Assembly (NCBI RefSeq): GCF_001570405.1
Contig: NZ_BBYM01000024.1
Coordinates: forward strand, 62,001 to 126,000
Source: Microtetraspora niveoalba
GTDB taxonomy: Bacteria; Actinomycetota; Actinomycetes; Streptosporangiales; Streptosporangiaceae
Direction of reading: 5' to 3'
Length of the DNA stretch: 64,000 nucleotides
Shown: positions 1-64,000 of the stretch, piece by piece
How the letters are laid out: each line of letters starts with the position of its first letter
How positions within the stretch are numbered: position 1 is the stretch's first letter
The notes under the pieces: generated by a model
What the model was told of the DNA's origin: nothing
Seen by the model: only the letters and a program-made list of their open reading frames with translations
Database searches by the model: none
Position numbers and translations under genes: made by a program

Positions 1-1834
1 TCACGTCCTGGATGACTCCGGCCAGTTCCTCGGCCTTGAACGGAAGCCCGCGCACGCGGTTGTAGCTGATCACGTCGACGAGGAAGCGTGCCCGCAGGAG
101 CAGCGCGAGCTGGCCGAGGTTGATCTCCGGCAGCAGCACCTTGTCGTAGGAGCGCAGCACGTCGCCGGTGTTGGCCGGCAGCGGGTTGAGGTGGCGCAGG
201 TGGGCCTGGGCGACCTTGCCGCCTTCCTTGCGCACCCGCCGCACCGCCGCCGCGATCGGCCCGTACGTCGACCCCCAGCCGAGGACGAGGACCCGGGCGT
301 CGCCGTCGGGGTCGTCCACCTCCAGCGGCGGGACGTCGATGCCGTCGATCTTGGCCTGGCGGAGCCGGACCATGCGGTCGTGGTTGTTCGGGTCGTAGGA
401 GATGTTGCCGGTGCCGTCGGCCTTCTCGATGCCGCCGATGCGGTGCTCCAGCCCGGGCGTCCCGGGGACGGCCCATGCACGCGCCAGCGTCTCCGGGTCG
501 CGCTTGAACGGGAGGAAGGTCGTGCCGTCCTCGCCGTTGGGCTCGGTGGTGAACTCGACCGAGATGTCCGGCAGCTCCGACACCTCCGGCACCCGCCACG
601 GCTCGGAGCCGTTCGCGAGGTAGCCGTCGGACAGCAGCATGACCGGCGTGCGGTACTTCAGCGCGATGCGCGCCGCCTCGATCGCGGCGTCGAAGCAGTC
701 CGACGGCGTGGCGGGGGCGACGATCGGGACCGGCGACTCGCCGTTGCGGCCGAACATCGCCATCAGCAGGTCGGTCTGCTCGGTCTTGGTCGGCATGCCG
801 GTGGAGGGGCCGGCCCGTTGCACGTCCACCACGACCAGCGGCAACTCGGTCGCCACGGCCAGACCCACGGTCTCGGCCTTCAGGGCCACGCCCGGGCCGG
901 AGGTGGTGGTCACGCCGAGCGCGCCGCCGAACGCCGCGCCCACGGCCGCGCCCACACCGGCGATCTCGTCCTCGGCCTGGAACGTCCTGATGCCGAACCG
1001 CTTGTGCTTGGACAGCTCGTGCAGGATGTCGGACGCCGGGGTGATCGGGTAGGAGCCGAGGAACAGCGGCAGCCCCGACTGCACCGACGCCGCGATCAGG
1101 CCGTACGCGAGCGCCTGGTTGCCGGAGATGTTCCGGTAGACGCCGGGGGCCAGCGTGGCGGGCTTGATCTCGTAGGAGACCGAGAAGGACTCGGTGGTCT
1201 CGCCGTAGTTCCAGCCGGCCTGGAAGGCGGCGACGTTGGCCTTGGCGATGTCGGGCTTCTTGGCGAACTTCGCCTCGAGGAACTTGATCGTCGCCTCGGT
1301 CGGCCGGTGGTACAGCCACGAGAGCAGCCCGAGCGCGAACATGTTCTTGGCCCGCTCGGCGTCCTTCTTGGAGATCTCGAAGCCTTCGAGCGCCTTGACG
1401 GTCAGCGACGTGAGCGGCACCGAGTGGAGGCGCCACTCGGCCAGCGAGTCGTCCTCGAGCGGGTTGGCGGCGTAGCCCACCTTCTGCAGGTTGCGCTTGG
1501 TGAACTCGTCGGTGTTGGCGATGATGTCGGCGCCGCGGGGCAGGTCGCCGAGGTTCGCCTTGAGCGCCGCCGGGTTCATCGCGACGAGCACGTTGGGGGC
1601 GTCGCCGGGGGTGAGGATGTCGTGGTCGGCGAAGTGGAGCTGGAAGCTCGACACGCCGGGCAGGGTCCCCGCGGGGGCGCGGATCTCCGCCGGGAAGTTG
1701 GGCAGAGTCGAGAGGTCGTTGCCGAACTTCGCCGTCTCCGCGGTGAATCGGTCGCCGGTCAGCTGCATGCCGTCACCGGAGTCTCCGGCGAACCGGATGA
1801 TCACGCGATCGAGTTGCTGAACCTGCTTGGTCAC
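1..1834 (-). CDS. korA: 2-oxoglutarate:ferredoxin oxidoreductase, alpha (fused gamma-alpha) subunit, 3' end cut by window
   Basis: Oxidises 2-oxoacids (2-oxoglutarate expected) with CoA and reduces ferredoxin, together with a TPP-binding beta subunit. The product starts VTKQVQQLDRVIIRFAGDSG, the gamma-type domain with its GDSGDGMQ loop near the N-terminus. The alpha (pyruvate-ferredoxin oxidoreductase N-like) domain follows with YPITPASDILHELS and the downstream TTSGPG and QRAGPSTGMPTKTEQTD stretches typical of KorA. The GTG at 1834 is chosen because AGGAGGA lies about 11 nt upstream. 611 codons are visible, close to the usual length, so only a few C-terminal residues are missing. korB is expected just outside the window. 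The gene lies near an incomplete nuo cluster, as I recall for Streptomyces (from memory). Confidence 0.93.
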   Translation of the reverse strand, partial: MTKQVQQLDRVIIRFAGDSGDGMQLTGDRFTAETAKFGNDLSTLPNFPAEIRAPAGTLPGVSSFQLHFADHDILTPGDAPNVLVAMNPAALKANLGDLPRGADIIANTDEFTKRNLQKVGYAANPLEDDSLAEWRLHSVPLTSLTVKALEGFEISKKDAERAKNMFALGLLSWLYHRPTEATIKFLEAKFAKKPDIAKANVAAFQAGWNYGETTESFSVSYEIKPATLAPGVYRNISGNQALAYGLIAASVQSGLPLFLGSYPITPASDILHELSKHKRFGIRTFQAEDEIAGVGAAVGAAFGGALGVTTTSGPGVALKAETVGLAVATELPLVVVDVQRAGPSTGMPTKTEQTDLLMAMFGRNGESPVPIVAPATPSDCFDAAIEAARIALKYRTPVMLLSDGYLANGSEPWRVPEVSELPDISVEFTTEPNGEDGTTFLPFKRDPETLARAWAVPGTPGLEHRIGGIEKADGTGNISYDPNNHDRMVRLRQAKIDGIDVPPLEVDDPDGDARVLVLGWGSTYGPIAAAVRRVRKEGGKVAQAHLRHLNPLPANTGDVLRSYDKVLLPEINLGQLALLLRARFLVDVISYNRVRGLPFKAEELAGVIQDV

Positions 1835-2315
1835 AGCTGCTCAGTCCTCCTCGCCGCGCCAGGGCGTCTTAGCTCGTGGCACGTTGTTCTATCCATGCTA
1901 GATCCATCATCTCCAGCGACGGCCGCCGGCTTTACCCGGCGGGCCGAATCGCTTCCCGTCATGGTCCGTGTGCTCGAAGCGGTCAGGCTTGGCCGTCGCC
2001 CACCTCCACCGGGGGAAGCGAGAAGGCGCTCTCTGCGGGGCGCAAAGAAGTCACCGGGTGCACGCCTTCGATTGTCGCGCGAACCCTTCGTCGCCAAGGT
2101 GTGACCTACGTCGCATCGGCCGGCGGGCGGACTCCGCCCGCTCCCGACGCGCGTATCACTCGGAAATTCCATGGCCGCCGCATCGACGGCACTGTCACGA
2201 TCGTGGACGACGCTTCGTGCGACACAGCCCCGCCGCAAGCCGGCACAGATCAACGTGCAAGCGGGCGAAGAGGATGTTGCGGGTCACGAGGTCCAACTAT
2301 ATGTCCCCGTGCCTT
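1835..2315. other. intergenic region upstream of korA, no gene seen
   Basis: About 480 bp lie between the korA start and the end of the deacetylase-like gene, both on the minus strand. Open frames here look like shadows: strongly Arg/Pro/Ser-rich and without recognisable domains. The region should hold the korA promoter. A TAGCAT hexamer on the minus strand near 1897-1902 is a possible -10, but I see no convincing -35. Confidence 0.5.
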
Positions 2316-3791
2316 TCACGGTACCTGCCGACTCGGCGAGCCGTCGGTAGACACGACACCGCTCGGCACGATGGGGGAGGAGTAGACGCGGCCCGGCGTC
2401 ATGCGGGCGGAGCCGTACAGCTCGGGCACGGTCACGAAGACGAACCCGCGTCCGCTCAGCTCATCGAGCACCCGGGGAAGCGCGGCCGCGGCGACCTCGC
2501 CGACGTCGCGCATCACGATGACGGACCCGCGCCGGGCCGCGGAGACGACGCGCTCGGCGACCGCCTTCGGGTCCGCGCCGTCCACGTCGCCCGCGTCCAC
2601 GTCGCCCCGCACGATGGACAGGCCGAGCCCGCGCGCGACGTCGGCCACCCTGCCGTCCGTGGCCCCGTACGGCGCCATGAGCAGGGACGGGCTCTGGCCG
2701 CTCGCCATGCCGATGACGTGCTGGGCGCGCCGGATCTGGTCGTACACCATGCTCGTGGACAGCAGCGTGAGGTCGCGGTGGGCCCATGTCTGGTTGGCGA
2801 CGAGGTCGCCCTGCTCGCGCATCAGGCGCAGCACCCCTGGCGTCGCCGCCGCGTGCGAGCCGACCATGAAGAACGTCGCCCGGGCGCCCCGCGCGGACAG
2901 CGCCGACAGCAGCCGCTCGGTGTACGGCCCCGGCCCGCCCTGGAACGCGAGGGCCACGCAGCGCGCCACCGCGCAGTCGACGGAGCCGTTCTTCACGCTG
3001 ACGGCGGCGGGGTTGTCGTCCATGGTCTCCGACAGCGGGCGGGTGGCGGTGTCGGAGACCGCCGTGCGCACCTGTCGGCCGAAGGGCGTCAGCAACCTGT
3101 CGGCCTCCTTGCGGGGGATCGCCACGGCCACCCGGCCGACCGACCCGGGGGTGGACTCCTGGCCGTCGAACTCCACGACGAGGTCGCCCCGCGCGTTGAA
3201 GTTGAGCGAGTCGAAGAGGTCCGGGTCCACGATCACGCTCTGGGCGTGGACCGGCGAGTTGCCGGGCAGGTGCTTGCGGACCGCCGCCGAGAGCTGCTTG
3301 ATGTTCGCGACCAGGCTGGTGGAGTCGACCACCTTCTCGCCGCCGCGGTCGTACCAGAGGGTGCGGTAGGAGTCGACCCAGGTGCGGCCGGTGAACCGGC
3401 TCTCCCGCAGCCGCACGCCGACGGCGTCGCGTGAGGCTGCGGTGAGCTCCCAGTCCACGTTGTACTCGGGGACGGGCTGCCCCTCCCGGGGCGCGGTCTT
3501 CTCGGTGAAGCGTCGCGCCTTGGCCTCCAGCTCCTCCTTGAGGCGCTTGTTGAGCGCGGGCGCGTCGGCGAGCGTGGGGTAGCTGACGTGCACGTGCGGC
3601 TTCGCCGTGCCGCTGGAGATCGTCGCCACCGAGAGCCCCGCGACCTTGGCAGGGTCGGCGAAGGTGAGCACCGTCGGCTCCGACTCGACGTCGACGTTCC
3701 TGTCCTTGTGCCCGTCGAACAGCGGAAGACCGCAGCTCGCCAGGGCGACGACCAGCAACGCGACGGCGCCGGTCAAACCAAGTGGGGGCAT
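2316..3791 (-). CDS. lipoprotein with a degenerate polysaccharide deacetylase (NodB-like) domain
   Basis: A 491-residue exported protein. The N-terminus is a signal sequence ending in a lipobox (ALASC, Cys20), so it is probably a lipoprotein. Residues about 60-240 resemble a DUF3298/RsiV-type region. Residues about 275-470 align with the NodB deacetylase fold: (A)FQGGPGPYTERLL, GARATFFMVGSHA, NQTWAHRDL, APYGATDGRV and a final VIVMRDVGE. The metal and catalytic residues are mostly lost: TFDDGP has become AFQGGP (282-287), HTxxH has become QTWAH (Gln334, His338) and the late LHDIH is MRDVG. It probably binds rather than hydrolyses glycan (inference). A TACCCT -10-like hexamer lies 6 nt before the ATG and there is no Shine-Dalgarno, so the mRNA may be leaderless. 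Confidence 0.75.
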   Translation of the reverse strand: MPPLGLTGAVALLVVALASCGLPLFDGHKDRNVDVESEPTVLTFADPAKVAGLSVATISSGTAKPHVHVSYPTLADAPALNKRLKEELEAKARRFTEKTAPREGQPVPEYNVDWELTAASRDAVGVRLRESRFTGRTWVDSYRTLWYDRGGEKVVDSTSLVANIKQLSAAVRKHLPGNSPVHAQSVIVDPDLFDSLNFNARGDLVVEFDGQESTPGSVGRVAVAIPRKEADRLLTPFGRQVRTAVSDTATRPLSETMDDNPAAVSVKNGSVDCAVARCVALAFQGGPGPYTERLLSALSARGARATFFMVGSHAAATPGVLRLMREQGDLVANQTWAHRDLTLLSTSMVYDQIRRAQHVIGMASGQSPSLLMAPYGATDGRVADVARGLGLSIVRGDVDAGDVDGADPKAVAERVVSAARRGSVIVMRDVGEVAAAALPRVLDELSGRGFVFVTVPELYGSARMTPGRVYSSPIVPSGVVSTDGSPSRQVP

Positions 3792-3829
3792 GACTGGAGG
3801 GTATGAGTGGAAAAGTCGGTTTTACTGGC

Positions 3830-3894
3830 CCTTTGTGTGATCACCGCGCATCTTTTGGCTGCGAACGGTGACAAAGGGGTAACGCGGTTATGAT
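3830..3894 (+). promoter_or_regulatory. putative nuoA promoter with an inverted repeat
   Basis: TATGAT at 3889-3894 is a good -10, with GGTGAC/GTGACA at 3867-3873 as a weak -35 (spacer 15-16 nt). The -35 is embedded in an interrupted inverted repeat: CCTTTGT (3830-3836) plus CACCG (3842-3846) face CGGTGACAAAGG (3866-3877). The arrangement suggests a regulator site overlapping the promoter between the divergent deacetylase-like gene and nuoA. No experimental support is visible. Confidence 0.35.
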
Positions 3895-3928
3895 CGTGGG
3901 TGCAAGCCGTACCGGTCCGGAGGCGAGC

Positions 3929-4300
3929 ATGAGCGGTTATTTCGGTTCCTATCTGGTCGTCGCCATCCTGCTCGGGACAGGGCTGGCCATCGTGGCCGGA
4001 GCGCTGCTCGTCAACCGGCTGCTGCGCCCCCACCGGCCCACCCCGGAGAAGCTGCTGACGTACGAGTGCGGCGTCGACCCGGTCGGCGAGGGCTGGGCCC
4101 AGTCCCAGGTCCGCTACTACGTCTTCACGTATCTCTACGTGGTCTTCGCGGTGGACGCGGTCTTCCTCTTCCCGTGGGCGACGGTCTTCGCCGCGCCCGG
4201 GTTCGGCGTCACCACGCTCGTCGAGATGTTCGTCTTCCTGATCTTCATCGCCCTGGGCATCCTGTACGCCTGGCGCAAGCGCGTACTGACCTGGACGTGA
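3929..4300 (+). CDS. nuoA: NADH-quinone oxidoreductase subunit A
   Basis: A small three-helix membrane subunit of complex I, next to the quinone channel. The 123-residue product contains the family signature PEKLLTYECGVDPVGEGWAQ, then RYYVFTYLYVVFAVDAVFLF with its acidic intramembrane residue, and a last helix VTTLVEMFVFLIFIALGILY. I chose the ATG at 3929 because CCGGAGG lies 5-6 nt upstream; an in-frame ATG at 3890 lacks such a site and overlaps the putative -10. It is the first gene of the incomplete nuo cluster and is separated from nuoB by a metalloprotease gene. Confidence 0.95.
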   Translation: MSGYFGSYLVVAILLGTGLAIVAGALLVNRLLRPHRPTPEKLLTYECGVDPVGEGWAQSQVRYYVFTYLYVVFAVDAVFLFPWATVFAAPGFGVTTLVEMFVFLIFIALGILYAWRKRVLTWT

Positions 4301-4407
4301 CCTGACCTGACCTGGCCTGGCCCTCCCGCGCCCGGTTCCCGGCCCGGGAGCCGCGCGTGCTTCGGGATCTGGACGTGATCGTCCCGTTGTGGCACGCTCC
4401 ACCCTCC

Positions 4408-5691
4408 ATGACCCCCTCAGCGATCGTTCGGGAATGCCCCCAGTGCTCGGCCTCCATCGCCGCGGACGACCGGTTCGTTCCCTGGTGCCCCGAGTGCGAG
4501 TGGAACCTGCGCCGGCCGGACTCCGGCCGGGACGCGCCGACCGGCCGCCCCGGCCCGCTCGCCCGGCTCCGGAAGCGCCTCGACGCCCGGTTCGCCGCCG
4601 ACCTCCACCGGCAGGTGCTCGGCTCCGGGGTGGGCACGCCGTCCCGCGACCCCGGCCGGATCGCGGCGTACACGCTCGCCACGCTCGTCCACCTGTTCGC
4701 GCTGACCGCGCTCGTGGGCGGGGTGTGGCTGCTGGTCGCGTCCTGGCCGAACCCGTTCGGCATCGTCTTCGGGGTCGCGGGCGTCGGCTTCGCCTATCTG
4801 GCCCGCCCCCGGCTGGGACGCCTCGACCGCGACGTGCAACACGCCCTCACCCGGCAGGAGGCGCCGGTCCTGTACGACCTGCTCGACCGCGTCGCGCGCG
4901 AGGCGGGAGCGCCGCCCGTCGACGTCGTCCTCGTGGACGGCGACGTCAACGCCTCGTTCGGGACGGTCGGGCTGCGCCGTACCAACGTGCTGACGATCGG
5001 GCTGCCGCTGTGGCTGGCCCTGGAGCCGCAGGAGCGTGTCGCGCTGCTCGCCCACGAGATGGGCCACTCCAGCAACGGCGACGCCCGCCGGATGTCGTAC
5101 GTCGGCAGCGCGATCACCACGCTGTACGAGATCCACCACGCGGCCGCCCGGGTGCGCGTCGGCGGCGGCCTCCGCGCCCTCGTCACCGCGATCGCGGTCA
5201 ACGTCCTCACGGGGCTGGTCCGGCTGGTCGTCGTCGGACTGATCATGGTCCTGGAGTCGCTGACGTACCGGGAGTCGCAGCTCGCCGAGTACGCCGCGGA
5301 CGACCGGGCGGCCAGGATCGCGTCACCGGTCGCGGTCGCCGGGTTGATGGACAAGCTCATCACCCGGGCGCCCGCCGTGCGCCGGCACCTGGAGTCGGCG
5401 GCGCACCGCACCGGGGACCTGTGGGAGGGCCTGCGGCGGTACCTGGACGGTTTCCCGGAGTCCGAGGAGGAGCGGCTGCGCAGGCTGGCCCGGCTGGAGG
5501 GGGCGCGCGTGGACGCCACCCATCCGCCGACCCACCTGCGCAAGGCGTTCGCCGTCTCCCGGACGTACGGCACGGCCGCGATCGCCACGACCGACGAGGA
5601 GATGGACCGCGTCCAGGCCGAGCTGGAGCGGACCGGCGACCGCGTCGCGCGCGAGATCGTCGACCGGGCGCAGGCCGCGCTCTACGAGTGA
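4408..5691 (+). CDS. M48-family zinc metalloprotease with N-terminal zinc ribbon, inside the nuo cluster
   Basis: A predicted membrane-bound zinc endopeptidase of 427 residues. Cys10, Cys13, Cys27 and Cys30 (CPQC and CPEC pairs) form a zinc-ribbon-like knuckle. Hydrophobic helices occupy about 88-135, followed by an M48 catalytic region with LLAHEMGHSSNGD (His216, Glu217, His220), another membrane segment around 260-285 and the YRESQLAEYAADDRAA stretch that supplies the third zinc ligand. The start is uncertain: the ATG at 4408 places the zinc ribbon right at the N-terminus, while a GTG at 4357 has a GGGAG 6 nt upstream. Its place between nuoA and nuoB, and the second M48 enzyme (htpX) at the cluster's far end, suggest a role in membrane-protein quality control for the complex (inference). 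Confidence 0.85.
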   Translation: MTPSAIVRECPQCSASIAADDRFVPWCPECEWNLRRPDSGRDAPTGRPGPLARLRKRLDARFAADLHRQVLGSGVGTPSRDPGRIAAYTLATLVHLFALTALVGGVWLLVASWPNPFGIVFGVAGVGFAYLARPRLGRLDRDVQHALTRQEAPVLYDLLDRVAREAGAPPVDVVLVDGDVNASFGTVGLRRTNVLTIGLPLWLALEPQERVALLAHEMGHSSNGDARRMSYVGSAITTLYEIHHAAARVRVGGGLRALVTAIAVNVLTGLVRLVVVGLIMVLESLTYRESQLAEYAADDRAARIASPVAVAGLMDKLITRAPAVRRHLESAAHRTGDLWEGLRRYLDGFPESEEERLRRLARLEGARVDATHPPTHLRKAFAVSRTYGTAAIATTDEEMDRVQAELERTGDRVAREIVDRAQAALYE

Positions 5692-5772
5692 GCCCGGCCG
5701 TCGAGGGGCCGCCGGGGGCGACCCCAGGCCGGCGGCTGTACCGGCGGCGGCGACAGGGGGAGAATGGCGCGT

Positions 5773-6285
5773 ATGGCGGTGAACCTTCCGATGCCGACGG
5801 TCGGCCCGGCCTCCCGGCTGGCCCCCAAGCCGATGAAGTTCGTGCTCAACTGGGGCCGGCGTTACTCCCTGTGGGTGTTCAACTTCGGGCTGGCCTGCTG
5901 CGCGATCGAGTTCATCGCGACCTCGATGAGCAGGCACGACTTCATCCGGTTCGGGGTCATCCCGTTCGCCAACGGCCCGCGCCAGGCCGACCTCATGATC
6001 GTCTCGGGCACCGTCACCGACAAGATGGCCCCCGCCGTCAAGCGGCTCTACGAGCAGATGCCCGACCCCAAGTACGTCATCTCCTTCGGCGCGTGCTCCA
6101 ACTGCGGCGGGCCGTACTGGGACTCCTACTGCGTGACAAAGGGCGTGGACCAGATCATCCCGGTCGACGTCTACGTCCCCGGCTGCCCGCCCCGGCCCGA
6201 GGCGCTGCTCCACGGGATCATGAAGCTCCAGGAGAAGATCGCCGCCGAGTCGCTCGGCGACCGCTACCCGGGCGGTGAGGCGTGA
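5773..6285 (+). CDS. nuoB: NADH-quinone oxidoreductase subunit B
   Basis: Peripheral-arm subunit that carries iron-sulfur cluster N2 and helps form the quinone site. Cluster ligands are visible as [24 protein letters not shown] and [12 protein letters not shown]. The 170-residue form starts at the ATG at 5773, about 10 nt after AGGGGGAG; an ATG at 5764 is only 1-2 nt from that site and less likely. It overlaps nuoC by 3-4 bases (GTGA), so the two are translationally coupled. NuoB normally packs against NuoD, which is not encoded in this cluster. Confidence 0.95.
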
Positions 6286-6842
6286 CCGGCGCGGGCGCCC
6301 TGGAGGCCGTCGCCTCCAGGTACGGCTCGCGCGTCCGGCTGTCCGACTCCTTCGGCCAGCCGGTCGCCGACGTGGCGCCGGAGGACTGGGTCGACCTGCT
6401 GGAGTTCGCCAAGGCCGAGGGGTACGTGTTCTTCGACTGGCTGACCGGCGTGGACGAGCCCCCGGACGCCTTCGCCGTCGTCGCGCACGTCTTCGACCCG
6501 GCGGCCAGGGCGCACCTGCTCGTACGCACCCGGGTGCCGAGGGAGGACCCCCGGCTGCCCACCGCCACCGGCGTCTTCCGCGGCGCGGACTGGCACGAGC
6601 GGGAGACGTACGAGATGTTCGGCGTCGTCTTCGACGGGCACCCCGACCTGCGGCCGCTCCTGCTGCCCGACGGGTTCGAGGGGCATCCGCTGCGCAAGGA
6701 CTTCGTGCTGGCCGCCCGGGTCGCCAAGGCGTGGCCGGGCGCCAAGGAGCCCGGCGAGTCCGGACACGGGTCGCCGAGCCGCCGCAAGATGCTCCCGCCG
6801 GGCGTGCCGCCCGGCTGGGGTACGGGAGCCGGGACGGACTGA
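6282..6842 (+). CDS. nuoC: NADH-quinone oxidoreductase subunit C (30 kDa)
   Basis: Complex I 30 kDa subunit, 186 residues, starting at the GTG that overlaps the nuoB stop codon. The family signature [20 protein letters not shown] continues into [19 protein letters not shown]. It is the short stand-alone form: no 49 kDa (NuoD) domain is fused to it and none follows. Downstream is nuoH after 12 bp instead of the usual nuoD-E-F-G. The last ~30 residues are a low-complexity Gly/Pro-rich tail. Confidence 0.93.
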
Positions 6843-6854
6843 GCCAGGAGGAAC

Positions 6855-7811
6855 GTGGTGGCTGAGGTACTCGACGTCGCGCTCCGTCTGATCGTGATCG
6901 TGGTCGTGTTCCTCGCGTTGCCGCTCGTCGTGGGGCAGATGGAGCACAAGGCGATGGCGCACATGCAGTCGCGCCTCGGCCCCATGTACGCCGGCGGGTT
7001 CCACGGCTGGGCCCAGCTCATCGCCGACGGTGTGAAGTTCGTCCAGAAGGAGGACGTCATCCCGGCCGCCGCCGACCGGCGGGTCTTCGCCCTCGCCCCG
7101 GCCGTGGCGCTCGTGCCGTACCTCGTCGTGCTGGTCGTGATCCCGGTGGGGCCGGGCCTGTTCGGGGTGGACCTCGACGCCGGGCTGTTCTTCGTCCTCG
7201 CCGTCATGGGCGTCGGCGTGCTCGGCGCGATCATGGCCGGGTGGGCGTCGGGCAACAAGTACAGCGTGCTGGGCGGGATGCGCGCGGCGGCCCAGCTCGT
7301 GTCGTACGAGCTGCCGCTGGTGCTCGCGGCCTCCAGCGTGGCGATGGCGGCGGGCACGCTGTCGCTGAACGGCATCGTCGAGCAGTGGCGGTGGTGGTGG
7401 CTGCCCTGGCAGGCCGTCGGCGCCGTGGTGTTCTTCGTCGCCGGGCTCGCCGAGCTGCGCAGGCCGCCGTTCGACATGCCGATCGCCGAGTCCGAGATCA
7501 TCATGGGGCCGATGACGGAGTACACCGGCCTCCGGTTCGCCCTGTTCATGCTCGCCGAGTACGCCGGGATCGTGGTGTTGTCGGCGCTGACGACGGTGTT
7601 GTTCCTGGGCGGCTGGCACGGGCCGCTGCTGCCCGGCCCGGTGTGGACGCTTCTGAAGGTGCTCGCGCTGGCGTTCGTGGTGATCTGGGTGCGGGTGAGC
7701 TATCCGCGTCTGCGGGAGGACCAGCTCCAGAAGCTCGCCTGGGTCGGCCTGGTGCCGCTCGCCCTCCTCCAGCTCGCCCTGACCGGCGTCGTCAAGCTCA
7801 TCGCCGCCTGA
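6855..7811 (+). CDS. nuoH: NADH-quinone oxidoreductase subunit H
   Basis: Membrane subunit at the junction of quinone site and proton channels, 318 residues, mostly transmembrane helices. Recognisable stretches are SRLGPMYAGGFHGWAQLIAD near the N-terminus, GWASGNKYSVLGGMRAAAQL in the middle, and AELRRPPFDMPIAESEIIMG plus MTEYTGLRFALFMLAEY. The GTG start is preceded by AGGAGGAAC. This is the last gene of the first nuo segment; two stacked hairpins follow within 50 bp, so nuoI is unlikely to be on the same transcript. Confidence 0.95.
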   Translation: MVAEVLDVALRLIVIVVVFLALPLVVGQMEHKAMAHMQSRLGPMYAGGFHGWAQLIADGVKFVQKEDVIPAAADRRVFALAPAVALVPYLVVLVVIPVGPGLFGVDLDAGLFFVLAVMGVGVLGAIMAGWASGNKYSVLGGMRAAAQLVSYELPLVLAASSVAMAAGTLSLNGIVEQWRWWWLPWQAVGAVVFFVAGLAELRRPPFDMPIAESEIIMGPMTEYTGLRFALFMLAEYAGIVVLSALTTVLFLGGWHGPLLPGPVWTLLKVLALAFVVIWVRVSYPRLREDQLQKLAWVGLVPLALLQLALTGVVKLIAA

Positions 7812-7853
7812 CGAGCCTCGTGAAGGAAGCAGGCCGGCAGACGGAAAGGCCGA

Positions 7854-7933
7854 CAGGGCCCCGACCCTTCAAGGGGTCGAGGCCCTGCGATCGTGGCCCG
7901 ACCGGAGCGGAGACGCCGGTCGGGCCACGATCG
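7854..7933. terminator. two consecutive strong hairpins, bidirectional terminator
   Basis: The first hairpin spans 7854-7887: a stem of about 13 bp (CAGGGCC.CGACCC against GGGTCG.GGCCCTG, one mismatch) with a short TTCAAG-type loop. Immediately after it, 7888-7905 pairs perfectly over 18 bp with 7916-7933, with a 10-nt loop. They separate nuoH (plus) from the convergent trypsin-like gene (minus). No U-tract is present, as is common in high-GC actinobacteria. Confidence 0.85.
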
Positions 7934-7965
7934 AGCCCATGGCGAGGCGGCCCGTCCGCGAAGAC

Positions 7966-9513
7966 TCAGACGATCTTGCCTGACCAGACGTTGGCGGCGG
8001 CCTTGTAGACGCCGTAGGTCTCGCCGTCGAAGTACGGGGAGATGCTGGTGTCGTAGCGGTTGTTGCCGTCGGTGTCGGAGACGCCGATGGTGACACCGTT
8101 CAGGTAGCCGAGACGGCGGCCGTTGTTGTACTTCAGCAGCCAGGAGGAGCCGATGGCGCCCTCGCCCGTGAAGGACGACTTCATGCCCTGGAGCTCCTCG
8201 CCCTTGACGGCCGGGGCCTGGACCGCGAAGGTCTTGCCGTAGGCCCACTTGAGGGTCTTGCCGGTGAAGGCGTGGTTGCCGTCCGGGTGCGCCCCGCTGG
8301 GGTAGCCGAACACGAAGACCGGGGAGCCGAGCTTCTGGTTGTAGGCCAGGCCCTGGCCGCCGACGTTGTCACCGAGACGGCCGACGCTCTTCAGCTCGAT
8401 GGTGAGTCCGCGCTTCGTGGTGGCGGTGACCTTGAAGTCCAGGTCGTACTCCGTGTGGAAGGAGCGCCACGTGTAGGTGTCTCCTCGCTTGGAGACGAGA
8501 TTCTTCTCGTCCTGGGTCCAGGCCCAGTTGTCCCGTCCGCCGTTGGTGCCCTCACCGCCGTCGGGGCCCGGCGTGGCCTTGGCATCCTCGAAGAACTTGG
8601 CCTGGACAACGCGGGGGTACACGGTGACGTTGGCGGGAAACGCGCCGGCGGGCTTGTCGCCCAGCTCCAGATCGGAGAATCCGGTCAGTCGCTTGATTTC
8701 GTCACGGGTGTGATCGTGCACCCAGTTCTCTTCGGCCTGGGTCGAATGCGCGAGATCGCGGGTGTAGACCTTCTCGTACTGGACGTTCGAGTACGCGGGG
8801 TCGTTCTCCAGCCTGGAGGCGTCCGCCTGGGCTTCGGCCTTGGTCTCCCAGACCTTCTCATAGGTGCCGCCCTTGGTGACCTTCGTCGGCAGGACGCCGT
8901 CGTAGACGGTCACGAACGCGTAGTCGCGGTCGCCGTCCTCGAACACGTCGTAGTCGTAGTGGGTGAAGGCCTGCTTGCCGACGTAGATGCCCCACGGAGT
9001 CTTGCCCTCGTAGTAGCCGGGGATGAAGACCCACTTGTCGAGGGTGGCCTTGTTGGACTCGGTGTCGTAGACGCAGTGGCCGGCGGTGGCGACCAGGTTG
9101 CGGTACGCGGCCTGGACAGAGGTGGCCGAGCACCAGTGCGGCTTGCGGTCGGCGCCGATGAAGAACACCTTGCCCGTAGTCCTTGGCAGGTTGATGTTCT
9201 TGGACTTGGCGGTCGTCTTCTTCTCGTCGCCGATCGCCGGGACGACGCCGGGCTTGCTGTCGGCGGCCGGGCCGCCCTTGGAGACGTGCTTGGCGACGAC
9301 CTTGGTCTCGACGTTGTACGGCGTGGCGGCGATCAAGTTCGCCGCGCGCTGACCGAACCAGAACGCGGCGATCTGCCGAGCGGCCAGGTTCGTGTTGGCG
9401 AGGATGACACTGGGGGCCTGGTCCTTGGGGGCGGCGCTCGCGGGGACGATCAGCCCGGCCGCGAGGAGGCCCGAGGCGGCTACGGCGCCACCGAAAGCCA
9501 GAGTGCGCTTCAT
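7966..9513 (-). CDS. secreted trypsin-like serine protease homologue, nucleophile Ser apparently replaced
   Basis: A 515-residue exported protein with a Sec signal peptide (MKRTLAFGGAVAASG... cleaved near ASA/AP). The ATG at 9513 is preceded by GAGGAA at 5 nt. A trypsin-like fold is indicated by HWCSATSVQ, VATAGHCVYD (His146, with Cys128-Cys147 as likely disulfide) and DRDYAFVTVYD (Asp197). About 200 residues separate that Asp from FVFGYPSG (about 402), far longer than in V8/glutamyl endopeptidase-like enzymes. Where those have GASGGPW, this protein has GAIGSSW (452-458): Ile454 sits at the catalytic Ser and the oxyanion glycines are changed. It is either inactive or uses a neighbouring Ser. 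It interrupts the nuo cluster between nuoH and nuoI. Confidence 0.75.
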   Translation of the reverse strand: MKRTLAFGGAVAASGLLAAGLIVPASAAPKDQAPSVILANTNLAARQIAAFWFGQRAANLIAATPYNVETKVVAKHVSKGGPAADSKPGVVPAIGDEKKTTAKSKNINLPRTTGKVFFIGADRKPHWCSATSVQAAYRNLVATAGHCVYDTESNKATLDKWVFIPGYYEGKTPWGIYVGKQAFTHYDYDVFEDGDRDYAFVTVYDGVLPTKVTKGGTYEKVWETKAEAQADASRLENDPAYSNVQYEKVYTRDLAHSTQAEENWVHDHTRDEIKRLTGFSDLELGDKPAGAFPANVTVYPRVVQAKFFEDAKATPGPDGGEGTNGGRDNWAWTQDEKNLVSKRGDTYTWRSFHTEYDLDFKVTATTKRGLTIELKSVGRLGDNVGGQGLAYNQKLGSPVFVFGYPSGAHPDGNHAFTGKTLKWAYGKTFAVQAPAVKGEELQGMKSSFTGEGAIGSSWLLKYNNGRRLGYLNGVTIGVSDTDGNNRYDTSISPYFDGETYGVYKAAANVWSGKIV

Positions 9514-9700
9514 GCGATTCCTCGGTCTGTCGTGGGACGCCTCATGCGTCCCATACTTCAGGGAAGGACGGTCCCGGAGGATAACGGCGCTCACTAGTGG
9601 ATCAGTTGAAGCGCAGGTCACAGAGGTTTCCACCGCCATCGAGCCACAGCGTTCCCCGTGCCGGATCGAAGCGTTTCGACGCCGAGCGGTTCGCCGATTT

Positions 9701-9823
9701 CGAATGGGGTGTCCCATCAACGACAGCTGGATCGCGGCGACCGCGATCGCTTCCGGTGTCCCGCTCGTCACCCAGGTTGCCGACTACGACGACATGCCCG
9801 GCGTCGGGGTGATCAGAATCTGA
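9701..9823 (+). pseudogene. C-terminal remnant of a PIN-domain (VapC-type) toxin
   Basis: The frame ending at 9823 reads PINDSWIAATAIASGVPLVT then ADYDDMPGVGVIRI, the characteristic last third of VapC-like PIN RNases (ND.WIAATA...T.D.DD...V.VI). The conserved N-terminal acidic residues and an antitoxin gene are absent, and the frame upstream has no recognisable PIN sequence. It is a fossil of a toxin-antitoxin locus within the insertion between nuoH and nuoI. Confidence 0.6.
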
Positions 9824-9862
9824 GGGGCGTGGCCGAGAGCTCGTTCGGGCGGCCACGCCCCC

Positions 9863-10852
9863 TCAGGGCAGGTAGATGGTGTACTCCGTGAGCGGGCTGG
9901 TCAGATCGGCGGGGAGGTTCGCCGTGACGCACACCTCGACGGCCGAGCTGAAGGTGCCCACCACCTGGCGGGCCTCCAGGATCTGCTCGACCAGCTCCGG
10001 AGTCATCCCCGGCAGGGTGGCGATCACCGCGGCGGGCGCGTGGTTCAGGTCGACCAGGCCGCCGTCGTCGTAGCGTCGCGGCAGGTCGGGCCGCCCGATG
10101 CGCAGCTCCATGGCGAGGCCCGGGTCCTGTTCGGCCAGCTCGCGCGCCTCCTGGCGCAGCTCGCGGCGATGCTGCGCGAACTGGATCGCCTGGTCGTTCC
10201 CGTACGCCACGGGGTCGGGGCGGGGGAACACGCGGCGGCGGATCGTGAAGGCGTGCACGGTGCCGCCGAGGGTGTTGAGCAGCATGCTCGCGACGAACAG
10301 CGCGTCGCCCGCCGGGCCCGTCGGACCGCTGGTGGCGATCATGGTCACGGTGCCGACCAGATAGAGCGTGAGCGCGGCCCAGGCCATCTGCGTGCGGAGC
10401 TTGAGCGCGGCGTAGAGGAAGGAGACCGGGGTGAGCGTCCCCATGGTCCCCAACGGCACCAGCGACCACAGAACGCTGAGGAACGTCCGGCCGCCGGGCG
10501 GGCGCGGAGCGGCGGGGGGCGGCATCCCGGGCATCTGGCGGTACGGCACGGGCCCCTGCGGGACGGGGCCGTACACCGGGGGCCGGGGCGGCGCGGAAGG
10601 CGCGGACGGCACCACGGGAGCCTGGCCCTGCGGCATGTGAGCCTGTCGCGGCTGTGCCTGCGGCCGTACCTGCGGCGGGAGCCGGTGTGGCACCGTGTCG
10701 TACGGGTTCTCTCCCCGGGGTGCCTGCGCCGGCTGGGGAGGCCGCTGCGGAGAGCCGGGCGGCATCCCGGATGCCTGCCCGTGCGGTGCCGGTCCGTACG
10801 GCGCCTGCCCGTACGGCGGCTGTGGAGGAAGACCGGGGTGTGGGGGCCGCAT
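9863..10852 (-). CDS. membrane protein with Pro-rich N-terminus and C-terminal helix-hairpin-helix
   Basis: A 329-residue protein. Residues 1-150 are Pro/Gly/Gln-rich and disordered (PPYGQAPYGPAPHGQ-like repeats). Three hydrophobic helices follow at about 165-235, then a basic stretch. The C-terminal ~70 residues contain LVDLNHAPAAVIATLPGMTP and VEQILEARQVVGTFSS, a ComEA-type helix-hairpin-helix fold. In other proteins such a fold binds DNA or acts as a protein-interaction module; here its role is unknown. There is no Shine-Dalgarno; TATTCT lies 6 nt before the ATG, consistent with a leaderless mRNA. It is divergent from nuoI. Confidence 0.75.
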   Translation of the reverse strand: MRPPHPGLPPQPPYGQAPYGPAPHGQASGMPPGSPQRPPQPAQAPRGENPYDTVPHRLPPQVRPQAQPRQAHMPQGQAPVVPSAPSAPPRPPVYGPVPQGPVPYRQMPGMPPPAAPRPPGGRTFLSVLWSLVPLGTMGTLTPVSFLYAALKLRTQMAWAALTLYLVGTVTMIATSGPTGPAGDALFVASMLLNTLGGTVHAFTIRRRVFPRPDPVAYGNDQAIQFAQHRRELRQEARELAEQDPGLAMELRIGRPDLPRRYDDGGLVDLNHAPAAVIATLPGMTPELVEQILEARQVVGTFSSAVEVCVTANLPADLTSPLTEYTIYLP

Positions 10853-10885
10853 ACCTGGAGAATAAGCCCTTTCCACCGCTCCACT

Positions 10886-10926
10886 TGTGGACAGACAGTG
10901 GAGAAGCCTGTGGAAACTGTGGAAAA
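10886..10926 (+). promoter_or_regulatory. cluster of three DnaA-box-like sequences in the nuoI upstream region
   Basis: TGTGGACAG (10886-10894), TGTGGAAAC (10909-10917) and TGTGGAAAA (10918-10926) lie in the same orientation in the 133-bp divergent region between the helix-hairpin-helix gene and nuoI. Actinobacterial DnaA boxes read TTGTCCACA or its complement TGTGGACAA. The first copy differs at one base, the others at two. They could be DnaA sites, another factor's operator, or chance. Confidence 0.35.
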
Positions 10927-10985
10927 CACAGAGGGGTGGATCGCCGCATTCACGTGTCGCCCATCGTGCGCGATGATGGGGAATT

Positions 10986-12176
10986 GTGGCGCGCATACCA
11001 GGAGAAGGGCTGGCCAAGGGGCTGGCGGTCACGTTCAAGCACATGGTGCGCAAATCGGTGACCCAGCAGTACCCCGAGGTCCAGCCTGACCTGCCTCCTC
11101 GCAGCAGGGGCGTCATCGCCCTGGTCGAGGAGAACTGCACGGTCTGCATGCTCTGCGCCCGTGAGTGTCCTGACTGGTGCATCTATATCGATTCGCACAA
11201 GGAGACGCTCCCGGCCCCGGAGGGCGGGCGTCCACGCGCGCGGAACGTGCTCGACCGGTTCGCGATCGACTTCTCGCTGTGCATGTACTGCGGCATCTGC
11301 GTGGAGGTGTGCCCGTTCGACGCGCTGTTCTGGGCCCCCGAGTTCGAGTACGCCGAATACGACATCCGCGACCTCCTTCATGAAAAGGACCGGCTGGGCG
11401 AGTGGGTGGGCAGCGTGCCGCCCCCGCCGCCGCACGAAGTCGGCGCGGAACCGCCCAAGGAGGCCGTCGCCGCGTCCCGTCCCGCTCGCGGGCCGGCCGG
11501 CCGTACCGGTGATGAACCCGCACGCGCGGGCGCGGGGCGTCCGGCGGCCGAGCCGGCAGAGCAGGCCGGGCAGGCCGGGCCTTCCGTCGGGCCTTCCGGG
11601 CGTTCACAGGCAGAGGACCAGGGTGAGCGCGGACCGGCCGAGAAGACGGCCCGCCGCGAAGCCCCCGGCAGCCGGGCCGCGATCCGGGCGATCCGCCCGC
11701 CGGGCGCGTTGCCGAAGCGCCCACCGGCCTCCGCGACGCCCGCCCCGCCATCTGAGACGCCGCCTGAGACGCCCGGCGCCTCGGAGACGTCGGGGGGAGC
11801 CGCGCGGCCCGGTTTCTCAGGGACGGAGCGCCGGGACACCTCCTCCACCGGCGACGAGTCCCCGGACATCAGGCCTGCCGCCGCCTCGCCGGGTGATGAG
11901 GCCGCAGGGGACGCCGCGGCGGGGGCGGACAGTCCTGCCCCACCGCGTCCGGCGGCCGGCTCCCCTGGCGATAAGGCCGTAGGGGACGCTGCGGCGGGGG
12001 CGGAAAGTCCCGCCCCACCCCCTCCGTCCGCGGCCGGCTCTCCCGGTGACGAGGTCCCGGGGGAGGGGCCGGCTCGACGAGAGCCGCCGCGCGCGCTGCG
12101 GAACGTCCGCTCGATCCGGCCACCCGGGTCCCTCCCGAAGAAGGACGCGCCACCTGACCGGGGAGGCGAAGGGTGA
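10986..12176 (+). CDS. nuoI: NADH-quinone oxidoreductase subunit I with a long low-complexity C-terminal tail
   Basis: The two [4Fe-4S] ferredoxin motifs are intact: [12 protein letters not shown] and [12 protein letters not shown], within the first ~135 residues, which equals a normal NuoI. The product then continues for about 250 more residues of Pro/Ala/Gly/Glu-rich sequence, giving 396 in total. The tail holds an [11 protein letters not shown] / [11 protein letters not shown] motif twice (about residue 237 and at the C-terminus) and three imperfect copies of SPGDxxxGDAAAGAxSPAP. The GTG at 10986 follows GGGGA. It overlaps nuoJ by 4 bp. The tail, not the catalytic core, is unusual; it may be an interaction or tether region (inference). 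Confidence 0.92.
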
Positions 12177-12925
12177 CATCGCAGGTGCCGGACCTGTGGC
12201 CGCCGAGCGCGCAGGAAGTCGTCTTCCTGCTGCTCGGCGTCGTCGCTCTCGGGTCCGCCCTGCTGGTGGTGACGACCAGACAACTCGTCCACGCCGCACT
12301 CTGGCTGGTGGTCTGCTTCGGCGCGCTGGCCGGTGGCTATCTCGTGCTGACCGCCGAGTTCGTCGCCTGGGTCCAGGTGCTCATCTACGTCGGTGCGATC
12401 GTCGTCCTGCTGCTGTTCGGCATCATGCTGACCCGCGCGCCCATCGGCCGCAGCGCCGATCTCGACTCGGGCAACCGGGTGGCGGCCGCCGCGGTGGCGG
12501 CGGCGACGGCGGCCGTCCTGGTGACCGTGGTCGTCCAGGGCTTCGCGACGGCCTATACGCCGCTGGAGGCCGGCGGCGGCGCGGCGGCCACGCTCGGGGC
12601 GAGCCTCTTCCGGACATGGGTGCTCCCCTTCGAGGCGCTGTCCGTGCTCCTGCTGGCCGCGCTGATCGGCGCGATCGTCCTCTCCCGCACCGACATCGGC
12701 GCCGCCGCCCGCACGCCCGACCCGCCCGGCACCGACCCGGCCGGCACCGGCACCGCGCTTCCCGTATCCGACTCGGGCGGCCCCGACACCACCCTTCCCG
12801 CCCCCGACTCGCCCGCTCCGGACACGGGCACGGCCCCGGACCCGGACGGTCCGGACGGTCCGAACAACCCCGGCGTACCTCCTGGTGAGACCGGCTCCGG
12901 CCGGGTCCCACGGGACGGCGGTTGA
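12173..12925 (+). CDS. nuoJ: NADH-quinone oxidoreductase subunit J
   Basis: A five-helix membrane subunit, 250 residues. [20 protein letters not shown] and [20 protein letters not shown] are the typical ND6-like helices, including the conserved Tyr-Val-Gly-Ala-Ile region that forms the pi-bulge. After the last helix a Pro/Asp/Thr-rich tail of about 65 residues follows, matching the tails on NuoI and NuoK. The GTG start overlaps the nuoI stop codon. Confidence 0.93.
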
Positions 12926-12926
12926 C

Positions 12927-13373
12927 GTGCACGTCGTCTATCCCGTGATCGTCTCCGCGCTGCTGTTCTCCATCGGTGTCTACGGCGTGCTCGCACGGCG
13001 GAACGCGATCCTCGTGCTCATGTCGGTCGAGCTCATGCTCAACGCCGTCAACCTCAATCTCGTCGTCTTCGACGTCTGGTTACGCGACCGGTTGCACGGC
13101 GGCCAGGTGCTCACCCTGTTCGTCATCGTGATCGCGGCGGCCGAAGTGGGGCTGGGCCTCGCCATCGTGCTCTCGGTCTTCAGGAACCGCGGGACCGTCG
13201 ACGTCGACCGGCTCCGTGACCTGACCGAGCGCGGGCTCACCGCCCCCGGCCTCGCGTCGTCCGGTTCCGGAAGCGCGGGCGGGGCCGCAGGGCCGTCCAC
13301 ACCGGAGGCCGGGCCCGCCGCCACGGCCGGCGGGGGCTCTCCCGGTGGGATCGACCGTTCGGAGGCCGGATGA
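12927..13373 (+). CDS. nuoK: NADH-quinone oxidoreductase subunit K
   Basis: A three-helix subunit homologous to ND4[33 protein letters not shown] and [20 protein letters not shown] carry the two intramembrane Glu residues of the family. The GTG at 12927 gives [10 protein letters not shown] and follows the nuoJ stop by one base; a GTG at 12885 would add unrelated residues inside nuoJ. A Gly/Ser/Ala-rich tail of about 50 residues extends beyond the normal end. It overlaps nuoL by 4 bp. Confidence 0.93.
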
Positions 13374-15199
13374 TCACCCTGGCCGTGCTCGCCGTCCTGC
13401 TGCCGTTCGCGGGCGCCGCAGCGGGACTGCTCGGGTCGCGCGTCCCCCGCGGCCGCACCTCCGCCCGTACGGCACGGCGACGGGCGGCGTGGTTCGCCGT
13501 CCTCCCGGTCGCGATCTCCGCGGTGGCGGCGTCGTGGATGGCGGCACGGCAGGCGATCGGCGGCGGCGAGATCGCGGGAACGCTGGCCGAGATCGAGACC
13601 GGGTCGGTTCCCGTCTCGGTGGGGCTCCAGGTGGGCGGGTTGTCGGCCCTCGTCGGCGTCCTCGTCACCGTGGTGGCGCTGGCGGTCCAGGTGTACTCGG
13701 TCGGATACATGCGGGACGATCCGCGCTACCCGTCGTACAGCGCGTTCATCAGCCTGTTCACCAGCGCGATGCTGCTGGTGGTCTACGCGGGCGACCTGAT
13801 CGTGCTGTACGTGGGCTGGGAGATCATGGGCCTGTGCTCCTACCTGCTGATCGGGCACTGGTGGGAGGACCGGGCCAACTCGCGAGCGGCGGTCAAGGCG
13901 TTCCTCGTCACCCGGCTCGGCGACGTCGGGTTCCTCTTCGGGATATTCACCCTCGGCCTGTCGGCGGGGAGTTTCCGGATCGACGACGTCCTCTCCGCCG
14001 ACCTGCCGAGGGGCACGCTCGTCGCCGCGACGATGCTGCTCCTCGCGGGGGTCGCCGGCAAGAGCGCCCAGGTGCCGCTGCACACGTGGTTGCCGGACGC
14101 CATGGCGGGCCCGACCCCGATCAGCGCGCTCATCCACGCGGCCACGATGGTCGCGGCGGGCGTCTTCGTCGTGGCCCGGCTCTATCCGGCCTTCCTCGCC
14201 GCCCAGCCCACGCTGGACGTGCTCGCCGTGCTCGCCGCCGTGGGCATGCTGGGCGCGGCGCTGGCCGCCCTGGCGCAGGACGATCTCAAGCGGGTGCTCG
14301 CGTACTCGACGATCAGCCAGCTCGCGCTCATGGCGGGGGCGCTGGCCGCCGGGTCGGAGCACGCGGCGATCTTCCATCTGGTGACGCACGGCGCGTTCAA
14401 GGCGCTGCTGTTCCTGTGCGCGGGCGTGGTGATCCACCACGTCGGGTCGAACCTGATCAGCCACATGGGCGGGCTCCGCACGGCCCTTCCTGTGACGTTC
14501 TGGGCGATGACGATCGGGTTCGCCGCGCTCGCCGGGCTGCCGCCGGCCAGCGGTTTCTTCAGCAAGGACGCCGTGATCGCGGCCATCGAGCGTTCGCACG
14601 GCCCCGCGCAACCCTTCCTGTACGGCTGCGCGCTCGTCACCGTGGGGGTGACCGGCGCGTACGCGGCCCGCGCCTGGCTGCGCACCTTCTTCGGCTCCCG
14701 CCGCACCGGCGCGCCCGACAGGCGCGGAGGGCACGGCGGGCATCCGGTGCCGCGGTCCATGTTGTGGCCGGTCGCGCTGCTCGCCGTACCGGCCCTGGCG
14801 CTCGGCTTCGCCGGGGTCCGCGAGCTCGACTGGGAGTCCGCGGCGACCAGCGTGGTGATCGCGCTGCTCGGCGCGGGCGTCGTCTACGCGCTGTGGCGCG
14901 CCGCGCCGGAGCAGGACCCGGCGAGGGTGCTCGGCCCCTTCCGGGCGCCCTGCGAGCGGGCCTTCTATCTGGACACCGTCTACGACCGGCTGGTCACCCG
15001 GCCGGTCCTGCGGCTGGCGCGCGGCGTCGTGCGGGCCGACGAGCGGGTCGTCGACGGGGCGGTACGCGGGTCGGGGCGGGCGGCGGTCGGCCTGTCCGGG
15101 GTGCTGCGCCTCGCGCAGAACGGCAACGCCCAGCTCTACGTCACCGGCCTGCTCGCCGGGGTGTTGCTGATCGCGGTGGCGGTGGTGGTGCTGGGATGA
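13370..15199 (+). CDS. nuoL: NADH-quinone oxidoreductase subunit L
   Basis: Antiporter-like proton-pumping subunit, 609 residues with many helices. Visible hallmarks are [61 protein letters not shown] and [20 protein letters not shown]. It starts at an ATG overlapping the nuoK stop (ATGA). The C-terminal part contains the lateral-helix region and the [15 protein letters not shown] stretch. It sits in the usual L-M-N order. Confidence 0.96.
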
Positions 15200-15215
15200 C
15201 GGAGGTGCGCCGCCC

Positions 15216-16862
15216 GTGAGCTGGATCCCGATCGCGATGCTCGCCGTGCCGCTGCTCGGCGCGGCGGCGCTGCTCCTCCCGCGGTTCGCCGGAGGCCCGT
15301 CCCACCGGTACGGCCTCGCCGTGTCGGGCGTGACGCTGGCCCTCGCCGTCGTGCTCGTGGCCGCCTTCGACTACGGCGACGCGGCCAGGACCCAGTTCGC
15401 GACGGACCTGCCCTGGATCCCGGGGCTGGCCCTGCGGTTCCACCTGGGCGTGGACGGCGTCTCGCTGCCGCTGGTCGTGCTGACCGCGTTGCTGACGTTC
15501 CTGTGCTTCGTCCATCTGGCGGGGCGTCCGCCGCACAGGCCCCGGGCGCTCGTGTTCACGCTGCTGGTCCTCGAAACCGGCATAATCGGCACATTTCTGG
15601 CGCTCGACCTGCTGCTGTTCTTCGTGTTCTTCGAGGTCGTCCTCGTCCCGATGTACTTCGTGATCGCGATCTGGGGCGGGCCCGGGCGCCGGGCGGCGGC
15701 GGTCAAGTTCATCCTCTACACGCTGCTCGGGTCCGCCGTACTGCTGCTGGGGCTGCTGGTCGTCTGGGCCCAGGCCGGGACGCTCGACATGGTGGCGCTC
15801 GCGCGGGGCGGCGGCGCCGGCATCGCGCGTTCGGCGCAGATCGCGGCGTTCCTGGCGATCGGCGTCGGGCTGGCGGTCAAGGCGCCGATGTGGCCGCTGC
15901 ACACCTGGCTGCCCGACGCGCACACCGAGGCGCCGACCGTGGGCTCGGTGCTGCTCGCCGGGGTGCTGCTCAAGATGGGCACGTACGGCTTCGCGCGCAT
16001 CGCGATCCCGATCCTGCCGGAGGGCGCGGCGGCGGTCGCGCCCTGGCTCGGGGCGCTCGCGGTGGTCGGCATCGTGTACGGCTCGCTGGCCTGTCTCGCG
16101 CAGCGCGACCTCAAACGGATGATCGCCTACTCGTCGGTCGGGCACATGGGGTTCGTGCTGCTCGGCTTCGCGACGCTGACCCCGGTCGGCGTGAACGCCG
16201 CCCTCTTCGGCAACGTCGCGCACGGCCTGATCACCGGGCTGCTCTTCTTCCTCGCCGGGGCGGTCAAGGACCGGTACGGCACGGCCGACATGGAACGGCT
16301 GGGCGGCGGGATGTTGCGCCGCCTGCCGTACATCGGGTCGCTGCTGACCTTCGCCTGCGTCGCGTCGCTCGGGCTGCCGGGGCTGGCCGGGTTCTGGGGG
16401 GAGATGCTCGCGCTGTTCGGGGCGTTCCGGCCCGCAGCCGCGCTGTCCCGGCCGCTGTTCCTGGTGTTCATGGCGATCGGCGGGCTGGGCACCGTCCTGA
16501 CCGCCGCGTACTTCCTGCGGATGTTGTCCCGGGTGACGCACGGCAGCCCGGCGGTGCCGGAGGGGCCGCCGGTCACGTCGGCGGAGGAGATCCGCGAGAT
16601 CCTCGGCGACGAGGGGCCGGTGGAGCCGGTCGCCGCCGGGACGGCGGTGACCGCCGCCGTGGCCGAGGAGTCCGCCGCCGTCCTGGCGCCGCCGGCGGAA
16701 CCGGTCGGTGGGCGGGCCGCGCTGCGCGACGTGACCGCGTACGAGCTGGCCGCCTGGGTGCCGCTGGTCGTGCTGACGCTGCTGTTCGGCCTGTGGCCCA
16801 AATCGCTGCTCGCGATCACCACACCCGCCGTGCAGGCGATCCTCTCGGGGGTGGGCTCGTGA
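15216..16862 (+). CDS. nuoM: NADH-quinone oxidoreductase subunit M
   Basis: Antiporter-like proton-pumping subunit, 548 residues. [60 protein letters not shown] and QRDLKRMIAYSSVGHMGFVL are ND4-family signatures. The GTG at 15216 follows GGAGG by 10 nt. A charged, Ala/Val/Glu-rich insert of about 60 residues (about 445-505) lies before the last helix, as in other actinobacterial NuoM. It overlaps nuoN by 4 bp. Confidence 0.96.
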   Translation: MSWIPIAMLAVPLLGAAALLLPRFAGGPSHRYGLAVSGVTLALAVVLVAAFDYGDAARTQFATDLPWIPGLALRFHLGVDGVSLPLVVLTALLTFLCFVHLAGRPPHRPRALVFTLLVLETGIIGTFLALDLLLFFVFFEVVLVPMYFVIAIWGGPGRRAAAVKFILYTLLGSAVLLLGLLVVWAQAGTLDMVALARGGGAGIARSAQIAAFLAIGVGLAVKAPMWPLHTWLPDAHTEAPTVGSVLLAGVLLKMGTYGFARIAIPILPEGAAAVAPWLGALAVVGIVYGSLACLAQRDLKRMIAYSSVGHMGFVLLGFATLTPVGVNAALFGNVAHGLITGLLFFLAGAVKDRYGTADMERLGGGMLRRLPYIGSLLTFACVASLGLPGLAGFWGEMLALFGAFRPAAALSRPLFLVFMAIGGLGTVLTAAYFLRMLSRVTHGSPAVPEGPPVTSAEEIREILGDEGPVEPVAAGTAVTAAVAEESAAVLAPPAEPVGGRAALRDVTAYELAAWVPLVVLTLLFGLWPKSLLAITTPAVQAILSGVGS

Positions 16863-18325
16863 TCCAGTCCATCGACTACGTCGCGATCGGGGCGCCGCTG
16901 GCGCTCGCGTCGGCGGCCGGGCTGGTGCTGCTGCTCGACGTCTTCCTGCCCCGCCGTACGCCGGGGGCGCTCGGGCTGGTCGCGCTGGCCGGGGTCCTCG
17001 TCGCGGGCGGCCTCGTCGCCGCTCAGGCGGCCGGCGGCGGGGAGCGGCGTACGTTCTGCGTGCCCGCTTCGGGGGCGGGCCCGGGCGACGGGTGCTCCTT
17101 CGTGGTGGACGGGTTCACGCTCGTGTTGTCCGGGCTGGTGCTCGGCGCCGGGGTCGTGGTCGTGCTACTGTCCATGACCGAGCTGGCCGAGCGCCGCATC
17201 CCGCCCGGCGAGTGGTACTTCCTGCTGCTGTGCGCGCTGACCGGAGCGGTCCTGCTGCCCGCCGCGCGCGACCTGGCCACGCTCGTCGTGGCACTCGAAC
17301 TCGTCTCGCTGCCGGTGTTCGCGCTGACCGCGCTGAAACGGTACGACGGCCGGGCCTCGGAGGCGGCGCTCAAGCTGTTCCTCGTGTCCGTGGTCTCGAC
17401 GGCGGTCATGCTGTTCGGCGTCTCCCTGCTGTACGGGCTGACCGGGACGCTCCACCTGGACCGGCTCTCGGCGGCGCTCTCGGCGGTTCCCGGCGCTTCC
17501 GGCGTGGTCGCCGTGGCCGTCGTGCTGGTCCTGGCCGGGTTCGCGTTCAAGGTGGCGGCGGTGCCGTTCCACTTCTGGGCCGGCGACGTCTACCAGGGCG
17601 CGCCCGTACCCGTGGCGGCGCTGCTCTCGGTCGTCTCCAAGGCCGCGGGGTTCGCCGGGTTGATCCTCATCCTGACGACGGGGCTGCGCGAACAGGCGGC
17701 GTTGTGGGGACCCGTGATCGCGGTCGTGTCCGCGCTGACCATGACCGCGGGGAACGTCCTCGCCCTGCGCCAGCGCGCCGCGCTGCGGCTGCTCGCCTGG
17801 TCGTCGGTCGCCCAGTCCGGCTACATCCTCGCCCCGCTCGCCGTGGTCGGAGGGAACGCCTTCGCCGCCTCCGTGGCGTACCTCGTCATCTACGCGGCGA
17901 TGAACCTCGGCGCGTTCGCCGTGGTGATGCCGGTCTCCCGTACGGCCGCGCGGAACGAGCTGGACGACTACCGGGGGCTCGCCTCACGCCGGCCGGTCGC
18001 CGCCGTGGCGCTCGCGTTCTTCCTCGTCTGCCTCGCCGGCCTGCCGCCGGGGCTCGCCGGGCTGTTCGCCAAGGTCGTGGTGTTCCGCCAGATCGTCGAG
18101 GGCGGGCTCGGCTGGCTCGCGGTCGTCATGGCGGTCAACACCGTGATCGGGCTCTACTACTACATCTCCTGGACGGCCCGGCTGTTCGCCCCAGCGCCCT
18201 CGGGGCCGGGCCGGGTCCCGGCGGCGCCCATGCCGGTGTCCGCCTCGGTCGCCGTGGGATTGGCCGTCCTGGTGACGCTGGCGTTCTCGGTCGCCCCGCA
18301 GCTCGTGCTCTCCGCCTCGGGCTGA
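16859..18325 (+). CDS. nuoN: NADH-quinone oxidoreductase subunit N
   Basis: Third antiporter-like subunit, 488 residues, ND2 family. The GTG at 16859 overlaps the nuoM stop; the product starts VIQSIDYVAIGAPLALASAA. Typical stretches are LVVALELVSLPVFALTALKR, KVAAVPFHFWAGDVYQGAPV and LAWSSVAQSGYILAPLAVVG, and the conserved late LAGLPPGLAGLFAKVVVF. It is the last nuo gene; htpX follows after 83 bp. Confidence 0.95.
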   Translation: MIQSIDYVAIGAPLALASAAGLVLLLDVFLPRRTPGALGLVALAGVLVAGGLVAAQAAGGGERRTFCVPASGAGPGDGCSFVVDGFTLVLSGLVLGAGVVVVLLSMTELAERRIPPGEWYFLLLCALTGAVLLPAARDLATLVVALELVSLPVFALTALKRYDGRASEAALKLFLVSVVSTAVMLFGVSLLYGLTGTLHLDRLSAALSAVPGASGVVAVAVVLVLAGFAFKVAAVPFHFWAGDVYQGAPVPVAALLSVVSKAAGFAGLILILTTGLREQAALWGPVIAVVSALTMTAGNVLALRQRAALRLLAWSSVAQSGYILAPLAVVGGNAFAASVAYLVIYAAMNLGAFAVVMPVSRTAARNELDDYRGLASRRPVAAVALAFFLVCLAGLPPGLAGLFAKVVVFRQIVEGGLGWLAVVMAVNTVIGLYYYISWTARLFAPAPSGPGRVPAAPMPVSASVAVGLAVLVTLAFSVAPQLVLSASG

Positions 18326-18408
18326 ACCTTCCCGGTGGGAACGTTCTGCCTGGCCACTCACGTTGGTAAGGGTGAACGCACCAAATCGTGAGCTCGTGAG
18401 GAGGGGGC

Positions 18409-19257
18409 GTGCACCACAACGGCCTGCGTACCGCGATCCTTCTGGGGGCTCTCTCCGCGCTGATCCTCGTGGTGGGGGCCTGGCTCGGAGGCGGCTCCGG
18501 TGTGCGGCTGGCCCTGGTGATCGCGCTCGTGACCAACGGCGTCGCGTACTTCTTCTCCGACCGGATCGCCCTCTCCGCGATGCGGGCGCGTCCCGTCAGC
18601 GAGGTGGAGCAGCCGGTCCTCTACCGCATCGTCCGCGAGCTGTCCTACGACGCCCGGCAGCCGATGCCCCGGCTCTACGTCTCCCCGACCATGCAGCCCA
18701 ACGCGTTCGCGACCGGGCGGAACCCGCGCAACGCCGCCGTCTGCGTCACCCACGGCATCCTCGTGATGCTGGACGAGCGGGAGCTCAGGGGAGTGATCGG
18801 GCACGAGCTGTCCCACGTCTACAACCGCGACATCCTGATCTCGTCGGTCGCGGGGGCGCTCGCCACGATGATCACGTATTTCGGATACATCGGGATGTTC
18901 TTCGGGTCCGACGACGACGACGGTCCGGGCTTCCTCGGCGCGCTGCTCATGATGATCCTCGGCCCGGTGGCCGCGTCGATGATCCAGATGGCGATCTCGC
19001 GGTCGCGCGAGTTCGCCGCCGACGAGTCCAGTGCCCGGCTCACCGGTGATCCGCTGGCGCTGGCCTCGGCCCTCCGCAAGATCGAGATGGGGGCCCGGCG
19101 GCTTCCCCTTCCGGAGAACGGCCGGCTGGCCTCGGCGAGCCACATGATGATCGCCAACCCGTTCCGCGGGGCCGGCGTCGGCAAGCTGTTCTCCACCCAT
19201 CCGCCGACCGCCGAGCGGGTCGCCCGGCTGGAGCGGATGGCCGGCTACCGCCGCTGA
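18409..19257 (+). CDS. htpX: protease HtpX homologue (M48B membrane zinc metalloprotease)
   Basis: Inner-membrane zinc endopeptidase that degrades misfolded membrane proteins, 282 residues. Two N-terminal helices are followed by [20 protein letters not shown] (zinc ligands HExxH), a second hydrophobic segment at about 145-200 and [17 protein letters not shown], which provides the third ligand. The GTG start has GAGGAGGGG close upstream. It is separated from nuoN by 83 bp and could be co-transcribed. Its placement next to nuoN is one I recall from Streptomyces partial nuo clusters. Confidence 0.93.
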
Positions 19258-19269
19258 GCTTCGGGTGAG

Positions 19270-19311
19270 CAGACCGGTCACGTCGAGGCGAGGGTGCGCG
19301 CGACCGGTCTG
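19270..19311. terminator. hairpin between convergent htpX and the propeller-like gene
   Basis: CAGACCGGTC (19270-19279) pairs with GACCGGTCTG (19302-19311) over 10 bp, with a 22-nt loop. It lies 12 bp after the htpX stop, between two convergent genes, so it can serve both. No U-run is present. Confidence 0.55.
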
Positions 19312-19361
19312 TCGTCCGTACAGGGGCCCGTGCGTACAGGGGGCCGTGCCGGCGGCCGGGG

Positions 19362-20414
19362 TCACTCGCCCGGCAGCCACCACACGTAGATCTTGCCGCC
19401 GACCTTGAACGCGTCGAGCGTGCGCGTGGCGCCCGAGGCGGGGTCGAGGGAGCGGCGCACCGCGCCCGTCGTGTTGCCGTCGTTGTCGCTGCGCAGCTCC
19501 CACAGGGTCAGCGCGCCGGAGTCGTCCCAGGCGAGATCGTGGGGGGACTCGTTCTTCGGCACCTTCACGTCGACGGCCGCGCCGACGTTGTCGGCGTCCA
19601 GGTCGTAGACGCGCAGCCGCTGCCGGCCGGACGAGGTGGTGATCAGCACCGCGACGGTGTTCCCGTCGTCCGCCAGCGCCTGCGGCATGTTGTTCGCGAT
19701 CACCTGGGGCACGACCCGGCGGCCGGTCGTGGCGCCGTTCTCGTCCAGGACGCTGAGCTCGGTCGTGTTCTCGCCCGTGTAGCGGGTGGCGAGGATGTGG
19801 CCGCCGTCGTGGCTGAAGCCCTGGATGCTGAGCTTCGGCGAGACCTTGCTGATCTTGCCGGTGCCCAGGTCGACGAGCAGGGTGGAGAGCTTCATGCGCG
19901 CGTCCTCGTAGTCGAGCACGACGCGCCCGCCGTCGTCGGAGATCGTGATGTCGACGTCGTTCATGCCGATGCCCTTGGGCGGGCGGGCGGCGGCGCCGGG
20001 CAGCACCCGCACCCGGTTCGCGGCGACGTCGCGGACCACCAGCTTGCCGTCCGACTCGCGGAAGTACGCCACGTGCCGCCCGTCGCCGCTGACCGAGAGG
20101 GGGGCCGTCAGCTCCTTGTCGACCTTGCCGTCGCTCGTCCGGGGGTGGACCCGCGCGTCGCCGAGCGTACGGGTCGAGCCGTCGCGCATGACGAGCTTCC
20201 ACGGCCCGCAGGGGACGTCGTAGTCCCTCTTCTTCTGCGGGCACGACTTCACCCAGGCGTAGCGGATCTCGGCCTTGCCGGCGGAGGCGGCTCCCGTTCT
20301 CGTCTCCGTGGCGGCGCCGGCACCTGTACGCGCCTGGGCGGAGGCGGCGGGGGCCGCCAGGGCGGAGATCGTCGCGGCGACGGCGGCGGCGAGGATCGCC
20401 GGTTTCCTTGTCAT
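19362..20414 (-). CDS. secreted TolB/WD40-like beta-propeller protein of unknown function
   Basis: A 350-residue protein with a cleavable signal peptide (hydrophobic residues 5-25, ASA-type site). The mature part shows repeated blade-like units such as LSVSGDGRHVAYFRESDG, ITISDDGGRVVLDYED, IQGFSHDGGHILATRY and AVLITTSSGRQRLRVYD, as in TolB-type propellers. The ATG is preceded by AAAGGAG at 7 nt. Neighbours give no functional clue. It diverges from the ABC transporter's binding-protein gene across 204 bp that should hold both promoters. Confidence 0.75.
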   Translation of the reverse strand: MTRKPAILAAAVAATISALAAPAASAQARTGAGAATETRTGAASAGKAEIRYAWVKSCPQKKRDYDVPCGPWKLVMRDGSTRTLGDARVHPRTSDGKVDKELTAPLSVSGDGRHVAYFRESDGKLVVRDVAANRVRVLPGAAARPPKGIGMNDVDITISDDGGRVVLDYEDARMKLSTLLVDLGTGKISKVSPKLSIQGFSHDGGHILATRYTGENTTELSVLDENGATTGRRVVPQVIANNMPQALADDGNTVAVLITTSSGRQRLRVYDLDADNVGAAVDVKVPKNESPHDLAWDDSGALTLWELRSDNDGNTTGAVRRSLDPASGATRTLDAFKVGGKIYVWWLPGE

Positions 20415-20618
20415 CGCTTGCTCCTTTCGTCACCTGATAGATGCGGAAGGTCGGCGAAAGGTTGCGTTACGAATCGGCCACGGTGTGTCGAATGTCACGC
20501 CGTTTCCCGACTGTTCAAGTAGGGAAATAGGTGGAAGATCCGCATATGGATGGTGTTTACTGCTTCTAGCCATTTGGGGTGTTTTGGTAGACAGATCACG
20601 GTGCCGGGAAGGTGTGGC

Positions 20619-22265
20619 ATGGCGGATATCGACAAGCGCGGCGCGTTCAGCCGTCGCGGGCTGCTCAAGGCGGCCGTCACGGGTGTGACCATCCTGTCCG
20701 CGGCCACGCTGCTGGAGGCGTGCGGCGCCGCCCCCGCGCCGAAGTCGTCCGCGTCGGGCGGCAGCGCGGAGACCGGCCAGGACACCGGCAAGGACATCGA
20801 GCTGCTCCGCGTCGCGCTGCCCGGGTCGTTGTCGAACCTGTATCCCGGCCAGGAGTCCGGCATCCTGAACTACTACGTCGCCGCGATCTGCATGGAGGGC
20901 CTGGTCGGCGTCGACAGCTCCGGCGCGATCGTCCCGGCGCTCGCCTCGAAGGTCGAGCGCACGTCGCCGACGACGTACGTCTACACGATCCGCGACGACG
21001 CGAAGTTCCACGACGGCAGCCCCGTCACCGCAGACGACATCCTCCACTCGATCGAGATGGCCAGGGACGCCAAGGTGTCCCCGAGCACCGCCAGTTACTG
21101 GGCCAACCTCGACGAGGCGGCCAAGTCGGGCGTGAACGAGATCACGCTGACCAGCAAGACGGCCGACGAGGCGTTCGGCTGGATCCCGTCGAACGTCGAC
21201 GCCCTGTGGATCGCGCCCAAGACCGCCTGGGAGAAGGCGAAGAACCAGATCGGCACCGCGCAGTCGCCGCTGGTCGGCTCCGGGCCGTACAAGGTGACCG
21301 AGTTCGCCCCGGACTCGCACGTCGAACTCGCCCGGGTGGACACCTGGCGGGGCGCCCGGCCCAAGGTCGCCAAGATCCGTTTCGAGTTCATCGCCGACGA
21401 CAACACCCGGCTGCTGGCCTGGAAGGCGAACAAGGCCGACATGTCGCTCAACGTGCCGCTCGCCCAGGCGCGGCAGTGGGAGGCCGCCCCCGGCACCCGC
21501 GTCGTCTACGCGGCCGACCGGTCGTACGCGGGACTGACCTTCAACGTGACCGCCAAGCCGTTCGACGACGTCCGCGTGCGCAAGGCCATCGCGCACGCGG
21601 TGAACCGCGACGCGATCGTCAAGAACATCCTGCACGGCCGCGGCCAGGTCGCCACCGCGCTGTCCACGCCCGAGCAGTTCGGCGGCCTGTGGACCCCCGA
21701 GCAGGCCGCCAAGGAACTGGCCGCGATCCCGCAGTACGCGTACGACCTGGAGCAGGCGAAGAAGGAGCTCGCCCAGTCGTCGGTGCCGAACGGCTTCACC
21801 GCGTCGTTGTCGTACCCCAACACGGGGCCGCACCTGGGCACCGCCGCGCTCGCCTTCGCCGCGGACCTGAAGAAGATCGGCATCACCCTCGACGTCAAGG
21901 AACTGCCGATCGAGCAGTGGCTGGCCGAGCTGAACACCTTCCCGCCGCTGAGCTACATGTGGTACTTCAACACGACCGGCGACCCGGGCGAGCTGGCGAA
22001 CTGGTTCCTCGGCGAGGGCAACCCGGCGAAGTATGCGAACGACGGCATCACGGACACCCTCGCGAAAGCCGGATCCGAGTCCGACCCGGCCAGGCGGGCC
22101 GCCCTGCTCATCGAGGCGCAGACCGCCCAGGCGGCCGACGCGGCGTACCTCCCGCTGTGGTGGGGGCAGTCGGCGATCGCGCTGAGCAGCGCGGTCGGCG
22201 TGCGGGACTACACGTCCTACACGCTGCTGACCGACTGGCCGGAACACCTCTACGCGGCCAAGTGA
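20619..22265 (+). CDS. ABC transporter substrate-binding lipoprotein (peptide/nickel type, SBP_bac_5)
   Basis: Extracytoplasmic receptor for a Dpp/Opp-type importer, 548 residues. The signal contains SRRGLLK (twin-arginine) and a lipobox LLEAC (Cys35), so it is probably a Tat-exported lipoprotein. Family features are YTIRDDAKFHDGSPVTADDI, GSGPYKVTEFAP and the FDDVRVRKAIAHAVNRDAIV helix. I chose the ATG at 20619 (GGAAGG upstream) because the longer frame from 20550 adds residues before a complete signal peptide. It is the first gene of a five-gene operon. The substrate cannot be told from sequence. Confidence 0.9.
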   Translation: MADIDKRGAFSRRGLLKAAVTGVTILSAATLLEACGAAPAPKSSASGGSAETGQDTGKDIELLRVALPGSLSNLYPGQESGILNYYVAAICMEGLVGVDSSGAIVPALASKVERTSPTTYVYTIRDDAKFHDGSPVTADDILHSIEMARDAKVSPSTASYWANLDEAAKSGVNEITLTSKTADEAFGWIPSNVDALWIAPKTAWEKAKNQIGTAQSPLVGSGPYKVTEFAPDSHVELARVDTWRGARPKVAKIRFEFIADDNTRLLAWKANKADMSLNVPLAQARQWEAAPGTRVVYAADRSYAGLTFNVTAKPFDDVRVRKAIAHAVNRDAIVKNILHGRGQVATALSTPEQFGGLWTPEQAAKELAAIPQYAYDLEQAKKELAQSSVPNGFTASLSYPNTGPHLGTAALAFAADLKKIGITLDVKELPIEQWLAELNTFPPLSYMWYFNTTGDPGELANWFLGEGNPAKYANDGITDTLAKAGSESDPARRAALLIEAQTAQAADAAYLPLWWGQSAIALSSAVGVRDYTSYTLLTDWPEHLYAAK

Positions 22266-22341
22266 CCGTTCGGTGAGCGAGCCGGTGGACGGACGCGTGC
22301 GGCGGTCCGCGGACCCGCGTGAGGAGCGGGCGGCGGGCCGG

Positions 22342-22400
22342 CCGGTGAGGAAACCGGTGAAGGGGCGGGTGGACAGGCCGGTGAAGAGACCGTGAAAGGG
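22342..22400 (+). repeat. 12-bp tandem repeat between binding-protein and permease genes
   Basis: Four 12-bp units (22342-22353, 22354-22365, 22366-22377, 22378-22389) with consensus CCGGTGAAGAGG, followed by a partial fifth that runs into the permease start. The units keep reading-frame periodicity (12 = 4 codons), and one frame would read Arg/Lys-Pro-Val repeats, but no start codon links them to the permease frame. Confidence 0.7.
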
Positions 22401-23363
22401 CTGGTGGCCGGGCCCGTGCCGGCCTTCGTCCTGCGCAGGGCGGGGGCGACGGTGTTGTTGCTGCTCGCCCTCTCCCTGCTGGTGTTCGGGTTGTTGTACC
22501 TCGCCCCCGGCGACGTCGCCCGCAACCTGCTGGGCACCCGGAACGTCACCCCCGAGGCCCTGGCCGAGATCCGCGCCCGATATCACCTGGACGAGCCGTT
22601 CCTCCAGCAGTACTGGCGATGGCTGACCCACGCCGTCACCGGCGACTTCGGCACCTCCATCCGCACCGGACGCCCGATCGGGCCGCTGATGCTGGAGAAG
22701 ACCGGGATCACCGCGGCCACCGCCGGGCTGGCGTTCCTGCTGTCGGTCCTCGTCGGGATCCCGGCCGGCATCGTGACCGCCGTGCGCCGCGGCCGCTGGC
22801 TCGACCGGGTGCTGGTCACCGCCTCCGTCGTCGGGGTCAGCGCGCCCGGCTTCGCGATCGGCCTCCTGCTGCTGTACGTCTTCGCGCTCGGCCTGGGCTG
22901 GTTCCCGATCTACGGGACCGGCGAGGGGTTCCTCGACGGCCTGTGGCATCTCGCGCTGCCCGCGATCGCGCTGGCCCTGGGGCTCGGCGCGTTCGTCGTC
23001 AAGCTGACCCGGGCCGCCGTCATCCGCGAACTCGACCAGGACTACGTGACCTTCGCCCGGGGGCGCGGGTTGTCGGAGGCCGCCACGCTGCGCGTCGTCC
23101 TGCGCAACGCCGCCATCCCGATCGTCACCAGCCTGGGCCTGATGGTCGCCTACCTGTTCGGCGGCACCGTGCTCATCGAGGTCACCTTCGCCCTGCCCGG
23201 CCTCGGGGCGCTGATGGAGGAGTCGGTGCTGTTCAAGGACGTCCCGGTGGTGCAGGCGCTGACGCTCGCCGTCGCCCTCGTGGTCTCCGTGACCGCGTTC
23301 CTGGTGGACCTGTCGTACCTGCTCATCGACCCGCGCGTACGAGCCAGGACGGTGCGCCGATGA
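22392..23363 (+). CDS. peptide/nickel-type ABC transporter permease (DppB-like)
   Basis: Membrane subunit of the importer, 323 residues and six predicted helices. It has the DppB-type N-terminal helix, the extracytoplasmic loop YHLDEPFLQQYWRWLTHAVT, DFGTSIRTGRPI and the EAA-like cytoplasmic loop YVTFARGRGLSEAATLRVVL. The GTG at 22392 has only a weak AGAG upstream and sits at the end of the 12-bp repeat array. The stop codon overlaps a 30-codon frame that leads into the second permease. Confidence 0.92.
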   Translation: MKGLVAGPVPAFVLRRAGATVLLLLALSLLVFGLLYLAPGDVARNLLGTRNVTPEALAEIRARYHLDEPFLQQYWRWLTHAVTGDFGTSIRTGRPIGPLMLEKTGITAATAGLAFLLSVLVGIPAGIVTAVRRGRWLDRVLVTASVVGVSAPGFAIGLLLLYVFALGLGWFPIYGTGEGFLDGLWHLALPAIALALGLGAFVVKLTRAAVIRELDQDYVTFARGRGLSEAATLRVVLRNAAIPIVTSLGLMVAYLFGGTVLIEVTFALPGLGALMEESVLFKDVPVVQALTLAVALVVSVTAFLVDLSYLLIDPRVRARTVRR

Positions 23364-23452
23364 ACATGATCGCTTCCGTGTCCGAGGGTGGGGCCGCCGG
23401 GCCCGCCCTGCGCGTACGGAGCCGGGCCGGATCCGGGGAGGCAGGACGATGA
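23360..23452 (+). CDS. possible 30-residue coupled small ORF between the two permease genes
   Basis: An ATG overlaps the first permease stop (ATGA), and the frame (MNMIASVSEGGAAGPALRVR...) ends in a TGA that overlaps the second permease ATG (ATGA). It therefore fills the 85-bp gap exactly with a reading frame coupled at both ends. It has no recognisable domain. It may be a real micropeptide or a translational relay; it may also be chance. Confidence 0.3.
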   Translation: MNMIASVSEGGAAGPALRVRSRAGSGEAGR

Positions 23453-24288
23453 GCGGCTCCCCGGACCGGCGCCGGAGGCGCATCCCGGTCGTCGCGATCC
23501 TCTCGGCGGTGCTGCTGGCGTTCGTGGCGATCTGCGCCCTCGCCCAGGAGATCATCGCGCCGAAGGCGCTGGAACAGGACATCTACCTCGGAGTGGTCGG
23601 CGGCGGCGTCGAAGGCCACCTGTTCGGGACCGACCAGCTCGGCCGCGACATCCTCCAGCTCTCGCTCGCGGGCGCGCGGTCCGCGCTGGCCGGCCCGCTG
23701 GTGGTCGCCCTCGGGTCGATGCTCATCGGGTTCCTCCTCGGCACGTACGCCGGCTACCGGGGCGGGGTCGTCGACATGCTGGCCGGCCGCTACGCCGACC
23801 TGCTGCTCGCGCTGCCCGCCGTACTGCTGGCCATCGTCGTCGCCGGGCTGGTCGGCAGGGGCTACTGGGTCACCGTCGCCGTGCTGATCGTGCTGTTCTC
23901 GCCGTCGGACGTGCGGCTGGTGCGCGGCGCGGTCATCGAGCAAACGCCGCGGCCGTACATCGAGTCGGCGCGAGTGCTCGGCATACGCCCGTCGCGGATC
24001 ATGTTCCGGCACATCGCGCCCAACATCGTGCCGATCGTCGTGGCGAACCTGCTGCTGAACGTCGCCTTCGCGCTCGTGGCGCTGTCGTCGTTGTCGTACC
24101 TCGGGCTCGGTGTGCCGCCCGGCGCGCCCGACTGGGGACGCCAGCTCGCCGACGGCCGGCAGCTTCTCGGGGACAACCCGCTCGCCGCGGTCGTGCCCGG
24201 CGTACTGATCATCCTGACCGCCACAGCCGTGAACCTGCTCGGCGACTGGCTCTCCGACCTGCTCGACCGACGGGTGGTGGCCCGATGA
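23449..24288 (+). CDS. peptide/nickel-type ABC transporter permease (DppC-like)
   Basis: Second membrane subunit, 279 residues. HLFGTDQLGRDILQLSLAGA is the DppC signature, followed by LLLALPAVLLAIVVAGLVGR and the EAA loop YIESARVLGIRPSRIMFRHI, then LSYLGLGVPPGAPDWGRQL. The ATG at 23449 follows GGGGAGGCAGG. It overlaps the ATPase gene by 4 bp (ATGA). Confidence 0.92.
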   Translation: MSGSPDRRRRRIPVVAILSAVLLAFVAICALAQEIIAPKALEQDIYLGVVGGGVEGHLFGTDQLGRDILQLSLAGARSALAGPLVVALGSMLIGFLLGTYAGYRGGVVDMLAGRYADLLLALPAVLLAIVVAGLVGRGYWVTVAVLIVLFSPSDVRLVRGAVIEQTPRPYIESARVLGIRPSRIMFRHIAPNIVPIVVANLLLNVAFALVALSSLSYLGLGVPPGAPDWGRQLADGRQLLGDNPLAAVVPGVLIILTATAVNLLGDWLSDLLDRRVVAR

Positions 24289-26192
24289 CGACACCGGCGA
24301 CCGCCTCCGACCGCGCGGTGGGACGGGCTCCGATGCTGGCCGTACGCGACCTCCGGGTGACCTCGGCCTCCGGCGCCATCGTCGCCGGGCTCGATCTCAC
24401 CGTCGCCCCCGGCGAGACGGTCGCGATCGTGGGGGAGTCCGGCTCCGGCAAGTCGATGACCGTCAAGGCGCTGACCGGGCTGCTCCCCGAGGGAGTGCGC
24501 GCCGCGGGACGGATGGAGCTCCCCGGCCGCGCGTCCGGCCACAGCCTGGAGATCGACCTGGCCGCCCCAGGGGGCGCGTGGCGGGAGGTGCGCGGCTCAC
24601 GCGTCGCGCTGCTGCTGCAGGACCCCTTCACGTCGTTGTCCCCGGTGCACCGCTGCGGTGAGCAGATCGGCTGGGCGATCTCGGGGCCGGGCCGGGCAGA
24701 GCGTGTCGCGCGGCTGCTGGCCGAGGTCGGGCTGCCCGCCGACGTCGCGGGCAAGTACCCGTTCCAGCTCTCCGGAGGGATGCGCCAGCGGGTGGCGATC
24801 GCCGCCGGGCTGGCCGCCGACCCCGATCTGCTGATCGCCGACGAGCCCACCACGGCACTCGACGTCACCACGCAGCACGAGGTCCTGGAACTGATCGCCC
24901 GCCTCCAGTGCGAACGCGACATGGGTCTCATCCTGATCACCCACGACCTGCGCCTCGCCCGCAGCAGGGCCGACCGCGTCATGGTGATGTACGCGGGCCG
25001 GCTGATCGAGGAGGGGCCGATCGCCCGGGTGATGGACGCCCCCGCGCACCCGTACACGGCGCGGCTCGCGGCCTGCGATCCGCCGCTCACCCATCGGCTC
25101 CCGGCGCTGCCCACGATCCCGGGCTCCGTTCCGCGGCCGTGGTCCGTCGCGGACGAGTGCGCCTTCGCGGCGCGGTGCGCGTTCGCGGTCGACGCCTGCC
25201 GTACGGCCGAGCCCCGGCTGGCGGAGGTGTCCGAGGGGCATCGCGCGGCCTGCCTGCGCCCCGAAACCGCCGCCTCGCCAGTGGACGGGGCGGCTGCGGA
25301 TGGCGCGGCGGCACCGATACGTCGCGAAGTGGACGCGGCGCCGCAGGATGCGGCTGCCGATGGCGGGCAGGACGCTCAGGCGGCATCGGGCGCTCCGGCG
25401 GCATCGGCACCGATAGGTCCCGAAGCGGACGCCGCGCCGCCGGGTGCGGCTGCGGATGGCGCGGCGTCGCCGCCGCTGCTCAGCGTGGAGGGGCTGGCCA
25501 AGCGGTTCCCCGGCTCCGCCGTACCGGCTCTGGACGGGGTCGATCTGGAGATCGCCGCCGGGGAGGCGGTCGCCGTCGTCGGGGAGTCGGGCTCGGGCAA
25601 GACCACCCTCGCCCGGTGCGTCGTCGGCCTGGAACGGGCGGACGACGGCCGGATCACCTTCCACGGCGCCGCCACGGGAGCCAGGCGGGTGCAGATCGTC
25701 TTCCAGGATCCGTACTCCGCGCTCAACCCCGGGCTGACCGTCGGCACCTCCCTCGCCGAGGCGTTGCGTGCCGCGGGGAGGCCGAAGTCCGAGGTGGGCG
25801 AGCTGCTCGAACTGGTGGGGCTTCCGGCGGCGTACGCCCGGCGCAGGCCGCGGGCGCTCTCGGGCGGGGAACGCCAGCGGGTCGCCATCGCCCGCGCCCT
25901 CGCGCCCCGCGCCGACCTGCTCGTCTGCGACGAATCGGTGTCCGCGCTGGACGTGTCCGTCCAGGCGCAGGTGCTCAACCTGCTCGCCGACCTGCGGCGC
26001 AGGCTCGGCCTGACCCTGCTGTTCATCACCCACGACCTGGCGGTCGCCCGGCAGATCGCCGACCGCGTCTACGTCATGCACCACGGACGCGTGGTGGAGA
26101 CCGGGCCCGTCGACTCCGTGCTGGGGGATCCGGCACACGAATACACCCAACGGCTGCTGGCCTCGATCCCGGCGGCGGACCAAGCGAACTAA
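24285..26192 (+). CDS. fused double-ATPase (DppD-DppF type) of the peptide ABC transporter
   Basis: One 635-residue protein carries both nucleotide-binding domains. The first has GESGSGKS (50-57), LSGGMRQRVAIAAGLAADPD and DEPTTALDVTTQ, and ends with the oligopeptide-transporter C-terminal extension with its Cys cluster (CAFAARCAFAVDAC). The second has GESGSGKT (433-440), LSGGERQRVAIARALAPRAD and DESVSALDVSVQ. The linker (about 325-400) is Ala/Asp/Pro-rich and internally repetitive (DAAPxxAAADG-like units). The expected separate dppD and dppF genes are absent, so this fusion probably works as the pair. Confidence 0.92.
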   Translation: MTTPATASDRAVGRAPMLAVRDLRVTSASGAIVAGLDLTVAPGETVAIVGESGSGKSMTVKALTGLLPEGVRAAGRMELPGRASGHSLEIDLAAPGGAWREVRGSRVALLLQDPFTSLSPVHRCGEQIGWAISGPGRAERVARLLAEVGLPADVAGKYPFQLSGGMRQRVAIAAGLAADPDLLIADEPTTALDVTTQHEVLELIARLQCERDMGLILITHDLRLARSRADRVMVMYAGRLIEEGPIARVMDAPAHPYTARLAACDPPLTHRLPALPTIPGSVPRPWSVADECAFAARCAFAVDACRTAEPRLAEVSEGHRAACLRPETAASPVDGAAADGAAAPIRREVDAAPQDAAADGGQDAQAASGAPAASAPIGPEADAAPPGAAADGAASPPLLSVEGLAKRFPGSAVPALDGVDLEIAAGEAVAVVGESGSGKTTLARCVVGLERADDGRITFHGAATGARRVQIVFQDPYSALNPGLTVGTSLAEALRAAGRPKSEVGELLELVGLPAAYARRRPRALSGGERQRVAIARALAPRADLLVCDESVSALDVSVQAQVLNLLADLRRRLGLTLLFITHDLAVARQIADRVYVMHHGRVVETGPVDSVLGDPAHEYTQRLLASIPAADQAN

Positions 26193-26207
26193 GAGGTTTG
26201 CGCGTAC

Positions 26208-27443
26208 ATGTCTGAACCTGTTGTCCCTGTGCCCCATGCCGCCGGTCGGGCCGGTGTCGTCCAGGACGATGCCGCGGAGGCCGGATCGGCCCTCGCGGCC
26301 CTCGCGGCCCTCGACATCGCCGTCCTGCCGGTGAACGGGGATGTCGGCCAGGTGGCCGAGGGCGTCCTGGACCTGCCGGAAGAGATGCTGCGCCGCTGGC
26401 GGCTGGCCGGAGGCGTCCAGGTGCGCACCCTGGTCACCGCCCGTGCCGACGGCGTGCTGGTCGGGGCCGCCTTCGAGGTGCACCGGCCGCTGACCGCGTA
26501 CCGGAAGATCGTCGACGTGTGGGCGCCGGACGAGCGGGTGGCCGACGTCCTGGTCGAGACGATCGAGGAGCGGGCGTGGCGAGAGGGCGCCGTCGCCGTC
26601 AAGCGCCGGTTCCCCGCCGAGGACCCCGACGACGCCCAGGCGGACGGCCCCGCTCCGGCGGGTGGGGACGTCCTGGCGTCGCCGGTCCCGGGTGGGAAGT
26701 CGCCGTGGCGGCGATCCCTGGAACGCGGCTATCGGGAGGTGCCGGTTCCCGTGTGGGCGGCGCCGGTCACCAGCGACCCCGCGGACACCGGGTGCGGGCA
26801 GGTGAGGTGGCGGGGGGCGGCTCCCGAGCGGGCTCTGCCGTACATGCGACAGACCACGGACTTCACGTGCGGACCTGTGGCACTGCAGCTCGCGCTGTGC
26901 GGGCTCGGGCTGCAGGACCAGCCGGACCGGGGCGAGGAGATGCGCATGTGGCGCCAGGCGACCACGGTCGCCGGCTGCGACCCGCTCGGGCTGGCCCTGG
27001 CGGCGGCGGACCGGGGCGCGGTTCCGGAGGTGCTGCTCTCCACCGAGCAGCCGACCCTGCTGGAACTGTGCACCACCGACGAGGAACGCGATCTGCGACG
27101 GTTCATCCAGTCGGGCTTCCGCGCCGACCTGGCGGAACGGGGCATCACGGTCGAGACGACAGTGTTCGACCTCGACCGGCTGCGTGCGGTCCTGGCCGAC
27201 GGCGCCATCGCCCTGGTGCTGATCGAGCAGCTCGGGATGCACGCCGAGCCCTCACCGCACTGGATCACCGTGCACAGCGTGGACGGCGACATCTTCTACG
27301 CCAACGACCCGTGGACCGACGCGGACCTGGGCGAGACCTACCTCGACGCCCTGGACCTGCCCCTGCCCTCCGCGACGCTGGACCGGCTGGCCTGGTACGG
27401 CGCGCCCAGCTATCGCGGCATGGTGGTGCTGCGCGCCGCCTGA
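26208..27443 (+). CDS. GNAT-like/C39-peptidase-like protein in the ABC transporter operon
   Basis: 411 residues, starting 15 bp after the ATPase stop. Residues about 70-190 look like a degenerate GNAT fold (VRTLVTARADGVLVGAAFEV and following). Residues about 205-410 form a papain-like C39-type domain: YMRQTTDFTCGPVALQLALC (Cys221), PHWITVHSVDGD (His351) and ANDPW (Asp367), a plausible triad. This matches the peptidase C39-like/DUF3335 class. Bacteriocin exporters use C39 domains to cut leader peptides; here the partner is an importer-type ABC system, so processing of an imported or modified peptide is possible but unproven. Confidence 0.7.
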   Translation: MSEPVVPVPHAAGRAGVVQDDAAEAGSALAALAALDIAVLPVNGDVGQVAEGVLDLPEEMLRRWRLAGGVQVRTLVTARADGVLVGAAFEVHRPLTAYRKIVDVWAPDERVADVLVETIEERAWREGAVAVKRRFPAEDPDDAQADGPAPAGGDVLASPVPGGKSPWRRSLERGYREVPVPVWAAPVTSDPADTGCGQVRWRGAAPERALPYMRQTTDFTCGPVALQLALCGLGLQDQPDRGEEMRMWRQATTVAGCDPLGLALAAADRGAVPEVLLSTEQPTLLELCTTDEERDLRRFIQSGFRADLAERGITVETTVFDLDRLRAVLADGAIALVLIEQLGMHAEPSPHWITVHSVDGDIFYANDPWTDADLGETYLDALDLPLPSATLDRLAWYGAPSYRGMVVLRAA

Positions 27444-27458
27444 CCCGCTACGGCCGAG

Positions 27459-27497
27459 GCCGGCTCGGAGCCGTCACGCGGCAGGCTCCGAGCCGGC
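27459..27497. terminator. perfect 14-bp hairpin, bidirectional terminator
   Basis: GCCGGCTCGGAGCC (27459-27472) pairs perfectly with GGCTCCGAGCCGGC (27484-27497) around an 11-nt loop. It separates the C39-like gene (plus) from the convergent membrane-protein gene (minus). Confidence 0.85.
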
Positions 27498-27517
27498 CCG
27501 GGAACCCGCGCGGGGCG

Positions 27518-28483
27518 TCAGCGGGTCGGTTTCGGCGCCTCGCACCGGTACCCCTCGGGGCGCTCCGGATCGAGCACGATCTGGCGCAGGACGGTCGCCT
27601 CCATGGAGATGCGGAACGTCTCCTTCCTGGCGCAGTCGTAGAAGGTGTAGGAGCCCTCGCGCTCGCCCAGCAGCAGCAGTTCCTCGCCGTCGCGCAGCGG
27701 CTTGCCCGACGCGCGGTCCGCGGCGACGGCCCACTGGTCCTGGAACCCCACCATGGACAACAACATGCTGGACCGTCCGGTGGCGGCGAGCTGGGTCGCG
27801 TCGCTCTCCATCTGGCCCATCAGCGCGAACCCGAGCCCGATCCCGGTGAACGCGGCGACCACGATCTTCATGCCCGCGCGCCTCACCGGCCGGTTGCGCA
27901 GCAGCCGGAACGGCACCAGGAAGGCGAGGACCCCGATGATCGTCGCGACGATCACGATGGAGACGATCGTCGCGCCTTCGTCCAGGTCGAGGTAACCGAG
28001 GAATCCCCAGTAGCTCAGGCCGCACCACAGCGCCCCCAGCGAGGCGATCGCCCAGGGGCGCCGCCGTATGGCGCGGACCAGCCACGCGGCCCAGCCCAGG
28101 GTGGCCTTGTCCACCAGCCAGCAGATCCCCACCAGGGGACCGAGGATCAGGGTGCCGCCGATCACCAGGAGGATCAGCGTCCCCACCAGCCGGCCGAACA
28201 TGGTCGCCTGATCGATGCCCGCCTGCTCGGGACTGATGTTGAACACCCCGTAGACCTGCTGGATCCCCAGATAGAGCAGCGCGTACAGGGCGATGCCGAT
28301 CGGCAGGATGATCGACCCGCCGCGTTCGAGCAGATCGACCACGCCGGTGCCTTCGGCGACCGGGGCGTCCCCGGAGGCCGAGCGGGCCCTCAGCCTGCCC
28401 AGCAGGCCGACCCGTACGGCTCTCGCCTGCGTCTGCTGCTCGGCCGGTCTCGTCGTGGGTGCCTCAGGGGGCATGGAGGTCAT
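27518..28483 (-). CDS. multi-pass membrane protein of unknown function
   Basis: 321 residues with a disordered N-terminus (about 1-55), roughly five to six hydrophobic helices between 60 and 230, and a soluble C-terminal domain that includes LLLLGEREGSYTFYDCARKE. The ATG at 28483 is preceded by AGGTGA at 7 nt. I do not recognise a family. The gene stands alone between a convergent operon and an upstream XRE-cupin regulator gene on the same strand. Confidence 0.65.
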   Translation of the reverse strand: MTSMPPEAPTTRPAEQQTQARAVRVGLLGRLRARSASGDAPVAEGTGVVDLLERGGSIILPIGIALYALLYLGIQQVYGVFNISPEQAGIDQATMFGRLVGTLILLVIGGTLILGPLVGICWLVDKATLGWAAWLVRAIRRRPWAIASLGALWCGLSYWGFLGYLDLDEGATIVSIVIVATIIGVLAFLVPFRLLRNRPVRRAGMKIVVAAFTGIGLGFALMGQMESDATQLAATGRSSMLLSMVGFQDQWAVAADRASGKPLRDGEELLLLGEREGSYTFYDCARKETFRISMEATVLRQIVLDPERPEGYRCEAPKPTR

Positions 28484-28708
28484 GGTGGTCACCTGGCGCC
28501 TGGGGTCGGCATGGCGTGCCGTACGGGCAGGCGGAACCCGTGCGGCCGTGCAGGGAAGGGGAGCGGGGGCCTTGGTCATGCGGGGGCGCCGGGCGGTGAG
28601 CCGGGCATCGGCGCGCGATTCACCGGCGACATCCCCGCGCGGCTCATTGGCCCGGCAGTGCCGACGGTCCCCCGGCTTGTGGGCGCGGGACTCGTGGGCG
28701 GGGGGCTG

Positions 28709-29251
28709 TCAGTCGGCGGGCATGGACACCATGGTCAGCAGGCGGCTGGCCCGTGCCCCGGTCTGATAGCTGTGCTCGGCCTCCGACGAGAACCGGACCG
28801 CGTCCCCGGCCCGTAGCCGGACCGTCCAGGACGCGATCTCGAGCGTCACCGCCCCGGACACGACGTAGGCGAACTCCTCCGAGCCCCGGCCGTGCGGAGC
28901 GCTCTCGTGGCTGTGCTCCGGCGGCAGCAGCGACTCGTAGATCTCGAAGCGGCGGCGGTCCATCGAGCTGAGCAGGGTTCGGGCCGCCGCGTCGGCCGCG
29001 GTCCGCCGCATCACCTGCGGCTCGTACAGCGGGGTCCTGGTGATGTCGGCGAACGACAGGTCCAGGGCCTCGGCGATGCCGGAGAGGACCTCCACGGTCG
29101 GGTTGGCCAGGCCCCGCTCGATCTGCGACAACATCGCCTTGCTGAACCCGCACCGGTCGGCCAGGTCGCGGATGCTCAGCCCTCTCGTACGGCGGGCGTG
29201 CCTGACGTTGCCGGCGATCGCCGCCCGGACCTGCTCCGACAGCGCGGTCAT
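28709..29251 (-). CDS. XRE-family transcriptional regulator with C-terminal cupin
   Basis: 180 residues. Residues about 8-65 form an XRE helix-turn-helix (VRHARRTRGLSIRDLADRCG, FSKAMLSQIERGLANPTVEV). Residues about 105-178 form a cupin_2 domain (SHESAPHGRGSEEFAYVVSG and RLRAGDAVRFSSEAEHSYQT). Such regulators usually sense a small ligand via the cupin. The start is uncertain: ATG 29251 was chosen because the helix-turn-helix begins right after it, and no good Shine-Dalgarno is visible. Confidence 0.85.
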   Translation of the reverse strand: MTALSEQVRAAIAGNVRHARRTRGLSIRDLADRCGFSKAMLSQIERGLANPTVEVLSGIAEALDLSFADITRTPLYEPQVMRRTAADAAARTLLSSMDRRRFEIYESLLPPEHSHESAPHGRGSEEFAYVVSGAVTLEIASWTVRLRAGDAVRFSSEAEHSYQTGARASRLLTMVSMPAD

Positions 29252-30225
29252 GGGCACACCGCCGCACTCGACGCGTTCGCGTCCCATACGGCTGACGTCG
29301 CCGAGATCACCTGCGGGCGCGGCTCGGGAGTCCACGGAGTGCACGCTCCCGACGCCCAGGCTTTCCGCGCATCCGGCCTTCGTACGGCGGACATCGGAGC
29401 AGTGGATCTACGTGGCGCCGGTCGCCGTACGGGCTCCGCCAAGGGGCCGGGATCGGCCCCGCCGAACGCGGGTCGCGCCCGGCGAGCCGTGAGCGCGGTC
29501 GCCGGGGGCCGTGGCTCTCGGTGTTCTCGTGGTCTCACGTGCCCTCGATGTGCCCTGTGGTGGAGTTCTTCAGCGAGATTATGCCAATCTTGCCGATTTG
29601 GCGGGACGTGGTTGATCATCCCCCGAATCGCACCGTTCGGCGCGGCTTCCGTGGGGGCTCCGCCGTCACAAGTCGATCGATCGGCGCTCGGCGCGTCGGC
29701 CCGGGAGAAGCACATGGATCCCGTACCGGCTCGCGGTGAACTCAGCCGTAGGGGGCACCGTGGTGGGCCGCGACCGCAGTGTCAGGGTGATTTCGTTCAG
29801 GAGGAACCCGGGACCTTCGTGGGCGAGATGTTCCACCAGGGATCTCAGCCGTGGGGGGGCTGGTTGAGGGGGCCCGGGCACGGTGGGCCGCGAGCGCGGG
29901 GTCGGTGTGATTCCGGTAAGGCTCGTTCAGGGGGGAAGCCGGGTGTTTCGTGGGTGAGACGTTGTGGCAGTGCCTTGCAGGAGGAGCGGGGCGCGCTCGG
30001 AGGAGTGGCCCGGAACGCCGAAGAGGGCACGTGCCCTGGTGGACAGTGCCCTCGGCCGTGTGCGACGGAAGCACCCTTCCGGGCAGGCGAAGCCCCGAAC
30101 ACGTGACTCGGAGCTGTGATCACCCATCCGGCTGGTGGGGCCTCTCCGAACCTCGACCCGGATTCGCTCCCAGGGCTGCCGGGCGGAAGCCGCGAATCAT
30201 CTGGTCAGGGTCGTGTGAGAGGCCA
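29252..30225. other. long region without a recognisable gene; contains a diverged tandem duplication
   Basis: Nearly 1 kb separates the XRE-cupin start from the end of the YajQ gene. No open frame shows a known domain; those present are Pro/Arg/His-rich shadows. Around 29583-29602 there is TGCCAATCT followed by TGCCGATTT, a direct near-repeat that could be an operator upstream of the XRE gene. A two-copy imperfect repeat occupies 29741-29973 and is listed separately. Confidence 0.55.
29741..29973. repeat. two-copy imperfect tandem repeat of about 93-130 bp
   Basis: Copy A (29741-29833) and copy B (29844-29973) both run from CTCAGCCGT(A/G)GGGGG through GGTGGGCCGCGA(C/G)CGC, GTC(A/G)G.GTGATT and CGTTCAGG to TTCGTGGG(C/T)GAGA(T/C)GTT. 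Copy B has insertions of about 20 and 9 bp. The copies have diverged at many positions while blocks remain identical, which suggests conserved structure or old duplication. No gene is recognised in it. Confidence 0.65.
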
Positions 30226-30717
30226 CTAGCGGTAGTTCGTGAACTGCAGGGCGATGTCGAGGTCCTTGCCCTTGAGCAGGGCGATGATCTCCTGGAGGTC
30301 GTCCTTCTTCTTGGAGCTGACGCGGAGCTCCTCGCCCTGGATCTGGGCCTTGACGCCCTTCGGGCCCTCGTCCCGGATGATCTTGGAGATCTTCTTCGCG
30401 TGCTCCTGGTCGATGCCCTCCTTGAGGGCGACCATCAGGCGGTACTCCTTGCCGGACAGCTTCGGCTCGCCCGCCTCCAGGACCTTGAGCGAGAGACCTC
30501 GTTTGACGATCTTGTCCTTGAACACGTCGAGAACGGCGTTCGCGCGCTCTTCGCTGTTCGCCTTGATCTCGACATCGTTCTGGCCCGACCAGGAGATGCT
30601 CGCGCCGGTGCCCTTGAAGTCGAACCGGTGCCCGACCTCCTTGACCGTCTGGTTCAGTGCGTTGTCCACCTCCTGGCGGTCGATCTTGCTGACCACGTCG
30701 AATGACGAATCTGCCAA
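30226..30717 (-). CDS. YajQ-family nucleotide/c-di-GMP-binding protein
   Basis: 163 residues, the usual YajQ length. It starts [20 protein letters not shown] and contains [39 protein letters not shown] and the C-terminal [12 protein letters not shown]. The TTG at 30717 is chosen because GAGAGAGG lies about 8 nt upstream and the product then matches the family N-terminus; a GTG at 30735 would add six unrelated residues. Members bind nucleotides; some bind cyclic di-GMP. It is monocistronic here. Confidence 0.9.
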
Positions 30718-30904
30718 AGCACAAACCTCTCTCACTGTTGGTCCGGCTCATCGTCGGGAGGCGCCCACACAGGTGTCACCACGATGCGCGCGGCTTTCCA
30801 CGGGACCGACCCGTGACAGCTTCACGTAGCGATCAGCCTATCGAGCATCGTCCGGTGCTGGGGTGCAGGCAGGATTCGCCCCTCCTCGTTCGCCCCCTCC
30901 GCCG

Positions 30905-32080
30905 TCAATCGCGCTTGGCGGGCAGGGACGGCTTCTCGTCGGTCCAGCCCATCTGCTTGTAGGCCGTGAAGTTCTCGACCTTCGCGGTACGCCCGTCGGC
31001 GAGTTTGACCGTGCTCGTTGACGACTGCGAGAGCGGCAGGCCCGTCTCAGGGTCGATCACCTCCACGATCTGGTGGTCCCCCTCCCCTTCCTGGTTGCCA
31101 TTCACCCGGTAGCCCAGAGCCTCGCCCGTACGGCCGAGCGGATCCTTCACCCTGCCCAGAGCCGTCATCCCGGGGAGGGTGGCCAGGATGCGGTACGCGG
31201 AGGCGCGGACGGCAGGGGAAACCGGCAGACCGAACACGATCTCCATACACGCCCCCTGCAGGGCGCCCTCATGCCATCTCGGATCGTCCCCGTAGTCGCC
31301 CCTGGCCTTTTTGTCGGCGAAGCGCTGTTCGAGATAGGCGCGCAGCTCTCGCTCGCCGCTGGGTATACGGCGGATCTCGTCCCAAGTGATGGAGTCCGCC
31401 GTCAACGTCCCGCCCACGCCCTTCCACCTGCTGCGGGGCAACTGCGTGGCCATCTTCTCCTCCGCAGCGGCTCGTACCACTTCCGAGGAGGTGGCACCGA
31501 CAAGTCCGGTCATATCGAGCGGGTACTTCCACTGGGTAGGCGAGCCGGCCTTACGCCAGGCGGTCTCGTCCTCATCGGTGGGCGGCTTCGCGCCGAGGTA
31601 CTGCCTGATCCGCCAGCCCTGCCCTCCCGGCCGTCGGGCCAGCCACTCCTCTTTGGAGAAGCGTCGTCTGATGATGTAGCCGCGATCGGGCGAGGTCGCG
31701 TCCATGCCGCTGATCGTGACGGTACGCCAGTACGCGCCCGACGAGGGCGCCTTCATGGCGGCGGTCGCGGCGGCGAGCAGGACCTGGCGTGCCGACGGCT
31801 GGATTTCCGGCGAGGCCGTGGCCTGCGGTGGCTTCGGGATCTGCCCGTCCGGCACCGCCACCAAGGTGACCACCAGGGTCACGGCGGCGGCCAGGCCCAC
31901 CGCGGACGCCAGCCACGGCGCCGGCACGCGTAGTCGCTTCGCGCGCGGCCTGCCTCCTTGCCCCGGCGGCTCGGCCGTGATCGAGGCCAGCAGCGCCCGG
32001 GCCCCCGGGCCGGACGCCTGCCCGGCCGGGTCGCCGCCCAGGTCGTCGTCGTGCACTCTGGCGAGATCGGTCAGGTTCAC
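30905..32080 (-). CDS. CU044_5270-family membrane protein, likely partner of the adjacent ECF sigma factor
   Basis: 391 residues: a cytoplasmic N-terminus (about 1-55), one membrane helix (WLASAVGLAAAVTLVVTLVA, about 56-76) and a large extracytoplasmic domain with GAYWRTVTISGM, SKEEWLARRPGGQGWRIRQY and DPETGLPLSQSS. This architecture and its 4-bp overlap with the upstream sigma gene fit the CU044_5270 proteins encoded beside ECF sigma factors, presumed to act like anti-sigma factors. Confidence 0.8.
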   Translation of the reverse strand: MNLTDLARVHDDDLGGDPAGQASGPGARALLASITAEPPGQGGRPRAKRLRVPAPWLASAVGLAAAVTLVVTLVAVPDGQIPKPPQATASPEIQPSARQVLLAAATAAMKAPSSGAYWRTVTISGMDATSPDRGYIIRRRFSKEEWLARRPGGQGWRIRQYLGAKPPTDEDETAWRKAGSPTQWKYPLDMTGLVGATSSEVVRAAAEEKMATQLPRSRWKGVGGTLTADSITWDEIRRIPSGERELRAYLEQRFADKKARGDYGDDPRWHEGALQGACMEIVFGLPVSPAVRASAYRILATLPGMTALGRVKDPLGRTGEALGYRVNGNQEGEGDHQIVEVIDPETGLPLSQSSTSTVKLADGRTAKVENFTAYKQMGWTDEKPSLPAKRD

Positions 32081-32610
32081 GGTGCGGTCCTCTCCATGAG
32101 CGGAAGATCGATTCCGGAGGCAGCCAGTGCGCGGGCGAACCGCTTGCGCGCGCGGTGCAGGCGGACGCGTACGGCGTTGCGCGTGATCCCGAGCGTCCGC
32201 GCCACCTGCTCGGTGTCGAGCTTCTCCCAGGCGACCAGCGACAGCAGCTCCTTGTCGTCGTCGCCCAGCATCCTGAAGGCCTGGCCGAGCTGCGTGTACT
32301 CGCCCGGTGGCGAACCGGACAGCGCCGGGGAGACGGCGAGCTGCTCCCGCAGCGCGGCGGTGCGCTGCTCATGTCGTCGTTCGCCGCGCCGGTGGTTGGC
32401 GAGGGTCCTGCGTGCCACGCCGTACAGCCAGAGCCGTGCCTCGTCGCCTGACGGGATCTCGTCGATGCGCCGCCACGCGGTGACGAAGACCTCGGCCACC
32501 ACGTCGGCCGCGTCGTCGGGGTCCTCACAGCGGCGCAGGACGTACCCGAGTATCGGGCGGTAGGCATGTTCGTATATCTGCACGAACCGGCCGTGGGGAT
32601 CCGATCCCAT
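32077..32610 (-). CDS. ECF-type RNA polymerase sigma factor
   Basis: 177 residues. Region 2 includes PILGYVLRRCEDPDDAADVV and EVFVTAWRRIDEIPSGDEAR. Region 4 includes LLSLVAWEKLDTEQVARTLG and ITRNAVRVRLHRARKRFARA. The ATG at 32610 has GAGGAGG 4 nt upstream. It is translationally coupled to the CU044_5270 gene. The signal it answers is unknown. Confidence 0.92.
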   Translation of the reverse strand: MGSDPHGRFVQIYEHAYRPILGYVLRRCEDPDDAADVVAEVFVTAWRRIDEIPSGDEARLWLYGVARRTLANHRRGERRHEQRTAALREQLAVSPALSGSPPGEYTQLGQAFRMLGDDDKELLSLVAWEKLDTEQVARTLGITRNAVRVRLHRARKRFARALAASGIDLPLMERTAP

Positions 32611-32770
32611 CCGGCCTCCTCACTTGGATCATCGGTCCCCAACTCCATGTCCGGAATATCGGCAGCATTACCGGACTGGTCGGGTTCACCGGTGATCTCG
32701 TACGGACCGGGACGCACCGCTGTCGCGCTCGGGATGCCGGAGACGGTCGAAAAGGCCGGGTGCGCCGTCC

Positions 32771-32870
32771 GGTCCTGCCCAGCCCTCCCCGGCCATGCCC
32801 GGCCCTCCCCGGCCATGCCCGGTCCTCCCCGGCCATGCCCGGTCCTGCCCGGTCCTGCCCGGCCGGGTCG
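32771..32870 (+). repeat. 10/20-bp GC-rich minisatellite upstream of the sigma gene
   Basis: Three consecutive 20-bp units (32781-32800, 32801-32820, 32821-32840) of the form GGYCCTCCCCGGCCATGCCC are flanked by 10-bp half-units GGTCCTGCCC (one before, two after). The array lies in the 407-bp region between the sigma gene (minus) and a GNAT gene. No gene is recognisable in that region. Confidence 0.85.
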
Positions 32871-33017
32871 GTCATGGTCGGCCGACACCGGGGAGATCCG
32901 CTCCTGGAATGACGCAGTGTCCCGAGCCGTGGAAGCTCGGGGCACTGAGAGACGAACGTCCGGGGGGCAGGGGCCCGACCCGCAAGGCGCTGCCGGCTCC
33001 GCCCGTACGTGGCGGAC

Positions 33018-33494
33018 TCAGAGGACCTTGCGCATGACGACGCGGGGGGCGATTTCCAGGCCGAGCGCCCGCTCGTGCTCCACCAGGGCCCGCAGCTCCG
33101 GTCCCCAGCTCTCCGGCGGCAGCACCTCGAAGCCGCGCCGGGCGTACCACGGGGCGTTCCACGGCACATCACGGAATGTCGTGAGAGTGACCGCGTCGCT
33201 CGTGGCCGCGGCCGCGTCGCAGACGGCCTCGATCAACCGCGTCCCGACGCCCTGGCCCTGCTGGTCCGGATGTACGGCGAGCTGGTCCAGATGCGTCAGG
33301 CCGTCCACCTGGCCGAGGAGGGCGAACCCCACCGGCGGCCGGCCCGCGACGATCACCCGTCCCGGGTCGTCGCACTCCTCGATCATCGTCGTGCCGGGCG
33401 GGAAGACGATGCCCAGAGGGGCGAACGTCCGGTCGGCCGCGAGCTCGACCTCGACCAGCCCGGCGAGATCTTCCTTGTCAGCCCATCTGATCAT
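33018..33494 (-). CDS. GNAT-family N-acetyltransferase
   Basis: 158 residues. The acetyl-CoA-binding region is visible as LDQLAVHPDQQGQGVGTRLI (Q/RxxGxG/A motif), followed by WYARRGFEVLPPESWGPELR, the usual beta6-beta7 region. The ATG at 33494 was chosen because homology begins at MIRWADKEDLAGLVEVELAA. The substrate is unknown. It is the last chromosomal gene before the tRNA that holds the integrated element. Confidence 0.88.
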   Translation of the reverse strand: MIRWADKEDLAGLVEVELAADRTFAPLGIVFPPGTTMIEECDDPGRVIVAGRPPVGFALLGQVDGLTHLDQLAVHPDQQGQGVGTRLIEAVCDAAAATSDAVTLTTFRDVPWNAPWYARRGFEVLPPESWGPELRALVEHERALGLEIAPRVVMRKVL

Positions 33495-33628
33495 TGGTCC
33501 ATCATCCCGCGAGCACGACGGCCCCGTAGGCGTCCGGCTGTATGGTCCGGGGCCGGGACAAACCGGTGTCACATGCATGCCCGAAGTCCGCTATTCTTCT
33601 ACCTGTCGCCGCGACAAGCGGGAGACAA

Positions 33629-33713
33629 GGCAGGTTGCCCGAGCGGCCAAAGGGAGCGGTCTGTAAAACCGTCGGCTCAGCCTACCCAGGTTCGAACCCT
33701 GGACCTGCCACCA
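33629..33713 (+). tRNA. tRNA-Tyr (anticodon GTA)
   Basis: 85 nt including an encoded CCA. The acceptor stem GGCAGGT pairs with ACCTGCC; the anticodon stem is GCGGT/ACCGT around the loop CTGTAAA, giving GTA; the long variable arm marks a class II tRNA, as expected for bacterial tRNA-Tyr; the T-arm is CCAGGTTCGAACCCTGG. The 3' part from 33661 is duplicated at 54786, so the gene is the integration site of the element and was reconstituted by it. Confidence 0.95.
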
Positions 33714-33757
33714 GCCATAACGGCAGCTCAGAGCCCCTCCGGGGGCTCTTTTGCTTT
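33661..33757 (+). other. attL: 3' half of tRNA-Tyr plus terminator, duplicated at the right end
   Basis: The segment matches 54786-54881 with a handful of substitutions and one deletion; the first 23 bases and a 30-base block across the CCA are identical. Strand exchange for tRNA-targeting tyrosine recombinases normally occurs in the anticodon or T-arm region, and both lie here. Confidence 0.7.
33730..33757 (+). terminator. intrinsic terminator of tRNA-Tyr
   Basis: AGAGCCCC (33730-33737) pairs with GGGGCTCT (33742-33749), a short loop lies between, and TTTTGCTTTT follows: a classical stem plus U-tract, 17 nt after the tRNA end. Confidence 0.9.
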
Positions 33758-33806
33758 TCCGGATCATGCAGCCATGTGCCGCTCTGATCGGCCGTATGTC
33801 GATGAT

Positions 33807-33830
33807 CGCGCAATATGCGCGCAATGATCT
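33807..33830 (+). repeat. putative left arm-type recombinase site
   Basis: CGCGCAATATG and CGCGCAATGAT are two 11-bp direct repeats, 94 bp inside the left att. The same 24-bp block with two C-to-T changes is found 72 bp inside the right att (54691-54714). The paired position near both ends fits arm-type sites of a tyrosine recombinase or its excisionase. Confidence 0.6.
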
Positions 33831-33972
33831 CGAGGGCGTTCCCGCAGGTCGCGCGGGCTGTTTCACAGCAAGCACGCACCAGGCTGACGGATGGGCTGGC
33901 GGAGACGCGATCGGCTTCTACCTGGACAGGCTTACAGGGCGGGAGCGCCCCTGCATCGGTAATGTCGTGACC

Positions 33973-34449
33973 ATGGCGCGACGGATCGACTTCTACGACG
34001 ACCCCGACGCCCCCGCTCCGAACAGCCTTGTGCCGTCCGTCAACGTCGTCGTTACTAACGAGGCCGGCCACATCCTCATGATCCGCCGGAGTGACAACGG
34101 CAACTGGGCCGTCCCCGGCGGCGCGATCGACCTCGGCGAGTCCCTCCCGCAAGCCGCGGTGAGAGAGACACGCGAAGAGACCGGCGTGCTGTGCGAGATT
34201 ACTGGCCTCGTCGGCATCTACACCGACCCCAAGCACGTCATCCTCTACACCAGCAACGGCGAGGCCCGGCAGGAGTTCTCCATCATGCTCACCGCTCGCG
34301 CCGTCGCGGGCGAGCCGACCCCGAGCACCGAATCGACAGAGGTCCGCTGGGTGCCCCGAGACCAGGTCCAGACCCTGCCGATGGACCGCTCGATGGCGCT
34401 GCGTATCAGGCACCACCTGACCGGTAGGACTACGCCGCATGTTGGCTGA
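33973..34449 (+). CDS. Nudix hydrolase of the AICE
   Basis: 158 residues. The Nudix box is complete: G50-AIDLGESLPQAAVRE-TREETGV (GX5EX7REUXEEXGU, Glu56, Arg64, Glu65, Glu68, Glu69). Nudix genes are a recurring AICE component, proposed to act on a nucleotide signal. The ATG at 33973 has TAATGT exactly 7 nt upstream and no Shine-Dalgarno, so a leaderless mRNA is likely. The longer frame from 33751 runs through the arm sites and lacks homology. Confidence 0.88.
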   Translation: MARRIDFYDDPDAPAPNSLVPSVNVVVTNEAGHILMIRRSDNGNWAVPGGAIDLGESLPQAAVRETREETGVLCEITGLVGIYTDPKHVILYTSNGEARQEFSIMLTARAVAGEPTPSTESTEVRWVPRDQVQTLPMDRSMALRIRHHLTGRTTPHVG

Positions 34450-34942
34450 GCAGCAGGCCTCCATGGCGTGGGTTGCGATGTTGCCGAGGGCGTTGCCTGC
34501 TGTTGGGGGAACAACGGAAGTCGGATGTGCCCTGTAAGTCTTGGAGACGTGGTCACGCTTGTGTCTTGGTCCACCCTCTACCCTCGGTCGCTCCATGAAG
34601 CCGCCCCCGCTGATGTTTATCCCACACGTTGCGTTTATCCCGCACGTTGTTTCACGCGGTAGATGAATGCCTCTCCGTGGCCTTACGCGCTAAATGAAGG
34701 TCTCTTTCCCGGCTTTACGCGCTAGATGACTGTCTCTCTGCGGCGAGAGAATGGCCTTACTTTTCCGTCGAGCTCTGGTCGAGGGGCCTTCCTTATGGCA
34801 CGATCGTCGCGAGAAAGGGGGTCGGGGAGAAGTCTCCGACAATCACGAGATCCGCCCGCTTGAGCGACTGTTCCGCCCCGGAGCAGCGGTTTCCGGCTCT
34901 CCGAATTTCGATATGTCGACGGAGGGATCGAAGCGAAGTGCC
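34450..34942. other. non-coding stretch with direct repeats, element left end
   Basis: No supported gene between the Nudix gene and the small Cys-rich frame. The notable content is two sets of short direct repeats at 34616-34737 (separate entry). An open frame from 34751 runs through in phase with the Cys-rich protein but its first ~60 residues resemble no family. Confidence 0.5.
34616..34737 (+). repeat. iteron-like direct repeats inside the element
   Basis: Set 1: TTTATCCCRCACGTTG twice (34616-34631, 34634-34649; period 18). Set 2: YTACGCGSTARATGA-N-CTCT-type units three times (about 34652-34674, 34684-34705, 34715-34737; period about 31-32). They lie between the Nudix gene and the integrase. 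Such repeats could bind Rep, Xis or Int. Confidence 0.65.
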
Positions 34943-35176
34943 ATGCGTGGAGAACAGTGCAAGCGGCTCCCGGGTGAGTGCCGTCCGGGTTGCAGGTGCT
35001 ACCGGGAAATGGACAAAATATTTCTCCTTGATCCGAAGTGGCCGGATGAGCTCTGTCCGAGATGCGTGTCTTACGCGGCGCTCGAAGTCAAGCGAATCGA
35101 CACGGACGAGTACATAGACCGAGCCCTTGGCTGCCAGGCCTGCGGCCGCTCTTGGAGAGTCCAGCGCTCACGGTAA
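34943..35176 (+). CDS. small Cys-rich (zinc-ribbon-like) protein, hypothetical
   Basis: 77 residues from the ATG at 34943. Nine Cys are grouped as C-x8-C-x3-C-x-C in the N-terminal half (CKRLPGECRPGCRC), then CPRC and CQAC spaced by 24 residues, the latter resembling a zinc ribbon (ELCPRCVSYAALE ... GCQACGRSW). Alternative in-frame starts lie at 34913 and 34751. It is followed by a strong hairpin, supporting transcription. Function unknown; small zinc-ribbon proteins are common in AICEs. Confidence 0.5.
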   Translation: MRGEQCKRLPGECRPGCRCYREMDKIFLLDPKWPDELCPRCVSYAALEVKRIDTDEYIDRALGCQACGRSWRVQRSR

Positions 35177-35183
35177 ATGCGCA

Positions 35184-35221
35184 GCGTGCCTCCGTTCCAT
35201 TACGAAGGAGCGGAGGCACGC
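35184..35221. terminator. 15-bp hairpin between the Cys-rich gene and int
   Basis: GCGTGCCTCCGTTCC (35184-35198) pairs with GGAGCGGAGGCACGC (35207-35221), one G-T pair, 8-nt loop. It lies 8 nt after the plus-strand stop and 83 bp from the convergent integrase stop. Confidence 0.8.
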
Positions 35222-35304
35222 CATGACTGTCTACCCGGATCGCCGTTCTGCTGACAGCGGGAGAGGTTGACAGAATCAGCCGAAGGGCGATCGGGTTCAG
35301 GTGG

Positions 35305-36669
35305 TCAAGCCGCCAGGGCGTCATCAATCCTCCGGTTGGCGATCTCCTGCTGGCCGTCGAGGCACTTGGCGTAGACACGCAAGAGGACGTCAACGCTGTG
35401 CCCGGCCCGCTCGGCCACGTCGGGAGCGGAGACGCCCGCGTTGAGCCAGAGGGAGACCGCCGCGTGCCGTAGGTCATACGGCCGACGAGCGAGGGGAGAG
35501 GCGACCTGGGCAGGCGTGAAGGCGAGCTTGCGGGCTTCCTGCCAGACCTCCGTGTAGGCCGTCGAGGCGACCACACCGCCGCGTTCGCTGCGGAAGATCC
35601 GACCGTCCGAGCCGACGCCGAACTCTGCGATGTGTTGCCGAAGGATCTTGACCAAGCTTGGAGGAATGGGCACCGGCCGCACGTCGTCACGACCTCGATG
35701 CTTGAGGCCGCGTTCCTCATGGGCGTCGCCGGTGTCCGTCCACTGCGTATTGACCTCGGGGCGGGACACGTCGACGAGGAGACGCCCCCAGCCGCTTGCC
35801 GGAAGGTGGCAGTCATCCTTGCGCAGGGCAACGGCTTCACCGGGGCGAAGCGCCGCGTAATACATGCAGGCGAATAGGGCCATGAGTCGCCGGCCACGTC
35901 CCCGCCCGCCTACGTAGGTCGCCGCGGTCAGCAGTTCCTCGGCCTGCCGAGGGTTGACCACGACCCGAGGGTCTACGGTCTCGGTCGTCTTGGGCGGCTT
36001 CCACTTGATCCGGTGCAGTGGATTTGCCGAAAGCTCTTCCAGCTCCACCGCGTACTCCAACACTGCGTGCAGGACGGCCCGCTTACGCCTGACCGTGTTC
36101 GCGGCGGCCGCCTTGCCGTCGAGGCGGAGCGCAAGCGCGTCAAGCGCCAGCCGTACGGTCTTCGTCTCGCCGAGGTCGGCCAGGTCCAGCGAGGCGCCTT
36201 CCAGCCACCGAATGGCCCGAGCCATGGCCGGGGGAGCGTCGGGCCGCTTGCCCTCCGGCAGGAGCGCGTACTTTCGCAGCGCCGTCCGGAGTGACTCGGC
36301 GTCGGGGCGGCCAGGGCGGTCTTTCACGAGCGCAGGGAGCGCCGTGGCGAGCGCGTCGGACACGCTGTCACGGGTCTTGGCCGCCGCATGAGGCCACTTC
36401 ATCTCGATATAGGCCCGGACGAAGTCGAAGACTGTCCGGGCGCTCTTCGCTTGGAGCATGGAGAGGGGGAAGCCCGTCTCCATGTCGAACTGCTCACCTC
36501 GTTTGGCCGCCTGCCGAAGGTCGGACAAGAGGCTCTCGGCGAGCGCCTTGGTTCGAAACGTCTTCGACTTCTGCCGACCGCCGACCTTCCAACGGGCGAC
36601 AAAGGAAGGCGTCTTGCTCGACTCGTTCCGCATGACCGCCCAGAACTTCACGTCATACGAGGTGTTCAC
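35305..36669 (-). CDS. int: tyrosine recombinase (site-specific integrase) of the AICE
   Basis: Catalyses integration into, and with Xis excision from, tRNA-Tyr. 454 residues: an N-terminal arm-binding domain (about 15-60), a core-binding domain (about 75-220) and the catalytic domain. Catalytic residues are Arg275 (AALRPGEAVAL), Lys323, Arg401-His402 (YDLRHAAVSLWLNAG; the first box residue is Tyr rather than His, common in this subfamily), His424 (ERAGHSVDVLL) and the nucleophile Tyr433 (RVYAKCLDG). Its ATG overlaps the xis stop. A decayed copy of its last 37 residues lies at 56085-56189. Confidence 0.95.
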   Translation of the reverse strand: MNTSYDVKFWAVMRNESSKTPSFVARWKVGGRQKSKTFRTKALAESLLSDLRQAAKRGEQFDMETGFPLSMLQAKSARTVFDFVRAYIEMKWPHAAAKTRDSVSDALATALPALVKDRPGRPDAESLRTALRKYALLPEGKRPDAPPAMARAIRWLEGASLDLADLGETKTVRLALDALALRLDGKAAAANTVRRKRAVLHAVLEYAVELEELSANPLHRIKWKPPKTTETVDPRVVVNPRQAEELLTAATYVGGRGRGRRLMALFACMYYAALRPGEAVALRKDDCHLPASGWGRLLVDVSRPEVNTQWTDTGDAHEERGLKHRGRDDVRPVPIPPSLVKILRQHIAEFGVGSDGRIFRSERGGVVASTAYTEVWQEARKLAFTPAQVASPLARRPYDLRHAAVSLWLNAGVSAPDVAERAGHSVDVLLRVYAKCLDGQQEIANRRIDDALAA

Positions 36670-36857
36670 GCCGCCTCCCGGAGGGACTCAAGCCAGGCGA
36701 GGAACTCGCTGCGATAGATCCGGATCTCCCCGTTGGGGAGCTTGAAGCCCTCCGGGGCCTTGCCGATTTCCCGCCAGCGGTAGAAGGTCCGGCGGGAGAC
36801 GCCCCCGAGTTCGTCGAGGATCTGGGGGATCGTCATCAGTTCGTCGCTCTTCCTCAT
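36666..36857 (-). CDS. xis: excisionase (Xis), MerR-like helix-turn-helix
   Basis: 63 residues, MTIPQILDELGGVSRRTFYR followed by WREIGKAPEGFKLPNGEIRI and a final FLAWLESLREAA. This is the DNA-binding fold of AICE excisionases (helix_turn_helix_17 type). The ATG at 36857 has GGGAGG 6 nt upstream. It overlaps rep by 4 bp on one side and int by 4 bp on the other, giving a rep-xis-int operon as in pSAM2. Confidence 0.92.
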   Translation of the reverse strand: MRKSDELMTIPQILDELGGVSRRTFYRWREIGKAPEGFKLPNGEIRIYRSEFLAWLESLREAA

Positions 36858-38473
36858 GCCGCCCTCCCTTCTGTTGCCGAAAGGTCTTGTCCGTCTGCTT
36901 GGGCCTGGAGCCGGGCCAGGTGATTTCGCCATCGCTGGCGTTCGTGGACCGACCGCAGGAGCCGGACGCCGATTGGGTCGAGGCCGGGGTCACCGGGCTT
37001 GACCGGCCGCCAGACGTACCGGTGTGGATCTACCGGCTCGTCGGGCAGGCCGAGGGCTTCCAGCACCCAGGTACGGCGGTCGTGCTTGTGCTCGGTCAGG
37101 GTCTTGTTCGACCACTTCCGGGAGACGAGCACGCGGCGTCCGGCGTAGCCGAGGTGTTCGGGCTTGTGCGCCTTGCCCCGGCACCGGCCCGGGATCATGC
37201 CCGGCCTGGCGCCCTTGGGCTGGACGCCGTAGCGGAGCCAGTTCGGGCAGGTCGGCGAGCACGGCTCGTACCGGAGCGCCGCGCCAAGGCGTTCCGCGTG
37301 GAGCCGCTGATCCTTGTCTTCCGGATCGATCGCATCGCCGATGGACTTGGTCAGGTACTTGGACAGGTAGCGGATGCACGTGTCCGCGTCGGTGGTCCCG
37401 GCCAGGACGCCTTGAATGTCGAGCTGGGGGCCGAAGCGGAGCACGTGCAGGGGTTCGGCCTCGTCGTCCCGGTCGAGCTGGTCTAGGGCTTCATCCCAGG
37501 TGGGCAGGACCTCGCCGGTTTCCGGGTCGAGGTAGCCGGCCCCGTCCGCCCACACGGGCAGGTGATCTCCCTCGAACACGGCTTGATCGACGGACGGCCA
37601 CCACACTTGGTGGTACGTGGCCGCCGCGATCTGCTTGATCTCCGCGCGTGGCAGGTGGCCCCGGACGGCCATGTGCAGGTGCGGCGCGAGCCGCTTTTGC
37701 GGTTCGACCGTCGCGAAGTACTGGACATCGAACCCGGCCACGCGGCGGAGGTTCTGCACGAAGCGGTCCACCAGCTTGGAGAAGTGCAGCGCGTCCCGAG
37801 CCGCCCGCGCGTAGTCATACGTGCTCGGATCGACGGGGGCGCCGTTCTTCCTAACCCGCCCATAGGAAGGAAGCGTGAGCGTGATGAACATCGACGGCCG
37901 GAACGTCTTGCCGTCCGCACCGGTGAAGGTCCGCCCAAGCGTCGTGGCGCTCATGGTCCGCTTGGGAAGGTCCGGTGCATCCTGCCGCCGACGAGTCGAG
38001 CGCGACCGCTTGCCGGTGGTACGGCCAAGGACGGTGCCGCGCATCCCGGCCCGGTTGATCTCGTCGTCCAGGTCGCCTATCGCCTTGTCCAGATCGGTGG
38101 TGTCGTCGCCGGCCTTTTCCGCCTCATCTCGCCACGCCTGGGCGTCGGCCCGGAGTTTGACGAGATACCGCTGATACTCGTCGGCGTCATCAGGCGTGTT
38201 GACCGGCTCGTGGTCGAGGTGCCAGCCCTCCCGGCATTGGGCCATCCGAAGTTGCCGGTTCCGCTTGGCACACGGCGGGCACTTGCTGTCCAAGGTCGCC
38301 CCGCACGGCACGTCGATGGTTTCGACCTTGCCTGTGTAGGTGTCGAGTCGCCGCAGGGCGATCGGGCGGATGCACACGCCGTACTGCTTGGCGATCTCTT
38401 CGACGACCTCGCGGGCGAGCGGTTGAGCCATCCGCACCGCCCGAGGGGTCGCCCTGTCCGTTGTGTTGGTCAC
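36854..38473 (-). CDS. rolling-circle replication initiator (RepSA-like)
   Basis: Nicks the double-strand origin of the excised element to start replication. 539 residues. A Cys-rich segment lies near the N-terminus (CGATLDSKCPPCAKRN). ITLTLPSYG (motif 1), the HUH metal motif PHLHMAVRG (His265-x-His267) and a Tyr region IRYLSKYLTKS (Tyr369 or Tyr373 as nucleophile) follow, then a second Cys cluster (CSPTCPNWLRYG). The order matches RepSA of pSAM2-type AICEs. It overlaps both neighbours by 4 bp. Confidence 0.92.
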   Translation of the reverse strand: MTNTTDRATPRAVRMAQPLAREVVEEIAKQYGVCIRPIALRRLDTYTGKVETIDVPCGATLDSKCPPCAKRNRQLRMAQCREGWHLDHEPVNTPDDADEYQRYLVKLRADAQAWRDEAEKAGDDTTDLDKAIGDLDDEINRAGMRGTVLGRTTGKRSRSTRRRQDAPDLPKRTMSATTLGRTFTGADGKTFRPSMFITLTLPSYGRVRKNGAPVDPSTYDYARAARDALHFSKLVDRFVQNLRRVAGFDVQYFATVEPQKRLAPHLHMAVRGHLPRAEIKQIAAATYHQVWWPSVDQAVFEGDHLPVWADGAGYLDPETGEVLPTWDEALDQLDRDDEAEPLHVLRFGPQLDIQGVLAGTTDADTCIRYLSKYLTKSIGDAIDPEDKDQRLHAERLGAALRYEPCSPTCPNWLRYGVQPKGARPGMIPGRCRGKAHKPEHLGYAGRRVLVSRKWSNKTLTEHKHDRRTWVLEALGLPDEPVDPHRYVWRPVKPGDPGLDPIGVRLLRSVHERQRWRNHLARLQAQADGQDLSATEGRAA

Positions 38474-38670
38474 CGGTCACCCCCGCAGGCGTCGGGGGAG
38501 CCGGCTCCGTCGACGGAGTCGCAGCCGTTCAGAGACTCCGGCAGGACGGACGCCTTTTCGCCGCACTCGCGGCACTCGACCACGCCTCGCACCGGGTACA
38601 GCCAGAGCGCGTTGGTGGTGCCGCAGGCGGCGCAGGTCAGTTCGTCGAGCAGGTGGGAGATCTCAACCAT
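38470..38670 (-). CDS. small zinc-ribbon protein between traB and rep
   Basis: 66 residues with a two-pair Cys ribbon: LTCAACGTTNALW and VVECRECGEKA. It overlaps the translocase gene by 8 bp and rep by 4 bp, so it is part of the transfer-replication operon. A ribbon of this kind could bind nucleic acid or a partner protein; function unknown. Confidence 0.75.
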   Translation of the reverse strand: MVEISHLLDELTCAACGTTNALWLYPVRGVVECRECGEKASVLPESLNGCDSVDGAGSPDACGGDR

Positions 38671-40204
38671 TGGCCCGCGCCCCCTCACGCGATGCCGATG
38701 CAGCCCCCGCGGCAGGAGCGGAGCGAGCCCCGGAGCCGGTGACCGATGGGGAGTCCGAACGCTGCACCGGAATGTCAGGCGTGGTGTCCGTGGGCACCGA
38801 GTAGTCGGCGACCATCGCGCGGATGTCGTCATCGGAGACGTAGGCGGCCCGCACTCTCACCGGGTCGGGTGAGGTTTCCAGCCGGACGTATCCCACTCCG
38901 GCCCCGAGAGCAGGAACGGGCGAGATGTGGTCAGCGAGCGCGCCCCTGTCGCGAGCGCCGTCGCCGAGGACCATGTCCACCTGCTCGGACTCATCGAGCC
39001 GGAGCGCGATCTTGTCCGGGAACAGGTTGCGGATGTTCATGACCTCCTTGCGCGGGTCCTGGAGAGCCGCCATGACCCCGACGCCGACCGCCCGCCCCTG
39101 AGTGGTGAGCGTGGCGAGCGCGGCACTCATCCGCAGCTTCAGGCCCTTGTCGGACTGGTAGGCGGTCAGGAACGCGACCTCGTCGACGAGCACCAGGACG
39201 AACGGATCCGCCACCGTGGGCGTGTGGGAGCGCTGGAGGCCGCCAAACCGGTCCGCCCGTTCCTGCATCACCGCAACAGCCGCCTCCAGCAGGTCCGCGC
39301 AATCGGCAGGAGAGGCGGCGTACCGGTCCCTGAACAGAGCCCGTCCGAAGGACAGTTCCATCCGCTTGGGGTCCAGCGCCCAGATCTCGACCAGGCCCGC
39401 CCGCATCGCAGGGAGCAGCCCGCGGATCGTCCCCCACAGATAGGAGCCCTTGCCGGCCCCGGTCGCCCCAGCGATCAGAACATGGGTGCCGTGGACCTTG
39501 AGCCGCAGCGGACGCCCGTCCTCACACGCCCCGATCTCGACCGGCCCGACCGACGCCACGTCCGGGATCGGGACGGCTGGAAGAGGAACGGCGAGCGGGT
39601 CACGACGCGGGAAAGTCAGCACGAGACGACCGGCGCGAGCGACGGAGACGCGGCAGGCACGGGAGCCAAAACCGTGGGCGAGATGCTCGGCCCGGTCGGT
39701 CCAGTCCTTCACGGCTTGCCCGTTGAGCATCTTCACGGTGACGCGGTCGGCCCAGCCATCGCAGTGGACCCGGAGTAGGTGGGGCAGGTAGTCCCGGCCG
39801 CGTAAGTGCCGTCCGAGACCGGAGACGATCATCACGGGCTGCCAGTGACGGCGGTAGACCCAGACCAGTCGCCACCAGGCGAGCAGCCGCCAGCCGACCA
39901 GGCGCAGGAACGAGGCCCGGCCCAGTAAGCCCCAGGACAGACCCGCCAAGGCGACAAGGCCGACGAGCACCGAGGCCGGGCGCCAGCCGTACGCGAGGGT
40001 GACCGCGACGGGAGCGAGCGCGACGGCCGAGGCGATCGGGTGCCGCCACACCAGCCGGACCAGGCCCGCGACGAGCCGCGACAGCCAGATCACGATCGTG
40101 ACGAACGCGGGAGTCCGGACGACGGCCGGACGGAAGACGACAGCAGTGTCAGGGGTGGTGGAGACGAGGTTGCGTGCCTCATCTCCGGGGAGCTTGCGCA
40201 GCAT
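38663..40204 (-). CDS. FtsK/SpoIIIE-like DNA translocase (TraB/TraSA type)
   Basis: Mediates transfer of double-stranded DNA between mycelia in AICEs with a single FtsK-like protein. 513 residues: two to three membrane helices in the first ~100 residues, then a pore ATPase domain with Walker A GATGAGKGS (246-254) and Walker B FVLVLVDEVAFL. A Ser/Ala/Gly-rich C-terminus follows. The ATG at 40204 is chosen over ATG 40228, as GAGAGGAAACC lies upstream; this is not certain. A recognition (gamma-like) helix at the C-terminus is not evident. Confidence 0.9.
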   Translation of the reverse strand: MLRKLPGDEARNLVSTTPDTAVVFRPAVVRTPAFVTIVIWLSRLVAGLVRLVWRHPIASAVALAPVAVTLAYGWRPASVLVGLVALAGLSWGLLGRASFLRLVGWRLLAWWRLVWVYRRHWQPVMIVSGLGRHLRGRDYLPHLLRVHCDGWADRVTVKMLNGQAVKDWTDRAEHLAHGFGSRACRVSVARAGRLVLTFPRRDPLAVPLPAVPIPDVASVGPVEIGACEDGRPLRLKVHGTHVLIAGATGAGKGSYLWGTIRGLLPAMRAGLVEIWALDPKRMELSFGRALFRDRYAASPADCADLLEAAVAVMQERADRFGGLQRSHTPTVADPFVLVLVDEVAFLTAYQSDKGLKLRMSAALATLTTQGRAVGVGVMAALQDPRKEVMNIRNLFPDKIALRLDESEQVDMVLGDGARDRGALADHISPVPALGAGVGYVRLETSPDPVRVRAAYVSDDDIRAMVADYSVPTDTTPDIPVQRSDSPSVTGSGARSAPAAGAASASREGARANG

Positions 40205-40292
40205 TAGGCTTGGTTTCCTCTCAAGCATTCGCGTGTGTGCGAGATCTGAGGGGCCGCCGGAAGTTGCCGCTTCCAGCGGCCCCGCTTGCATG

Positions 40293-40613
40293 TCAGGCCG
40301 CCGAACCGTCGCAGGCCGGGGCGCCGGAGTTGGCCGACTGCTCGTGGTGCAGGCGCTCGCAGTCGGCCAGGTAGCGCGCGGCGGCCCGGTGGATCTGTCG
40401 GGCGATGTCGAGGTCAGCGGTGGTGACCGGCCCGGCCGCCGTGGTGGAGACGGTGACCGTGACGGTGTTGCTGCTGATGTCGAGGTAGGGCCGCCCCGTG
40501 GTGAGCACCGAGGCCCGCACCCGCAGTTCGGGGGAGTGGAACGAGACCCCGAGATAGGTGGGGCCGCCCGGACTGAGCGACATCGTGACGTAGGTGTACG
40601 GGTCGCGCTCCAT
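40293..40613 (-). CDS. conserved AICE hypothetical protein
   Basis: 106 residues. Beta-rich N-terminal half (TYLGVSFHSPELRVRASVLT, YLDISSNTVTVTVSTT) and a helical C-terminal part (DLDIARQIHRAAARYLADCE). It has no catalytic motif. The ATG overlaps the pra stop by one base (TGATG). Its position between pra and traB suggests a role in transfer or replication control, but I do not recognise it. Confidence 0.7.
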   Translation of the reverse strand: MERDPYTYVTMSLSPGGPTYLGVSFHSPELRVRASVLTTGRPYLDISSNTVTVTVSTTAAGPVTTADLDIARQIHRAAARYLADCERLHHEQSANSGAPACDGSAA

Positions 40614-41029
40614 CAGGCCGCCGCCTCCTTACCGGCGGTGCTCTGCTTACCGCCGGCCACCGGACGAGGAGCCCGCATCACCCGCGCGGTGATGGAGTAG
40701 GCCAGCCGCCCCGTGGACTGGTTCACGTACGGCCTGACCTGGATGCCGTCGAACTCGACCGGGGTGAACGGCAGGCCCGGCAGGGACGGCGGCATGGTCG
40801 GCTCGGTCTCGGCGAGGAGCTTGACCGTGACGGTCTTGGCCGCCGCCTTCAGCGAGGGGTCGGCGTCCATCACGGGCACCTGCCAGATCGGGAGGCCCGT
40901 GGCCTTGTCCCTGGCCTGAACGTCGCCCTTGGCGTCGAAGTCCTTGGCCCTGCTGATCTCGCCGACGACGTAACAGCCGTGCGGGAACAGCAGGTCGAAG
41001 CTGATCGGAATGGGTCCCTGGATAGCCAT
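40613..41029 (-). CDS. Pra-like activator of replication, integration and excision
   Basis: 138 residues. The start MAIQGPIPISFDLLFPHGCY and the middle LPIWQVPVMDADPSLKAAAK, VKLLAETEP and FTPVEFDGIQVRPYVN resemble proteins annotated as plasmid replication, integration and excision activators (Pra of pSAM2). The ATG has GGGAGAC close upstream. It is the first gene of the long minus-strand operon (pra-orf-traB-orf-rep-xis-int) and lies next to two operators for the GntR regulator. The family call is from recalled patterns. Confidence 0.7.
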   Translation of the reverse strand: MAIQGPIPISFDLLFPHGCYVVGEISRAKDFDAKGDVQARDKATGLPIWQVPVMDADPSLKAAAKTVTVKLLAETEPTMPPSLPGLPFTPVEFDGIQVRPYVNQSTGRLAYSITARVMRAPRPVAGGKQSTAGKEAAA

Positions 41030-41050
41030 GACATGTCTCCCTTCTCTCAG

Positions 41051-41072
41051 GACGACCTCTCAGACGGTCGTC
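41051..41072 (-). promoter_or_regulatory. stem-loop in the pra leader
   Basis: GACGACC (41051-41057) pairs with GGTCGTC (41066-41072) around an 8-nt loop, between operator 1 and the pra start. It could be an attenuator or stabilising hairpin at the 5' end of the transfer operon. Confidence 0.4.
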
Positions 41073-41073
41073 C

Positions 41074-41123
41074 ACTTGTCCGCTCAAGCTGACTTTAAGG
41101 CTACCCCACTCGTCCGCACAAGT
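41074..41123 (-). promoter_or_regulatory. two KorSA-like (GntR) operators upstream of pra
   Basis: ACTTGTCCGCTCAAGC (41074-41089) and ACTCGTCCGCACAAGT (41108-41123) are near-palindromic copies of ACTTGT-N4-ACAAGT, 34 bp apart, 45 and 79 bp upstream of the pra start. A third copy lies upstream of the GntR gene itself. The spacing (about three helical turns) allows cooperative binding. Confidence 0.7.
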
Positions 41124-41150
41124 AACCGAGCGAAACGAGCGGGGTAAGTC

Positions 41151-41867
41151 TTAACTCACCTGGTAGACATCTTCGAGCTCATGCAGATCACCAGGCAGCG
41201 CCAGCCCAACCACCATGAGGACGGTTCCCGCCGGATCGTGCACGGCGGCCAGTACACCCAGTACCGGAGCCGATGACCCGAGAAGGTCGGCTTCCTCCTT
41301 GGTCGGCTTGCGCGCGGCCAGCCGTTCCGTGACGTGGTCGAACCGAAGATGCTTGACCGCCTGGAGATGCTGACGCACCCCATGCCGCAGCGGGTCAGGC
41401 TTGTCCAGATCGGTGCCTACGGCGATCTCCAGGGGGAACCACAGGGTTTCCGCCGCCGACACCTTGTCCCCTTGCTTGGCCACGCGTTGGCGAGCGATCA
41501 CGGGGGTCCGCTCGTCAACACCGAGTAGCCGGGCCACGTGCCGAGGAGCTGGCACACGGGACACGCTAACGATGTTCTCCGCGCTCTCTGCCTGCTCGGC
41601 CGCCGCAAGTTCCGGCCGTACGCGCTCAACGGGGGTCTCGGGTCGGCCCTTCACGAAGGATCCGCGGCCGTGCTCCCGCTCGATCCACCCTTGCATCGCC
41701 AGAGTTTGAAGTGCCCGCACCACGGTGGTGCGGCCTACGCCGAACTCGCGGACGAGCTGCGTCTCAGACGGCAGCATGTCACCCGGCGCGTACTCGCCAT
41801 CCCGGATACGCTGCTGAATCGCCGTCATCACCTGGGCGTACTTGGGAGGGGCGAAGTCCATGCTCAT
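41151..41867 (-). CDS. GntR-family (UTRA) transcriptional regulator, KorSA-like
   Basis: 238 residues. N-terminal winged helix: YAQVMTAIQQRIRDGEYAPG, LPSETQLVREFGVGRTTVVR, ALQTLAMQGWIEREHGRGSF. The C-terminal UTRA-type ligand domain runs from about 90 to 235. In pSAM2 KorSA represses pra and thereby replication and transfer; the same role is inferred from the operators in front of pra and of this gene. Two ATGs (41867, 41861) are possible starts. Confidence 0.87.
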   Translation of the reverse strand: MSMDFAPPKYAQVMTAIQQRIRDGEYAPGDMLPSETQLVREFGVGRTTVVRALQTLAMQGWIEREHGRGSFVKGRPETPVERVRPELAAAEQAESAENIVSVSRVPAPRHVARLLGVDERTPVIARQRVAKQGDKVSAAETLWFPLEIAVGTDLDKPDPLRHGVRQHLQAVKHLRFDHVTERLAARKPTKEEADLLGSSAPVLGVLAAVHDPAGTVLMVVGLALPGDLHELEDVYQVS

Positions 41868-41890
41868 GCTAACCGCCCAATCACTTTTCC

Positions 41891-41906
41891 ACTTGTCTGC
41901 ATAAGC
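41891..41906 (-). promoter_or_regulatory. KorSA-like operator upstream of the GntR gene
   Basis: ACTTGTCTGCATAAGC, matching the two sites before pra at most positions, lies 24 bp upstream of the GntR start, as expected for autoregulation. Confidence 0.65.
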
Positions 41907-41959
41907 ACAGTAGCGGCTGAGCGTGGACCTGTCAGGACCTCCACCGCCAGCGGGAAGGG

Positions 41960-42271
41960 CTATCTCACCGCACCGAACAGCAGCGCCACCCACATCTGCC
42001 GCGCCTCAGCCTCCCGCCACGCGTGGCTCTGGGCAACGTTAGGTTTCAGCGGATCACCGGACATTCGCTGGATGAACCACACCCCGCTGCCCTGGCACAG
42101 CTCGTACCAGGTCGCGCGATGCTCGTGACAGGTCCACGCCAGCACGCGGAACCGGGCGAACCGGCGGGTGGCGTGCCAGGCGAGCCGCTCGACATCCGAC
42201 CGCATCGGTGGGAGATGCGGCATGGCGCAGGACGTGACCGGGGCGACGGTACGCGTCTTCGTCGTGCTCAC
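41960..42271 (-). CDS. hypothetical protein, coupled to upstream CXXC protein
   Basis: 103 residues from a GTG that overlaps the upstream stop (GTGA). The middle HATRRFARFRVLAWTCHEHR and TWYELCQGSGVWFIQRM is Trp/Arg/His/Cys-rich and looks like a compact folded domain. I do not recognise the family. It lies 92 bp upstream of the GntR gene on the same strand. Confidence 0.6.
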   Translation of the reverse strand: MSTTKTRTVAPVTSCAMPHLPPMRSDVERLAWHATRRFARFRVLAWTCHEHRATWYELCQGSGVWFIQRMSGDPLKPNVAQSHAWREAEARQMWVALLFGAVR

Positions 42272-42678
42272 TTGCCAGTCCGTTCGAAGCGGACCTGTCC
42301 GGCAGCGTCTAGCGTCGCCTTGAAGATCACGCGCCGGGACCAGTCGTCCGGGACCGTGCCGAAGTCGTAGACCCGGTGCGTGATCCGCCCCCACGGCTTG
42401 TCGGCCGCGTCCATCCGGCGCAGCGCCTTGCGCAGCTCGTCCATCGAGGTGGCCTGTCCCGCGCTGGTGCCGCATGGGCCGATCTCGTCGACGCCGTCGA
42501 CCGTGAGGAACACTTCCCACTCGAACATCTCGACGAGCACTTGCCCGCCGTCGCAGTACAGGCAGTCCTCGCGTGAGGAGGTCTCGTATCCGAGCATCGT
42601 GGCCGTCACCTGTCCGCGCCTGGTGACGATCTTCCAGCCGCGCCCGTCGCACGCGGTGCACTTAACCGGAGTTGTCAT
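42268..42678 (-). CDS. CXXCXGXG-type zinc-binding hypothetical protein
   Basis: 136 residues. CTACDGRGW near the N-terminus and CLYCDGGQV 30 residues later form a DnaJ-like or rubredoxin-like zinc site. The rest (EWEVFLTVDGVDEIGPCGTS, MDELRKALRRMDAADKPWG) is mixed alpha/beta. It is coupled to the following 103-residue gene and divergent from the XRE-TPR gene. Function unknown. Confidence 0.65.
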   Translation of the reverse strand: MTTPVKCTACDGRGWKIVTRRGQVTATMLGYETSSREDCLYCDGGQVLVEMFEWEVFLTVDGVDEIGPCGTSAGQATSMDELRKALRRMDAADKPWGRITHRVYDFGTVPDDWSRRVIFKATLDAAGQVRFERTGK

Positions 42679-42718
42679 GCCGGAAAGAATGGATCGCGGA
42701 AGATTCCGCTCCTATCCC

Positions 42719-42745
42719 ACCGGGATATATCACCGGGAGATATAG
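42719..42745 (+). promoter_or_regulatory. 13-14-bp direct repeat in the divergent promoter region
   Basis: ACCGGGATATATC (42719-42731) is followed directly by ACCGGGAGATATAG (42732-42745). AT-rich centres in otherwise GC-rich DNA and the position between the CXXC gene and the XRE-TPR gene suggest a regulator site or overlapping -10 elements. Confidence 0.45.
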
Positions 42746-42799
42746 AGTTCCCAGCAACAGCCATGCACCACGAGCCCAGGGGAAACGCTGGAGGCCGGA

Positions 42800-44017
42800 A
42801 TGCACGGGAACGCTTTCGAACCGATCCAGATCCCCGCACGGGTATGGGACCGTGACGAAAGCCGAGAAATCCTCAAAAACCGCGACATACCCGGACTGTT
42901 CAACCTCGCAGTCAAGTACGCCGGAGCCAGCCAGACCCGGATCAGCGCCGCAACCGGCATCGCCCAGGGACGCGTCAGCCAGCACATGCGCGGGCAGCGC
43001 CAGGTCACCGACCTTGAGGTCTACGAGCGCATCGCCGCCGGCCTCAGCCTGCCCGACCACGCCCGGATGCTGCTCGGCCTGGCCCCGCGCGACATCGCCT
43101 CACCCACCGGCGACCACGGCGATGAGCACCAGGAGCAGACCGAGGAACTCACCGCCCGAATCGCAGCCGCCGCCGCCATCGACCCCACAATGGTGATGAT
43201 CCTCAACGCCGACACCAATAACCTTCGGCTACTTGATCGCCGACTCGGCAGCGCAGCCATCGCCGACAAAATGCGCGCCCAAATATCCCAAATAGAGCGC
43301 GCCCATCACCACGCCGTACGGCCCGGAATTCGCGCCCAACTCGCTCACGTACTCGCCGAAACCGAATCACTCGCCGGATGGCAGGCGATCAACACCGGCG
43401 CCTTAAACGACGCATGGACCCACTACGAGAACGCCAAGGCAGCCGCCCGCGAAGCCGACGACCCGGCCGTACTCGCCTATGTCTCCGCCGAACAGGCCTA
43501 TGTACTCATGGACTTGGGACAGCCGGCGCAGGCGACCGAACTCCTCCAGTACATTCACGCCACCTATGGCGACCGCATCCCCGACCGGCTGCGCACGTGG
43601 CTGTCCGCAGCCGAGGCCGAATCCGCCGCCATCCTCGGAGACGAGGCCACCTGCCGGGCCGCACTCGATTACGCCACCGCTCTACTACCGGACGGCCCCG
43701 GCGACCCGGACACGCCGTACCTGTCGATCGATGCTCACCACCTCGCCCGGTGGCGCGGTAACTGCCTCGTCCGTTTCGGCGACCCCGGCACCGTCGAGGA
43801 CCTCCGCTCAGCACTCGCCGGGATGGACGGCACCTATAACCGCGCGGAATCCGCGCTGCGCTGCGACCTGGGACACGCCCTATTGGCCCTGGGCGACCCG
43901 GAAGCCGCCCAACCCCACATCCAACGCGCCCAGCACCTCGCCACCATGACCGGCTCACGCCGCCAGCGCAAGCGCATCGACGAACTCACCCGACTGGTTA
44001 CGCGCGCTCTCCATTGA
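42800..44017 (+). CDS. XRE helix-turn-helix regulator with TPR-like C-terminal domain
   Basis: 405 residues. Residues about 35-95 contain LAVKYAGASQTRISAATGIA and QGRVSQHMRGQRQVTDLEVY, a lambda-repressor-type helix-turn-helix. From about 190 to the end, helical repeats rich in Ala/Leu resemble TPRs (TGALNDAWTHYENAKAAARE, YVLMDLGQPAQATELLQYIH, CDLGHALLALGDPEAAQPHI). Actinobacterial regulators of this layout are common and may respond to peptides. The ATG has GGAGG 5 nt upstream. The last 20 bp overlap the convergent Nudix gene. Confidence 0.82.
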   Translation: MHGNAFEPIQIPARVWDRDESREILKNRDIPGLFNLAVKYAGASQTRISAATGIAQGRVSQHMRGQRQVTDLEVYERIAAGLSLPDHARMLLGLAPRDIASPTGDHGDEHQEQTEELTARIAAAAAIDPTMVMILNADTNNLRLLDRRLGSAAIADKMRAQISQIERAHHHAVRPGIRAQLAHVLAETESLAGWQAINTGALNDAWTHYENAKAAAREADDPAVLAYVSAEQAYVLMDLGQPAQATELLQYIHATYGDRIPDRLRTWLSAAEAESAAILGDEATCRAALDYATALLPDGPGDPDTPYLSIDAHHLARWRGNCLVRFGDPGTVEDLRSALAGMDGTYNRAESALRCDLGHALLALGDPEAAQPHIQRAQHLATMTGSRRQRKRIDELTRLVTRALH

Positions 44018-44558
44018 GTCGCTCCCGCGCCGCATACAGGCCGACCAATGTCCCCGAGGTCCAGATGTCACCGCGGGCGATCACGTCGGGGATCTCCTTC
44101 ATCGGAATCCACTCGATCAGGTCCGCCTCGATCTCACCGGTGGGTTCCTTGACGAACTCGGCACCCCGCGCGAGGAACAAATCGTGCTGGGAGTCGACCA
44201 TGCCCGCCATGGGCTGATAGGTGACCAGGTGCTCGATCTCCTTGACCCGGTACCCGGTCTCTTCTTCCACCTCGCGAGCGGCCGTCGCAATCGGATCCTC
44301 ACCGGCATCGACCAGGCCGCCGGGGAGTTCCCAGCCCCAACGGTCGAACAGGAACCGATGCCGCCACATCATCAACACCCGGTTCTGATCATCAACCACC
44401 ACCGCGATGGCCGCCCGGTCCAGATGCACCGCGTGATGCTCGAACCGCTCCCCATCAGGGATCTCGACATCAACCAGGCCCAACCGGATCCACCGGTTGT
44501 CGTAGATCAGCCGCTCACCGTGCACGATCCAGCGCGTCTGTTCCTCGTTGGTAGCCAC
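43998..44558 (-). CDS. Nudix hydrolase, ADP-ribose pyrophosphatase-like
   Basis: 186 residues. WELPGGLVDAGEDPIATAAR EVEEETGY forms the Nudix box, preceded by VLMMWRHRFLFDRWGWELPG and followed by YQPMAGMVDSQHDLFLARGA, as in ADP-sugar pyrophosphatases. It starts at a GTG with TAGCGT 6 nt upstream and no Shine-Dalgarno, predicting a leaderless mRNA. It is the second Nudix protein in the element and convergent with the XRE-TPR gene, overlapping its end by 20 bp. Confidence 0.88.
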   Translation of the reverse strand: MATNEEQTRWIVHGERLIYDNRWIRLGLVDVEIPDGERFEHHAVHLDRAAIAVVVDDQNRVLMMWRHRFLFDRWGWELPGGLVDAGEDPIATAAREVEEETGYRVKEIEHLVTYQPMAGMVDSQHDLFLARGAEFVKEPTGEIEADLIEWIPMKEIPDVIARGDIWTSGTLVGLYAARERLNGERA

Positions 44559-44789
44559 ACCGCGACGCTACCGCTCAATACAGCCCAGGTACATGGCATC
44601 GAGATGGACCGCCATCTGGGCAGGAGAGCCCGGACCCGAGGCCAAGCACTCGACGACGCAACGTGCCGCAGACCTCGAACCGTGATCCAAGTTCTATGAC
44701 CTTCAGGTAAAGAGTACGGTTACGCTCCTTGTTGAAGGCACAGGCCTGACGCGGATTGAACACGAAGATCGAAAGGATCGGATCCGAGG

Positions 44790-47120
44790 GTGGACAGCGC
44801 TCAGTACGGCCGGATCGTGAACTTCATCTGGAACATCGCTGACGATGTTCTACGCGATCTCTACGTTCGCGGGAAGTATCGCGATGTCATCCTCCCGATG
44901 ACCGTGCTGCGGCGGCTGGATGCCGTCCTGGAGCCCACCAAAGCAGCCGTCCTTGAGATGAAGCAGATACTTGAAGACGCTGGCATCGTCAAGGACGAGG
45001 GCGCCCTCTGTGATGCGGCTAAGCAAGCGTTCTTCAACACCTCGCCCTTCACGCTACGCGACCTTCGTTCCCGCTCCAACCATCAGCAACTCAAGGCCGA
45101 CTTCGAGGCCTACCTGGACGGGTTCTCGGACAACGTGCAGGTGATCCTGAACAATTTCGAGTTCCGCAATCAAATCCCTCGCCTGTCGAAGGCGAACGCG
45201 CTGGGCCCGCTCATCGAGAAGCTCATGGATCCGGACATCAACCTCTCTCCTGATCCTGTGCGTGACCCGGACGGGCGGATCCGTCAGCCGGGGATGGATA
45301 ACCACACGATGGGCACGATCTTCGAGGAGCTGGTCCGCCGGTTCAACGAGGAGAACAACGAGGAGGCCGGCGAGCACTGGACTCCCAGGGATGCAGTCAA
45401 GCTCATGGCCAACCTCGTCTTTCAGCCCGTGGCCGACAAGGTTTCGTCCACCACGTACCTTCTCTATGACGGGGCGTGCGGCACCGGAGGCATGCTCACA
45501 GTGGGGCAGGAGACACTGCGCCAGCTTGGCGAGGAGCACGGCAAGCAGGTGACCACTCACCTATATGGGCAGGAGATCAACGCCGAGACGTATGCCATCT
45601 GCAAGGCGGACATGCTCCTCCAGGGCGATGGCAGGCAGGCCGACAACATCAAGGGGGGGCCCGAATACTCCACGCTTGCCAACGATGCCTTCCCCTCCTT
45701 CCAGTTCGACTTCATGCTTTCCAATCCGCCGTACGGTAAGAGCTGGAAAAGCGACATGGAGCGGATGGGCGGAAAGAAGGAGATCCAGGACCACCGGTTT
45801 GTGATCTCCTACGACGGTGACCCTGAATACTCCCTGGTGACGCGCTCCGACGATGGCCAGCTGCTGTTCCTGGCAAACATGGTCTCCAAGATGAAGCAGG
45901 GCACCGAGCTGGGCAGCCGAATCGCTTCTGTCCACAACGGCTCGTCACTCTTCACCGGAGACGCTGGCCAAGGCGAGAGCAACATCCGGCGCTGGATCAT
46001 CGCGAACGACTGGCTCGAAGCCGTCGTCGCGCTGCCGCTCAACATGTTCTACAACACAGGCATCGCCACCTTTATCTGGGTGCTGAGCAACCGCAAGCCC
46101 GAGCACCGCAAAGGCAAGGTGCAGCTCATCGATGCCACCAGCTGGTATGTGCCGCTGCGAAAGAACCTCGGCAAGAAGAACTGCGAACTCTCCGAAGCCG
46201 ACATCCAGCGGATCGTAGACACGCTTCTGGCGTTCGAGGAGACGGAACAGTCGAAGATCTTCCCCAACAAGGCGTTTGGCTACTGGAAGATTCTCGTAGA
46301 GCGACCACTCCGGCTCGCGAGCCAACTCACGCGTGAGTCCGCCGAACAGCTCCGGTTTGCCTCCGGTGACGTGGAGCTTCGGGCCCGGCTGCACAACGAG
46401 TTTGGGGAAGTGCTCTTCACTAACTTCACGAGCGTGCAGCGGGAAGTCCGCGCTCACCTGGACGAGTGGGTGGCTACAGCAGAAGAAGGTGACGATGCCC
46501 CTGAGGTGTCGGACCGGTCGCGTAAGAAGCTGCTCGACGCCAAGACCTGGGATCGGGACGGTCGACTAGCAGAGATCGCTATGGAGCTTTGGAAAGAACT
46601 CGGCGAAGAAGTCTTCATGGACTACAACGAGTTCGAGCTCCAGGCAGGCCTTGCCATGGGTCGTCTGGGGAAGAAGCTGTCGGCCACGGAACGAAAGGTC
46701 ATGCTACGCGGGTTGAGCTGGCGGAACGAGAGCGCGGCACCTGTAATCGCCAAGCGTCACAGGCCAGGGACGGTGGAACCCAACCCGCTCTACGGTCTTT
46801 ACGAAGACCAGATCAAGGGCAAATCTGTCATCGTGGAGTACGAGCCGGACGGCGAACTGCGCGACGCAGAGCAGGTTCCACTGCTGGAGGAAGGCGGCAT
46901 CGAAGCCTTCTTTCGGCGCGAGGTACAACCCTATGCCTCTGACGCCTGGATCAAGCAGGATGCCACCAAGATCGGCTACGAGATCAGCTTCACCCGGCAC
47001 TTCTACAAGCCACCGCAACTCCGGAGTCTCGAAGAAATCCGTGCGGATATCCTTGCCCTGGAGCAGGAGACCGAAGGCATTCTCGGAGATCTCCTGGGCG
47101 GGGTGCGTAGTGAGCACTGA
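44790..47120 (+). CDS. hsdM: type I restriction-modification system methyltransferase (M) subunit
   Basis: N6-adenine methyltransferase, 776 residues. The N-terminal HsdM domain (about 5-150) precedes the methylase domain with DGACGTGGML (SAM motif, about 228-236) and FMLSNPPYGKSW (catalytic NPPY, 312-315). The C-terminal ~280 residues extend beyond the smallest HsdM forms and are helical and charged. The GTG at 44790 has AAAGGATC about 10 nt upstream. It overlaps hsdS by 11 bp. Together with HsdS it methylates the element's target sequence; with HsdR it restricts incoming DNA. Confidence 0.95.
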   Translation: MDSAQYGRIVNFIWNIADDVLRDLYVRGKYRDVILPMTVLRRLDAVLEPTKAAVLEMKQILEDAGIVKDEGALCDAAKQAFFNTSPFTLRDLRSRSNHQQLKADFEAYLDGFSDNVQVILNNFEFRNQIPRLSKANALGPLIEKLMDPDINLSPDPVRDPDGRIRQPGMDNHTMGTIFEELVRRFNEENNEEAGEHWTPRDAVKLMANLVFQPVADKVSSTTYLLYDGACGTGGMLTVGQETLRQLGEEHGKQVTTHLYGQEINAETYAICKADMLLQGDGRQADNIKGGPEYSTLANDAFPSFQFDFMLSNPPYGKSWKSDMERMGGKKEIQDHRFVISYDGDPEYSLVTRSDDGQLLFLANMVSKMKQGTELGSRIASVHNGSSLFTGDAGQGESNIRRWIIANDWLEAVVALPLNMFYNTGIATFIWVLSNRKPEHRKGKVQLIDATSWYVPLRKNLGKKNCELSEADIQRIVDTLLAFEETEQSKIFPNKAFGYWKILVERPLRLASQLTRESAEQLRFASGDVELRARLHNEFGEVLFTNFTSVQREVRAHLDEWVATAEEGDDAPEVSDRSRKKLLDAKTWDRDGRLAEIAMELWKELGEEVFMDYNEFELQAGLAMGRLGKKLSATERKVMLRGLSWRNESAAPVIAKRHRPGTVEPNPLYGLYEDQIKGKSVIVEYEPDGELRDAEQVPLLEEGGIEAFFRREVQPYASDAWIKQDATKIGYEISFTRHFYKPPQLRSLEEIRADILALEQETEGILGDLLGGVRSEH

Positions 47121-48513
47121 GCCAACCCCTTACCCATCCTATCGACACTCAGGTATCGAGTGGATTGGGCGGGTGCCCGCTCATTGGGCAGTCGCTCCCG
47201 GACACTCCGGGTTGCAGCTAAGGCGCGAGAAGAATATCGGGCTCAAAGAGGGAACTGTTCTCTCGCTGAGCTATGGTCGAATTATTGTCAAGCCTCAAGA
47301 GAAGCTTCGAGGTCTCATTCCGGATTCATTCGAGACGTATCAGATCGCAGACCCCGGAAACATTATTATTCGGCCAACCGATCTCCAAAATGACAAGACC
47401 AGCCTTCGGGTCGGGCTTGTGCGCAACCGGGGGATAATTACCTCAGCTTACCTGTGTATTCAAGCCCGTCCAGCATTACTCCCCGAATATGCCTACGAGC
47501 TGCTCCGAGCGTACGATCTGCTAAAGATCTTTTATGGAATGGGATCCGGCCTTCGTCAGAACCTCGAATTTGGCGAACTGAAACGGATGCCGATCATCCT
47601 CCCGCCCATCGAAGAACAGCACGCGATTGTGAGTTACCTGGGGTATGTCAGTCGCCAGGTTAATGCGGCGATCCGCGCGAAACTGAATTTCATCGATCTA
47701 TTGCGTGAGCAGAAGCGCGCGATCGTACATCAGGCTGTCACTCGCGGCCTGAATCCGAGCGTACCGCTGAAGGAGTCCGGCATTCCTGGCGTTGATGCCA
47801 TCCCTCAACATTGGGAAGTTATGCGAGTAAAGCAGGTTTGCGAGCGTATCGTGGACTGCAAGAACAGGACGCCCGACCTGGTGCCCGACGGAGACTACAC
47901 AGTTGTCCGGACCACGAATGTGCGTGGCGGGGAGTTCTCGAAGATTGGATCTTATCCCACCGACTTAAAGAATTATGTCGAGTGGACACGACGAGGCGCT
48001 CCCCAAATCGGAGACGTGTTCTTTACGCGGGAAGCACCCGCCGGAGAGGCGTGTCTCGTCCCCGACATTCCGGGCCTGTGCATGGGGCAGAGGATGATGT
48101 ACTTCCGACCTCGACGTGATCTCTTGGACAGCGGCTTCCTGCTCCATAGCATCTATGGCCCCGTAGCGCGCACATACATCAATCTCACCACGAACGGCAG
48201 CACCGTCGGGCATCTCCGTCTGGGGCAGGTCTCGTCACTGCCACTTCTGTGGTGCCCTCGGGAGGAGCAGGTAGAGATCGTAGAGCATATCGACCGCGCA
48301 TCTCAGCCTCTCAATGCAGCCATCAGCCGTGCGGAGCGCGAGATTGCGCTACTCCGCGAATACCGCACCCGTCTGACCGCTGATGTGGTGACGGGAAAGG
48401 TGGATGTGCGCGCAGCAGCAGCCTTACTGCCAAATGACGCGGAACTTTTCGGGGCGGATGAGGCGCTAGAGGATATTGAGGACCTTGCGCTGGAGGATGA
48501 GGCAGAAGAGTGA
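47110..48513 (+). CDS. hsdS: type I restriction-modification system specificity (S) subunit
   Basis: 467 residues with two target-recognition domains. Each begins with the usual motif: YRHSGIEWIGRVPAHWAVAP near residue 13 and LKESGIPGVDAIPQHWEVMR near 222. Each ends in conserved coiled-coil spacers: EEQHAIVSYLGYVSRQVNAA...LLREQKRAIVHQAVTRGLNP, and EEQVEIVEHIDRASQPLNAA...LLREYRTRLTADVVTGKVDV. An acidic C-terminal tail follows. The GTG at 47110 lies inside the hsdM end. The recognition sequence cannot be deduced. AT content is somewhat higher than in neighbours, which suggests transfer. Confidence 0.94.
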   Translation: MSTEPTPYPSYRHSGIEWIGRVPAHWAVAPGHSGLQLRREKNIGLKEGTVLSLSYGRIIVKPQEKLRGLIPDSFETYQIADPGNIIIRPTDLQNDKTSLRVGLVRNRGIITSAYLCIQARPALLPEYAYELLRAYDLLKIFYGMGSGLRQNLEFGELKRMPIILPPIEEQHAIVSYLGYVSRQVNAAIRAKLNFIDLLREQKRAIVHQAVTRGLNPSVPLKESGIPGVDAIPQHWEVMRVKQVCERIVDCKNRTPDLVPDGDYTVVRTTNVRGGEFSKIGSYPTDLKNYVEWTRRGAPQIGDVFFTREAPAGEACLVPDIPGLCMGQRMMYFRPRRDLLDSGFLLHSIYGPVARTYINLTTNGSTVGHLRLGQVSSLPLLWCPREEQVEIVEHIDRASQPLNAAISRAEREIALLREYRTRLTADVVTGKVDVRAAAALLPNDAELFGADEALEDIEDLALEDEAEE

Positions 48514-51446
48514 GTACACAACTGAATGAGGAAGGGCTTGAGGCCCTCATTGTCCGTGACATGGTGGCTAGGGGCTGGACCGAGGGTAGCCGCCACGACT
48601 ACGACCGTGACTACGCAGTAGACCTTGTTCAGCTGTCTGCCTTCTTGGCCGCGACGCAGCCGCACCTCATCGAGGCTCTCGATCTCGATGCGGACTCACC
48701 GACCCGCCGGAAATTCCTTGCACGGCTGCAAGGGCAGATCACGGCCCACGGCGTCGTCAACGTCCTCCGCAACGGAATCAAGGACGGTCAGCACGAGATC
48801 GACCTGTTCTATGGGACGCCGTCGAAAGGCAACAAGAAGGCCACCGATCTGTTTGCCCACAACCGGTTCACCGTTGCGAGGCAGGTGCGGTACAGCCTCG
48901 ACGAGACGCAGCGTGCCCTGGATCTGGTTATCTTCATCAATGGGCTACCGATCGCGACCTTCGAGCTGAAGAACAGCCTGACCAAGCAGACAGCCGAGGA
49001 CGCGATCCAGCAATACAAGCGCGACCGGAACCCGAAAGAACTCCTCTTTCAGCACGGCCGTTGTGTCGCTCACTTCGCGCTAGACGACCAGGTTGTGCGA
49101 TTCTGCACCCACCTGAAGGGCAGGCACTCCTGGTTCCTTCCCTTCGACAAGGGCTGGAAGGATGGCGCGGGAAACCCACCGAATCCGGAAGGAACCAAGA
49201 CTGCCTACCTGTGGCAGACAATCCTCGCGCCGACGAGCCTGACAGACATCGTGGAGAACTACGCCTCTCGGATCGAGGAGAAAAACCCCAGGACCAACAG
49301 GAAGAGCCACAAGCAGATCTTCCCCCGCTATCACCAGCTTGACGTGGTCCGTGGGCTTCTCGCGGACGCCGCGAAGAAGGGTGTCGGGCAGAAGTATCTG
49401 ATCCAGCACTCCGCGGGTAGTGGAAAGTCCAACTCCATCGCCTGGCTTGCGCTTCAGTTGGTGACGCTTGAGCGGGAGAACGCCAAGGTCTTCGACTCAA
49501 TCATCGTGGTGACCGACCGACGCATCCTGGATGGTCAGATCCACGCTACGATCAAGCAGTTCTCACAGGTGAAGTCCATTCTCGCGCATGCGGACAGCTC
49601 TGCGGACCTGCGTCGGGCGATCGAGGCCGGGAAGAAAATCATCATCACCACGGTCCAGAAGTTTCCCTTCATCCTCGACGGCATCGGTGACAACCACCGG
49701 GACCGGAACTTTGCAATCGTGATCGACGAGGCCCACTCCAGCCAGGGTGGTAAAAGCACTGGAGCAGTGAATACCGCCTTCTCTCCCACCTCCAGCGAGG
49801 AGGCCGAAGAGGAAACGGTTGAGGACAAGATCAACAAGATCATTGAAGCACGGAGGATGCTCTCTAACGCGAGTTACTTCGCGTTCACGGCCACCCCGAA
49901 GAACAAGACGCTAGAGCTCTTCTGCCAGGCAGGGCCAGATGGCCGCCGGCGAGCCTTCCACACGTACAGCATGAAGCAGGCCATCGAAGAGGGCTTCATC
50001 CTCGACGTGCTAAAGAACTACATGCCCATCACCAGCTTCTACAAGCTGATGAAGACCGTGGAGGGCGACCCGGAGTTCGACAGTAAGAAGGCCGAGAAGA
50101 AGCTCCGACAGTACGTGGAAAACCATGAGTATGCGATCAGGGCCAAGGCCGAGATCATGGTTGACCACTTCCACGAACACGTTATCGCCCTGAAGAAGAT
50201 TGGCGGGAACGCAAGATCGATGGTCGTGACCAGCAGCATCGCTCGTGCAATCGAGTACTACCACGCCATCTCCGACTACCTCGTGGAACGCAAGAGCCCC
50301 TATCGAGCCATCGTCGCCTTCTCGGGAGAGCACGAGTACGGTGGGAATAAGGTCACGGAGGCAACGCTAAACGATTTCCCGAGTAATCAGATCGCCGAGA
50401 AGATCCAGGAGGATCCGTACCGGATCCTGGTCTGCGCCGACAAGTTCCAGACGGGCTACGATGAGCCGCTGCTGCACACCATGTACGTGGACAAGGCACT
50501 CTCCGGGGTCAAGGCAGTCCAGACGCTCTCACGCCTTAACCGGGCCCACCCGGACAAGCGCGACGTTGCGGTGCTCGACTTCTTCAATGACGCCCTCACC
50601 ATTGAGAAGGCGTTCTCCGATCACTACCGCACTACAGTGCTCGTTGAATCCACCGATCCGAACAAGCTGCATGACCTCAAGGCCGACCTCGACAGTTTCG
50701 GTATCTATACACCCGAGCACGTCGAGTCGTTCGTTCGGCTCTATCTGCAAGACGCCGACCGCGAACAGCTAGACCCGATCCTGGACGTTTGTGTGGCGGC
50801 CTACATCGAAGAGCTCGACGAGGACGATCAGATCGAGTTTAAAGGTAAAGCCAAGGCGTTTGTCCGGACCTATGACTTCCTCTCCTCAGTCCTGTCGTAT
50901 TCCAGCGTCGCCTGGGAGAAGCTCTCGATCCTGCTTACCTTCCTGGTTTCCAAACTTCCCGCTCCAAGGGAGGAGGACCTTTCTAGAGGAATCTTAGAAA
51001 CCATTGACATGGAGAGCTACCGAATCGAGAAGAAGGCTGCCATGTCCATTGCCCTGCCGGACGAAGACGGCGAGATCAAGCCCGTTCCGATGGCAGGCGT
51101 GGGATATCGACAGGAACCAGAAATGGAAAGTCTTTCCTCGATCATCAAAAACTTCAACGACCACTTCGGTAACATACAGTGGACCGATGCCGACCGCATC
51201 CAAAAGCTGATCTTTCAAGAGATTCCTGCCATGGTTGCCGCCGACGAGGACTACCAGCGGGCCATGCAGGGCAGTGATAAGCAGAACGCGAAGATCGAGC
51301 ACGGCCACGCTCTTGGACGTGTGATGCGGTCCTTGCTCAAGGATCACACCGAGCTATTCAAGTATTTCAGCAATGATGAGTCATTCAAACGTTGGATGAC
51401 CGATTTCGTCTTCGACGAGACGTACAAGAGGAACAAGTCTGCCTAA
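48510..51446 (+). CDS. hsdR: type I restriction-modification system endonuclease/translocase (R) subunit
   Basis: 978 residues. The nuclease core is D138-x13-E152-x-K154 (LDLVIFINGLPIATFELKNS). The motor has HSAGSGKSNS (Walker A, about 301-308), VIDEAHSSQGG (DEAH box, 406-409), FAFTATPKNKTLELF (motif III) and FQTGYDEPLLHTMYVDK plus VQTLSRLNR (motifs V-VI). All look intact. The GTG overlaps the hsdS stop, so the three genes form one translation-coupled operon in the order M-S-R. Confidence 0.95.
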   Translation: MSTQLNEEGLEALIVRDMVARGWTEGSRHDYDRDYAVDLVQLSAFLAATQPHLIEALDLDADSPTRRKFLARLQGQITAHGVVNVLRNGIKDGQHEIDLFYGTPSKGNKKATDLFAHNRFTVARQVRYSLDETQRALDLVIFINGLPIATFELKNSLTKQTAEDAIQQYKRDRNPKELLFQHGRCVAHFALDDQVVRFCTHLKGRHSWFLPFDKGWKDGAGNPPNPEGTKTAYLWQTILAPTSLTDIVENYASRIEEKNPRTNRKSHKQIFPRYHQLDVVRGLLADAAKKGVGQKYLIQHSAGSGKSNSIAWLALQLVTLERENAKVFDSIIVVTDRRILDGQIHATIKQFSQVKSILAHADSSADLRRAIEAGKKIIITTVQKFPFILDGIGDNHRDRNFAIVIDEAHSSQGGKSTGAVNTAFSPTSSEEAEEETVEDKINKIIEARRMLSNASYFAFTATPKNKTLELFCQAGPDGRRRAFHTYSMKQAIEEGFILDVLKNYMPITSFYKLMKTVEGDPEFDSKKAEKKLRQYVENHEYAIRAKAEIMVDHFHEHVIALKKIGGNARSMVVTSSIARAIEYYHAISDYLVERKSPYRAIVAFSGEHEYGGNKVTEATLNDFPSNQIAEKIQEDPYRILVCADKFQTGYDEPLLHTMYVDKALSGVKAVQTLSRLNRAHPDKRDVAVLDFFNDALTIEKAFSDHYRTTVLVESTDPNKLHDLKADLDSFGIYTPEHVESFVRLYLQDADREQLDPILDVCVAAYIEELDEDDQIEFKGKAKAFVRTYDFLSSVLSYSSVAWEKLSILLTFLVSKLPAPREEDLSRGILETIDMESYRIEKKAAMSIALPDEDGEIKPVPMAGVGYRQEPEMESLSSIIKNFNDHFGNIQWTDADRIQKLIFQEIPAMVAADEDYQRAMQGSDKQNAKIEHGHALGRVMRSLLKDHTELFKYFSNDESFKRWMTDFVFDETYKRNKSA

Positions 51447-51507
51447 GAGTCTGGTGCATTCATGTGAACCGCATGACTCCATGGGGTGGCTTCGGGGTGG
51501 CTTCGGT

Positions 51508-53514
51508 TGTCTAGTCCCAGAACATGATTGACAGTTCTGTCCCACCACATACTTGACGGATGCCCTAGGAAACATGACCGGCCTTGCGGGGCCGGGCCGC
51601 TTTGATACTGCGGACGGGCTGAGTCGTGGTGCGGCGAACCACTCGGGCGTCGTCGGGCAGTTCGATGGTCAGCGTGGTCTCGCTGACATGCACGGTGACC
51701 ACCGCGCGGGCGTGCAGACGGCCGAGGGCGACCTTCTGCCCGGCGACCATGATGACCCCGCTGTTGCTGGCGACTCGCTGCACGGTGATCGGCTCAACCG
51801 AGGGCCGGGGCGGCGGCCCGGCCGGTCGGGCGTCCCGCAGATGCCGCACCCGGTCCCAGCCGATCGGGTTCGGGCGAGTGCGCAGCAGCTCACGGGTGGT
51901 GGGGTCGAAGAACATCAGCGTGTGTTCCTCGATCCGGACGCTCACACGCCGGCCGCCCAGGATCTCAGCCGCCAGCACGATACGTCCCGCCAAGCTGACC
52001 GTGCCCGCTCGGCTGACGGTCCGGTCCACCTCCACCGCACTGCCGGACTCGGCAGCCGGCAGCGGTGCCGGACCGGCCGCACGTCCCCCGTTCGCGGCCA
52101 GCTTGGCCAGGTCCGCGTTCGACAGGTGCGAACGGAAGCTCTTCAAGCGGACCCCGGCGACCAGCAGATGGACCACGTCGGTGTCGGCCCAGAACGTCAC
52201 TCGCACCCCGGCCCGATCCGGACCGAGCCAGAACTGGCGCCCCGCCACGAACATGTTTCCACTGGCGGGCACGACCCGCTCGAACTCCACCGGCCCACCC
52301 GACCATGCCCGGACCGGCCCTTCGGCGACCACCCGGCGAGCCTGCCCGTCCCCCTCGGCGACGGCCTGTCCGGCCCGCTGCTCCGTATCCGGTGAGGCTG
52401 CCGGTTCCGGCTGGGCGATGACCTGCCCGTTCACGGCCGTCAACGTCGCGGGCAGCCGCAACGGCAGCAGATCCTCCTGGGGGCCGGTCTTGGGGACGAA
52501 CCGATCCGCGGGATAGGCCATCCCGATCGCCTGGTGCGGACGCTGAGTGTTGTATTCGGCCACCCAGGCATCCACCGCGGCCTGCGCCGCCTCCAGGTCC
52601 TCAAACGGCACCGCATCGTCCAGCAGCTCGCGACGCAGCGTCTGATGAAACCGCTCAACCTTCCCGGTCGTGGTCGGAGAGCGTGGCTCGGTCAACCGAT
52701 GAGTGATGCCGTTATCGCGGCAGATCCGATCGAACAGCACCTCCCCGCCCTTGCCGAACCGATCGGTGAACTGCTTGCCGTTGTCGGTGAGCACCTCATC
52801 CGGCACCCCGAACGCGCGCAGCGCCGCCGCGAAGGCCAGGCACACCGCACGCCCGGTGGGACGGGCCACCACAGAGGCGATCACGCAATACCGGGAATGG
52901 TCGTCGATCCCGGTGACGACCTTCGCCTCGCTGCCGTCAGCCAGGAACACGCCGCCGACGATGTCCATCTGCCACAGCTGCATGGGAGTATCGCGTTCCC
53001 ACCGCAGGTAGTCCTCACGGCGTTTACGCCGCTGCTGAGGCTGGACCAGGCCGTGACGCACCAGCGCCCGATACACCCCCATCCGAGAGGGGACAGGCTC
53101 GATCCCGCGCTTCTTGGCCTCGTGCACCAGCCGGACCGGACCCCACCGGGGATGCTCACGGCGCAGCTCGCACACCACCGCTTCCACCTCCGCCGACAGC
53201 TGGGACGGTGAGGAGACCGGACGGCGGGAACGGTCGGCCAACCCGGCCAGGCCGGATTCTCGATAACGCCGCATCCAGGAATGCAATGTCTGGCGTGATA
53301 CCCCGATTCGGGTGGCGGTCTCGGTCACGCTCGCACCGGCGAGGACCGCGAGAACTGCCTGATAACGCTGCTCGACAACGGACAAATCGACCAGGGCCAA
53401 TCCCGGCCTCCTGACGCGCGCCATCCGCAAACGACGCACGAAAGATCGGCCGACAACGGCACCTGTCAAACATGTCCTGGGACTGATGTGTCAAGCATGT
53501 CCCGGGACAGGACA
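51508..53514. mobile_element. IS481-like insertion sequence, about 2.0 kb
   Basis: The ends are imperfect inverted repeats of about 57 bp. The left end reads TGTCTAGTCCCAGAACATGA inward, the right end TGTCCTGTCCCGGGACATGC. Each end contains two copies of a 20-nt box (GTCCCxGxACATGxTTGACA) with period 25, likely transposase sites. No target duplication is apparent. It inserted 61 bp after hsdR, leaving the restriction operon intact. Confidence 0.85.
51565..53421 (-). CDS. IS481-family transposase with a long C-terminal extension
   Basis: 618 residues. N-terminal helix-turn-helix (ATRIGVSRQTLHSWMRRYRE), then an rve/DDE core: LWQMDIVGGVF (Asp154), DEVLTDNGKQFTDRFGKGGE (Asp214), TTGKVERFHQTLRREL (Glu257) and NTQRPHQAIGMAYPADRF. 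Typical IS481 transposases end near residue 330; here about 290 more residues follow, with two similar beta-rich modules around VVPASGNMFVAGRQFWLGPD and VASNSGVIMVAGQKVALGRL. The ATG at 53421 lies just inside the right end; a start at 53469 is possible. Confidence 0.9.
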   Translation of the reverse strand, partial: ARVRRPGLALVDLSVVEQRYQAVLAVLAGASVTETATRIGVSRQTLHSWMRRYRESGLAGLADRSRRPVSSPSQLSAEVEAVVCELRREHPRWGPVRLVHEAKKRGIEPVPSRMGVYRALVRHGLVQPQQRRKRREDYLRWERDTPMQLWQMDIVGGVFLADGSEAKVVTGIDDHSRYCVIASVVARPTGRAVCLAFAAALRAFGVPDEVLTDNGKQFTDRFGKGGEVLFDRICRDNGITHRLTEPRSPTTTGKVERFHQTLRRELLDDAVPFEDLEAAQAAVDAWVAEYNTQRPHQAIGMAYPADRFVPKTGPQEDLLPLRLPATLTAVNGQVIAQPEPAASPDTEQRAGQAVAEGDGQARRVVAEGPVRAWSGGPVEFERVVPASGNMFVAGRQFWLGPDRAGVRVTFWADTDVVHLLVAGVRLKSFRSHLSNADLAKLAANGGRAAGPAPLPAAESGSAVEVDRTVSRAGTVSLAGRIVLAAEILGGRRVSVRIEEHTLMFFDPTTRELLRTRPNPIGWDRVRHLRDARPAGPPPRPSVEPITVQRVASNSGVIMVAGQKVALGRLHARAVVTVHVSETTLTIELPDDARVVRRTTTQPVRSIKAARPRKAGHVS

Positions 53515-53552
53515 GACAGGACAGTCGGTCACTTGCCGAATCGTTCTTGTAA

Positions 53553-53652
53553 GGATCAAGGGCGGCGCTGCGCGCCGCCTCGCGGCCCTACGCCCGCTCG
53601 GCGGCCGGGCATGCGGCCTGGGGGCCGGTCCCGGCCGCCGGCAGCTTGATCC
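53553..53652. repeat. 100-bp GC-rich palindromic element
   Basis: GGATCAAG (53553-53560) and CTTGATCC (53645-53652) bracket an extremely GC-rich core containing the hairpin GGCGGCGCTGCGCGCCGCC (53561-53579) and several further C/G self-complementary runs (GGCGGCCGGG, GGCCGCCGG-type). It lies between the IS end and the membrane-protein gene. It could be a REP/MITE-like palindrome, a structured RNA or a terminator for both sides. Confidence 0.55.
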
Positions 53653-53674
53653 GCACAGCGATCCTCGCGACGTC

Positions 53675-54283
53675 TTAGCCAGTGCAACCGTCGATGCGAG
53701 CTAGCCTGCTCTTGCCCGGACTCGCCCAGATCTCGAAGCGCCCGTACCCTCCAGATTTCCCGTAGGTTCTGTAGACATCCAGCGACGCCCTGTGTGGATC
53801 GGCGCCCGGGATCCACTGATCGCCGCCCTTCTCTACAAGGATCGTCCAGGGGCCAGTGATCGTGTTGGTCTCCACCGAGGCTTCGTTGCAGGGTGGAACC
53901 CACACACGCAAGTTCGGGTGATCATCGCCCTCCGCCGCGCGAATCAGGATCACCACCTGAGCGTCAGCTGTGTTGGTATTGCGCACCTTGATCTCGGTGC
54001 CCGTTTTCGTAGCGTAGGAAAGAGCAGACACTCGCTCAACGAACGCAGCATCTTCCCGGTCGTCCTCGTGCTGCACTTGATACAAGGCCACAGCAACACC
54101 AAGTGTGGCGACGACAACAGCAGCGCTCTCTATTCGTGCACTCTGACTGGCCCGCCTCTTGTCGTTGGTTACGACCAAGAATGCAGCCAGTCCTAGCAGT
54201 GGAACAACCCAAATCGGCACGTAGCCGATCAGCTCAACGAGACTGTGACCCAACTGCCTTAGGTAACTCTCAATTGTCGCCAT
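53675..54283 (-). CDS. two-helix membrane protein of unknown function (element cargo)
   Basis: 202 residues. Two N-terminal helices (IWVVPLLGLAAFLVVTN and AAVVVATLGVAVALYQVQH) are followed by a soluble beta-rich domain of about 120 residues (IKVRNTNTADAQVVILIRAA, TITGPWTILVEKGGDQWIPG, YGRFEIWASPGKSRLARIDG). The ATG has GAGAGG 6 nt upstream. I recognise no family. Its place beside a restriction system makes a phage-defence accessory role imaginable, but nothing in the sequence shows it. Confidence 0.65.
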   Translation of the reverse strand: MATIESYLRQLGHSLVELIGYVPIWVVPLLGLAAFLVVTNDKRRASQSARIESAAVVVATLGVAVALYQVQHEDDREDAAFVERVSALSYATKTGTEIKVRNTNTADAQVVILIRAAEGDDHPNLRVWVPPCNEASVETNTITGPWTILVEKGGDQWIPGADPHRASLDVYRTYGKSGGYGRFEIWASPGKSRLARIDGCTG

Positions 54284-54690
54284 GCGCGCCTCTCGACGCC
54301 TAAACCTTCCCGCAGGGTGATGAGCCGGTAACGATCACAGATGTCGCATAGTTCCCAATGGAACGCCAGGGCCAGTATCCGGGGGCGCTCCGGCTCCGGG
54401 ATGGCGCCGAGCTGGAGAGTGCGGGCAGTAGGTGGCTGGTGTGGAGCCCGCGCATCCCTCCTGCCATCGACCCAGGCAGAGCCCAGCAGACCAGCTCCTC
54501 CGGCTCAAGCCCGTCTATGGCCGTTGGCGTCCGATGGCCGAGGAACGGCGACCGGCTGACGTACACACGAAGACGGGCTTGTACCTCCGTCGCCGGCCCG
54601 CTGCCGCTTCGCGATGGGTCGACGGCATGCGGGATGCGCGGACGGGGAGGAATGTGCGAGGCCGCACGGGCCGGAGCTTGATTGTCTCGC
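54284..54690. other. no supported gene near the element's right end
   Basis: About 400 bp between the membrane-protein start and the right arm-type site. Open frames on both strands lack recognisable domains. One minus-strand frame reads PRILALAFHWELCDICDRYR before running into the membrane-protein start and might be the tail of a lost gene. Confidence 0.4.
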
Positions 54691-54714
54691 CGTGCAATAT
54701 GCGTGCAATGATCT
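54691..54714 (+). repeat. putative right arm-type recombinase site
   Basis: CGTGCAATATG CGTGCAATGAT is the counterpart of the left site at 33807-33830 (22 of 24 bases identical), in the same orientation, 72 bp inside the right att copy. Confidence 0.6.
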
Positions 54715-54785
54715 TGCCGAATGCGGCAGGAGAGTAAGACTGCGCCGCAGGTCAGGAGTACCTGAGAACCATGAAAGGTCACGCG

Positions 54786-54838
54786 CTGTAAAACCGTCGG
54801 CTCAGCCTGCCCAGGTTCGAGCCCTGGGCCTGCCACCA
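54786..54838 (+). pseudogene. attR: 3' fragment of tRNA-Tyr
   Basis: From CTGTAAAACCG to the CCA the sequence matches 33661-33713 of the intact tRNA with three A-to-G changes, one in the T-arm, two others in the variable and acceptor parts. The 5' half is missing, so it is not a functional tRNA. The similarity continues beyond it over the tRNA terminator and further to about 54912, as far as the element's own left end (to about 33790). Confidence 0.8.
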
Positions 54839-54959
54839 GCCATAACGGCAGCTCAGAGTCCCTCCGGGGCTCTTTTGCTTCCCGGCCCGTGCAGCCAGAT
54901 GCCACCCTGAGCTGCTATCTGTCTCCCCAACAACGCGGGTATGGCCAACGAGCCCCCTC

Positions 54960-55210
54960 ATGCTGACCCTGCAGAGCTACGAGAGCCGGTTCGCCGCCAA
55001 CCACCTGGGCCACTTCGCCCTGACCGGCAGGCTGCTGGGCTCCATCAAGCAGGGGCAGGCACCGCGGCTGGTGACGATGCCGTCCGACGCCTTCCGCCGC
55101 TTGACGACCACTCTCGACCTGAACGACCTGCGAGAGGAACACGCTTACTTCCCCGGTCGCGGCTACATCCAGTCGAAGCTTCATCGGCCCAGCCCATGGA
55201 GGCGGTACAC
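54960..55210 (+). pseudogene. fragment of a short-chain dehydrogenase/reductase
   Basis: The frame reads LQSYESRFAANHLGHFALTG, then LVTMPSDAFRRLTTTLDLND and YFPGRGYIQSKLHRP. NHLGHFALTG and the Y-x3-K pair (YIQSK) are SDR hallmarks. The N-terminal NAD(P)-binding Rossmann part is missing, the catalytic Ser region is altered (TMPSDA), and the C-terminus breaks off after SKL. It is a decayed gene just right of attR. Confidence 0.65.
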
Positions 55211-55274
55211 CGCGAGAAGGACGCCTCATATGTCCGGCAAGTCATTTACAACCACGCGATCTTACGATCGCGCC

Positions 55275-55868
55275 ATGATGAAGAAGACGATCACCGCTGT
55301 GGTAGCCGGCCTCGTTGTCCTGGTGACTCCGGCCGCCGCTTCCGCCACACCTTCCGCGTCCGACACCAAGACTCTCCGGCTGCGTGCCGGATTGAGCCTG
55401 ATCATCCCCGAGTCCTGGAAGGTCTACAAGATCAGCAAGGACTGGACCCGCGTGGTGACCGGTTCGTGCCCGACCGTCAACGACGAGGTCTTCGGGTTCC
55501 GTGACTCCGGTTGCCGCAGCTTCTGGGTGCTGGGCCCGAGCGCGATCGAGATAGGGCACGAGGTGTTCCAGGCGTACACGCCGGACGCCCCGTTCTATCC
55601 GGCCACCGACGTCGGCCCCTGCGTGTACGACGCGAACCTCTCGGCCGGCGAGATGACGCTCGCGGCCAAGGGGCTGCGCCAGATCGGCCCAGGGCACAAG
55701 GCGTACTATCGCGCCTGGTCAGCCGACTGCGTCGCCCGGAACAGCGGCAAGGTGAAGGGCCGCTTCACCCAGCGCGAGTGGTACCTGCCCAAGTCCAAGA
55801 TCCTGTTCGTGGATCAGTGGAACACGCAGGGCCTCTCGACGGTCCTCAAGTACGCGAGCTGGAGCTGA
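55275..55868 (+). CDS. small secreted protein, unknown function
   Basis: 197 residues with a clear signal peptide (KKTITAVVAGLVVLVTPAAA, cleavage near ASA). The mature part contains LRAGLSLIIPESWKVYKISK, CPTVNDEVFGFRDSGCRSFW and CVYDANLSAGEMTLAAKGLR. Four Cys in the mature region could form two disulfides. TACGAT lies 6 nt before the ATG and no Shine-Dalgarno is seen, so a leaderless mRNA is likely. No family recognised. Confidence 0.65.
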   Translation: MMKKTITAVVAGLVVLVTPAAASATPSASDTKTLRLRAGLSLIIPESWKVYKISKDWTRVVTGSCPTVNDEVFGFRDSGCRSFWVLGPSAIEIGHEVFQAYTPDAPFYPATDVGPCVYDANLSAGEMTLAAKGLRQIGPGHKAYYRAWSADCVARNSGKVKGRFTQREWYLPKSKILFVDQWNTQGLSTVLKYASWS

Positions 55869-56084
55869 CGATCCCGCCGACGACGAGCGATCAGCGCGCG
55901 GGCATCGGCGGGTACGCGGCGTGGGCGCCGAACCCGTCGCCCAGGGAGCCGAGGGCGCACGGCCCGGCGCCCCTGTACGGCGGTCTCGGTGAGATCGAAG
56001 TCCGGCCTCCACCTACGCGCCGCGATGGTCTGGATCAGAGACCTCACCGGACCACCCCTTGATCGCAACCAGATACGCGCCCTG

Positions 56085-56189
56085 GTGGTCAAGGCGTCGG
56101 TGATTCGCTGATTGGCGACCTCCTGATGGCCGTCGAGGCCATTGGCGTACATGTAGGAGGAGGTCCACCGCCCGTTCGGCCACCCCGGG
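56085..56189 (-). pseudogene. fossil C-terminus of a tyrosine integrase related to the element's int
   Basis: The minus strand reads GVAERA-VDLLLHV and, after a one-base deletion, YANGLDGHQEVANQRITDAL. The intact integrase has DVAERAGHSVDVLLRV YAKCLDGQQEIANRRIDDAL at its end. A 9-bp deletion removed the Gly-His-Ser that carries the catalytic His, and the frameshift falls next to the catalytic Tyr. It lies in the same orientation and at a similar distance from its att copy (about 1.2 kb) as int does from attL (about 1.55 kb). Confidence 0.75.
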
Positions 56190-56253
56190 GCCCTTCGCGT
56201 CGAGGGCGCTGCTCTGGTGGCGACGGGCTGCTCGAGACGGTCATGCTGATCGC

Positions 56254-56763
56254 GTGATGGATGCTGCCGCTGTGTGCGCCGTTCGAACCGCCCGTCCGGA
56301 TGATCTGGTCGCGGTCCTGCAGGTATATGCCGCCGAACGCGCCCCTGACGGTGACTCTCCCCACGAGGTTTCGGATCTGGCGCGGCTGACTTGGCAACAG
56401 ATGATGCGATCCAGCGGACTCACTGTCTATCTCGCTGAGGTCGACGATCAGGTGGTCGGGACGGCAACGCTGGTGACGATGCCCAACCTGACGTACGGTT
56501 GTGCCCCCACCGCGTTCGTCGAGGCCGTCGTGGTGGCTGCCGGTCATCGCCGCAAAGGCGTGGCCACCGCCATCATGCGTCGACTCCTCGGCGACGCTCG
56601 ATCGGCCGGATGCAACAAGGTCCAGCTCCTGTCCCACAAGCGCCCTGCCACCGATGGTGCTCATCGGCTCTACACCTCGTTGGGATTCGAGCCGGAAGCG
56701 GAGGGATTCCGCCTCTATGTTCGGCAGGTTCCAGTCGCCGTTCAGGCCGCCAAGGCGACATAG
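56254..56763 (+). CDS. GNAT-family N-acetyltransferase
   Basis: 169 residues. AAGHRRKGVATAIMRRLLGD is the acetyl-CoA loop (R/QxxGxA), preceded by EAVVVA, and followed by LYTSLGFEPEAEGFRLYVRQ. Start GTG 56254 or the next ATG (56257). Substrate unknown. It is convergent with the P-loop kinase gene. Confidence 0.87.
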   Translation: MMDAAAVCAVRTARPDDLVAVLQVYAAERAPDGDSPHEVSDLARLTWQQMMRSSGLTVYLAEVDDQVVGTATLVTMPNLTYGCAPTAFVEAVVVAAGHRRKGVATAIMRRLLGDARSAGCNKVQLLSHKRPATDGAHRLYTSLGFEPEAEGFRLYVRQVPVAVQAAKAT

Positions 56764-56907
56764 AGCCGAGAGCCGATCCCAGGGGTGACGAACACGCGAG
56801 GATCGACAGCGCCGTCCTCATCACGGAGTCGCTGGGCGAATTTCTCGCCGAATTACGTGGGGCGGCGGCAACAGGACGCGTGGAAGGGTCGTTCGTGGCC
56901 GTGGGAG

Positions 56908-57387
56908 TCAGGGGCGCGGCTGGACGAGCGCGTCGAGTTGCCGGACGACGTGCTCTATCGGAGCGCGCGTGTCGATTTCCATGGTCGCGGTGGCTCGCAG
57001 CAGCGGCTCGACAACGCGTAGGTCCTCCAGGATGGCGTCCCGTTCCTCCGGCCGCTTGCCGTACGGATTGTTGGTTCGTGCCATGACCCGGGCGAGCAGC
57101 ACGTCGGCCGGCGCGCTCAGCAACACGACGTGGTCGAACTGCGGATAGAACGTCCCCTGGTTGCTCTTGCAGCCGGCCACGAACAAGCCGCCGTCCTTGT
57201 GGCCGGCGAGTAGGCCGGTCATCGCCTCCTCCCGCCACACCCAGTCCGACGACCCGTCCGGCAGCGTGATCCAGTGGCTCCAATGTCCGTAGTCCGTGTC
57301 CACCACCCGGTGTCCCCGTGAGGCCAAGATCTGCAGAGCGGTTGATTTGCCGGTCCCCGACATTCCGGTGATCAAGACCTTGGGCAT
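56908..57387 (-). CDS. P-loop kinase-like ATPase (AAA_18/shikimate-kinase-like)
   Basis: 159 residues. MPKVLITGMSGTGKST carries Walker A (GMSGTGKS, 8-15); VVDTDYGHWSHWI may hold the substrate-binding Asp; FDHVVLLSAPADVLLARVMA and RTNNPYGKRPEER resemble the lid and adenine-binding regions of small-molecule kinases. The ATG has TATGGT 6 nt upstream without Shine-Dalgarno (leaderless). The substrate cannot be named. Confidence 0.8.
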   Translation of the reverse strand: MPKVLITGMSGTGKSTALQILASRGHRVVDTDYGHWSHWITLPDGSSDWVWREEAMTGLLAGHKDGGLFVAGCKSNQGTFYPQFDHVVLLSAPADVLLARVMARTNNPYGKRPEERDAILEDLRVVEPLLRATATMEIDTRAPIEHVVRQLDALVQPRP

Positions 57388-57499
57388 GGCATCACCATAA
57401 ACGCGATCGGCTGGAGCACCTTCACGTCCGAGGAAGCCCGATGCGTGCCGCAACATCCAGCGAAAAGCGGGATATGTCGCGCCTGCTAGCCTCTGGTCG

Positions 57500-58102
57500 G
57501 TGATCCACGAGGGCGATCCTGAAGAGACCCGGCAGACGGCGGCGATCGGTTCCTCCCGCGTCTTCTTGCGTCCGATCAGCGGCGGTGACCAGGACGAGTT
57601 CGTCAGGCTGGTCCGCGCGAGCGTCGACCTTCACCACCCGTGGATGTCCCTGCCCGCCACGCCGGAGGAGTTCCAGGCGTACGTCAGGCGGTTCGACGAT
57701 CCGGAGTCCGCCCAGTGCCTGCTCGTCCGCGTACAAGACACGGGCGCCATGGCGGGCGTGATCAATATCAACAGCATCATCCGGGGACGCTTCCAGAACG
57801 GCTCTCTCGGCTACGCGGCGTTCGCCCCCACCGCCGGCCGGGGGTACATGTCCGAAGGTCTCGGCCTGGTGCTGCGCCACGCGTTCGAGCGGTTGCGCCT
57901 CCACCGGTTGGAGGCCCAGATCCAGCCCGAGAACCACGCCTCCAAAAGGCTGGTCCAACGCCACGGTTTCCGCTACGAGGGATGTTCGCCCGATCTGCTG
58001 TTCATCGACGGCGCCTGGCGGGATCACGAACGGTGGGCGATCACCGACGCCATGGCCGGCATGGTTTCCGCCGACCCCCATCCGGGCCGGCCCGTCCGCT
58101 GA
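57500..58102 (+). CDS. GNAT acetyltransferase of the RimJ/RimL type
   Basis: 200 residues. FLRPISGGDQDEFVRLVRAS, GYAAFAPTAGRGYMSEGLGL, LRHAFERLRLHRLEAQIQPE and NHASKRLVQRHGFRYEGCSP are the classic succession of RimJ/RimL-like N-acetyltransferases. The GTG start has TAGCCT 7 nt upstream and no Shine-Dalgarno, fitting a leaderless mRNA divergent from the kinase gene. Confidence 0.9.
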   Translation: MIHEGDPEETRQTAAIGSSRVFLRPISGGDQDEFVRLVRASVDLHHPWMSLPATPEEFQAYVRRFDDPESAQCLLVRVQDTGAMAGVININSIIRGRFQNGSLGYAAFAPTAGRGYMSEGLGLVLRHAFERLRLHRLEAQIQPENHASKRLVQRHGFRYEGCSPDLLFIDGAWRDHERWAITDAMAGMVSADPHPGRPVR

Positions 58103-58249
58103 GACCCCTGGTGGGCCGCGTGCCCTTCGCGACAGCGGACAGCCGCCGATCTCTCGGCGCCTGTTGGGCGAAAGCCGCTCACATCGGTGTCAACCGGATG
58201 GCCTCGCGCTTCGTCTTTCCTGTACCCCTCTGTCGCAACAGGAGATGTT

Positions 58250-59125
58250 TTGCGCATCCGCTCGGTTCTCTCGGTCGTCGTGGCGGGCGGCCTGATCCTG
58301 TTCTGGCCGGCCCAGGCCGCCGCCGTACCCGAGGCGCGACAGGACGCGCTCGCCGCTGTCACGGACGTCGTCGACTACGAATGCGCCACCAAGGGCGCGA
58401 CCGAGAAGCAGCAGATCAAGGTCAAGATCGAGATGACGATGCCGACCGACGCCACGGCGGGTACGCAGATGAGCATCGGCTGGCACGGAACCTACGCCGA
58501 CGACGCCACCGCCCTGAGAGTGCCGGCGACGGTGCCGGCCGGTGGCATCAAGCTGTACGCGTACGCGTCCATCAGCGGGATCGACCAGGTGAGTTCCGCG
58601 ACCGGAGTGGCTGAACTGGCCGCGCTCAGCCCCGGCGAGATCCTCCCCCTGCCGCAGGCCACGGTCTCGCTCAAGACCAAGTCCAAGAACGCGGGCACGG
58701 CCACGGTCAAGCCCGCCGCCATCAACTTCGGGCCCAAACCGGACGAACGGACGATCGAATGCGAGGTGGCGAACGCCGACGCGTTGAGGACGTACACCCT
58801 CACCGTCGCCTCAGCGGGCGGTCAGCAGGCCGATCCGAGTACGACGCCGAGCCCGAGCCCCAGCGGCACACCGAGCCCCAGCGGCACACCGAGCCCCACA
58901 CCGACCGCGAGCAGCCTGCCGACCCACACGGTCACGGCGACCGTCACGGCATCCGTCGAGGAAGTCCCCGACGAGCGGATGAAGACCCCGGTGGGCGGCG
59001 CCGCGACCGGTGGCGGCGGTGAGGCCGGTCCCGACGGGCGGATGATCGTATTGATCGGCACGGTGCTCACGCTCGCCGCCGCCACCGGGCTCCTGCTCCG
59101 CCGCCGGAGCCTCCACCGAGGTTGA
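58250..59125 (+). CDS. secreted/cell-surface protein with Ser-Pro-rich stalk and C-terminal anchor helix
   Basis: 291 residues from the TTG at 58250 (AGGAGATGTT just upstream). Signal peptide RIRSVLSVVVAGGLILFWPA with cleavage near AQAAA. The ectodomain (about 30-195) has two Cys. A stalk with repeated PSPSGT units (about 200-225) and a Thr/Val-rich part follow, then a C-terminal helix (IVLIGTVLTLAAATGLLL) and RRRS. No LPxTG motif is present, so it is probably held by the helix. Function unknown. Confidence 0.72.
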   Translation: MRIRSVLSVVVAGGLILFWPAQAAAVPEARQDALAAVTDVVDYECATKGATEKQQIKVKIEMTMPTDATAGTQMSIGWHGTYADDATALRVPATVPAGGIKLYAYASISGIDQVSSATGVAELAALSPGEILPLPQATVSLKTKSKNAGTATVKPAAINFGPKPDERTIECEVANADALRTYTLTVASAGGQQADPSTTPSPSPSGTPSPSGTPSPTPTASSLPTHTVTATVTASVEEVPDERMKTPVGGAATGGGGEAGPDGRMIVLIGTVLTLAAATGLLLRRRSLHRG

Positions 59126-59144
59126 GCCCGCCGCTCCCGGGCTC
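59124..59144. terminator. short hairpin between convergent genes
   Basis: GAGCCCG (59124-59130) pairs with CGGGCTC (59138-59144) around a 7-nt loop, overlapping the stop of the surface-protein gene and preceding the convergent hydrolase fragment. Confidence 0.5.
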
Positions 59145-59152
59145 GCACCGGT

Positions 59153-59380
59153 TCAGGCGTCCGGCCCTTGACGGTACGAGGCGGCGGCTTCGGCGATGAG
59201 GCGGGCGGCGGAACGCCAGTCGGGCGCGCGGGCCAGCGGTGCGAGGATGTCCCGTTCGTCCGGGCCTCTGCCGTGCCAGAGGAGTACGGCGGGCAGCGTG
59301 GAAGGCGTGTCGGGGCGATAGACGTCGAGGGCCTTGCCACTCGGCCCGTAGACGATCTCCCGGTCCACCAGTACGTCCAT
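59153..59380 (-). pseudogene. shortened alpha/beta-hydrolase gene
   Basis: A 75-codon frame with GAGG before its ATG. It reads VDREIVYGPSGKALDVYRPD, LPAVLLWHGRGPDERDILAP and then LARAPDWRSAARLI. The start is that of an esterase (HGRG is the oxyanion-hole motif), but PDWRS normally lies further downstream and the G-x-S-x-G nucleophile and the rest are absent. An internal deletion plus 3' loss is the simplest reading; a small functional protein cannot be excluded. Confidence 0.55.
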
Positions 59381-59523
59381 GGATGCCTCACATGTCGTTC
59401 TGCAGAGGTCCTCCAGCACAGCAGCGGGGCGGCGGTCGGGGCAATCCCGCCACGGCACCGGGAGAGAGCGATGCGGGCGGGTACCGTGAAGCGCGCGATG
59501 ACGGCGGAGGGTGAGGCGGGCCG

Positions 59524-59943
59524 ATGAGCCGAGCGGTGGAGGAGTCCAACCGGCGGATGCTCCGCGCCCGCGACGCCATGGACCGGGCCTACGCGCAGCC
59601 GCTCGACGTCCCGGCACTCGCCCGGATCGCCCATGTCTCGGAGGCCCACTTCATCAGGACGTTCCGGGCGACGTTCGGCGAGACCCCGCACCGCTATCTC
59701 CAGCGGCGCCGGGTCGAACGCGCGATGTTCCTGCTGCGCCAGACCGACCGTTCCGTGACGCGGATCTGCTTCGACGTCGGGTTCGCCAGCCTGGGGACGT
59801 TCAGCCGGACGTTCCGCGCCATCGTGGGGGAGTCCCCGACCGCGCACCGGCGCCGCGGCCGTCTTCCGGCGGCGCCGACGTGTTTCACGATGTCCTGGAC
59901 CCGGCCGAGCAGTTTCGGAGAAGCTCCGGACGGCCGTGGCTGA
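59524..59943 (+). CDS. AraC-family transcriptional regulator
   Basis: 139 residues, mainly the DNA-binding domain: LARIAHVSEAHFIRTFRATF, GETPHRYLQRRRVERAMFLL and ICFDVGFASLGTFSRTFRAI, the two helix-turn-helix units. There is no ligand domain. The ATG is preceded by GAGG. The VOC gene starts 14 bp downstream and is probably its target, although that gene also has its own -10. Confidence 0.9.
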   Translation: MSRAVEESNRRMLRARDAMDRAYAQPLDVPALARIAHVSEAHFIRTFRATFGETPHRYLQRRRVERAMFLLRQTDRSVTRICFDVGFASLGTFSRTFRAIVGESPTAHRRRGRLPAAPTCFTMSWTRPSSFGEAPDGRG

Positions 59944-59957
59944 CTAGCGTGGCGTGC

Positions 59958-60392
59958 ATGGTGAAATCACTCACGCACTCGCACATCTACGTCTTCGACC
60001 AGGACGAGGCCCTCGACTTCTACGTCGGCACCCTCGGTCTGGAGGTCCACATCGACGCCGATATGGGGTTCATGCGCTGGCTGACCGTCAACGTGCCCGG
60101 CCAGCCCGACCGTCAGATCCTCCTGGAGAGGCCGGGCCCGCCGGCACTGGACGAGGCGACGGCCGGGCAGGTCAGGGAACTGGTCGCCAAGGGGGCGATC
60201 GGCCTGCTCATCTTCAGTACGGACGACTGCCGCAAGACCTACGAGTCGTTGCGCGCCAAGGGCGTCGAGTTCACCCAGGAGCCGACCGAGCACTTCTACG
60301 GCACCGACTGCGCGCTCCGGGATCCGTTCGGCAACGCGATCCGGATCACGCAGCCGGCCCCGGAACCCCAGGCGCCCACCCCGGGCTGCTGA
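59958..60392 (+). CDS. VOC-superfamily (glyoxalase/bleomycin-resistance-like) protein
   Basis: 144 residues forming one VOC unit pair: SHIYVFDQDEALDFYVGTLG, MRWLTVNVPGQPDRQILLER and GTDCALRDPFGNAIRI. His, Glu and Glu residues for a metal site can be seen (SHSH..., LLE, and the region near GVEFTQEPTE) but metal binding is not certain. The ATG has TAGCGT exactly 7 nt upstream and no Shine-Dalgarno: leaderless. AraC-VOC pairs are common in actinobacteria, often acting on a small toxic compound. Confidence 0.87.
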   Translation: MVKSLTHSHIYVFDQDEALDFYVGTLGLEVHIDADMGFMRWLTVNVPGQPDRQILLERPGPPALDEATAGQVRELVAKGAIGLLIFSTDDCRKTYESLRAKGVEFTQEPTEHFYGTDCALRDPFGNAIRITQPAPEPQAPTPGC

Positions 60393-60558
60393 AGCACGGC
60401 CCGGGAACCGCGGTCCCACGGGTTCACGACCATGCCCTCGGCCTGTGGTCCACGGCGGGACGCGACGCCGCGTTCCCGGCCGGGAGGTCGTGAGATCTCG
60501 GACGGCACTGCAGGGACCTCCAAGTGATCGACAAGAGAACCCGCCTAGCGTGCCGCGC

Positions 60559-61377
60559 ATGGGAAGGCTGCTGGCGGCAGGGGTGCTGCTGATGACGCTG
60601 GGCGGGTGCGGGATGGTCGCGGTGCCGACGGACGACGACGGGCGAGGCGCGAGCCGGAACGGCGACGCCTCGGCCCGCCGTACGGACGACCACGCGACAG
60701 GGCGCCGGGCGGGAAGCGGTGAGATCGAGCCGGGAGTGCTCAAGGGGCGGGTGGTCGACGCGGAGGGCGGGCCGGTCGCGGGCGCGCTCATCGCCGCGGA
60801 CAACCAGATGGTGTACAACAGCAACCTCATCGTCCCGACCGACGCCGACGGGTTCTACCGGGTGGAGACCCCCGGCTCGTTCACCTTCCACGCGACGGGC
60901 ACGGTGACCCGGCGGCTCGACGGCCGGGAGTACGTCATGGACCTGGAGCCCGACGACGACAACCCCTACGCGGGGCCGGAGGGGGCGATCAGGAACTTCA
61001 CGTGGAGGCTCGCGGGGACGAAACCCGGCGACCGCGGTCACTACGGCGGTGCGGTGCTGTTCTACCTGAACGCCGCCGACCCCGGGAACCCGGAGGTCTT
61101 CCTGGAGGACGAGAAGGTCACCCTCACGCTGACCCCGCAGGGGCCGTTGATCGACGGCTCCACGGGCCGGACCATCACGGCGCGGGCGGAGCGCACACCG
61201 GACGGGTCGGGTCTGCCGAGCGTGCCGATCGGTCGTTATCGGATCACGGCGTCCTATGAGGACCGTCAGCTCCGCGTCAGGTCGCGCGGTGATGAGGAGT
61301 ACGCGCGAGAGGTCGTCGCCGACTTCACGAGCGTCATGACCGGCATCTACCGGATCGAGCTGGAACTCTCCCTCTGA
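60559..61377 (+). CDS. lipoprotein with carboxypeptidase-regulatory-like domain
   Basis: 272 residues. The signal MGRLLAAGVLLMTLGGCG ends in a lipobox (LGGC, Cys17). A disordered charged segment to about 55 is followed by LKGRVVDAEGGPVAGALIAA, a carboxypeptidase-regulatory/CnaB-like beta-sandwich, and by further beta-rich sequence to the end. TAGCGT lies 7 nt before the ATG, identical to the VOC gene's arrangement. Function unknown; no enzyme motif. Confidence 0.75.
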   Translation: MGRLLAAGVLLMTLGGCGMVAVPTDDDGRGASRNGDASARRTDDHATGRRAGSGEIEPGVLKGRVVDAEGGPVAGALIAADNQMVYNSNLIVPTDADGFYRVETPGSFTFHATGTVTRRLDGREYVMDLEPDDDNPYAGPEGAIRNFTWRLAGTKPGDRGHYGGAVLFYLNAADPGNPEVFLEDEKVTLTLTPQGPLIDGSTGRTITARAERTPDGSGLPSVPIGRYRITASYEDRQLRVRSRGDEEYAREVVADFTSVMTGIYRIELELSL

Positions 61378-61383
61378 TCCGTG

Positions 61384-61587
61384 TCAGGCGACCTCGGCCG
61401 CGCTCCCGCGTTCGACGAACAGGTGCTCGGGGCCGCGCAGGCGCGGGTTCGGCCGGTACGGGGGCGGGTCCACGACGAGGCGCGGGTCCCGGAGCCTCCG
61501 GATGAGCCCGGTGAGCGCGATCCCGGTCTCCAGGCGGGCCAGGACAGTGCCGAAGCAACTGTGGATCCCGCTCCCGAAGCCGACGTG
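61384..61587 (-). pseudogene. C-terminal remnant of a cytochrome P450
   Basis: The minus frame reads HVGFGSGIHSCFGTVLARLE: the heme-binding loop FGxGxHxCxG with its axial Cys. It continues GIALTGLIRRLRDPRL and DPPPYRPNPRLRGPEHLFVE to a stop at 61384, which is the normal P450 end. The reading frame breaks immediately upstream of the loop, where the NlpC/P60 gene region begins, so about 85% of the enzyme is missing. Confidence 0.8.
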
Positions 61588-61648
61588 CTATTGCGATCTA
61601 TCGGGAAAGATGGCTGCGGCAAATCGGGAGGAAAGCTATCGTCGCTCC

Positions 61649-62155
61649 ATGCGTTGGGGGCGCCTCGCGGCCGTGGCGGCCATGCTCTTCCTGCTCGCCG
61701 GATCGATCCCCCGTGCCGACGAGCTCGTCGGGGTCGTACGCCATGCCTACGCCTCCCAGGGCATCCCGTACTCCTGGGGAGGCGGTCACGGGACGCGGCC
61801 CGGCCCGTCCAAGGGGACCTGCCGCGGCTACACCGGGTCCGTACGGCCCTGCCCGGCGCGGCGCACCGTGGGCCTGGACTGTTCCGGGTTCACCCGCTGG
61901 ATGTACCGGCTCGCCTTCGGTGACGACGTGCTGGGGCGGGGCAACACCGACGACCACGTCCGCAGGATGCGCAAGGTGCGTACGCCGCGGCCCGGCGACC
62001 TCGTGTTCTACGGCACCCGCGCGAAGACCCACCACGTCGGCGTCTACATCGGCGCCGGCAAGATGATCAACGCCTTCGCCACCGGCACGACGACGCGGAT
62101 CGACGACATCGACGCGGTGGACGACCTGCTCGGCTTCTATCACTATCCGGCATGA
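61649..62155 (+). CDS. NlpC/P60-family cell-wall peptidase, secreted
   Basis: 168 residues. A signal sequence (AAVAAMLFLLAGSIPRADE) precedes the catalytic domain: GIPYSWGGGHGT, GLDCSGFTRWMYRL (Cys78), PGDLVFYGTRAKTHHVGVYI (His128/129) and MINAFATG, which supplies the third polar residue. It probably cleaves peptidoglycan stem peptides. The ATG at 61649 has TATCGT 6 nt upstream. The next gene, a regulator, starts 10 bp after its stop. Confidence 0.9.
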   Translation: MRWGRLAAVAAMLFLLAGSIPRADELVGVVRHAYASQGIPYSWGGGHGTRPGPSKGTCRGYTGSVRPCPARRTVGLDCSGFTRWMYRLAFGDDVLGRGNTDDHVRRMRKVRTPRPGDLVFYGTRAKTHHVGVYIGAGKMINAFATGTTTRIDDIDAVDDLLGFYHYPA

Positions 62156-62165
62156 TTGGACGTCC

Positions 62166-64000
62166 ATGGTGAGATTGGCCGTTCTCGGGCAGTGCCGCGC
62201 AGAAGTGGCGGGACGCCCCGCCAATCTCGGGACCTCGCGGCAGCGCGCCGTCGTCGCCAGGCTCGTCTGCGCCCAGGGGCACATCGTCTCCACCGACGGC
62301 TTCATCGAGGACCTCTGGCAGGGACAACCGCCGCCCCGCGCCCTGGCCGCGCTCCAGGTCTACGTCTCCAACCTGCGCCGGATCCTCGAGCCCGACCGCG
62401 CCCGCCGCGCGCCGGCCCGCGTGCTGGTGAGCGCCCCGCCCGGCTACCGGCTCGCCCTCGACGCCGACGCCGTGGACGCCTGGGGGTTTCCGCGGCGGCT
62501 CGACGCCGCGGTGGCGGCGCTCCACGCCGGACGGCCGGACGAGGCCATGACGACGATCGACGAGGCGCTCGCGCTCTGGAACGGACCGGCCTTCGCCGAG
62601 TTCGCCGACGAGGTGTGGGCTGCCCCCGAGGCGGCCCGGCTCGACGAGCTTCGCGCCGTCGCCGTCGACTATCGCGCCGAGGCGGCGCTCACCCTCGGCC
62701 GCCACGCGGAGATCGTGCCCGTGCTGGAACGCCACGTCCGCGCGCACCCGCTCCGCGAGAACGGCGTACGCCTGCTCGCGCTCGCCCTCTACCGGTCGGG
62801 GAGGCAGGGCGAGGCGCTGGCCGTGATCCGCCGCACGCGGGAGACCCTGGCCGAGGAACTGGGCGTGGACCCCGGCCCGGAGCTGCGCGGCCTGGAGGCC
62901 GACATCCTCGCCCAGGCCGACTCCCTCACCCCGGCCCCGCTCGCCGCGCGCGCCGTCCTGTCACCGGCGGGCCCCGCGCCGGCCGTCGTCCCCGCGGTCC
63001 AGGAGGCCGCCCGAATGATCGGCCGTACCGCGGAGCTCGCCCGCCTGATGTCGGCCGCTGGCCGGGCGATGAACGGCCTCCGGGTGGCCTGGCTCGGCGG
63101 CGACGCGGGATCGGGCAAGAGCACGTTGGCCGACGCCCTGGCGGGCGCGCTCGCCGCCGAGGGCTGGCGGACGGCGGTGGGCAGATGCCCGGAGACCGAC
63201 GGCGGCGTCCCGCCCGCGTGGGCGTGGAGCGAGGTCCTGCGCCACCTCGCCGCCGCCTTCCCACCCGCTCCGGAGGCCGCCTCGCGGCTCGCGCCCCTCC
63301 TTGAGGACGACACGCGCGAGGTCGTCGGCCAGTTCTGGCTCGCCCAGGCCGTGGGGGAGTACCTGGACGGCGTGCCCGGCCCGCTGCTGATCGTGATCGA
63401 GGACGCGCATCGCGCCGACGAGGAGACGCTGCGCCTGCTCCGCCACCTGGCGGCGCGGCTGGCCAGGACCGCCGTCCTCGTGCTGCTGACCCACCGGCCC
63501 TCCGAAGCGGGCGACGACCTGACGGCGACGGGGGCCGCGCTGGCCGTACAGGCGGCCGAGCACGTCACGCTGGACGGCCTCGGCGCCGACGACGTGGCCC
63601 GGCTGCTCCGGGAGCGCTCCGGCATGGACGTCGACACCGTCACAGTGCGGACGGTGATCGAGCGGACCGGCGGAAACCCGCTGTTCGTGTCCGAGATCGC
63701 CCGGCTGCTCGCCGTCGACGGGCCGTCGGCGGTCCACGCGCTGCCACCCGGCGTCCGAGACCTGATCCGCAGGCGGGTGGCGCGGTTGCCCGCGACCGCC
63801 CAGACCACGCTGCGCAACGCCGCCGTCCTCGGCCGGGACGCCGACGCCGACGTGATCATCGCGATGTCCGGCGCTGACGAGGAGACCGTGCTCGACGGGC
63901 TGGAGGCGGGCGTGCTCTCCGGTCTGCTGACCGAGCCGTTGCCCGGTCAGGTGCGGTTCGCCCACGTGCTCGTCCGCGAGACCCTGTACGGCGACATCCC
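62166..64000 (+). CDS. SARP/AfsR-type regulator (BTAD plus AAA ATPase), 3' end cut by window
   Basis: At least 611 residues, open at the window edge. It starts VRLAVLGQCRAEVAGRPANL with an OmpR-like winged helix (about 1-90, VYVSNLRRILEPD), then a bacterial transcriptional activation domain (about 95-240, ALWNGPAFAEFADEVWAAPE, ELGVDPGPELRGLEADILAQ). An AAA/STAND ATPase follows with IGRTAELARLM, LGGDAGSGKSTLAD (Walker A) and LLIVIEDAHRADEETL (Walker B). A TPR region is expected outside the window. Such regulators often control secondary metabolism or morphology. Confidence 0.9.
   Translation, partial: MVRLAVLGQCRAEVAGRPANLGTSRQRAVVARLVCAQGHIVSTDGFIEDLWQGQPPPRALAALQVYVSNLRRILEPDRARRAPARVLVSAPPGYRLALDADAVDAWGFPRRLDAAVAALHAGRPDEAMTTIDEALALWNGPAFAEFADEVWAAPEAARLDELRAVAVDYRAEAALTLGRHAEIVPVLERHVRAHPLRENGVRLLALALYRSGRQGEALAVIRRTRETLAEELGVDPGPELRGLEADILAQADSLTPAPLAARAVLSPAGPAPAVVPAVQEAARMIGRTAELARLMSAAGRAMNGLRVAWLGGDAGSGKSTLADALAGALAAEGWRTAVGRCPETDGGVPPAWAWSEVLRHLAAAFPPAPEAASRLAPLLEDDTREVVGQFWLAQAVGEYLDGVPGPLLIVIEDAHRADEETLRLLRHLAARLARTAVLVLLTHRPSEAGDDLTATGAALAVQAAEHVTLDGLGADDVARLLRERSGMDVDTVTVRTVIERTGGNPLFVSEIARLLAVDGPSAVHALPPGVRDLIRRRVARLPATAQTTLRNAAVLGRDADADVIIAMSGADEETVLDGLEAGVLSGLLTEPLPGQVRFAHVLVRETLYGDI

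What the first reader, a model, noticed from the sequence alone, without database searches (positions are those of the whole stretch)
51508..53514. IS481-like element with doubled terminal boxes and a transposase twice the usual length
Each end has two 20-nt boxes with period 25, and the transposase has about 290 extra residues made of two similar beta-rich modules. The doubling of DNA boxes and of protein modules may be connected.
Basis: partly seen in the sequence, partly recalled or inferred. Interest (0 to 1): 0.5.

Follow-up and report, generated by a model that had tools for sequence, protein, structure and literature searches.

The report
Three-barrel IS481 element that hunts sites
This is a complete bacterial jumping gene whose enzyme carries three copies of a small barrel domain resembling one in Tn7-, Mu- and IS21-type transposases; most of its relatives landed at one fixed distance from a particular hairpin-bearing DNA site, which could make it a simple one-protein model for targeted transposition.

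Summary
In detail: a 2007-bp IS (51508-53514), each end with two 20-nt boxes at period 25, one IS481-type DDE transposase with a ~300-residue tail. Correction: the tail holds three homologous modules, modelled as beta-barrels; the nearest solved folds of the second and third are the barrels of TnsB and IstA.

The proposed link (boxes doubled because modules doubled) fails. Box pairs already exist in one-barrel relatives from several phyla; the closest one- and two-barrel relatives have 4+2 boxes, three-barrel elements 2+2. What holds is weaker: a barrel goes with tandem boxes, no barrel with a single box. On the tree that is one split, so coupling is not proven.

Unexpected: three-barrel elements show ~15-bp duplications (32 of 49 copies) and sit in one orientation ~46 nt after a conserved CTTGA (48 of 61 copies; window copy 46 nt) behind hairpins; 12 of 38 one-barrel copies lie at tRNA 3' ends. 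Barrel-less copies show 6 bp (16 of 29).

Best reading: a site-specific IS481 branch with an IS21/Tn7-like transpososome (tetramer on four boxes). Tetramer and barrel roles are inferred. New variant of a known kind; the window copy lacks an intact duplication.

The parts
51508..53514 (-). whole insertion sequence, 2007 bp, TGT...ACA ends (gene on - strand)
   Evidence: 57-bp imperfect terminal inverted repeat; in relatives such termini bound exact 13-16-bp duplications in 32 of 49 three-barrel copies
51514..51533 (+). left (3') outer box GTCCCAGAACATGATTGACA
51539..51558 (+). left (3') inner box, 25 nt further in, 15/20 identical to the outer box
53489..53508 (-). right (5') outer box GTCCCGGGACATGCTTGACA
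53464..53483 (-). right (5') inner box GTCCCAGGACATGTTTGACA
51565..53400 (-). transposase gene from the likely TTG start (611 aa, AGGAGG 6 nt before it); the open frame reaches up to TTG 53469 (634 aa)
   Evidence: start chosen by reading the sequence
53062..53370 (-). [quoted passage not shown]
   Evidence: Pfam HTH_28, HTH_32; two helical bundles in the model, aligned with IstA HTH plus DDE at high rmsd
52510..52989 (-). RNase H-like DDE domain (residues 161-320), catalytic D169, D229, E272
   Evidence: Pfam rve and rve_3; the three residues invariant in 29 of 29
52120..52293 (-). module M1 (residues 393-450), modelled as a beta-barrel
   Evidence: profile homology to M2 and M3 and model; no row over Z 3.4 covers it
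51862..52038 (-). beta-barrel module M2 (residues 478-536)
   Evidence: CAST TnsB barrel
51589..51792 (-). beta-barrel module M3 (residues 560-627), basic; the module profile that fits the single barrel of L175, L178 and L180 best
   Evidence: (IstA barrel)
53515..53529 (-). 15 nt next to the 5' end where the target duplication should lie; only 6 of 15 positions agree with the 15 nt left of the IS, so no intact duplication here
53556..53560 (-). CTTGA of the target site, starting 46 nt from the IS 5' end, the commonest distance in the family
53555..53650 (-). hairpin-rich target element closed by ATCAAG...CTTGAT (outside the IS)
   Evidence: covariation over 19 selected related sites

Best explanation
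A complete single-gene insertion sequence of the IS481 group, from an actinomycete branch whose transposase has two N-terminal HTH regions, a DDE domain and three tandem modules of the Mu/IS21/Tn7 barrel type. Shown by sequence: anatomy, conservation, 2+2 boxes at period 25, ~15-bp target duplication in relatives, and insertion in one orientation about 46 nt (CTTGA + ~25 nt + 15-bp duplication) after a conserved CTTGA behind hairpins. Inferred: the HTH pair of one subunit reads one box; four boxes hold a tetramer as in IS21, with catalytic subunits on the outer boxes and structural subunits on the inner ones; barrels tie subunits together and/or hold target DNA; the transposase alone picks the site, since no other recognisable gene lies in the IS. 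The box pair looks like the old part of the design; the three barrels arose later, probably once, in a lineage whose relatives have an extra inner pair at the 5' end.
For: IS481 assignment and DDE. Three modules homologous to each other by profile (97.3, 97.2, 96.6%), predicted as equal barrels (mean pLDDT 83). For M2 and M3 the top six VIA-align rows are all IstA or type V-K CAST (TnsB) chains (Z 5.7-6.1, 53-67 residues, rmsd 1.9-3.6), next row Z 4.5; 18 of 29 tails hit Pfam Mu-transpos_C_2 at the lax E limit of 5, best 3.5e-11. Full-length model: the first two rows are IstA over HTH plus DDE (Z 15.8), tied with retroviral integrases. Boxes 2+2 in 21 of 22. IS21 precedent: two repeats per end, tetramer, barrel contacts (PMC10122671, passages). 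Duplication 13-16 bp in 32 of 49. CTTGA at 45-48 nt in 48 of 61 copies with distinct flanks, at 44-48 nt in 28 of 32 duplication-anchored copies against 0 of 16 barrel-less and 0 of 12 one-barrel copies; 31 distinct duplication sequences among the 32, which speaks for separate insertions. Pfam finds nothing at E<=0.01 in five opposite-strand frames tested inside the IS.
Against: No binding, oligomer or transposition data. Fold Z about 6 is modest, M1 has no such match of its own, the whole-protein model is weak (pTM 0.37) and its IstA rows have rmsd 16-19. The window copy has no intact duplication (6 of 15). 17 of 49 three-barrel copies gave no long duplication (15 none, two of 5 bp). 13 of 61 copies miss the CTTGA rule as scripted; by reading, three are next to another copy, three are near-variants and two (the window copy among them) had the end misplaced, but L014, L016, L073, L077 and L126 look like other targets. 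Barrel and tandem boxes change together only once on the tree. M2 is nearly neutral.
Confidence: 0.65

Rival explanations
1. One reading: barrels bind boxes, and the doubling of barrels and boxes evolved together.
For: M2 and M3 resemble barrels of DNA-bound transposases, and M1 and M3 are basic.
Against: One-barrel elements already have box pairs (18 of 20; 14 of 16 one-barrel-type plasmid elements); nearest one- and two-barrel relatives have 4+2 boxes and three-barrel ones 2+2; three modules, not two. In IS21 the HTHs read the repeats (PMC10122671, passages).
Confidence: 0.05
2. The extra barrels M1 and M2 are a built-in target-reading module: they recognise the CTTGA hairpin site, doing for one protein what separate targeting proteins do for Tn7.
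For: Among copies anchored by a duplication only three-barrel-type ones sit at this site (28 of 32, plus L082, whose broken frame was counted as two-barrel, against 0 of 12 one-barrel and 0 of 16 barrel-less). The single barrel of L175, L178 and L180 fits M3 best, which suggests that M1 and M2 are the gain.
Against: One-barrel relatives are also site-selective, 12 of 38 copies beside tRNA 3' ends, so choosing a site does not need M1 and M2. One origin only. No binding data.
Confidence: 0.3
3. The site preference is passive: the IS is drawn to terminator-like hairpins or to a host protein bound there, and the transposase reads no sequence.
For: The aligned target sites mostly have GC-rich inverted repeats before CTTGA, while the sequence after CTTGA comes in two quite different forms; Nonomuraea copies with transposases of equal length and score (L063, L079-L081) use both.
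Against: Distance and orientation are nearly fixed (28 at 46, 10 at 45, 8 at 47 nt). CTTGA is invariant in the 19 sites aligned, but those were picked by CTTGA, so that is by construction.
Confidence: 0.25
4. The second boxes are operators that let the transposase repress its own gene, not part of the transpososome.
For: At the 5' end the boxes lie just upstream of the gene, and relatives have an extra pair there.
Against: The 3' end, far from the promoter, keeps its pair at exactly 25 nt in 21 of 22.
Confidence: 0.15

Closest known systems
IS481 group, classical members (IS1649, ISCmi2 examined here; ISLxc2 in PMC2516522, passages)
   Same: DDE core, TGT/ACA ends, single gene; the 3' half of the box looks alike by eye
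   Different: no barrel, no tandem boxes, 6-bp duplications (NCTAGN listed for ISLxc2), kept open frames 307-422 aa
IS21 (IstA)
   Same: two HTHs, DDE, C-terminal barrel, two direct repeats per end 23 bp apart (PMC10122671, passages); first, tied rows for the whole-chain model
   Different: one barrel; works with the AAA+ partner IstB; NCBIfam IS21 model below its cut-off here (89.8 of 160)
Tn7 and CAST TnsB
   Same: TGT/ACA ends, several transposase sites per end, barrel after DDE, insertion at a fixed place beside a defined site; tRNA genes are common attachment sites of Tn7-like elements (PMC11406308, passages)
   Different: several proteins and separate targeting subunits; here one protein; ~15-bp duplication
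IS1202 family (ISAjo2; PMC10132070, passages including the abstract)
   Same: single DDE transposase with two HTHs and a barrel, extra transposase site near each end, insertion at fixed distance and orientation beside a defined site (dif)
   Different: one barrel, 5-bp duplication in the dif-targeting members, Q at E+7 where this protein has R279
IS481EU and long-duplication IS481/IS1202 members (PMC10045372: abstract, passages, whole discussion)
   Same: ~15-bp duplications; the authors ask how discrete lengths arise and say they have no clue for the longer ones of IS481EU
   Different: eukaryotic or other lineages; the text has 0 occurrences of 'barrel', 'C-terminal' and 'tandem'

Membership tests
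IS481 group | transposase above the NCBIfam IS481 cut-off | tested here: met
   293 bits, cut-off 224
IS481 group | DDE triad | tested here: met
   D169, D229, E272 invariant in 29 of 29
IS481 group | TGT...ACA termini with inverted repeats | tested here: met
IS481 group | target duplication within the published 2-15 bp range (PMC10045372) | tested here: inconclusive
   relatives 13-16 bp; window copy has none intact
IS21 family | IstA above its model cut-off | tested here: not met
   89.8 bits, cut-off 160
IS21 family | AAA+ partner IstB encoded in the element | tested here: not met
   the transposase frame fills the IS; five opposite-strand frames scanned, no Pfam match at E<=0.01
IS21 family | two direct repeats per end about 23 bp apart | tested here: met
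   two per end at 25 bp; a shared way of working, not membership
IS1202 family | Q at the seventh residue after the catalytic E | tested here: not met
   E272, then R279, R in at least 90% of 29; criterion from PMC10132070
IS1202 family | beta-barrel after DDE and an extra transposase site per end | tested here: met
   barrel by model and fold match; second box per end; that the boxes are bound is inferred
Tn7-like transposons | separate TnsA/TnsC/targeting genes in the element | tested here: not met
   one recognisable gene in the IS; flanks are an hsdR-like gene and an unnamed 202-aa frame
Tetrameric Mu/IS21-type transpososome | four subunits on two ends with two sites each | not testable with these tools
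   needs biochemistry or cryo-EM

The most novel reading that the evidence does not exclude
A second lineage of one-protein site-hunting ISs beside IS1202: the barrel-bearing IS481 branch aims at the 3' sides of structured loci (tRNA genes in many one-barrel elements, a hairpin-bearing CTTGA site of unknown nature in three-barrel elements), and its added barrels took over target capture and transpososome bracing while two inner boxes were lost. It would be a minimal one-protein counterpart of Tn7 targeting.
Probability: 0.3. Interest if true: 0.8.

Novelty: new variant of a known kind. Interest (0 to 1): 0.62.

Why it matters
The IS1202 paper says that no other IS family with a DDE transposase has Tn7-like features and calls fixed-site targeting by an IS relatively uncommon. 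Here another, widespread IS lineage seems to show such features, with a natural series of 0, 1, 2 and 3 barrels, single, 4+2 and 2+2 boxes, and 6- and ~15-bp duplications. That makes two open questions testable by swapping ends and barrels: what sets duplication length (PMC10045372 has no clue for the long ones of IS481EU), and how a lone transposase finds its target. It also exposes a conserved, covarying hairpin element of unknown function that the IS repeatedly uses as landing site.

Tried and rejected
Two modules: rejected, three. Barrel number sets box number: rejected. A barrel always means a ~15-bp duplication: rejected; it looked clean in actinomycetes, but one-barrel-type plasmid elements of Proteobacteria show 5-6 bp (L300, L301, L302, L303, L305; no chance control was run for these short matches). 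Box spacing sets duplication length: not supported (elements with 23/23 spacing show both lengths). Known RNA for the target element: in 20 loci only tRNAs reach gathering level, nothing at E<=0.5 in 13 loci, two chance-level matches around the window site. A shared gene upstream of the target: none convincing in 51 flanks. Solved-structure sequence search with the tail: one match, E 0.67, unrelated.

Literature, open-access PMC text only; ISfinder could not be searched. IS481 with beta-barrel and transposase: 7 papers listed, other subjects by title; one opened by passages has no link (PMC7335449), six not opened. IS481 with tRNA genes and target specificity: 2 listed; the one opened by passages names IS481 only for its TGT/ACA ends (PMC11406308). 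Searches for IS481 ends, 15-bp duplications and actinomycete forms: listings, of which PMC10045372, PMC2516522 and PMC7335449 were opened; none shows this variant in what I saw. So 'not in print' is not claimed. A search by sequence string gave 51 papers, 10 listed, unrelated by title.

A first repeat test used a faulty shuffle that left repeats in place; supersede it. Rows dropped before counting: 27 of the 120 non-redundant elements by hand (16 barrel-less: broken, short or other; 7 one-barrel: other families or truncated; 3 two-barrel: judged damaged three-barrel copies; 1 three-barrel), then those without a significant inverted repeat (9 of 34, 3 of 23, 0 of 3, 11 of 33 for 0, 1, 2, 3 barrels). 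One search applied no hand drop; its four 'two-barrel' rows include L082, which has three-barrel-type ends. One search used the 22 three-barrel elements and 9 one- and two-barrel elements nearest by tree, and its matrix was trained on these same ends from a seed that I chose. The tree used 17 of the 22 three-barrel rows. In one search, 4 of the 16 one-barrel-type tails gave no profile hit and one only E 0.5; they were classed by tail length and reading. The 19 sites were picked from the 62 for a recognisable hairpin arm. In one search, L207 is another cut of an element (L179) that I had dropped as broken elsewhere.

Full report
The element. The window holds a complete 2007-bp insertion sequence at 51508-53514, gene on the minus strand. 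Its ends, TGTCTAGTCCC... and TGTCCTGTCCC..., form a 57-bp imperfect inverted repeat. Each end has two 20-nt boxes, GTCCC(A/G)G(A/G)ACATGNTTGAC(A/G)-like, exactly 25 nt apart; the outer and inner boxes agree at 15/20 (left) and 18/20 (right), reached together by 0 of 20000 simple shuffles. The one long recognisable frame is an IS481-type transposase (NF033577, 293 bits, cut-off 224), open over 634 codons; AGGAGG before a TTG at 53398-53400 points to a 611-aa product (my reading). Five opposite-strand frames inside the IS match no Pfam family at E<=0.01.

The tail. Residues beyond about 330 had no Pfam match in this protein. Aligned with 28 relatives they show three modules, related to each other by profile comparison at 96.6-97.3% probability. 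AlphaFold2 on 29 tails gives three barrels with the same order of strands (mean pLDDT 83, pTM 0.43). VIA-align puts IstA and type V-K CAST (TnsB) chains in all six top rows (Z 5.7-6.1), with the next row at Z 4.5; these rows cover M2 and M3, while M1 is covered by no row above Z 3.4, so its barrel nature rests on homology and the model. Foldseek alone ranks many unrelated beta proteins first, with no E below 0.001, though the IstA rows at ranks 18 and 26 carry probability 1.00 and 0.98. 18 of 29 tails hit Pfam Mu-transpos_C_2 at the lax limit of E 5, best 3.5e-11; the window's own tail does not. The whole protein is modelled as helical N-terminal bundles, an RNase H fold, a disordered linker and three barrels (mean pLDDT 74, pTM 0.37). 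Its first two structural rows are IstA over HTH plus DDE (Z 15.8, 279-283 residues, but rmsd 16-19), tied with retroviral integrases over the DDE part.

How common. 79 loci, a capped list, came from genome contigs that all bear actinomycete titles, and 71 of 297 genomes of the window's own family match the tail. The window genome has one whole copy, a 34-residue remnant of the same tail on another contig and one weak further match. The best plasmid relative is annotated as IS481 family transposase. So this is a known family by name; the anatomy and behaviour below are what I did not find described.

Boxes and barrels. I sorted 120 non-redundant IS481-type proteins by barrel number and tested, for those with significant inverted repeats, whether an end contains a direct repeat of 18 nt. 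With regions from 60 nt outside to 100 nt inside the repeat start: barrel-less 2 of 25 (spacings 34 and 54, not box-like), one barrel 18 of 20, two barrels 2 of 3, three barrels 19 of 22 (p<=0.01 at either end). With regions starting at the repeat: 0 of 25, 11 of 20, 2 of 3, 21 of 22. Of 18 plasmid elements, IS1649 and ISCmi2 are barrel-less without a repeat; 14 of the 16 one-barrel-type ones, from Pseudomonadota, Acidobacteriota, Spirochaetota and Rhodococcus, have a repeat at p<=0.01, and the other two reach 0.015 and 0.02. A weight matrix trained on the three-barrel branch and its nearest relatives counts 2+2 boxes in 21 of 22 three-barrel elements (2+1 in one), 4+2 in 5 of 6 one-barrel relatives (4+1 in one) and 4+2 in 2 of 3 two-barrel relatives (3+2 in one whose contig begins 133 nt before the open frame); 0.02 false sites per shuffled region. 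Spacing is 25 at every pair of three-barrel elements. In the relatives the outermost 5' spacing is 25 in 7 of 9, the innermost 5' spacing 20-23 in 9 of 9, and the 3' spacing 25 in the 8 of 9 with two 3' boxes. So the pair looks ancestral to the barrel branch, and the rise to three barrels went with loss of the second 5' pair.

How far this proves coupling. On a tree of 83 cores, barrel-less elements are one side of a branch (SH-aLRT 95) and three-barrel elements another (93); all barrel numbers need only 3 changes (quick method). Barrel and tandem boxes therefore differ at a single split, one comparison and not many. Outside support comes from IS21, where the authors tie two repeats per end and the barrel to a tetramer and contrast Mos1, with one repeat, no barrel and a dimer (PMC10122671, passages), and from IS1202, with a barrel and an extra transposase site (PMC10132070, passages).

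Target duplication. Between TGT and ACA termini, exact duplications (5 bp or more sought) were 6 bp in 16 of 29 barrel-less copies and never longer, 13 none; 14-18 bp in 12 of 22 one-barrel copies, 10 none; 15 bp in 1 of 4 two-barrel rows; 13-16 bp in 32 of 49 three-barrel copies, 19 of them exactly 15 (two more gave 5 bp, 15 none). This is not a rule for barrels: one-barrel-type elements of Proteobacteria gave 5-6 bp (5 of the 16 plasmid ones, one more with a doubtful 4 bp, ten none). A published barrel-less-sized member, ISLxc2 (332 aa), is listed with target NCTAGN (PMC2516522, passages). Kojima and Bao report 6- and ~15-bp classes for IS481 and write that they have no clue how the longer ones of IS481EU arise (PMC10045372, discussion read whole).

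Target choice. Listing flanks showed the same motif beside most three-barrel copies. Of 61 copies with a defined 5' end and distinct 60-nt flanks, 48 have CTTGA 45-48 nt upstream (28 at 46, 10 at 45, 8 at 47, 2 at 48). With ends fixed by the duplication, 28 of 32 three-barrel copies fit, against 0 of 16 barrel-less and 0 of 12 one-barrel copies; the 32 duplications have 31 different sequences, which speaks for separate insertions. The window copy fits at 46 nt although the script misplaced its end. The site is a hairpin-rich element: in 19 sites that I picked for a recognisable arm from 62 aligned, 17 pairs are kept in 92.6% of cells against 76.2% in shuffles, 11 pairs have changes on both sides, and 0 of 500 shuffles are as high on any of the five measures (the structure was predicted from the same alignment). 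Sliding the partners drops the paired cells to 33-57%. 13 loci with such sites match no Rfam family at E<=0.5. The strict form CCTTGAN{3,6}GTAGAGAAAG occurs in 10 of 61 family genomes, 12 hits, none for the reversed control and none in the window genome; at least one hit (L338) lacks the hairpin by reading. One-barrel elements choose differently: 12 of 38 copies lie within 70 nt of a tRNA 3' end, against 1 of 28 in the barrel-less class (L207, a broken member of the barrel branch by my reading), 0 of 4 two-barrel and 0 of 52 three-barrel copies. tRNA genes are also common attachment sites of Tn7-like elements (PMC11406308, passages).

Mechanism. Most likely the HTH pair of each subunit reads one box, four boxes seat a tetramer with active sites at the outer boxes, and the barrels brace the tetramer or hold target DNA. 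No other recognisable gene lies in the IS, so site choice must rest on the transposase or a host factor. The anatomy, duplications and target statistics are shown; tetramer, barrel role and self-targeting are inferred.

Limits. The window copy lacks an intact duplication: 6 of 15 positions agree, the last five in a row; its left flank has probably changed since insertion. Several three-barrel copies sit elsewhere (L014, L016, L073, L077, L126). Hand exclusions are listed under Tried and rejected. ISfinder itself could not be searched.

Noticed in passing
window 53555-53665 (- strand); L318-L321, L325, L330, L332, L333, L335-L337: Hairpin-rich intergenic element with covariation, ending in CTTGA(A/T/C); 11 matches to the window's 140 nt in this genome at E<=0.01, four over 100 bits. 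Landing site of the IS, function unknown, no Rfam match.
   Followed up: partly
L330, L339 and L340: genome G048, contig 63, 1116-1205: Three tandem copies, 35 bp apart, of the tail of that site, CCTTGAAAACGTAGAGAAAG...; might be a scar of repeated insertion and loss.
   Followed up: no
L178, L204, L212, L214, L225, L226, L228, L230, L251, L255, L290, L308: One-barrel IS481 copies lying at tRNA gene 3' ends.
   Followed up: partly
L300, L301, L302, L303, L305: Plasmid IS481 elements of Proteobacteria with one-barrel-type tails, tandem boxes and 5-6-bp duplications, the counterexample to barrel = long duplication.
   Followed up: partly
L015, L036, L061: Three-barrel elements that look inserted next to another copy of the same family.
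   Followed up: no
window 48510-51446: hsdR-like gene (TIGR00348, 214 bits, below the 284.55 cut-off) ending 61 nt before the IS; the stretch between has a short tandem repeat (GGGGTGGCTTC twice).
   Followed up: no
window 53675-54283 (-): 202-aa frame beyond the target element, no NCBIfam match at E<=0.001.
   Followed up: no
G000 contig 25, 78618-78719 (L002): Remnant matching the last 34 residues of the same transposase (79%), elsewhere in this genome.
   Followed up: no

Follow-up and report, generated by a model that had tools for sequence, protein, structure and literature searches.

SLP1 of Streptomyces coelicolor is a tRNA-Tyr element. The element described below is likened to it by the target site and not by sequence, the integrases found beside tRNA-Tyr in Streptomyces having 47-51% identity to its own. 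Actinomycete integrative and conjugative elements (AICEs) can occupy one tRNA gene in tandem, with integrases that are related or unrelated; examples are Fean5518/Fean5534 in tRNA-Lys of Frankia, a pair that excises, and Sav3708/Sav3728 in tRNA-Arg of S. avermitilis (PMC3218068). At tRNA-Arg in a Streptomyces population, AICE accretion has gathered several elements of one integration specificity, together with what is left of an ancient element that has no traB (PMC9513070). The tRNA-Tyr site presented here resembles the tandem pairs in that two AICEs appear to have used one tRNA gene, but those pairs are described as elements, whereas of one partner here only scraps are left, which would not excise on their own. 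With the tRNA-Arg accretion it has in common the repeated use of one tRNA gene and an ancient trace; it differs in the tRNA and the host group, and in that its relic lacks an attR and is recognised through a terminator and arm of element origin. That AICEs accrete and leave decayed remnants has been published before, and the present site is a clear new case of that known process.

The window is a stretch of 64,000 nucleotides from Microtetraspora niveoalba (contig NZ_BBYM01000024.1, positions 62,001 to 126,000). Its sole tRNA gene, tRNA-Tyr, is the target of a resident element of 21 kb (33661-54838) that encodes an integrase, a small HTH protein, RepSA and an FtsK-type protein, followed by a type I restriction-modification set and a transposase (Table 1). 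The features by which AICEs are recognised were found in it: a tyrosine integrase beside an att site at a tRNA 3′ end, a RepSA-type initiator and an FtsK/SpoIIIE-type transfer protein. Its two ends have in common an arm repeat, CAATATGCG[C/T]GCAATGATCT, with matches at 33811 and 54695 that are the only two in the window, against 0.01 expected. From its gene content and ends we classify the resident as an apparently complete AICE, with putative excision and conjugal transfer.

Other features of the resident include a Nudix hydrolase ORF (33751-34449) inside its left end, with homologues in elements of M. fusca and M. malaysiensis; Pif, the immunity factor of pSAM2, is a Nudix protein (PMC3218068). 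The restriction-modification genes are HsdM, HsdS and HsdR (44790-51446), and the transposase is an IS481-like ORF of 634 aa (51565-53469) close to the right end. At 54578-54658 lies a repeat of ~80 bp that has many copies across Microtetraspora genomes, often with an inverted partner alongside; in M. malaysiensis it also lies directly beyond the native terminator, on the right side.

Table 1. Features of the tRNA-Tyr locus, in window coordinates
Feature	Coordinates	Strand	Remarks
tRNA-Tyr(GTA), target gene of the resident and the putative older element	33629-33713	+	ARAGORN
attL core of resident	33661-33713	+	Within tRNA-Tyr; repeated at 54786
Left arm of resident	33714-33853	+	Element-type terminator hairpin and arm repeat (33811-33830)
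Resident tyrosine integrase	35305-36669	-	PF00589 above cutoff
Small HTH protein, probable excisionase	36666-36932	-	PF12728 HTH_17; role assigned from position
Resident RepSA-type replication initiator	36854-38473	-	PF20199, E 3e-106
Resident FtsK/SpoIIIE-type transfer protein	38663-40291	-	PF01580, 35.1 bits against cutoff 24
Right-arm copy of arm repeat, CAATATGCGTGCAATGATCT	54695-54714	+	Paired with the 33811 copy
Second tRNA 3′ end: resident attR core, putative former attL core of older element	54786-54838	+
Putative left-arm remnant of older element, damaged element-type terminator	54839-54923	+	85 bp
Gene scrap resembling short-chain dehydrogenase interior	54961-55187	+	Translation read by eye
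Inserted unit: secreted-protein gene, transposase 3′ end and IS end	55199-56087	+
Integrase C-terminus fossil, probably of older element	56090-56189	-	9-bp deletion over Gly-His-Ser; 2-bp frameshift
Putative deletion junction, fossil/chromosomal flank	56178-56192		~7-10 bp common to both sides
GNAT acetyltransferase gene, first in shared chromosomal flank	56254-56763	+	PF00583

The original prediction was that a diverged second copy of the tRNA 3′ end, some 70 bp of further similarity to the resident's left end, and a frameshifted integrase C-terminus with its catalytic His deleted are the trace of an older related element, which decayed in place before a relative integrated at the same tRNA. 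Each of these parts is present. The second tRNA 3′ end has 94% identity to the attL core, and similarity continues for 85 bp past it, at 82% identity to 33714-33800. A pairwise alignment joins 33649-33800 to 54774-54923 with 84% identity over 152 bp (E 3e-37). Taken by itself, the arm has a score of 53, where shuffled sequence averages 9.3 (z 26) and the next-best match in the window reaches 21. Past 54923 the arm similarity gives no signal (score 8, equalled by 45% of shuffles). The whole genome contains only two copies of the att core; no third was found there, and neither was an attR of the older element. ARAGORN does not score the right copy as a tRNA, but it accepts as tRNA-Tyr a hybrid completed from that copy, so that excision of the resident should leave a tRNA gene completed by the relic rather than destroyed.

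Similarity beyond a tRNA fragment could reflect the terminator of the tRNA gene itself, and the sequence behind tRNA-Tyr was therefore compared across ~120 related loci. Beside integrases of the resident's family, in many genera, the tRNA is followed by an element-type arm, CAGCTCAGAG.CCCT.CGGGG.CTCTT.TGC, then TGCAGCC and the arm repeat; in a few genomes the stretch read has the arm but no integrase. This arm is absent after tRNA-Tyr at loci free of the integrase family. Most of the 19 arm-free loci of the host family have instead a hairpin, GCCCCTGACCAGC...GGTCAGGGGC, behind tRNA-Tyr, with varying details; as five of the 19 contain integrases that are broken or of another kind, some of these sites are not empty. 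M. fusca, M. malaysiensis and a third congener, all close relatives, have the same native type to the right of attR; it is absent from the window. Since the right copy of the window continues into an element-type arm and not into a native terminator, this comparison makes it also the left end (attL) of a second element, one that would have lost its body and attR.

The integrase fossil aligns with 35314-35424 at 70% identity over 111 columns (E 6e-12), scoring 44, where shuffled sequence gives 11.5 (z 16) and no other place in the window exceeds 21. In an alignment with five relatives, the 9-bp deletion removes the residues matching Gly-His-Ser of the resident, including the second catalytic His, and a further deletion of 2 bp shifts the frame, while the codon for the nucleophile Tyr is kept. 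The fossil belongs to the integrase family of the resident and has its orientation; no unrelated family was found to fit it better. DNA identity is 94/105 (89%) to an integrase fragment of Microtetraspora sp. NBRC 16547 and 93/105 to a truncated integrase of M. malaysiensis, but 79/100 (79%) to the resident gene. Being ~10 points closer to these other Microtetraspora integrases, the fossil is a relative of the resident gene and not a copy of it. A search among relatives for an intact older element found none, the closest integrases all being truncated.

The fossil had also been predicted to mirror the resident integrase in its orientation and its distance from att. The orientation is indeed the same, but the similar distances of 1.6 and 1.25 kb are a coincidence, because normal spacing from integrase to tRNA end is about 220-250 bp (23 full-length relatives) and both gaps are filled by unrelated insertions. 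The resident spacing of 1595 bp includes the Nudix ORF and other cargo; that of the fossil, 1251 bp, includes an unrelated gene unit of 0.9 kb and a gene scrap. This dehydrogenase-like scrap gave no Pfam match. The inserted unit consists of a secreted-protein gene (55278-55868) and what appears by eye to be a transposase 3′ end with its IS end (56002-56087); the unit has 92% identity to a block at an unrelated place in M. fusca, and its IS-end repeat is multi-copy in relatives. The genome also still has a gene related to that of the unit, in the position that such a gene occupies in NBRC 16547 and a third congener. No inverted repeat was found at the left end of the unit.

To the right, the fossil adjoins a chromosomal flank that begins with the GNAT gene and is common to the window, NBRC 16547 and M. 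malaysiensis. The junction was placed where alignment to the integrase overlaps alignment to the NBRC 16547 and M. malaysiensis flanks. At its TTCGGCC, one point of the GNAT flank has three different left neighbours: the fossil here, an element arm in NBRC 16547 and unrelated DNA in M. malaysiensis. M. malaysiensis was considered as a guide to the ancestral order between tRNA and GNAT gene. Its native terminator and GNAT gene are 12 kb apart, but the parts of this 12 kb were not found together in the other species, and it therefore gives no measure of the length of chromosome deleted here.

NBRC 16547 has the same right copy and GNAT flank as the window, but a different resident; its element-type arm is joined directly to the GNAT flank. 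The right copies of both are marked by a GTTCGAG variant (GTTCGAGCC) unseen in other aligned copies, and they are joined by a branch of moderate support (88/69) with a long end branch. Within its right copy NBRC 16547 also has a version of the element arm repeat, in a variant known from other element ends. This sharing of copy and flank between sites with different residents supports, without proving, an insertion of the relic before both residents, and it is on this comparison that the word ‘older’ rests. The fragment of NBRC 16547 that is most like the fossil lies left of its second att and not right of it, so the arm and the fossil here might stem from different insertions. Beyond its GNAT gene, NBRC 16547 also has a 216-bp integrase 3′ end with 95% identity to its own full integrase (locus L042, 16258-16473).

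We consider it very probable that the locus is a tandem (accretion) array in tRNA-Tyr, in which an older element of the resident's integrase family decayed and a relative, the resident, then integrated, making the old attL its new attR. The terminator comparison and the same-family fossil both point this way. Two signs by which accretion is recognised are seen here: a surplus of element ends, with two cores and yet two element-type left arms, and a second integrase of the same family and orientation, whose specificity was presumably also the same. We infer the order of events, and the origin of arm and fossil in a single element, as follows. An earlier element of this family would have inserted between the tRNA and the GNAT gene. 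Its attR, the greater part of its body and the terminator native to the tRNA would have been lost in one or more deletions ending near TTCGGCC, and an IS-linked gene unit would also have interrupted its left end. What was left would be the attL core, ~85 bp of arm with the terminator, and about the last 35 integrase codons. The resident would then have recombined into the restored tRNA 3′ end.

The same final order of parts would be expected if the distal element were the younger, having entered at the attR of the resident and then decayed faster. This could happen in principle, but NBRC 16547 has the distal copy and flank beside a different resident, and the distal relic here is much more decayed than the resident; we regard the younger age as improbable. 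A tRNA gene is often restored, terminator included, by the element that integrates into it, and NBRC 16547 has the arm directly next to the GNAT flank, so the right-hand 85 bp might be taken as the chromosome's own terminator, of which the resident carries a captured copy, with no second element and an integrase scrap of separate origin. The arm was rejected as the native tRNA terminator because sites without this element, in many genera, and the attR sites of the three close relatives carry a different type; moreover, the right copy of NBRC 16547 has its version of the element arm repeat, and a fossil of the matching integrase adjoins the arm here. We give this reading a very low probability. 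Finally, rearrangement might have duplicated the left end and integrase of the resident to give the right-hand pieces, and the 216-bp piece of NBRC 16547, beyond the GNAT gene, speaks for this. The pattern of identities already disfavours such an origin, with the fossil ~10 points closer to other integrases than to the resident's and the arm branching with the right copy of NBRC 16547, and we find it scarcely credible.

Left ends may themselves have a separate history. The 160 bp of 33641-33800, covering the tRNA 3′ part and the arm, are identical to M. malaysiensis, whereas both sides are ~80-95% alike; shared element genes are ~82-84% alike between the two, and the chromosome before the tRNA ~91%. 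Microtetraspora sp. NBRC 13810 (locus L199, reverse strand, ~3675-3890) has a hybrid left end, in which a native-like terminator is followed by the element arm repeat, and this suggests an exchange of terminators. That the short left arm and its terminator are swapped between elements independently of their bodies, with tandem arrays as the places of end-swapping, is a doubtful proposal. NBRC 13810 was also considered as an intermediate state of the present locus, having the tRNA, the hybrid arm and a broken integrase, and was rejected, no GNAT flank being found.

Similar layers occur elsewhere. Eleven named loci have an interior core that lacks the 5′ half of the tRNA, followed by a resident-type arm and an intact or broken integrase, and in Nonomuraea jiangxiensis two full and two broken integrases of this family lie within ~60 kb of one contig. 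Because elements of the resident's family bring their own tRNA terminator, whichever of the two follows a tRNA fragment, element arm or native terminator, shows whether the fragment is the ghost of an element now gone or a true attR, even where <100 bp is left. In the Streptosporangiaceae, tRNA-Tyr has served repeatedly as an integration site and carries decayed layers.
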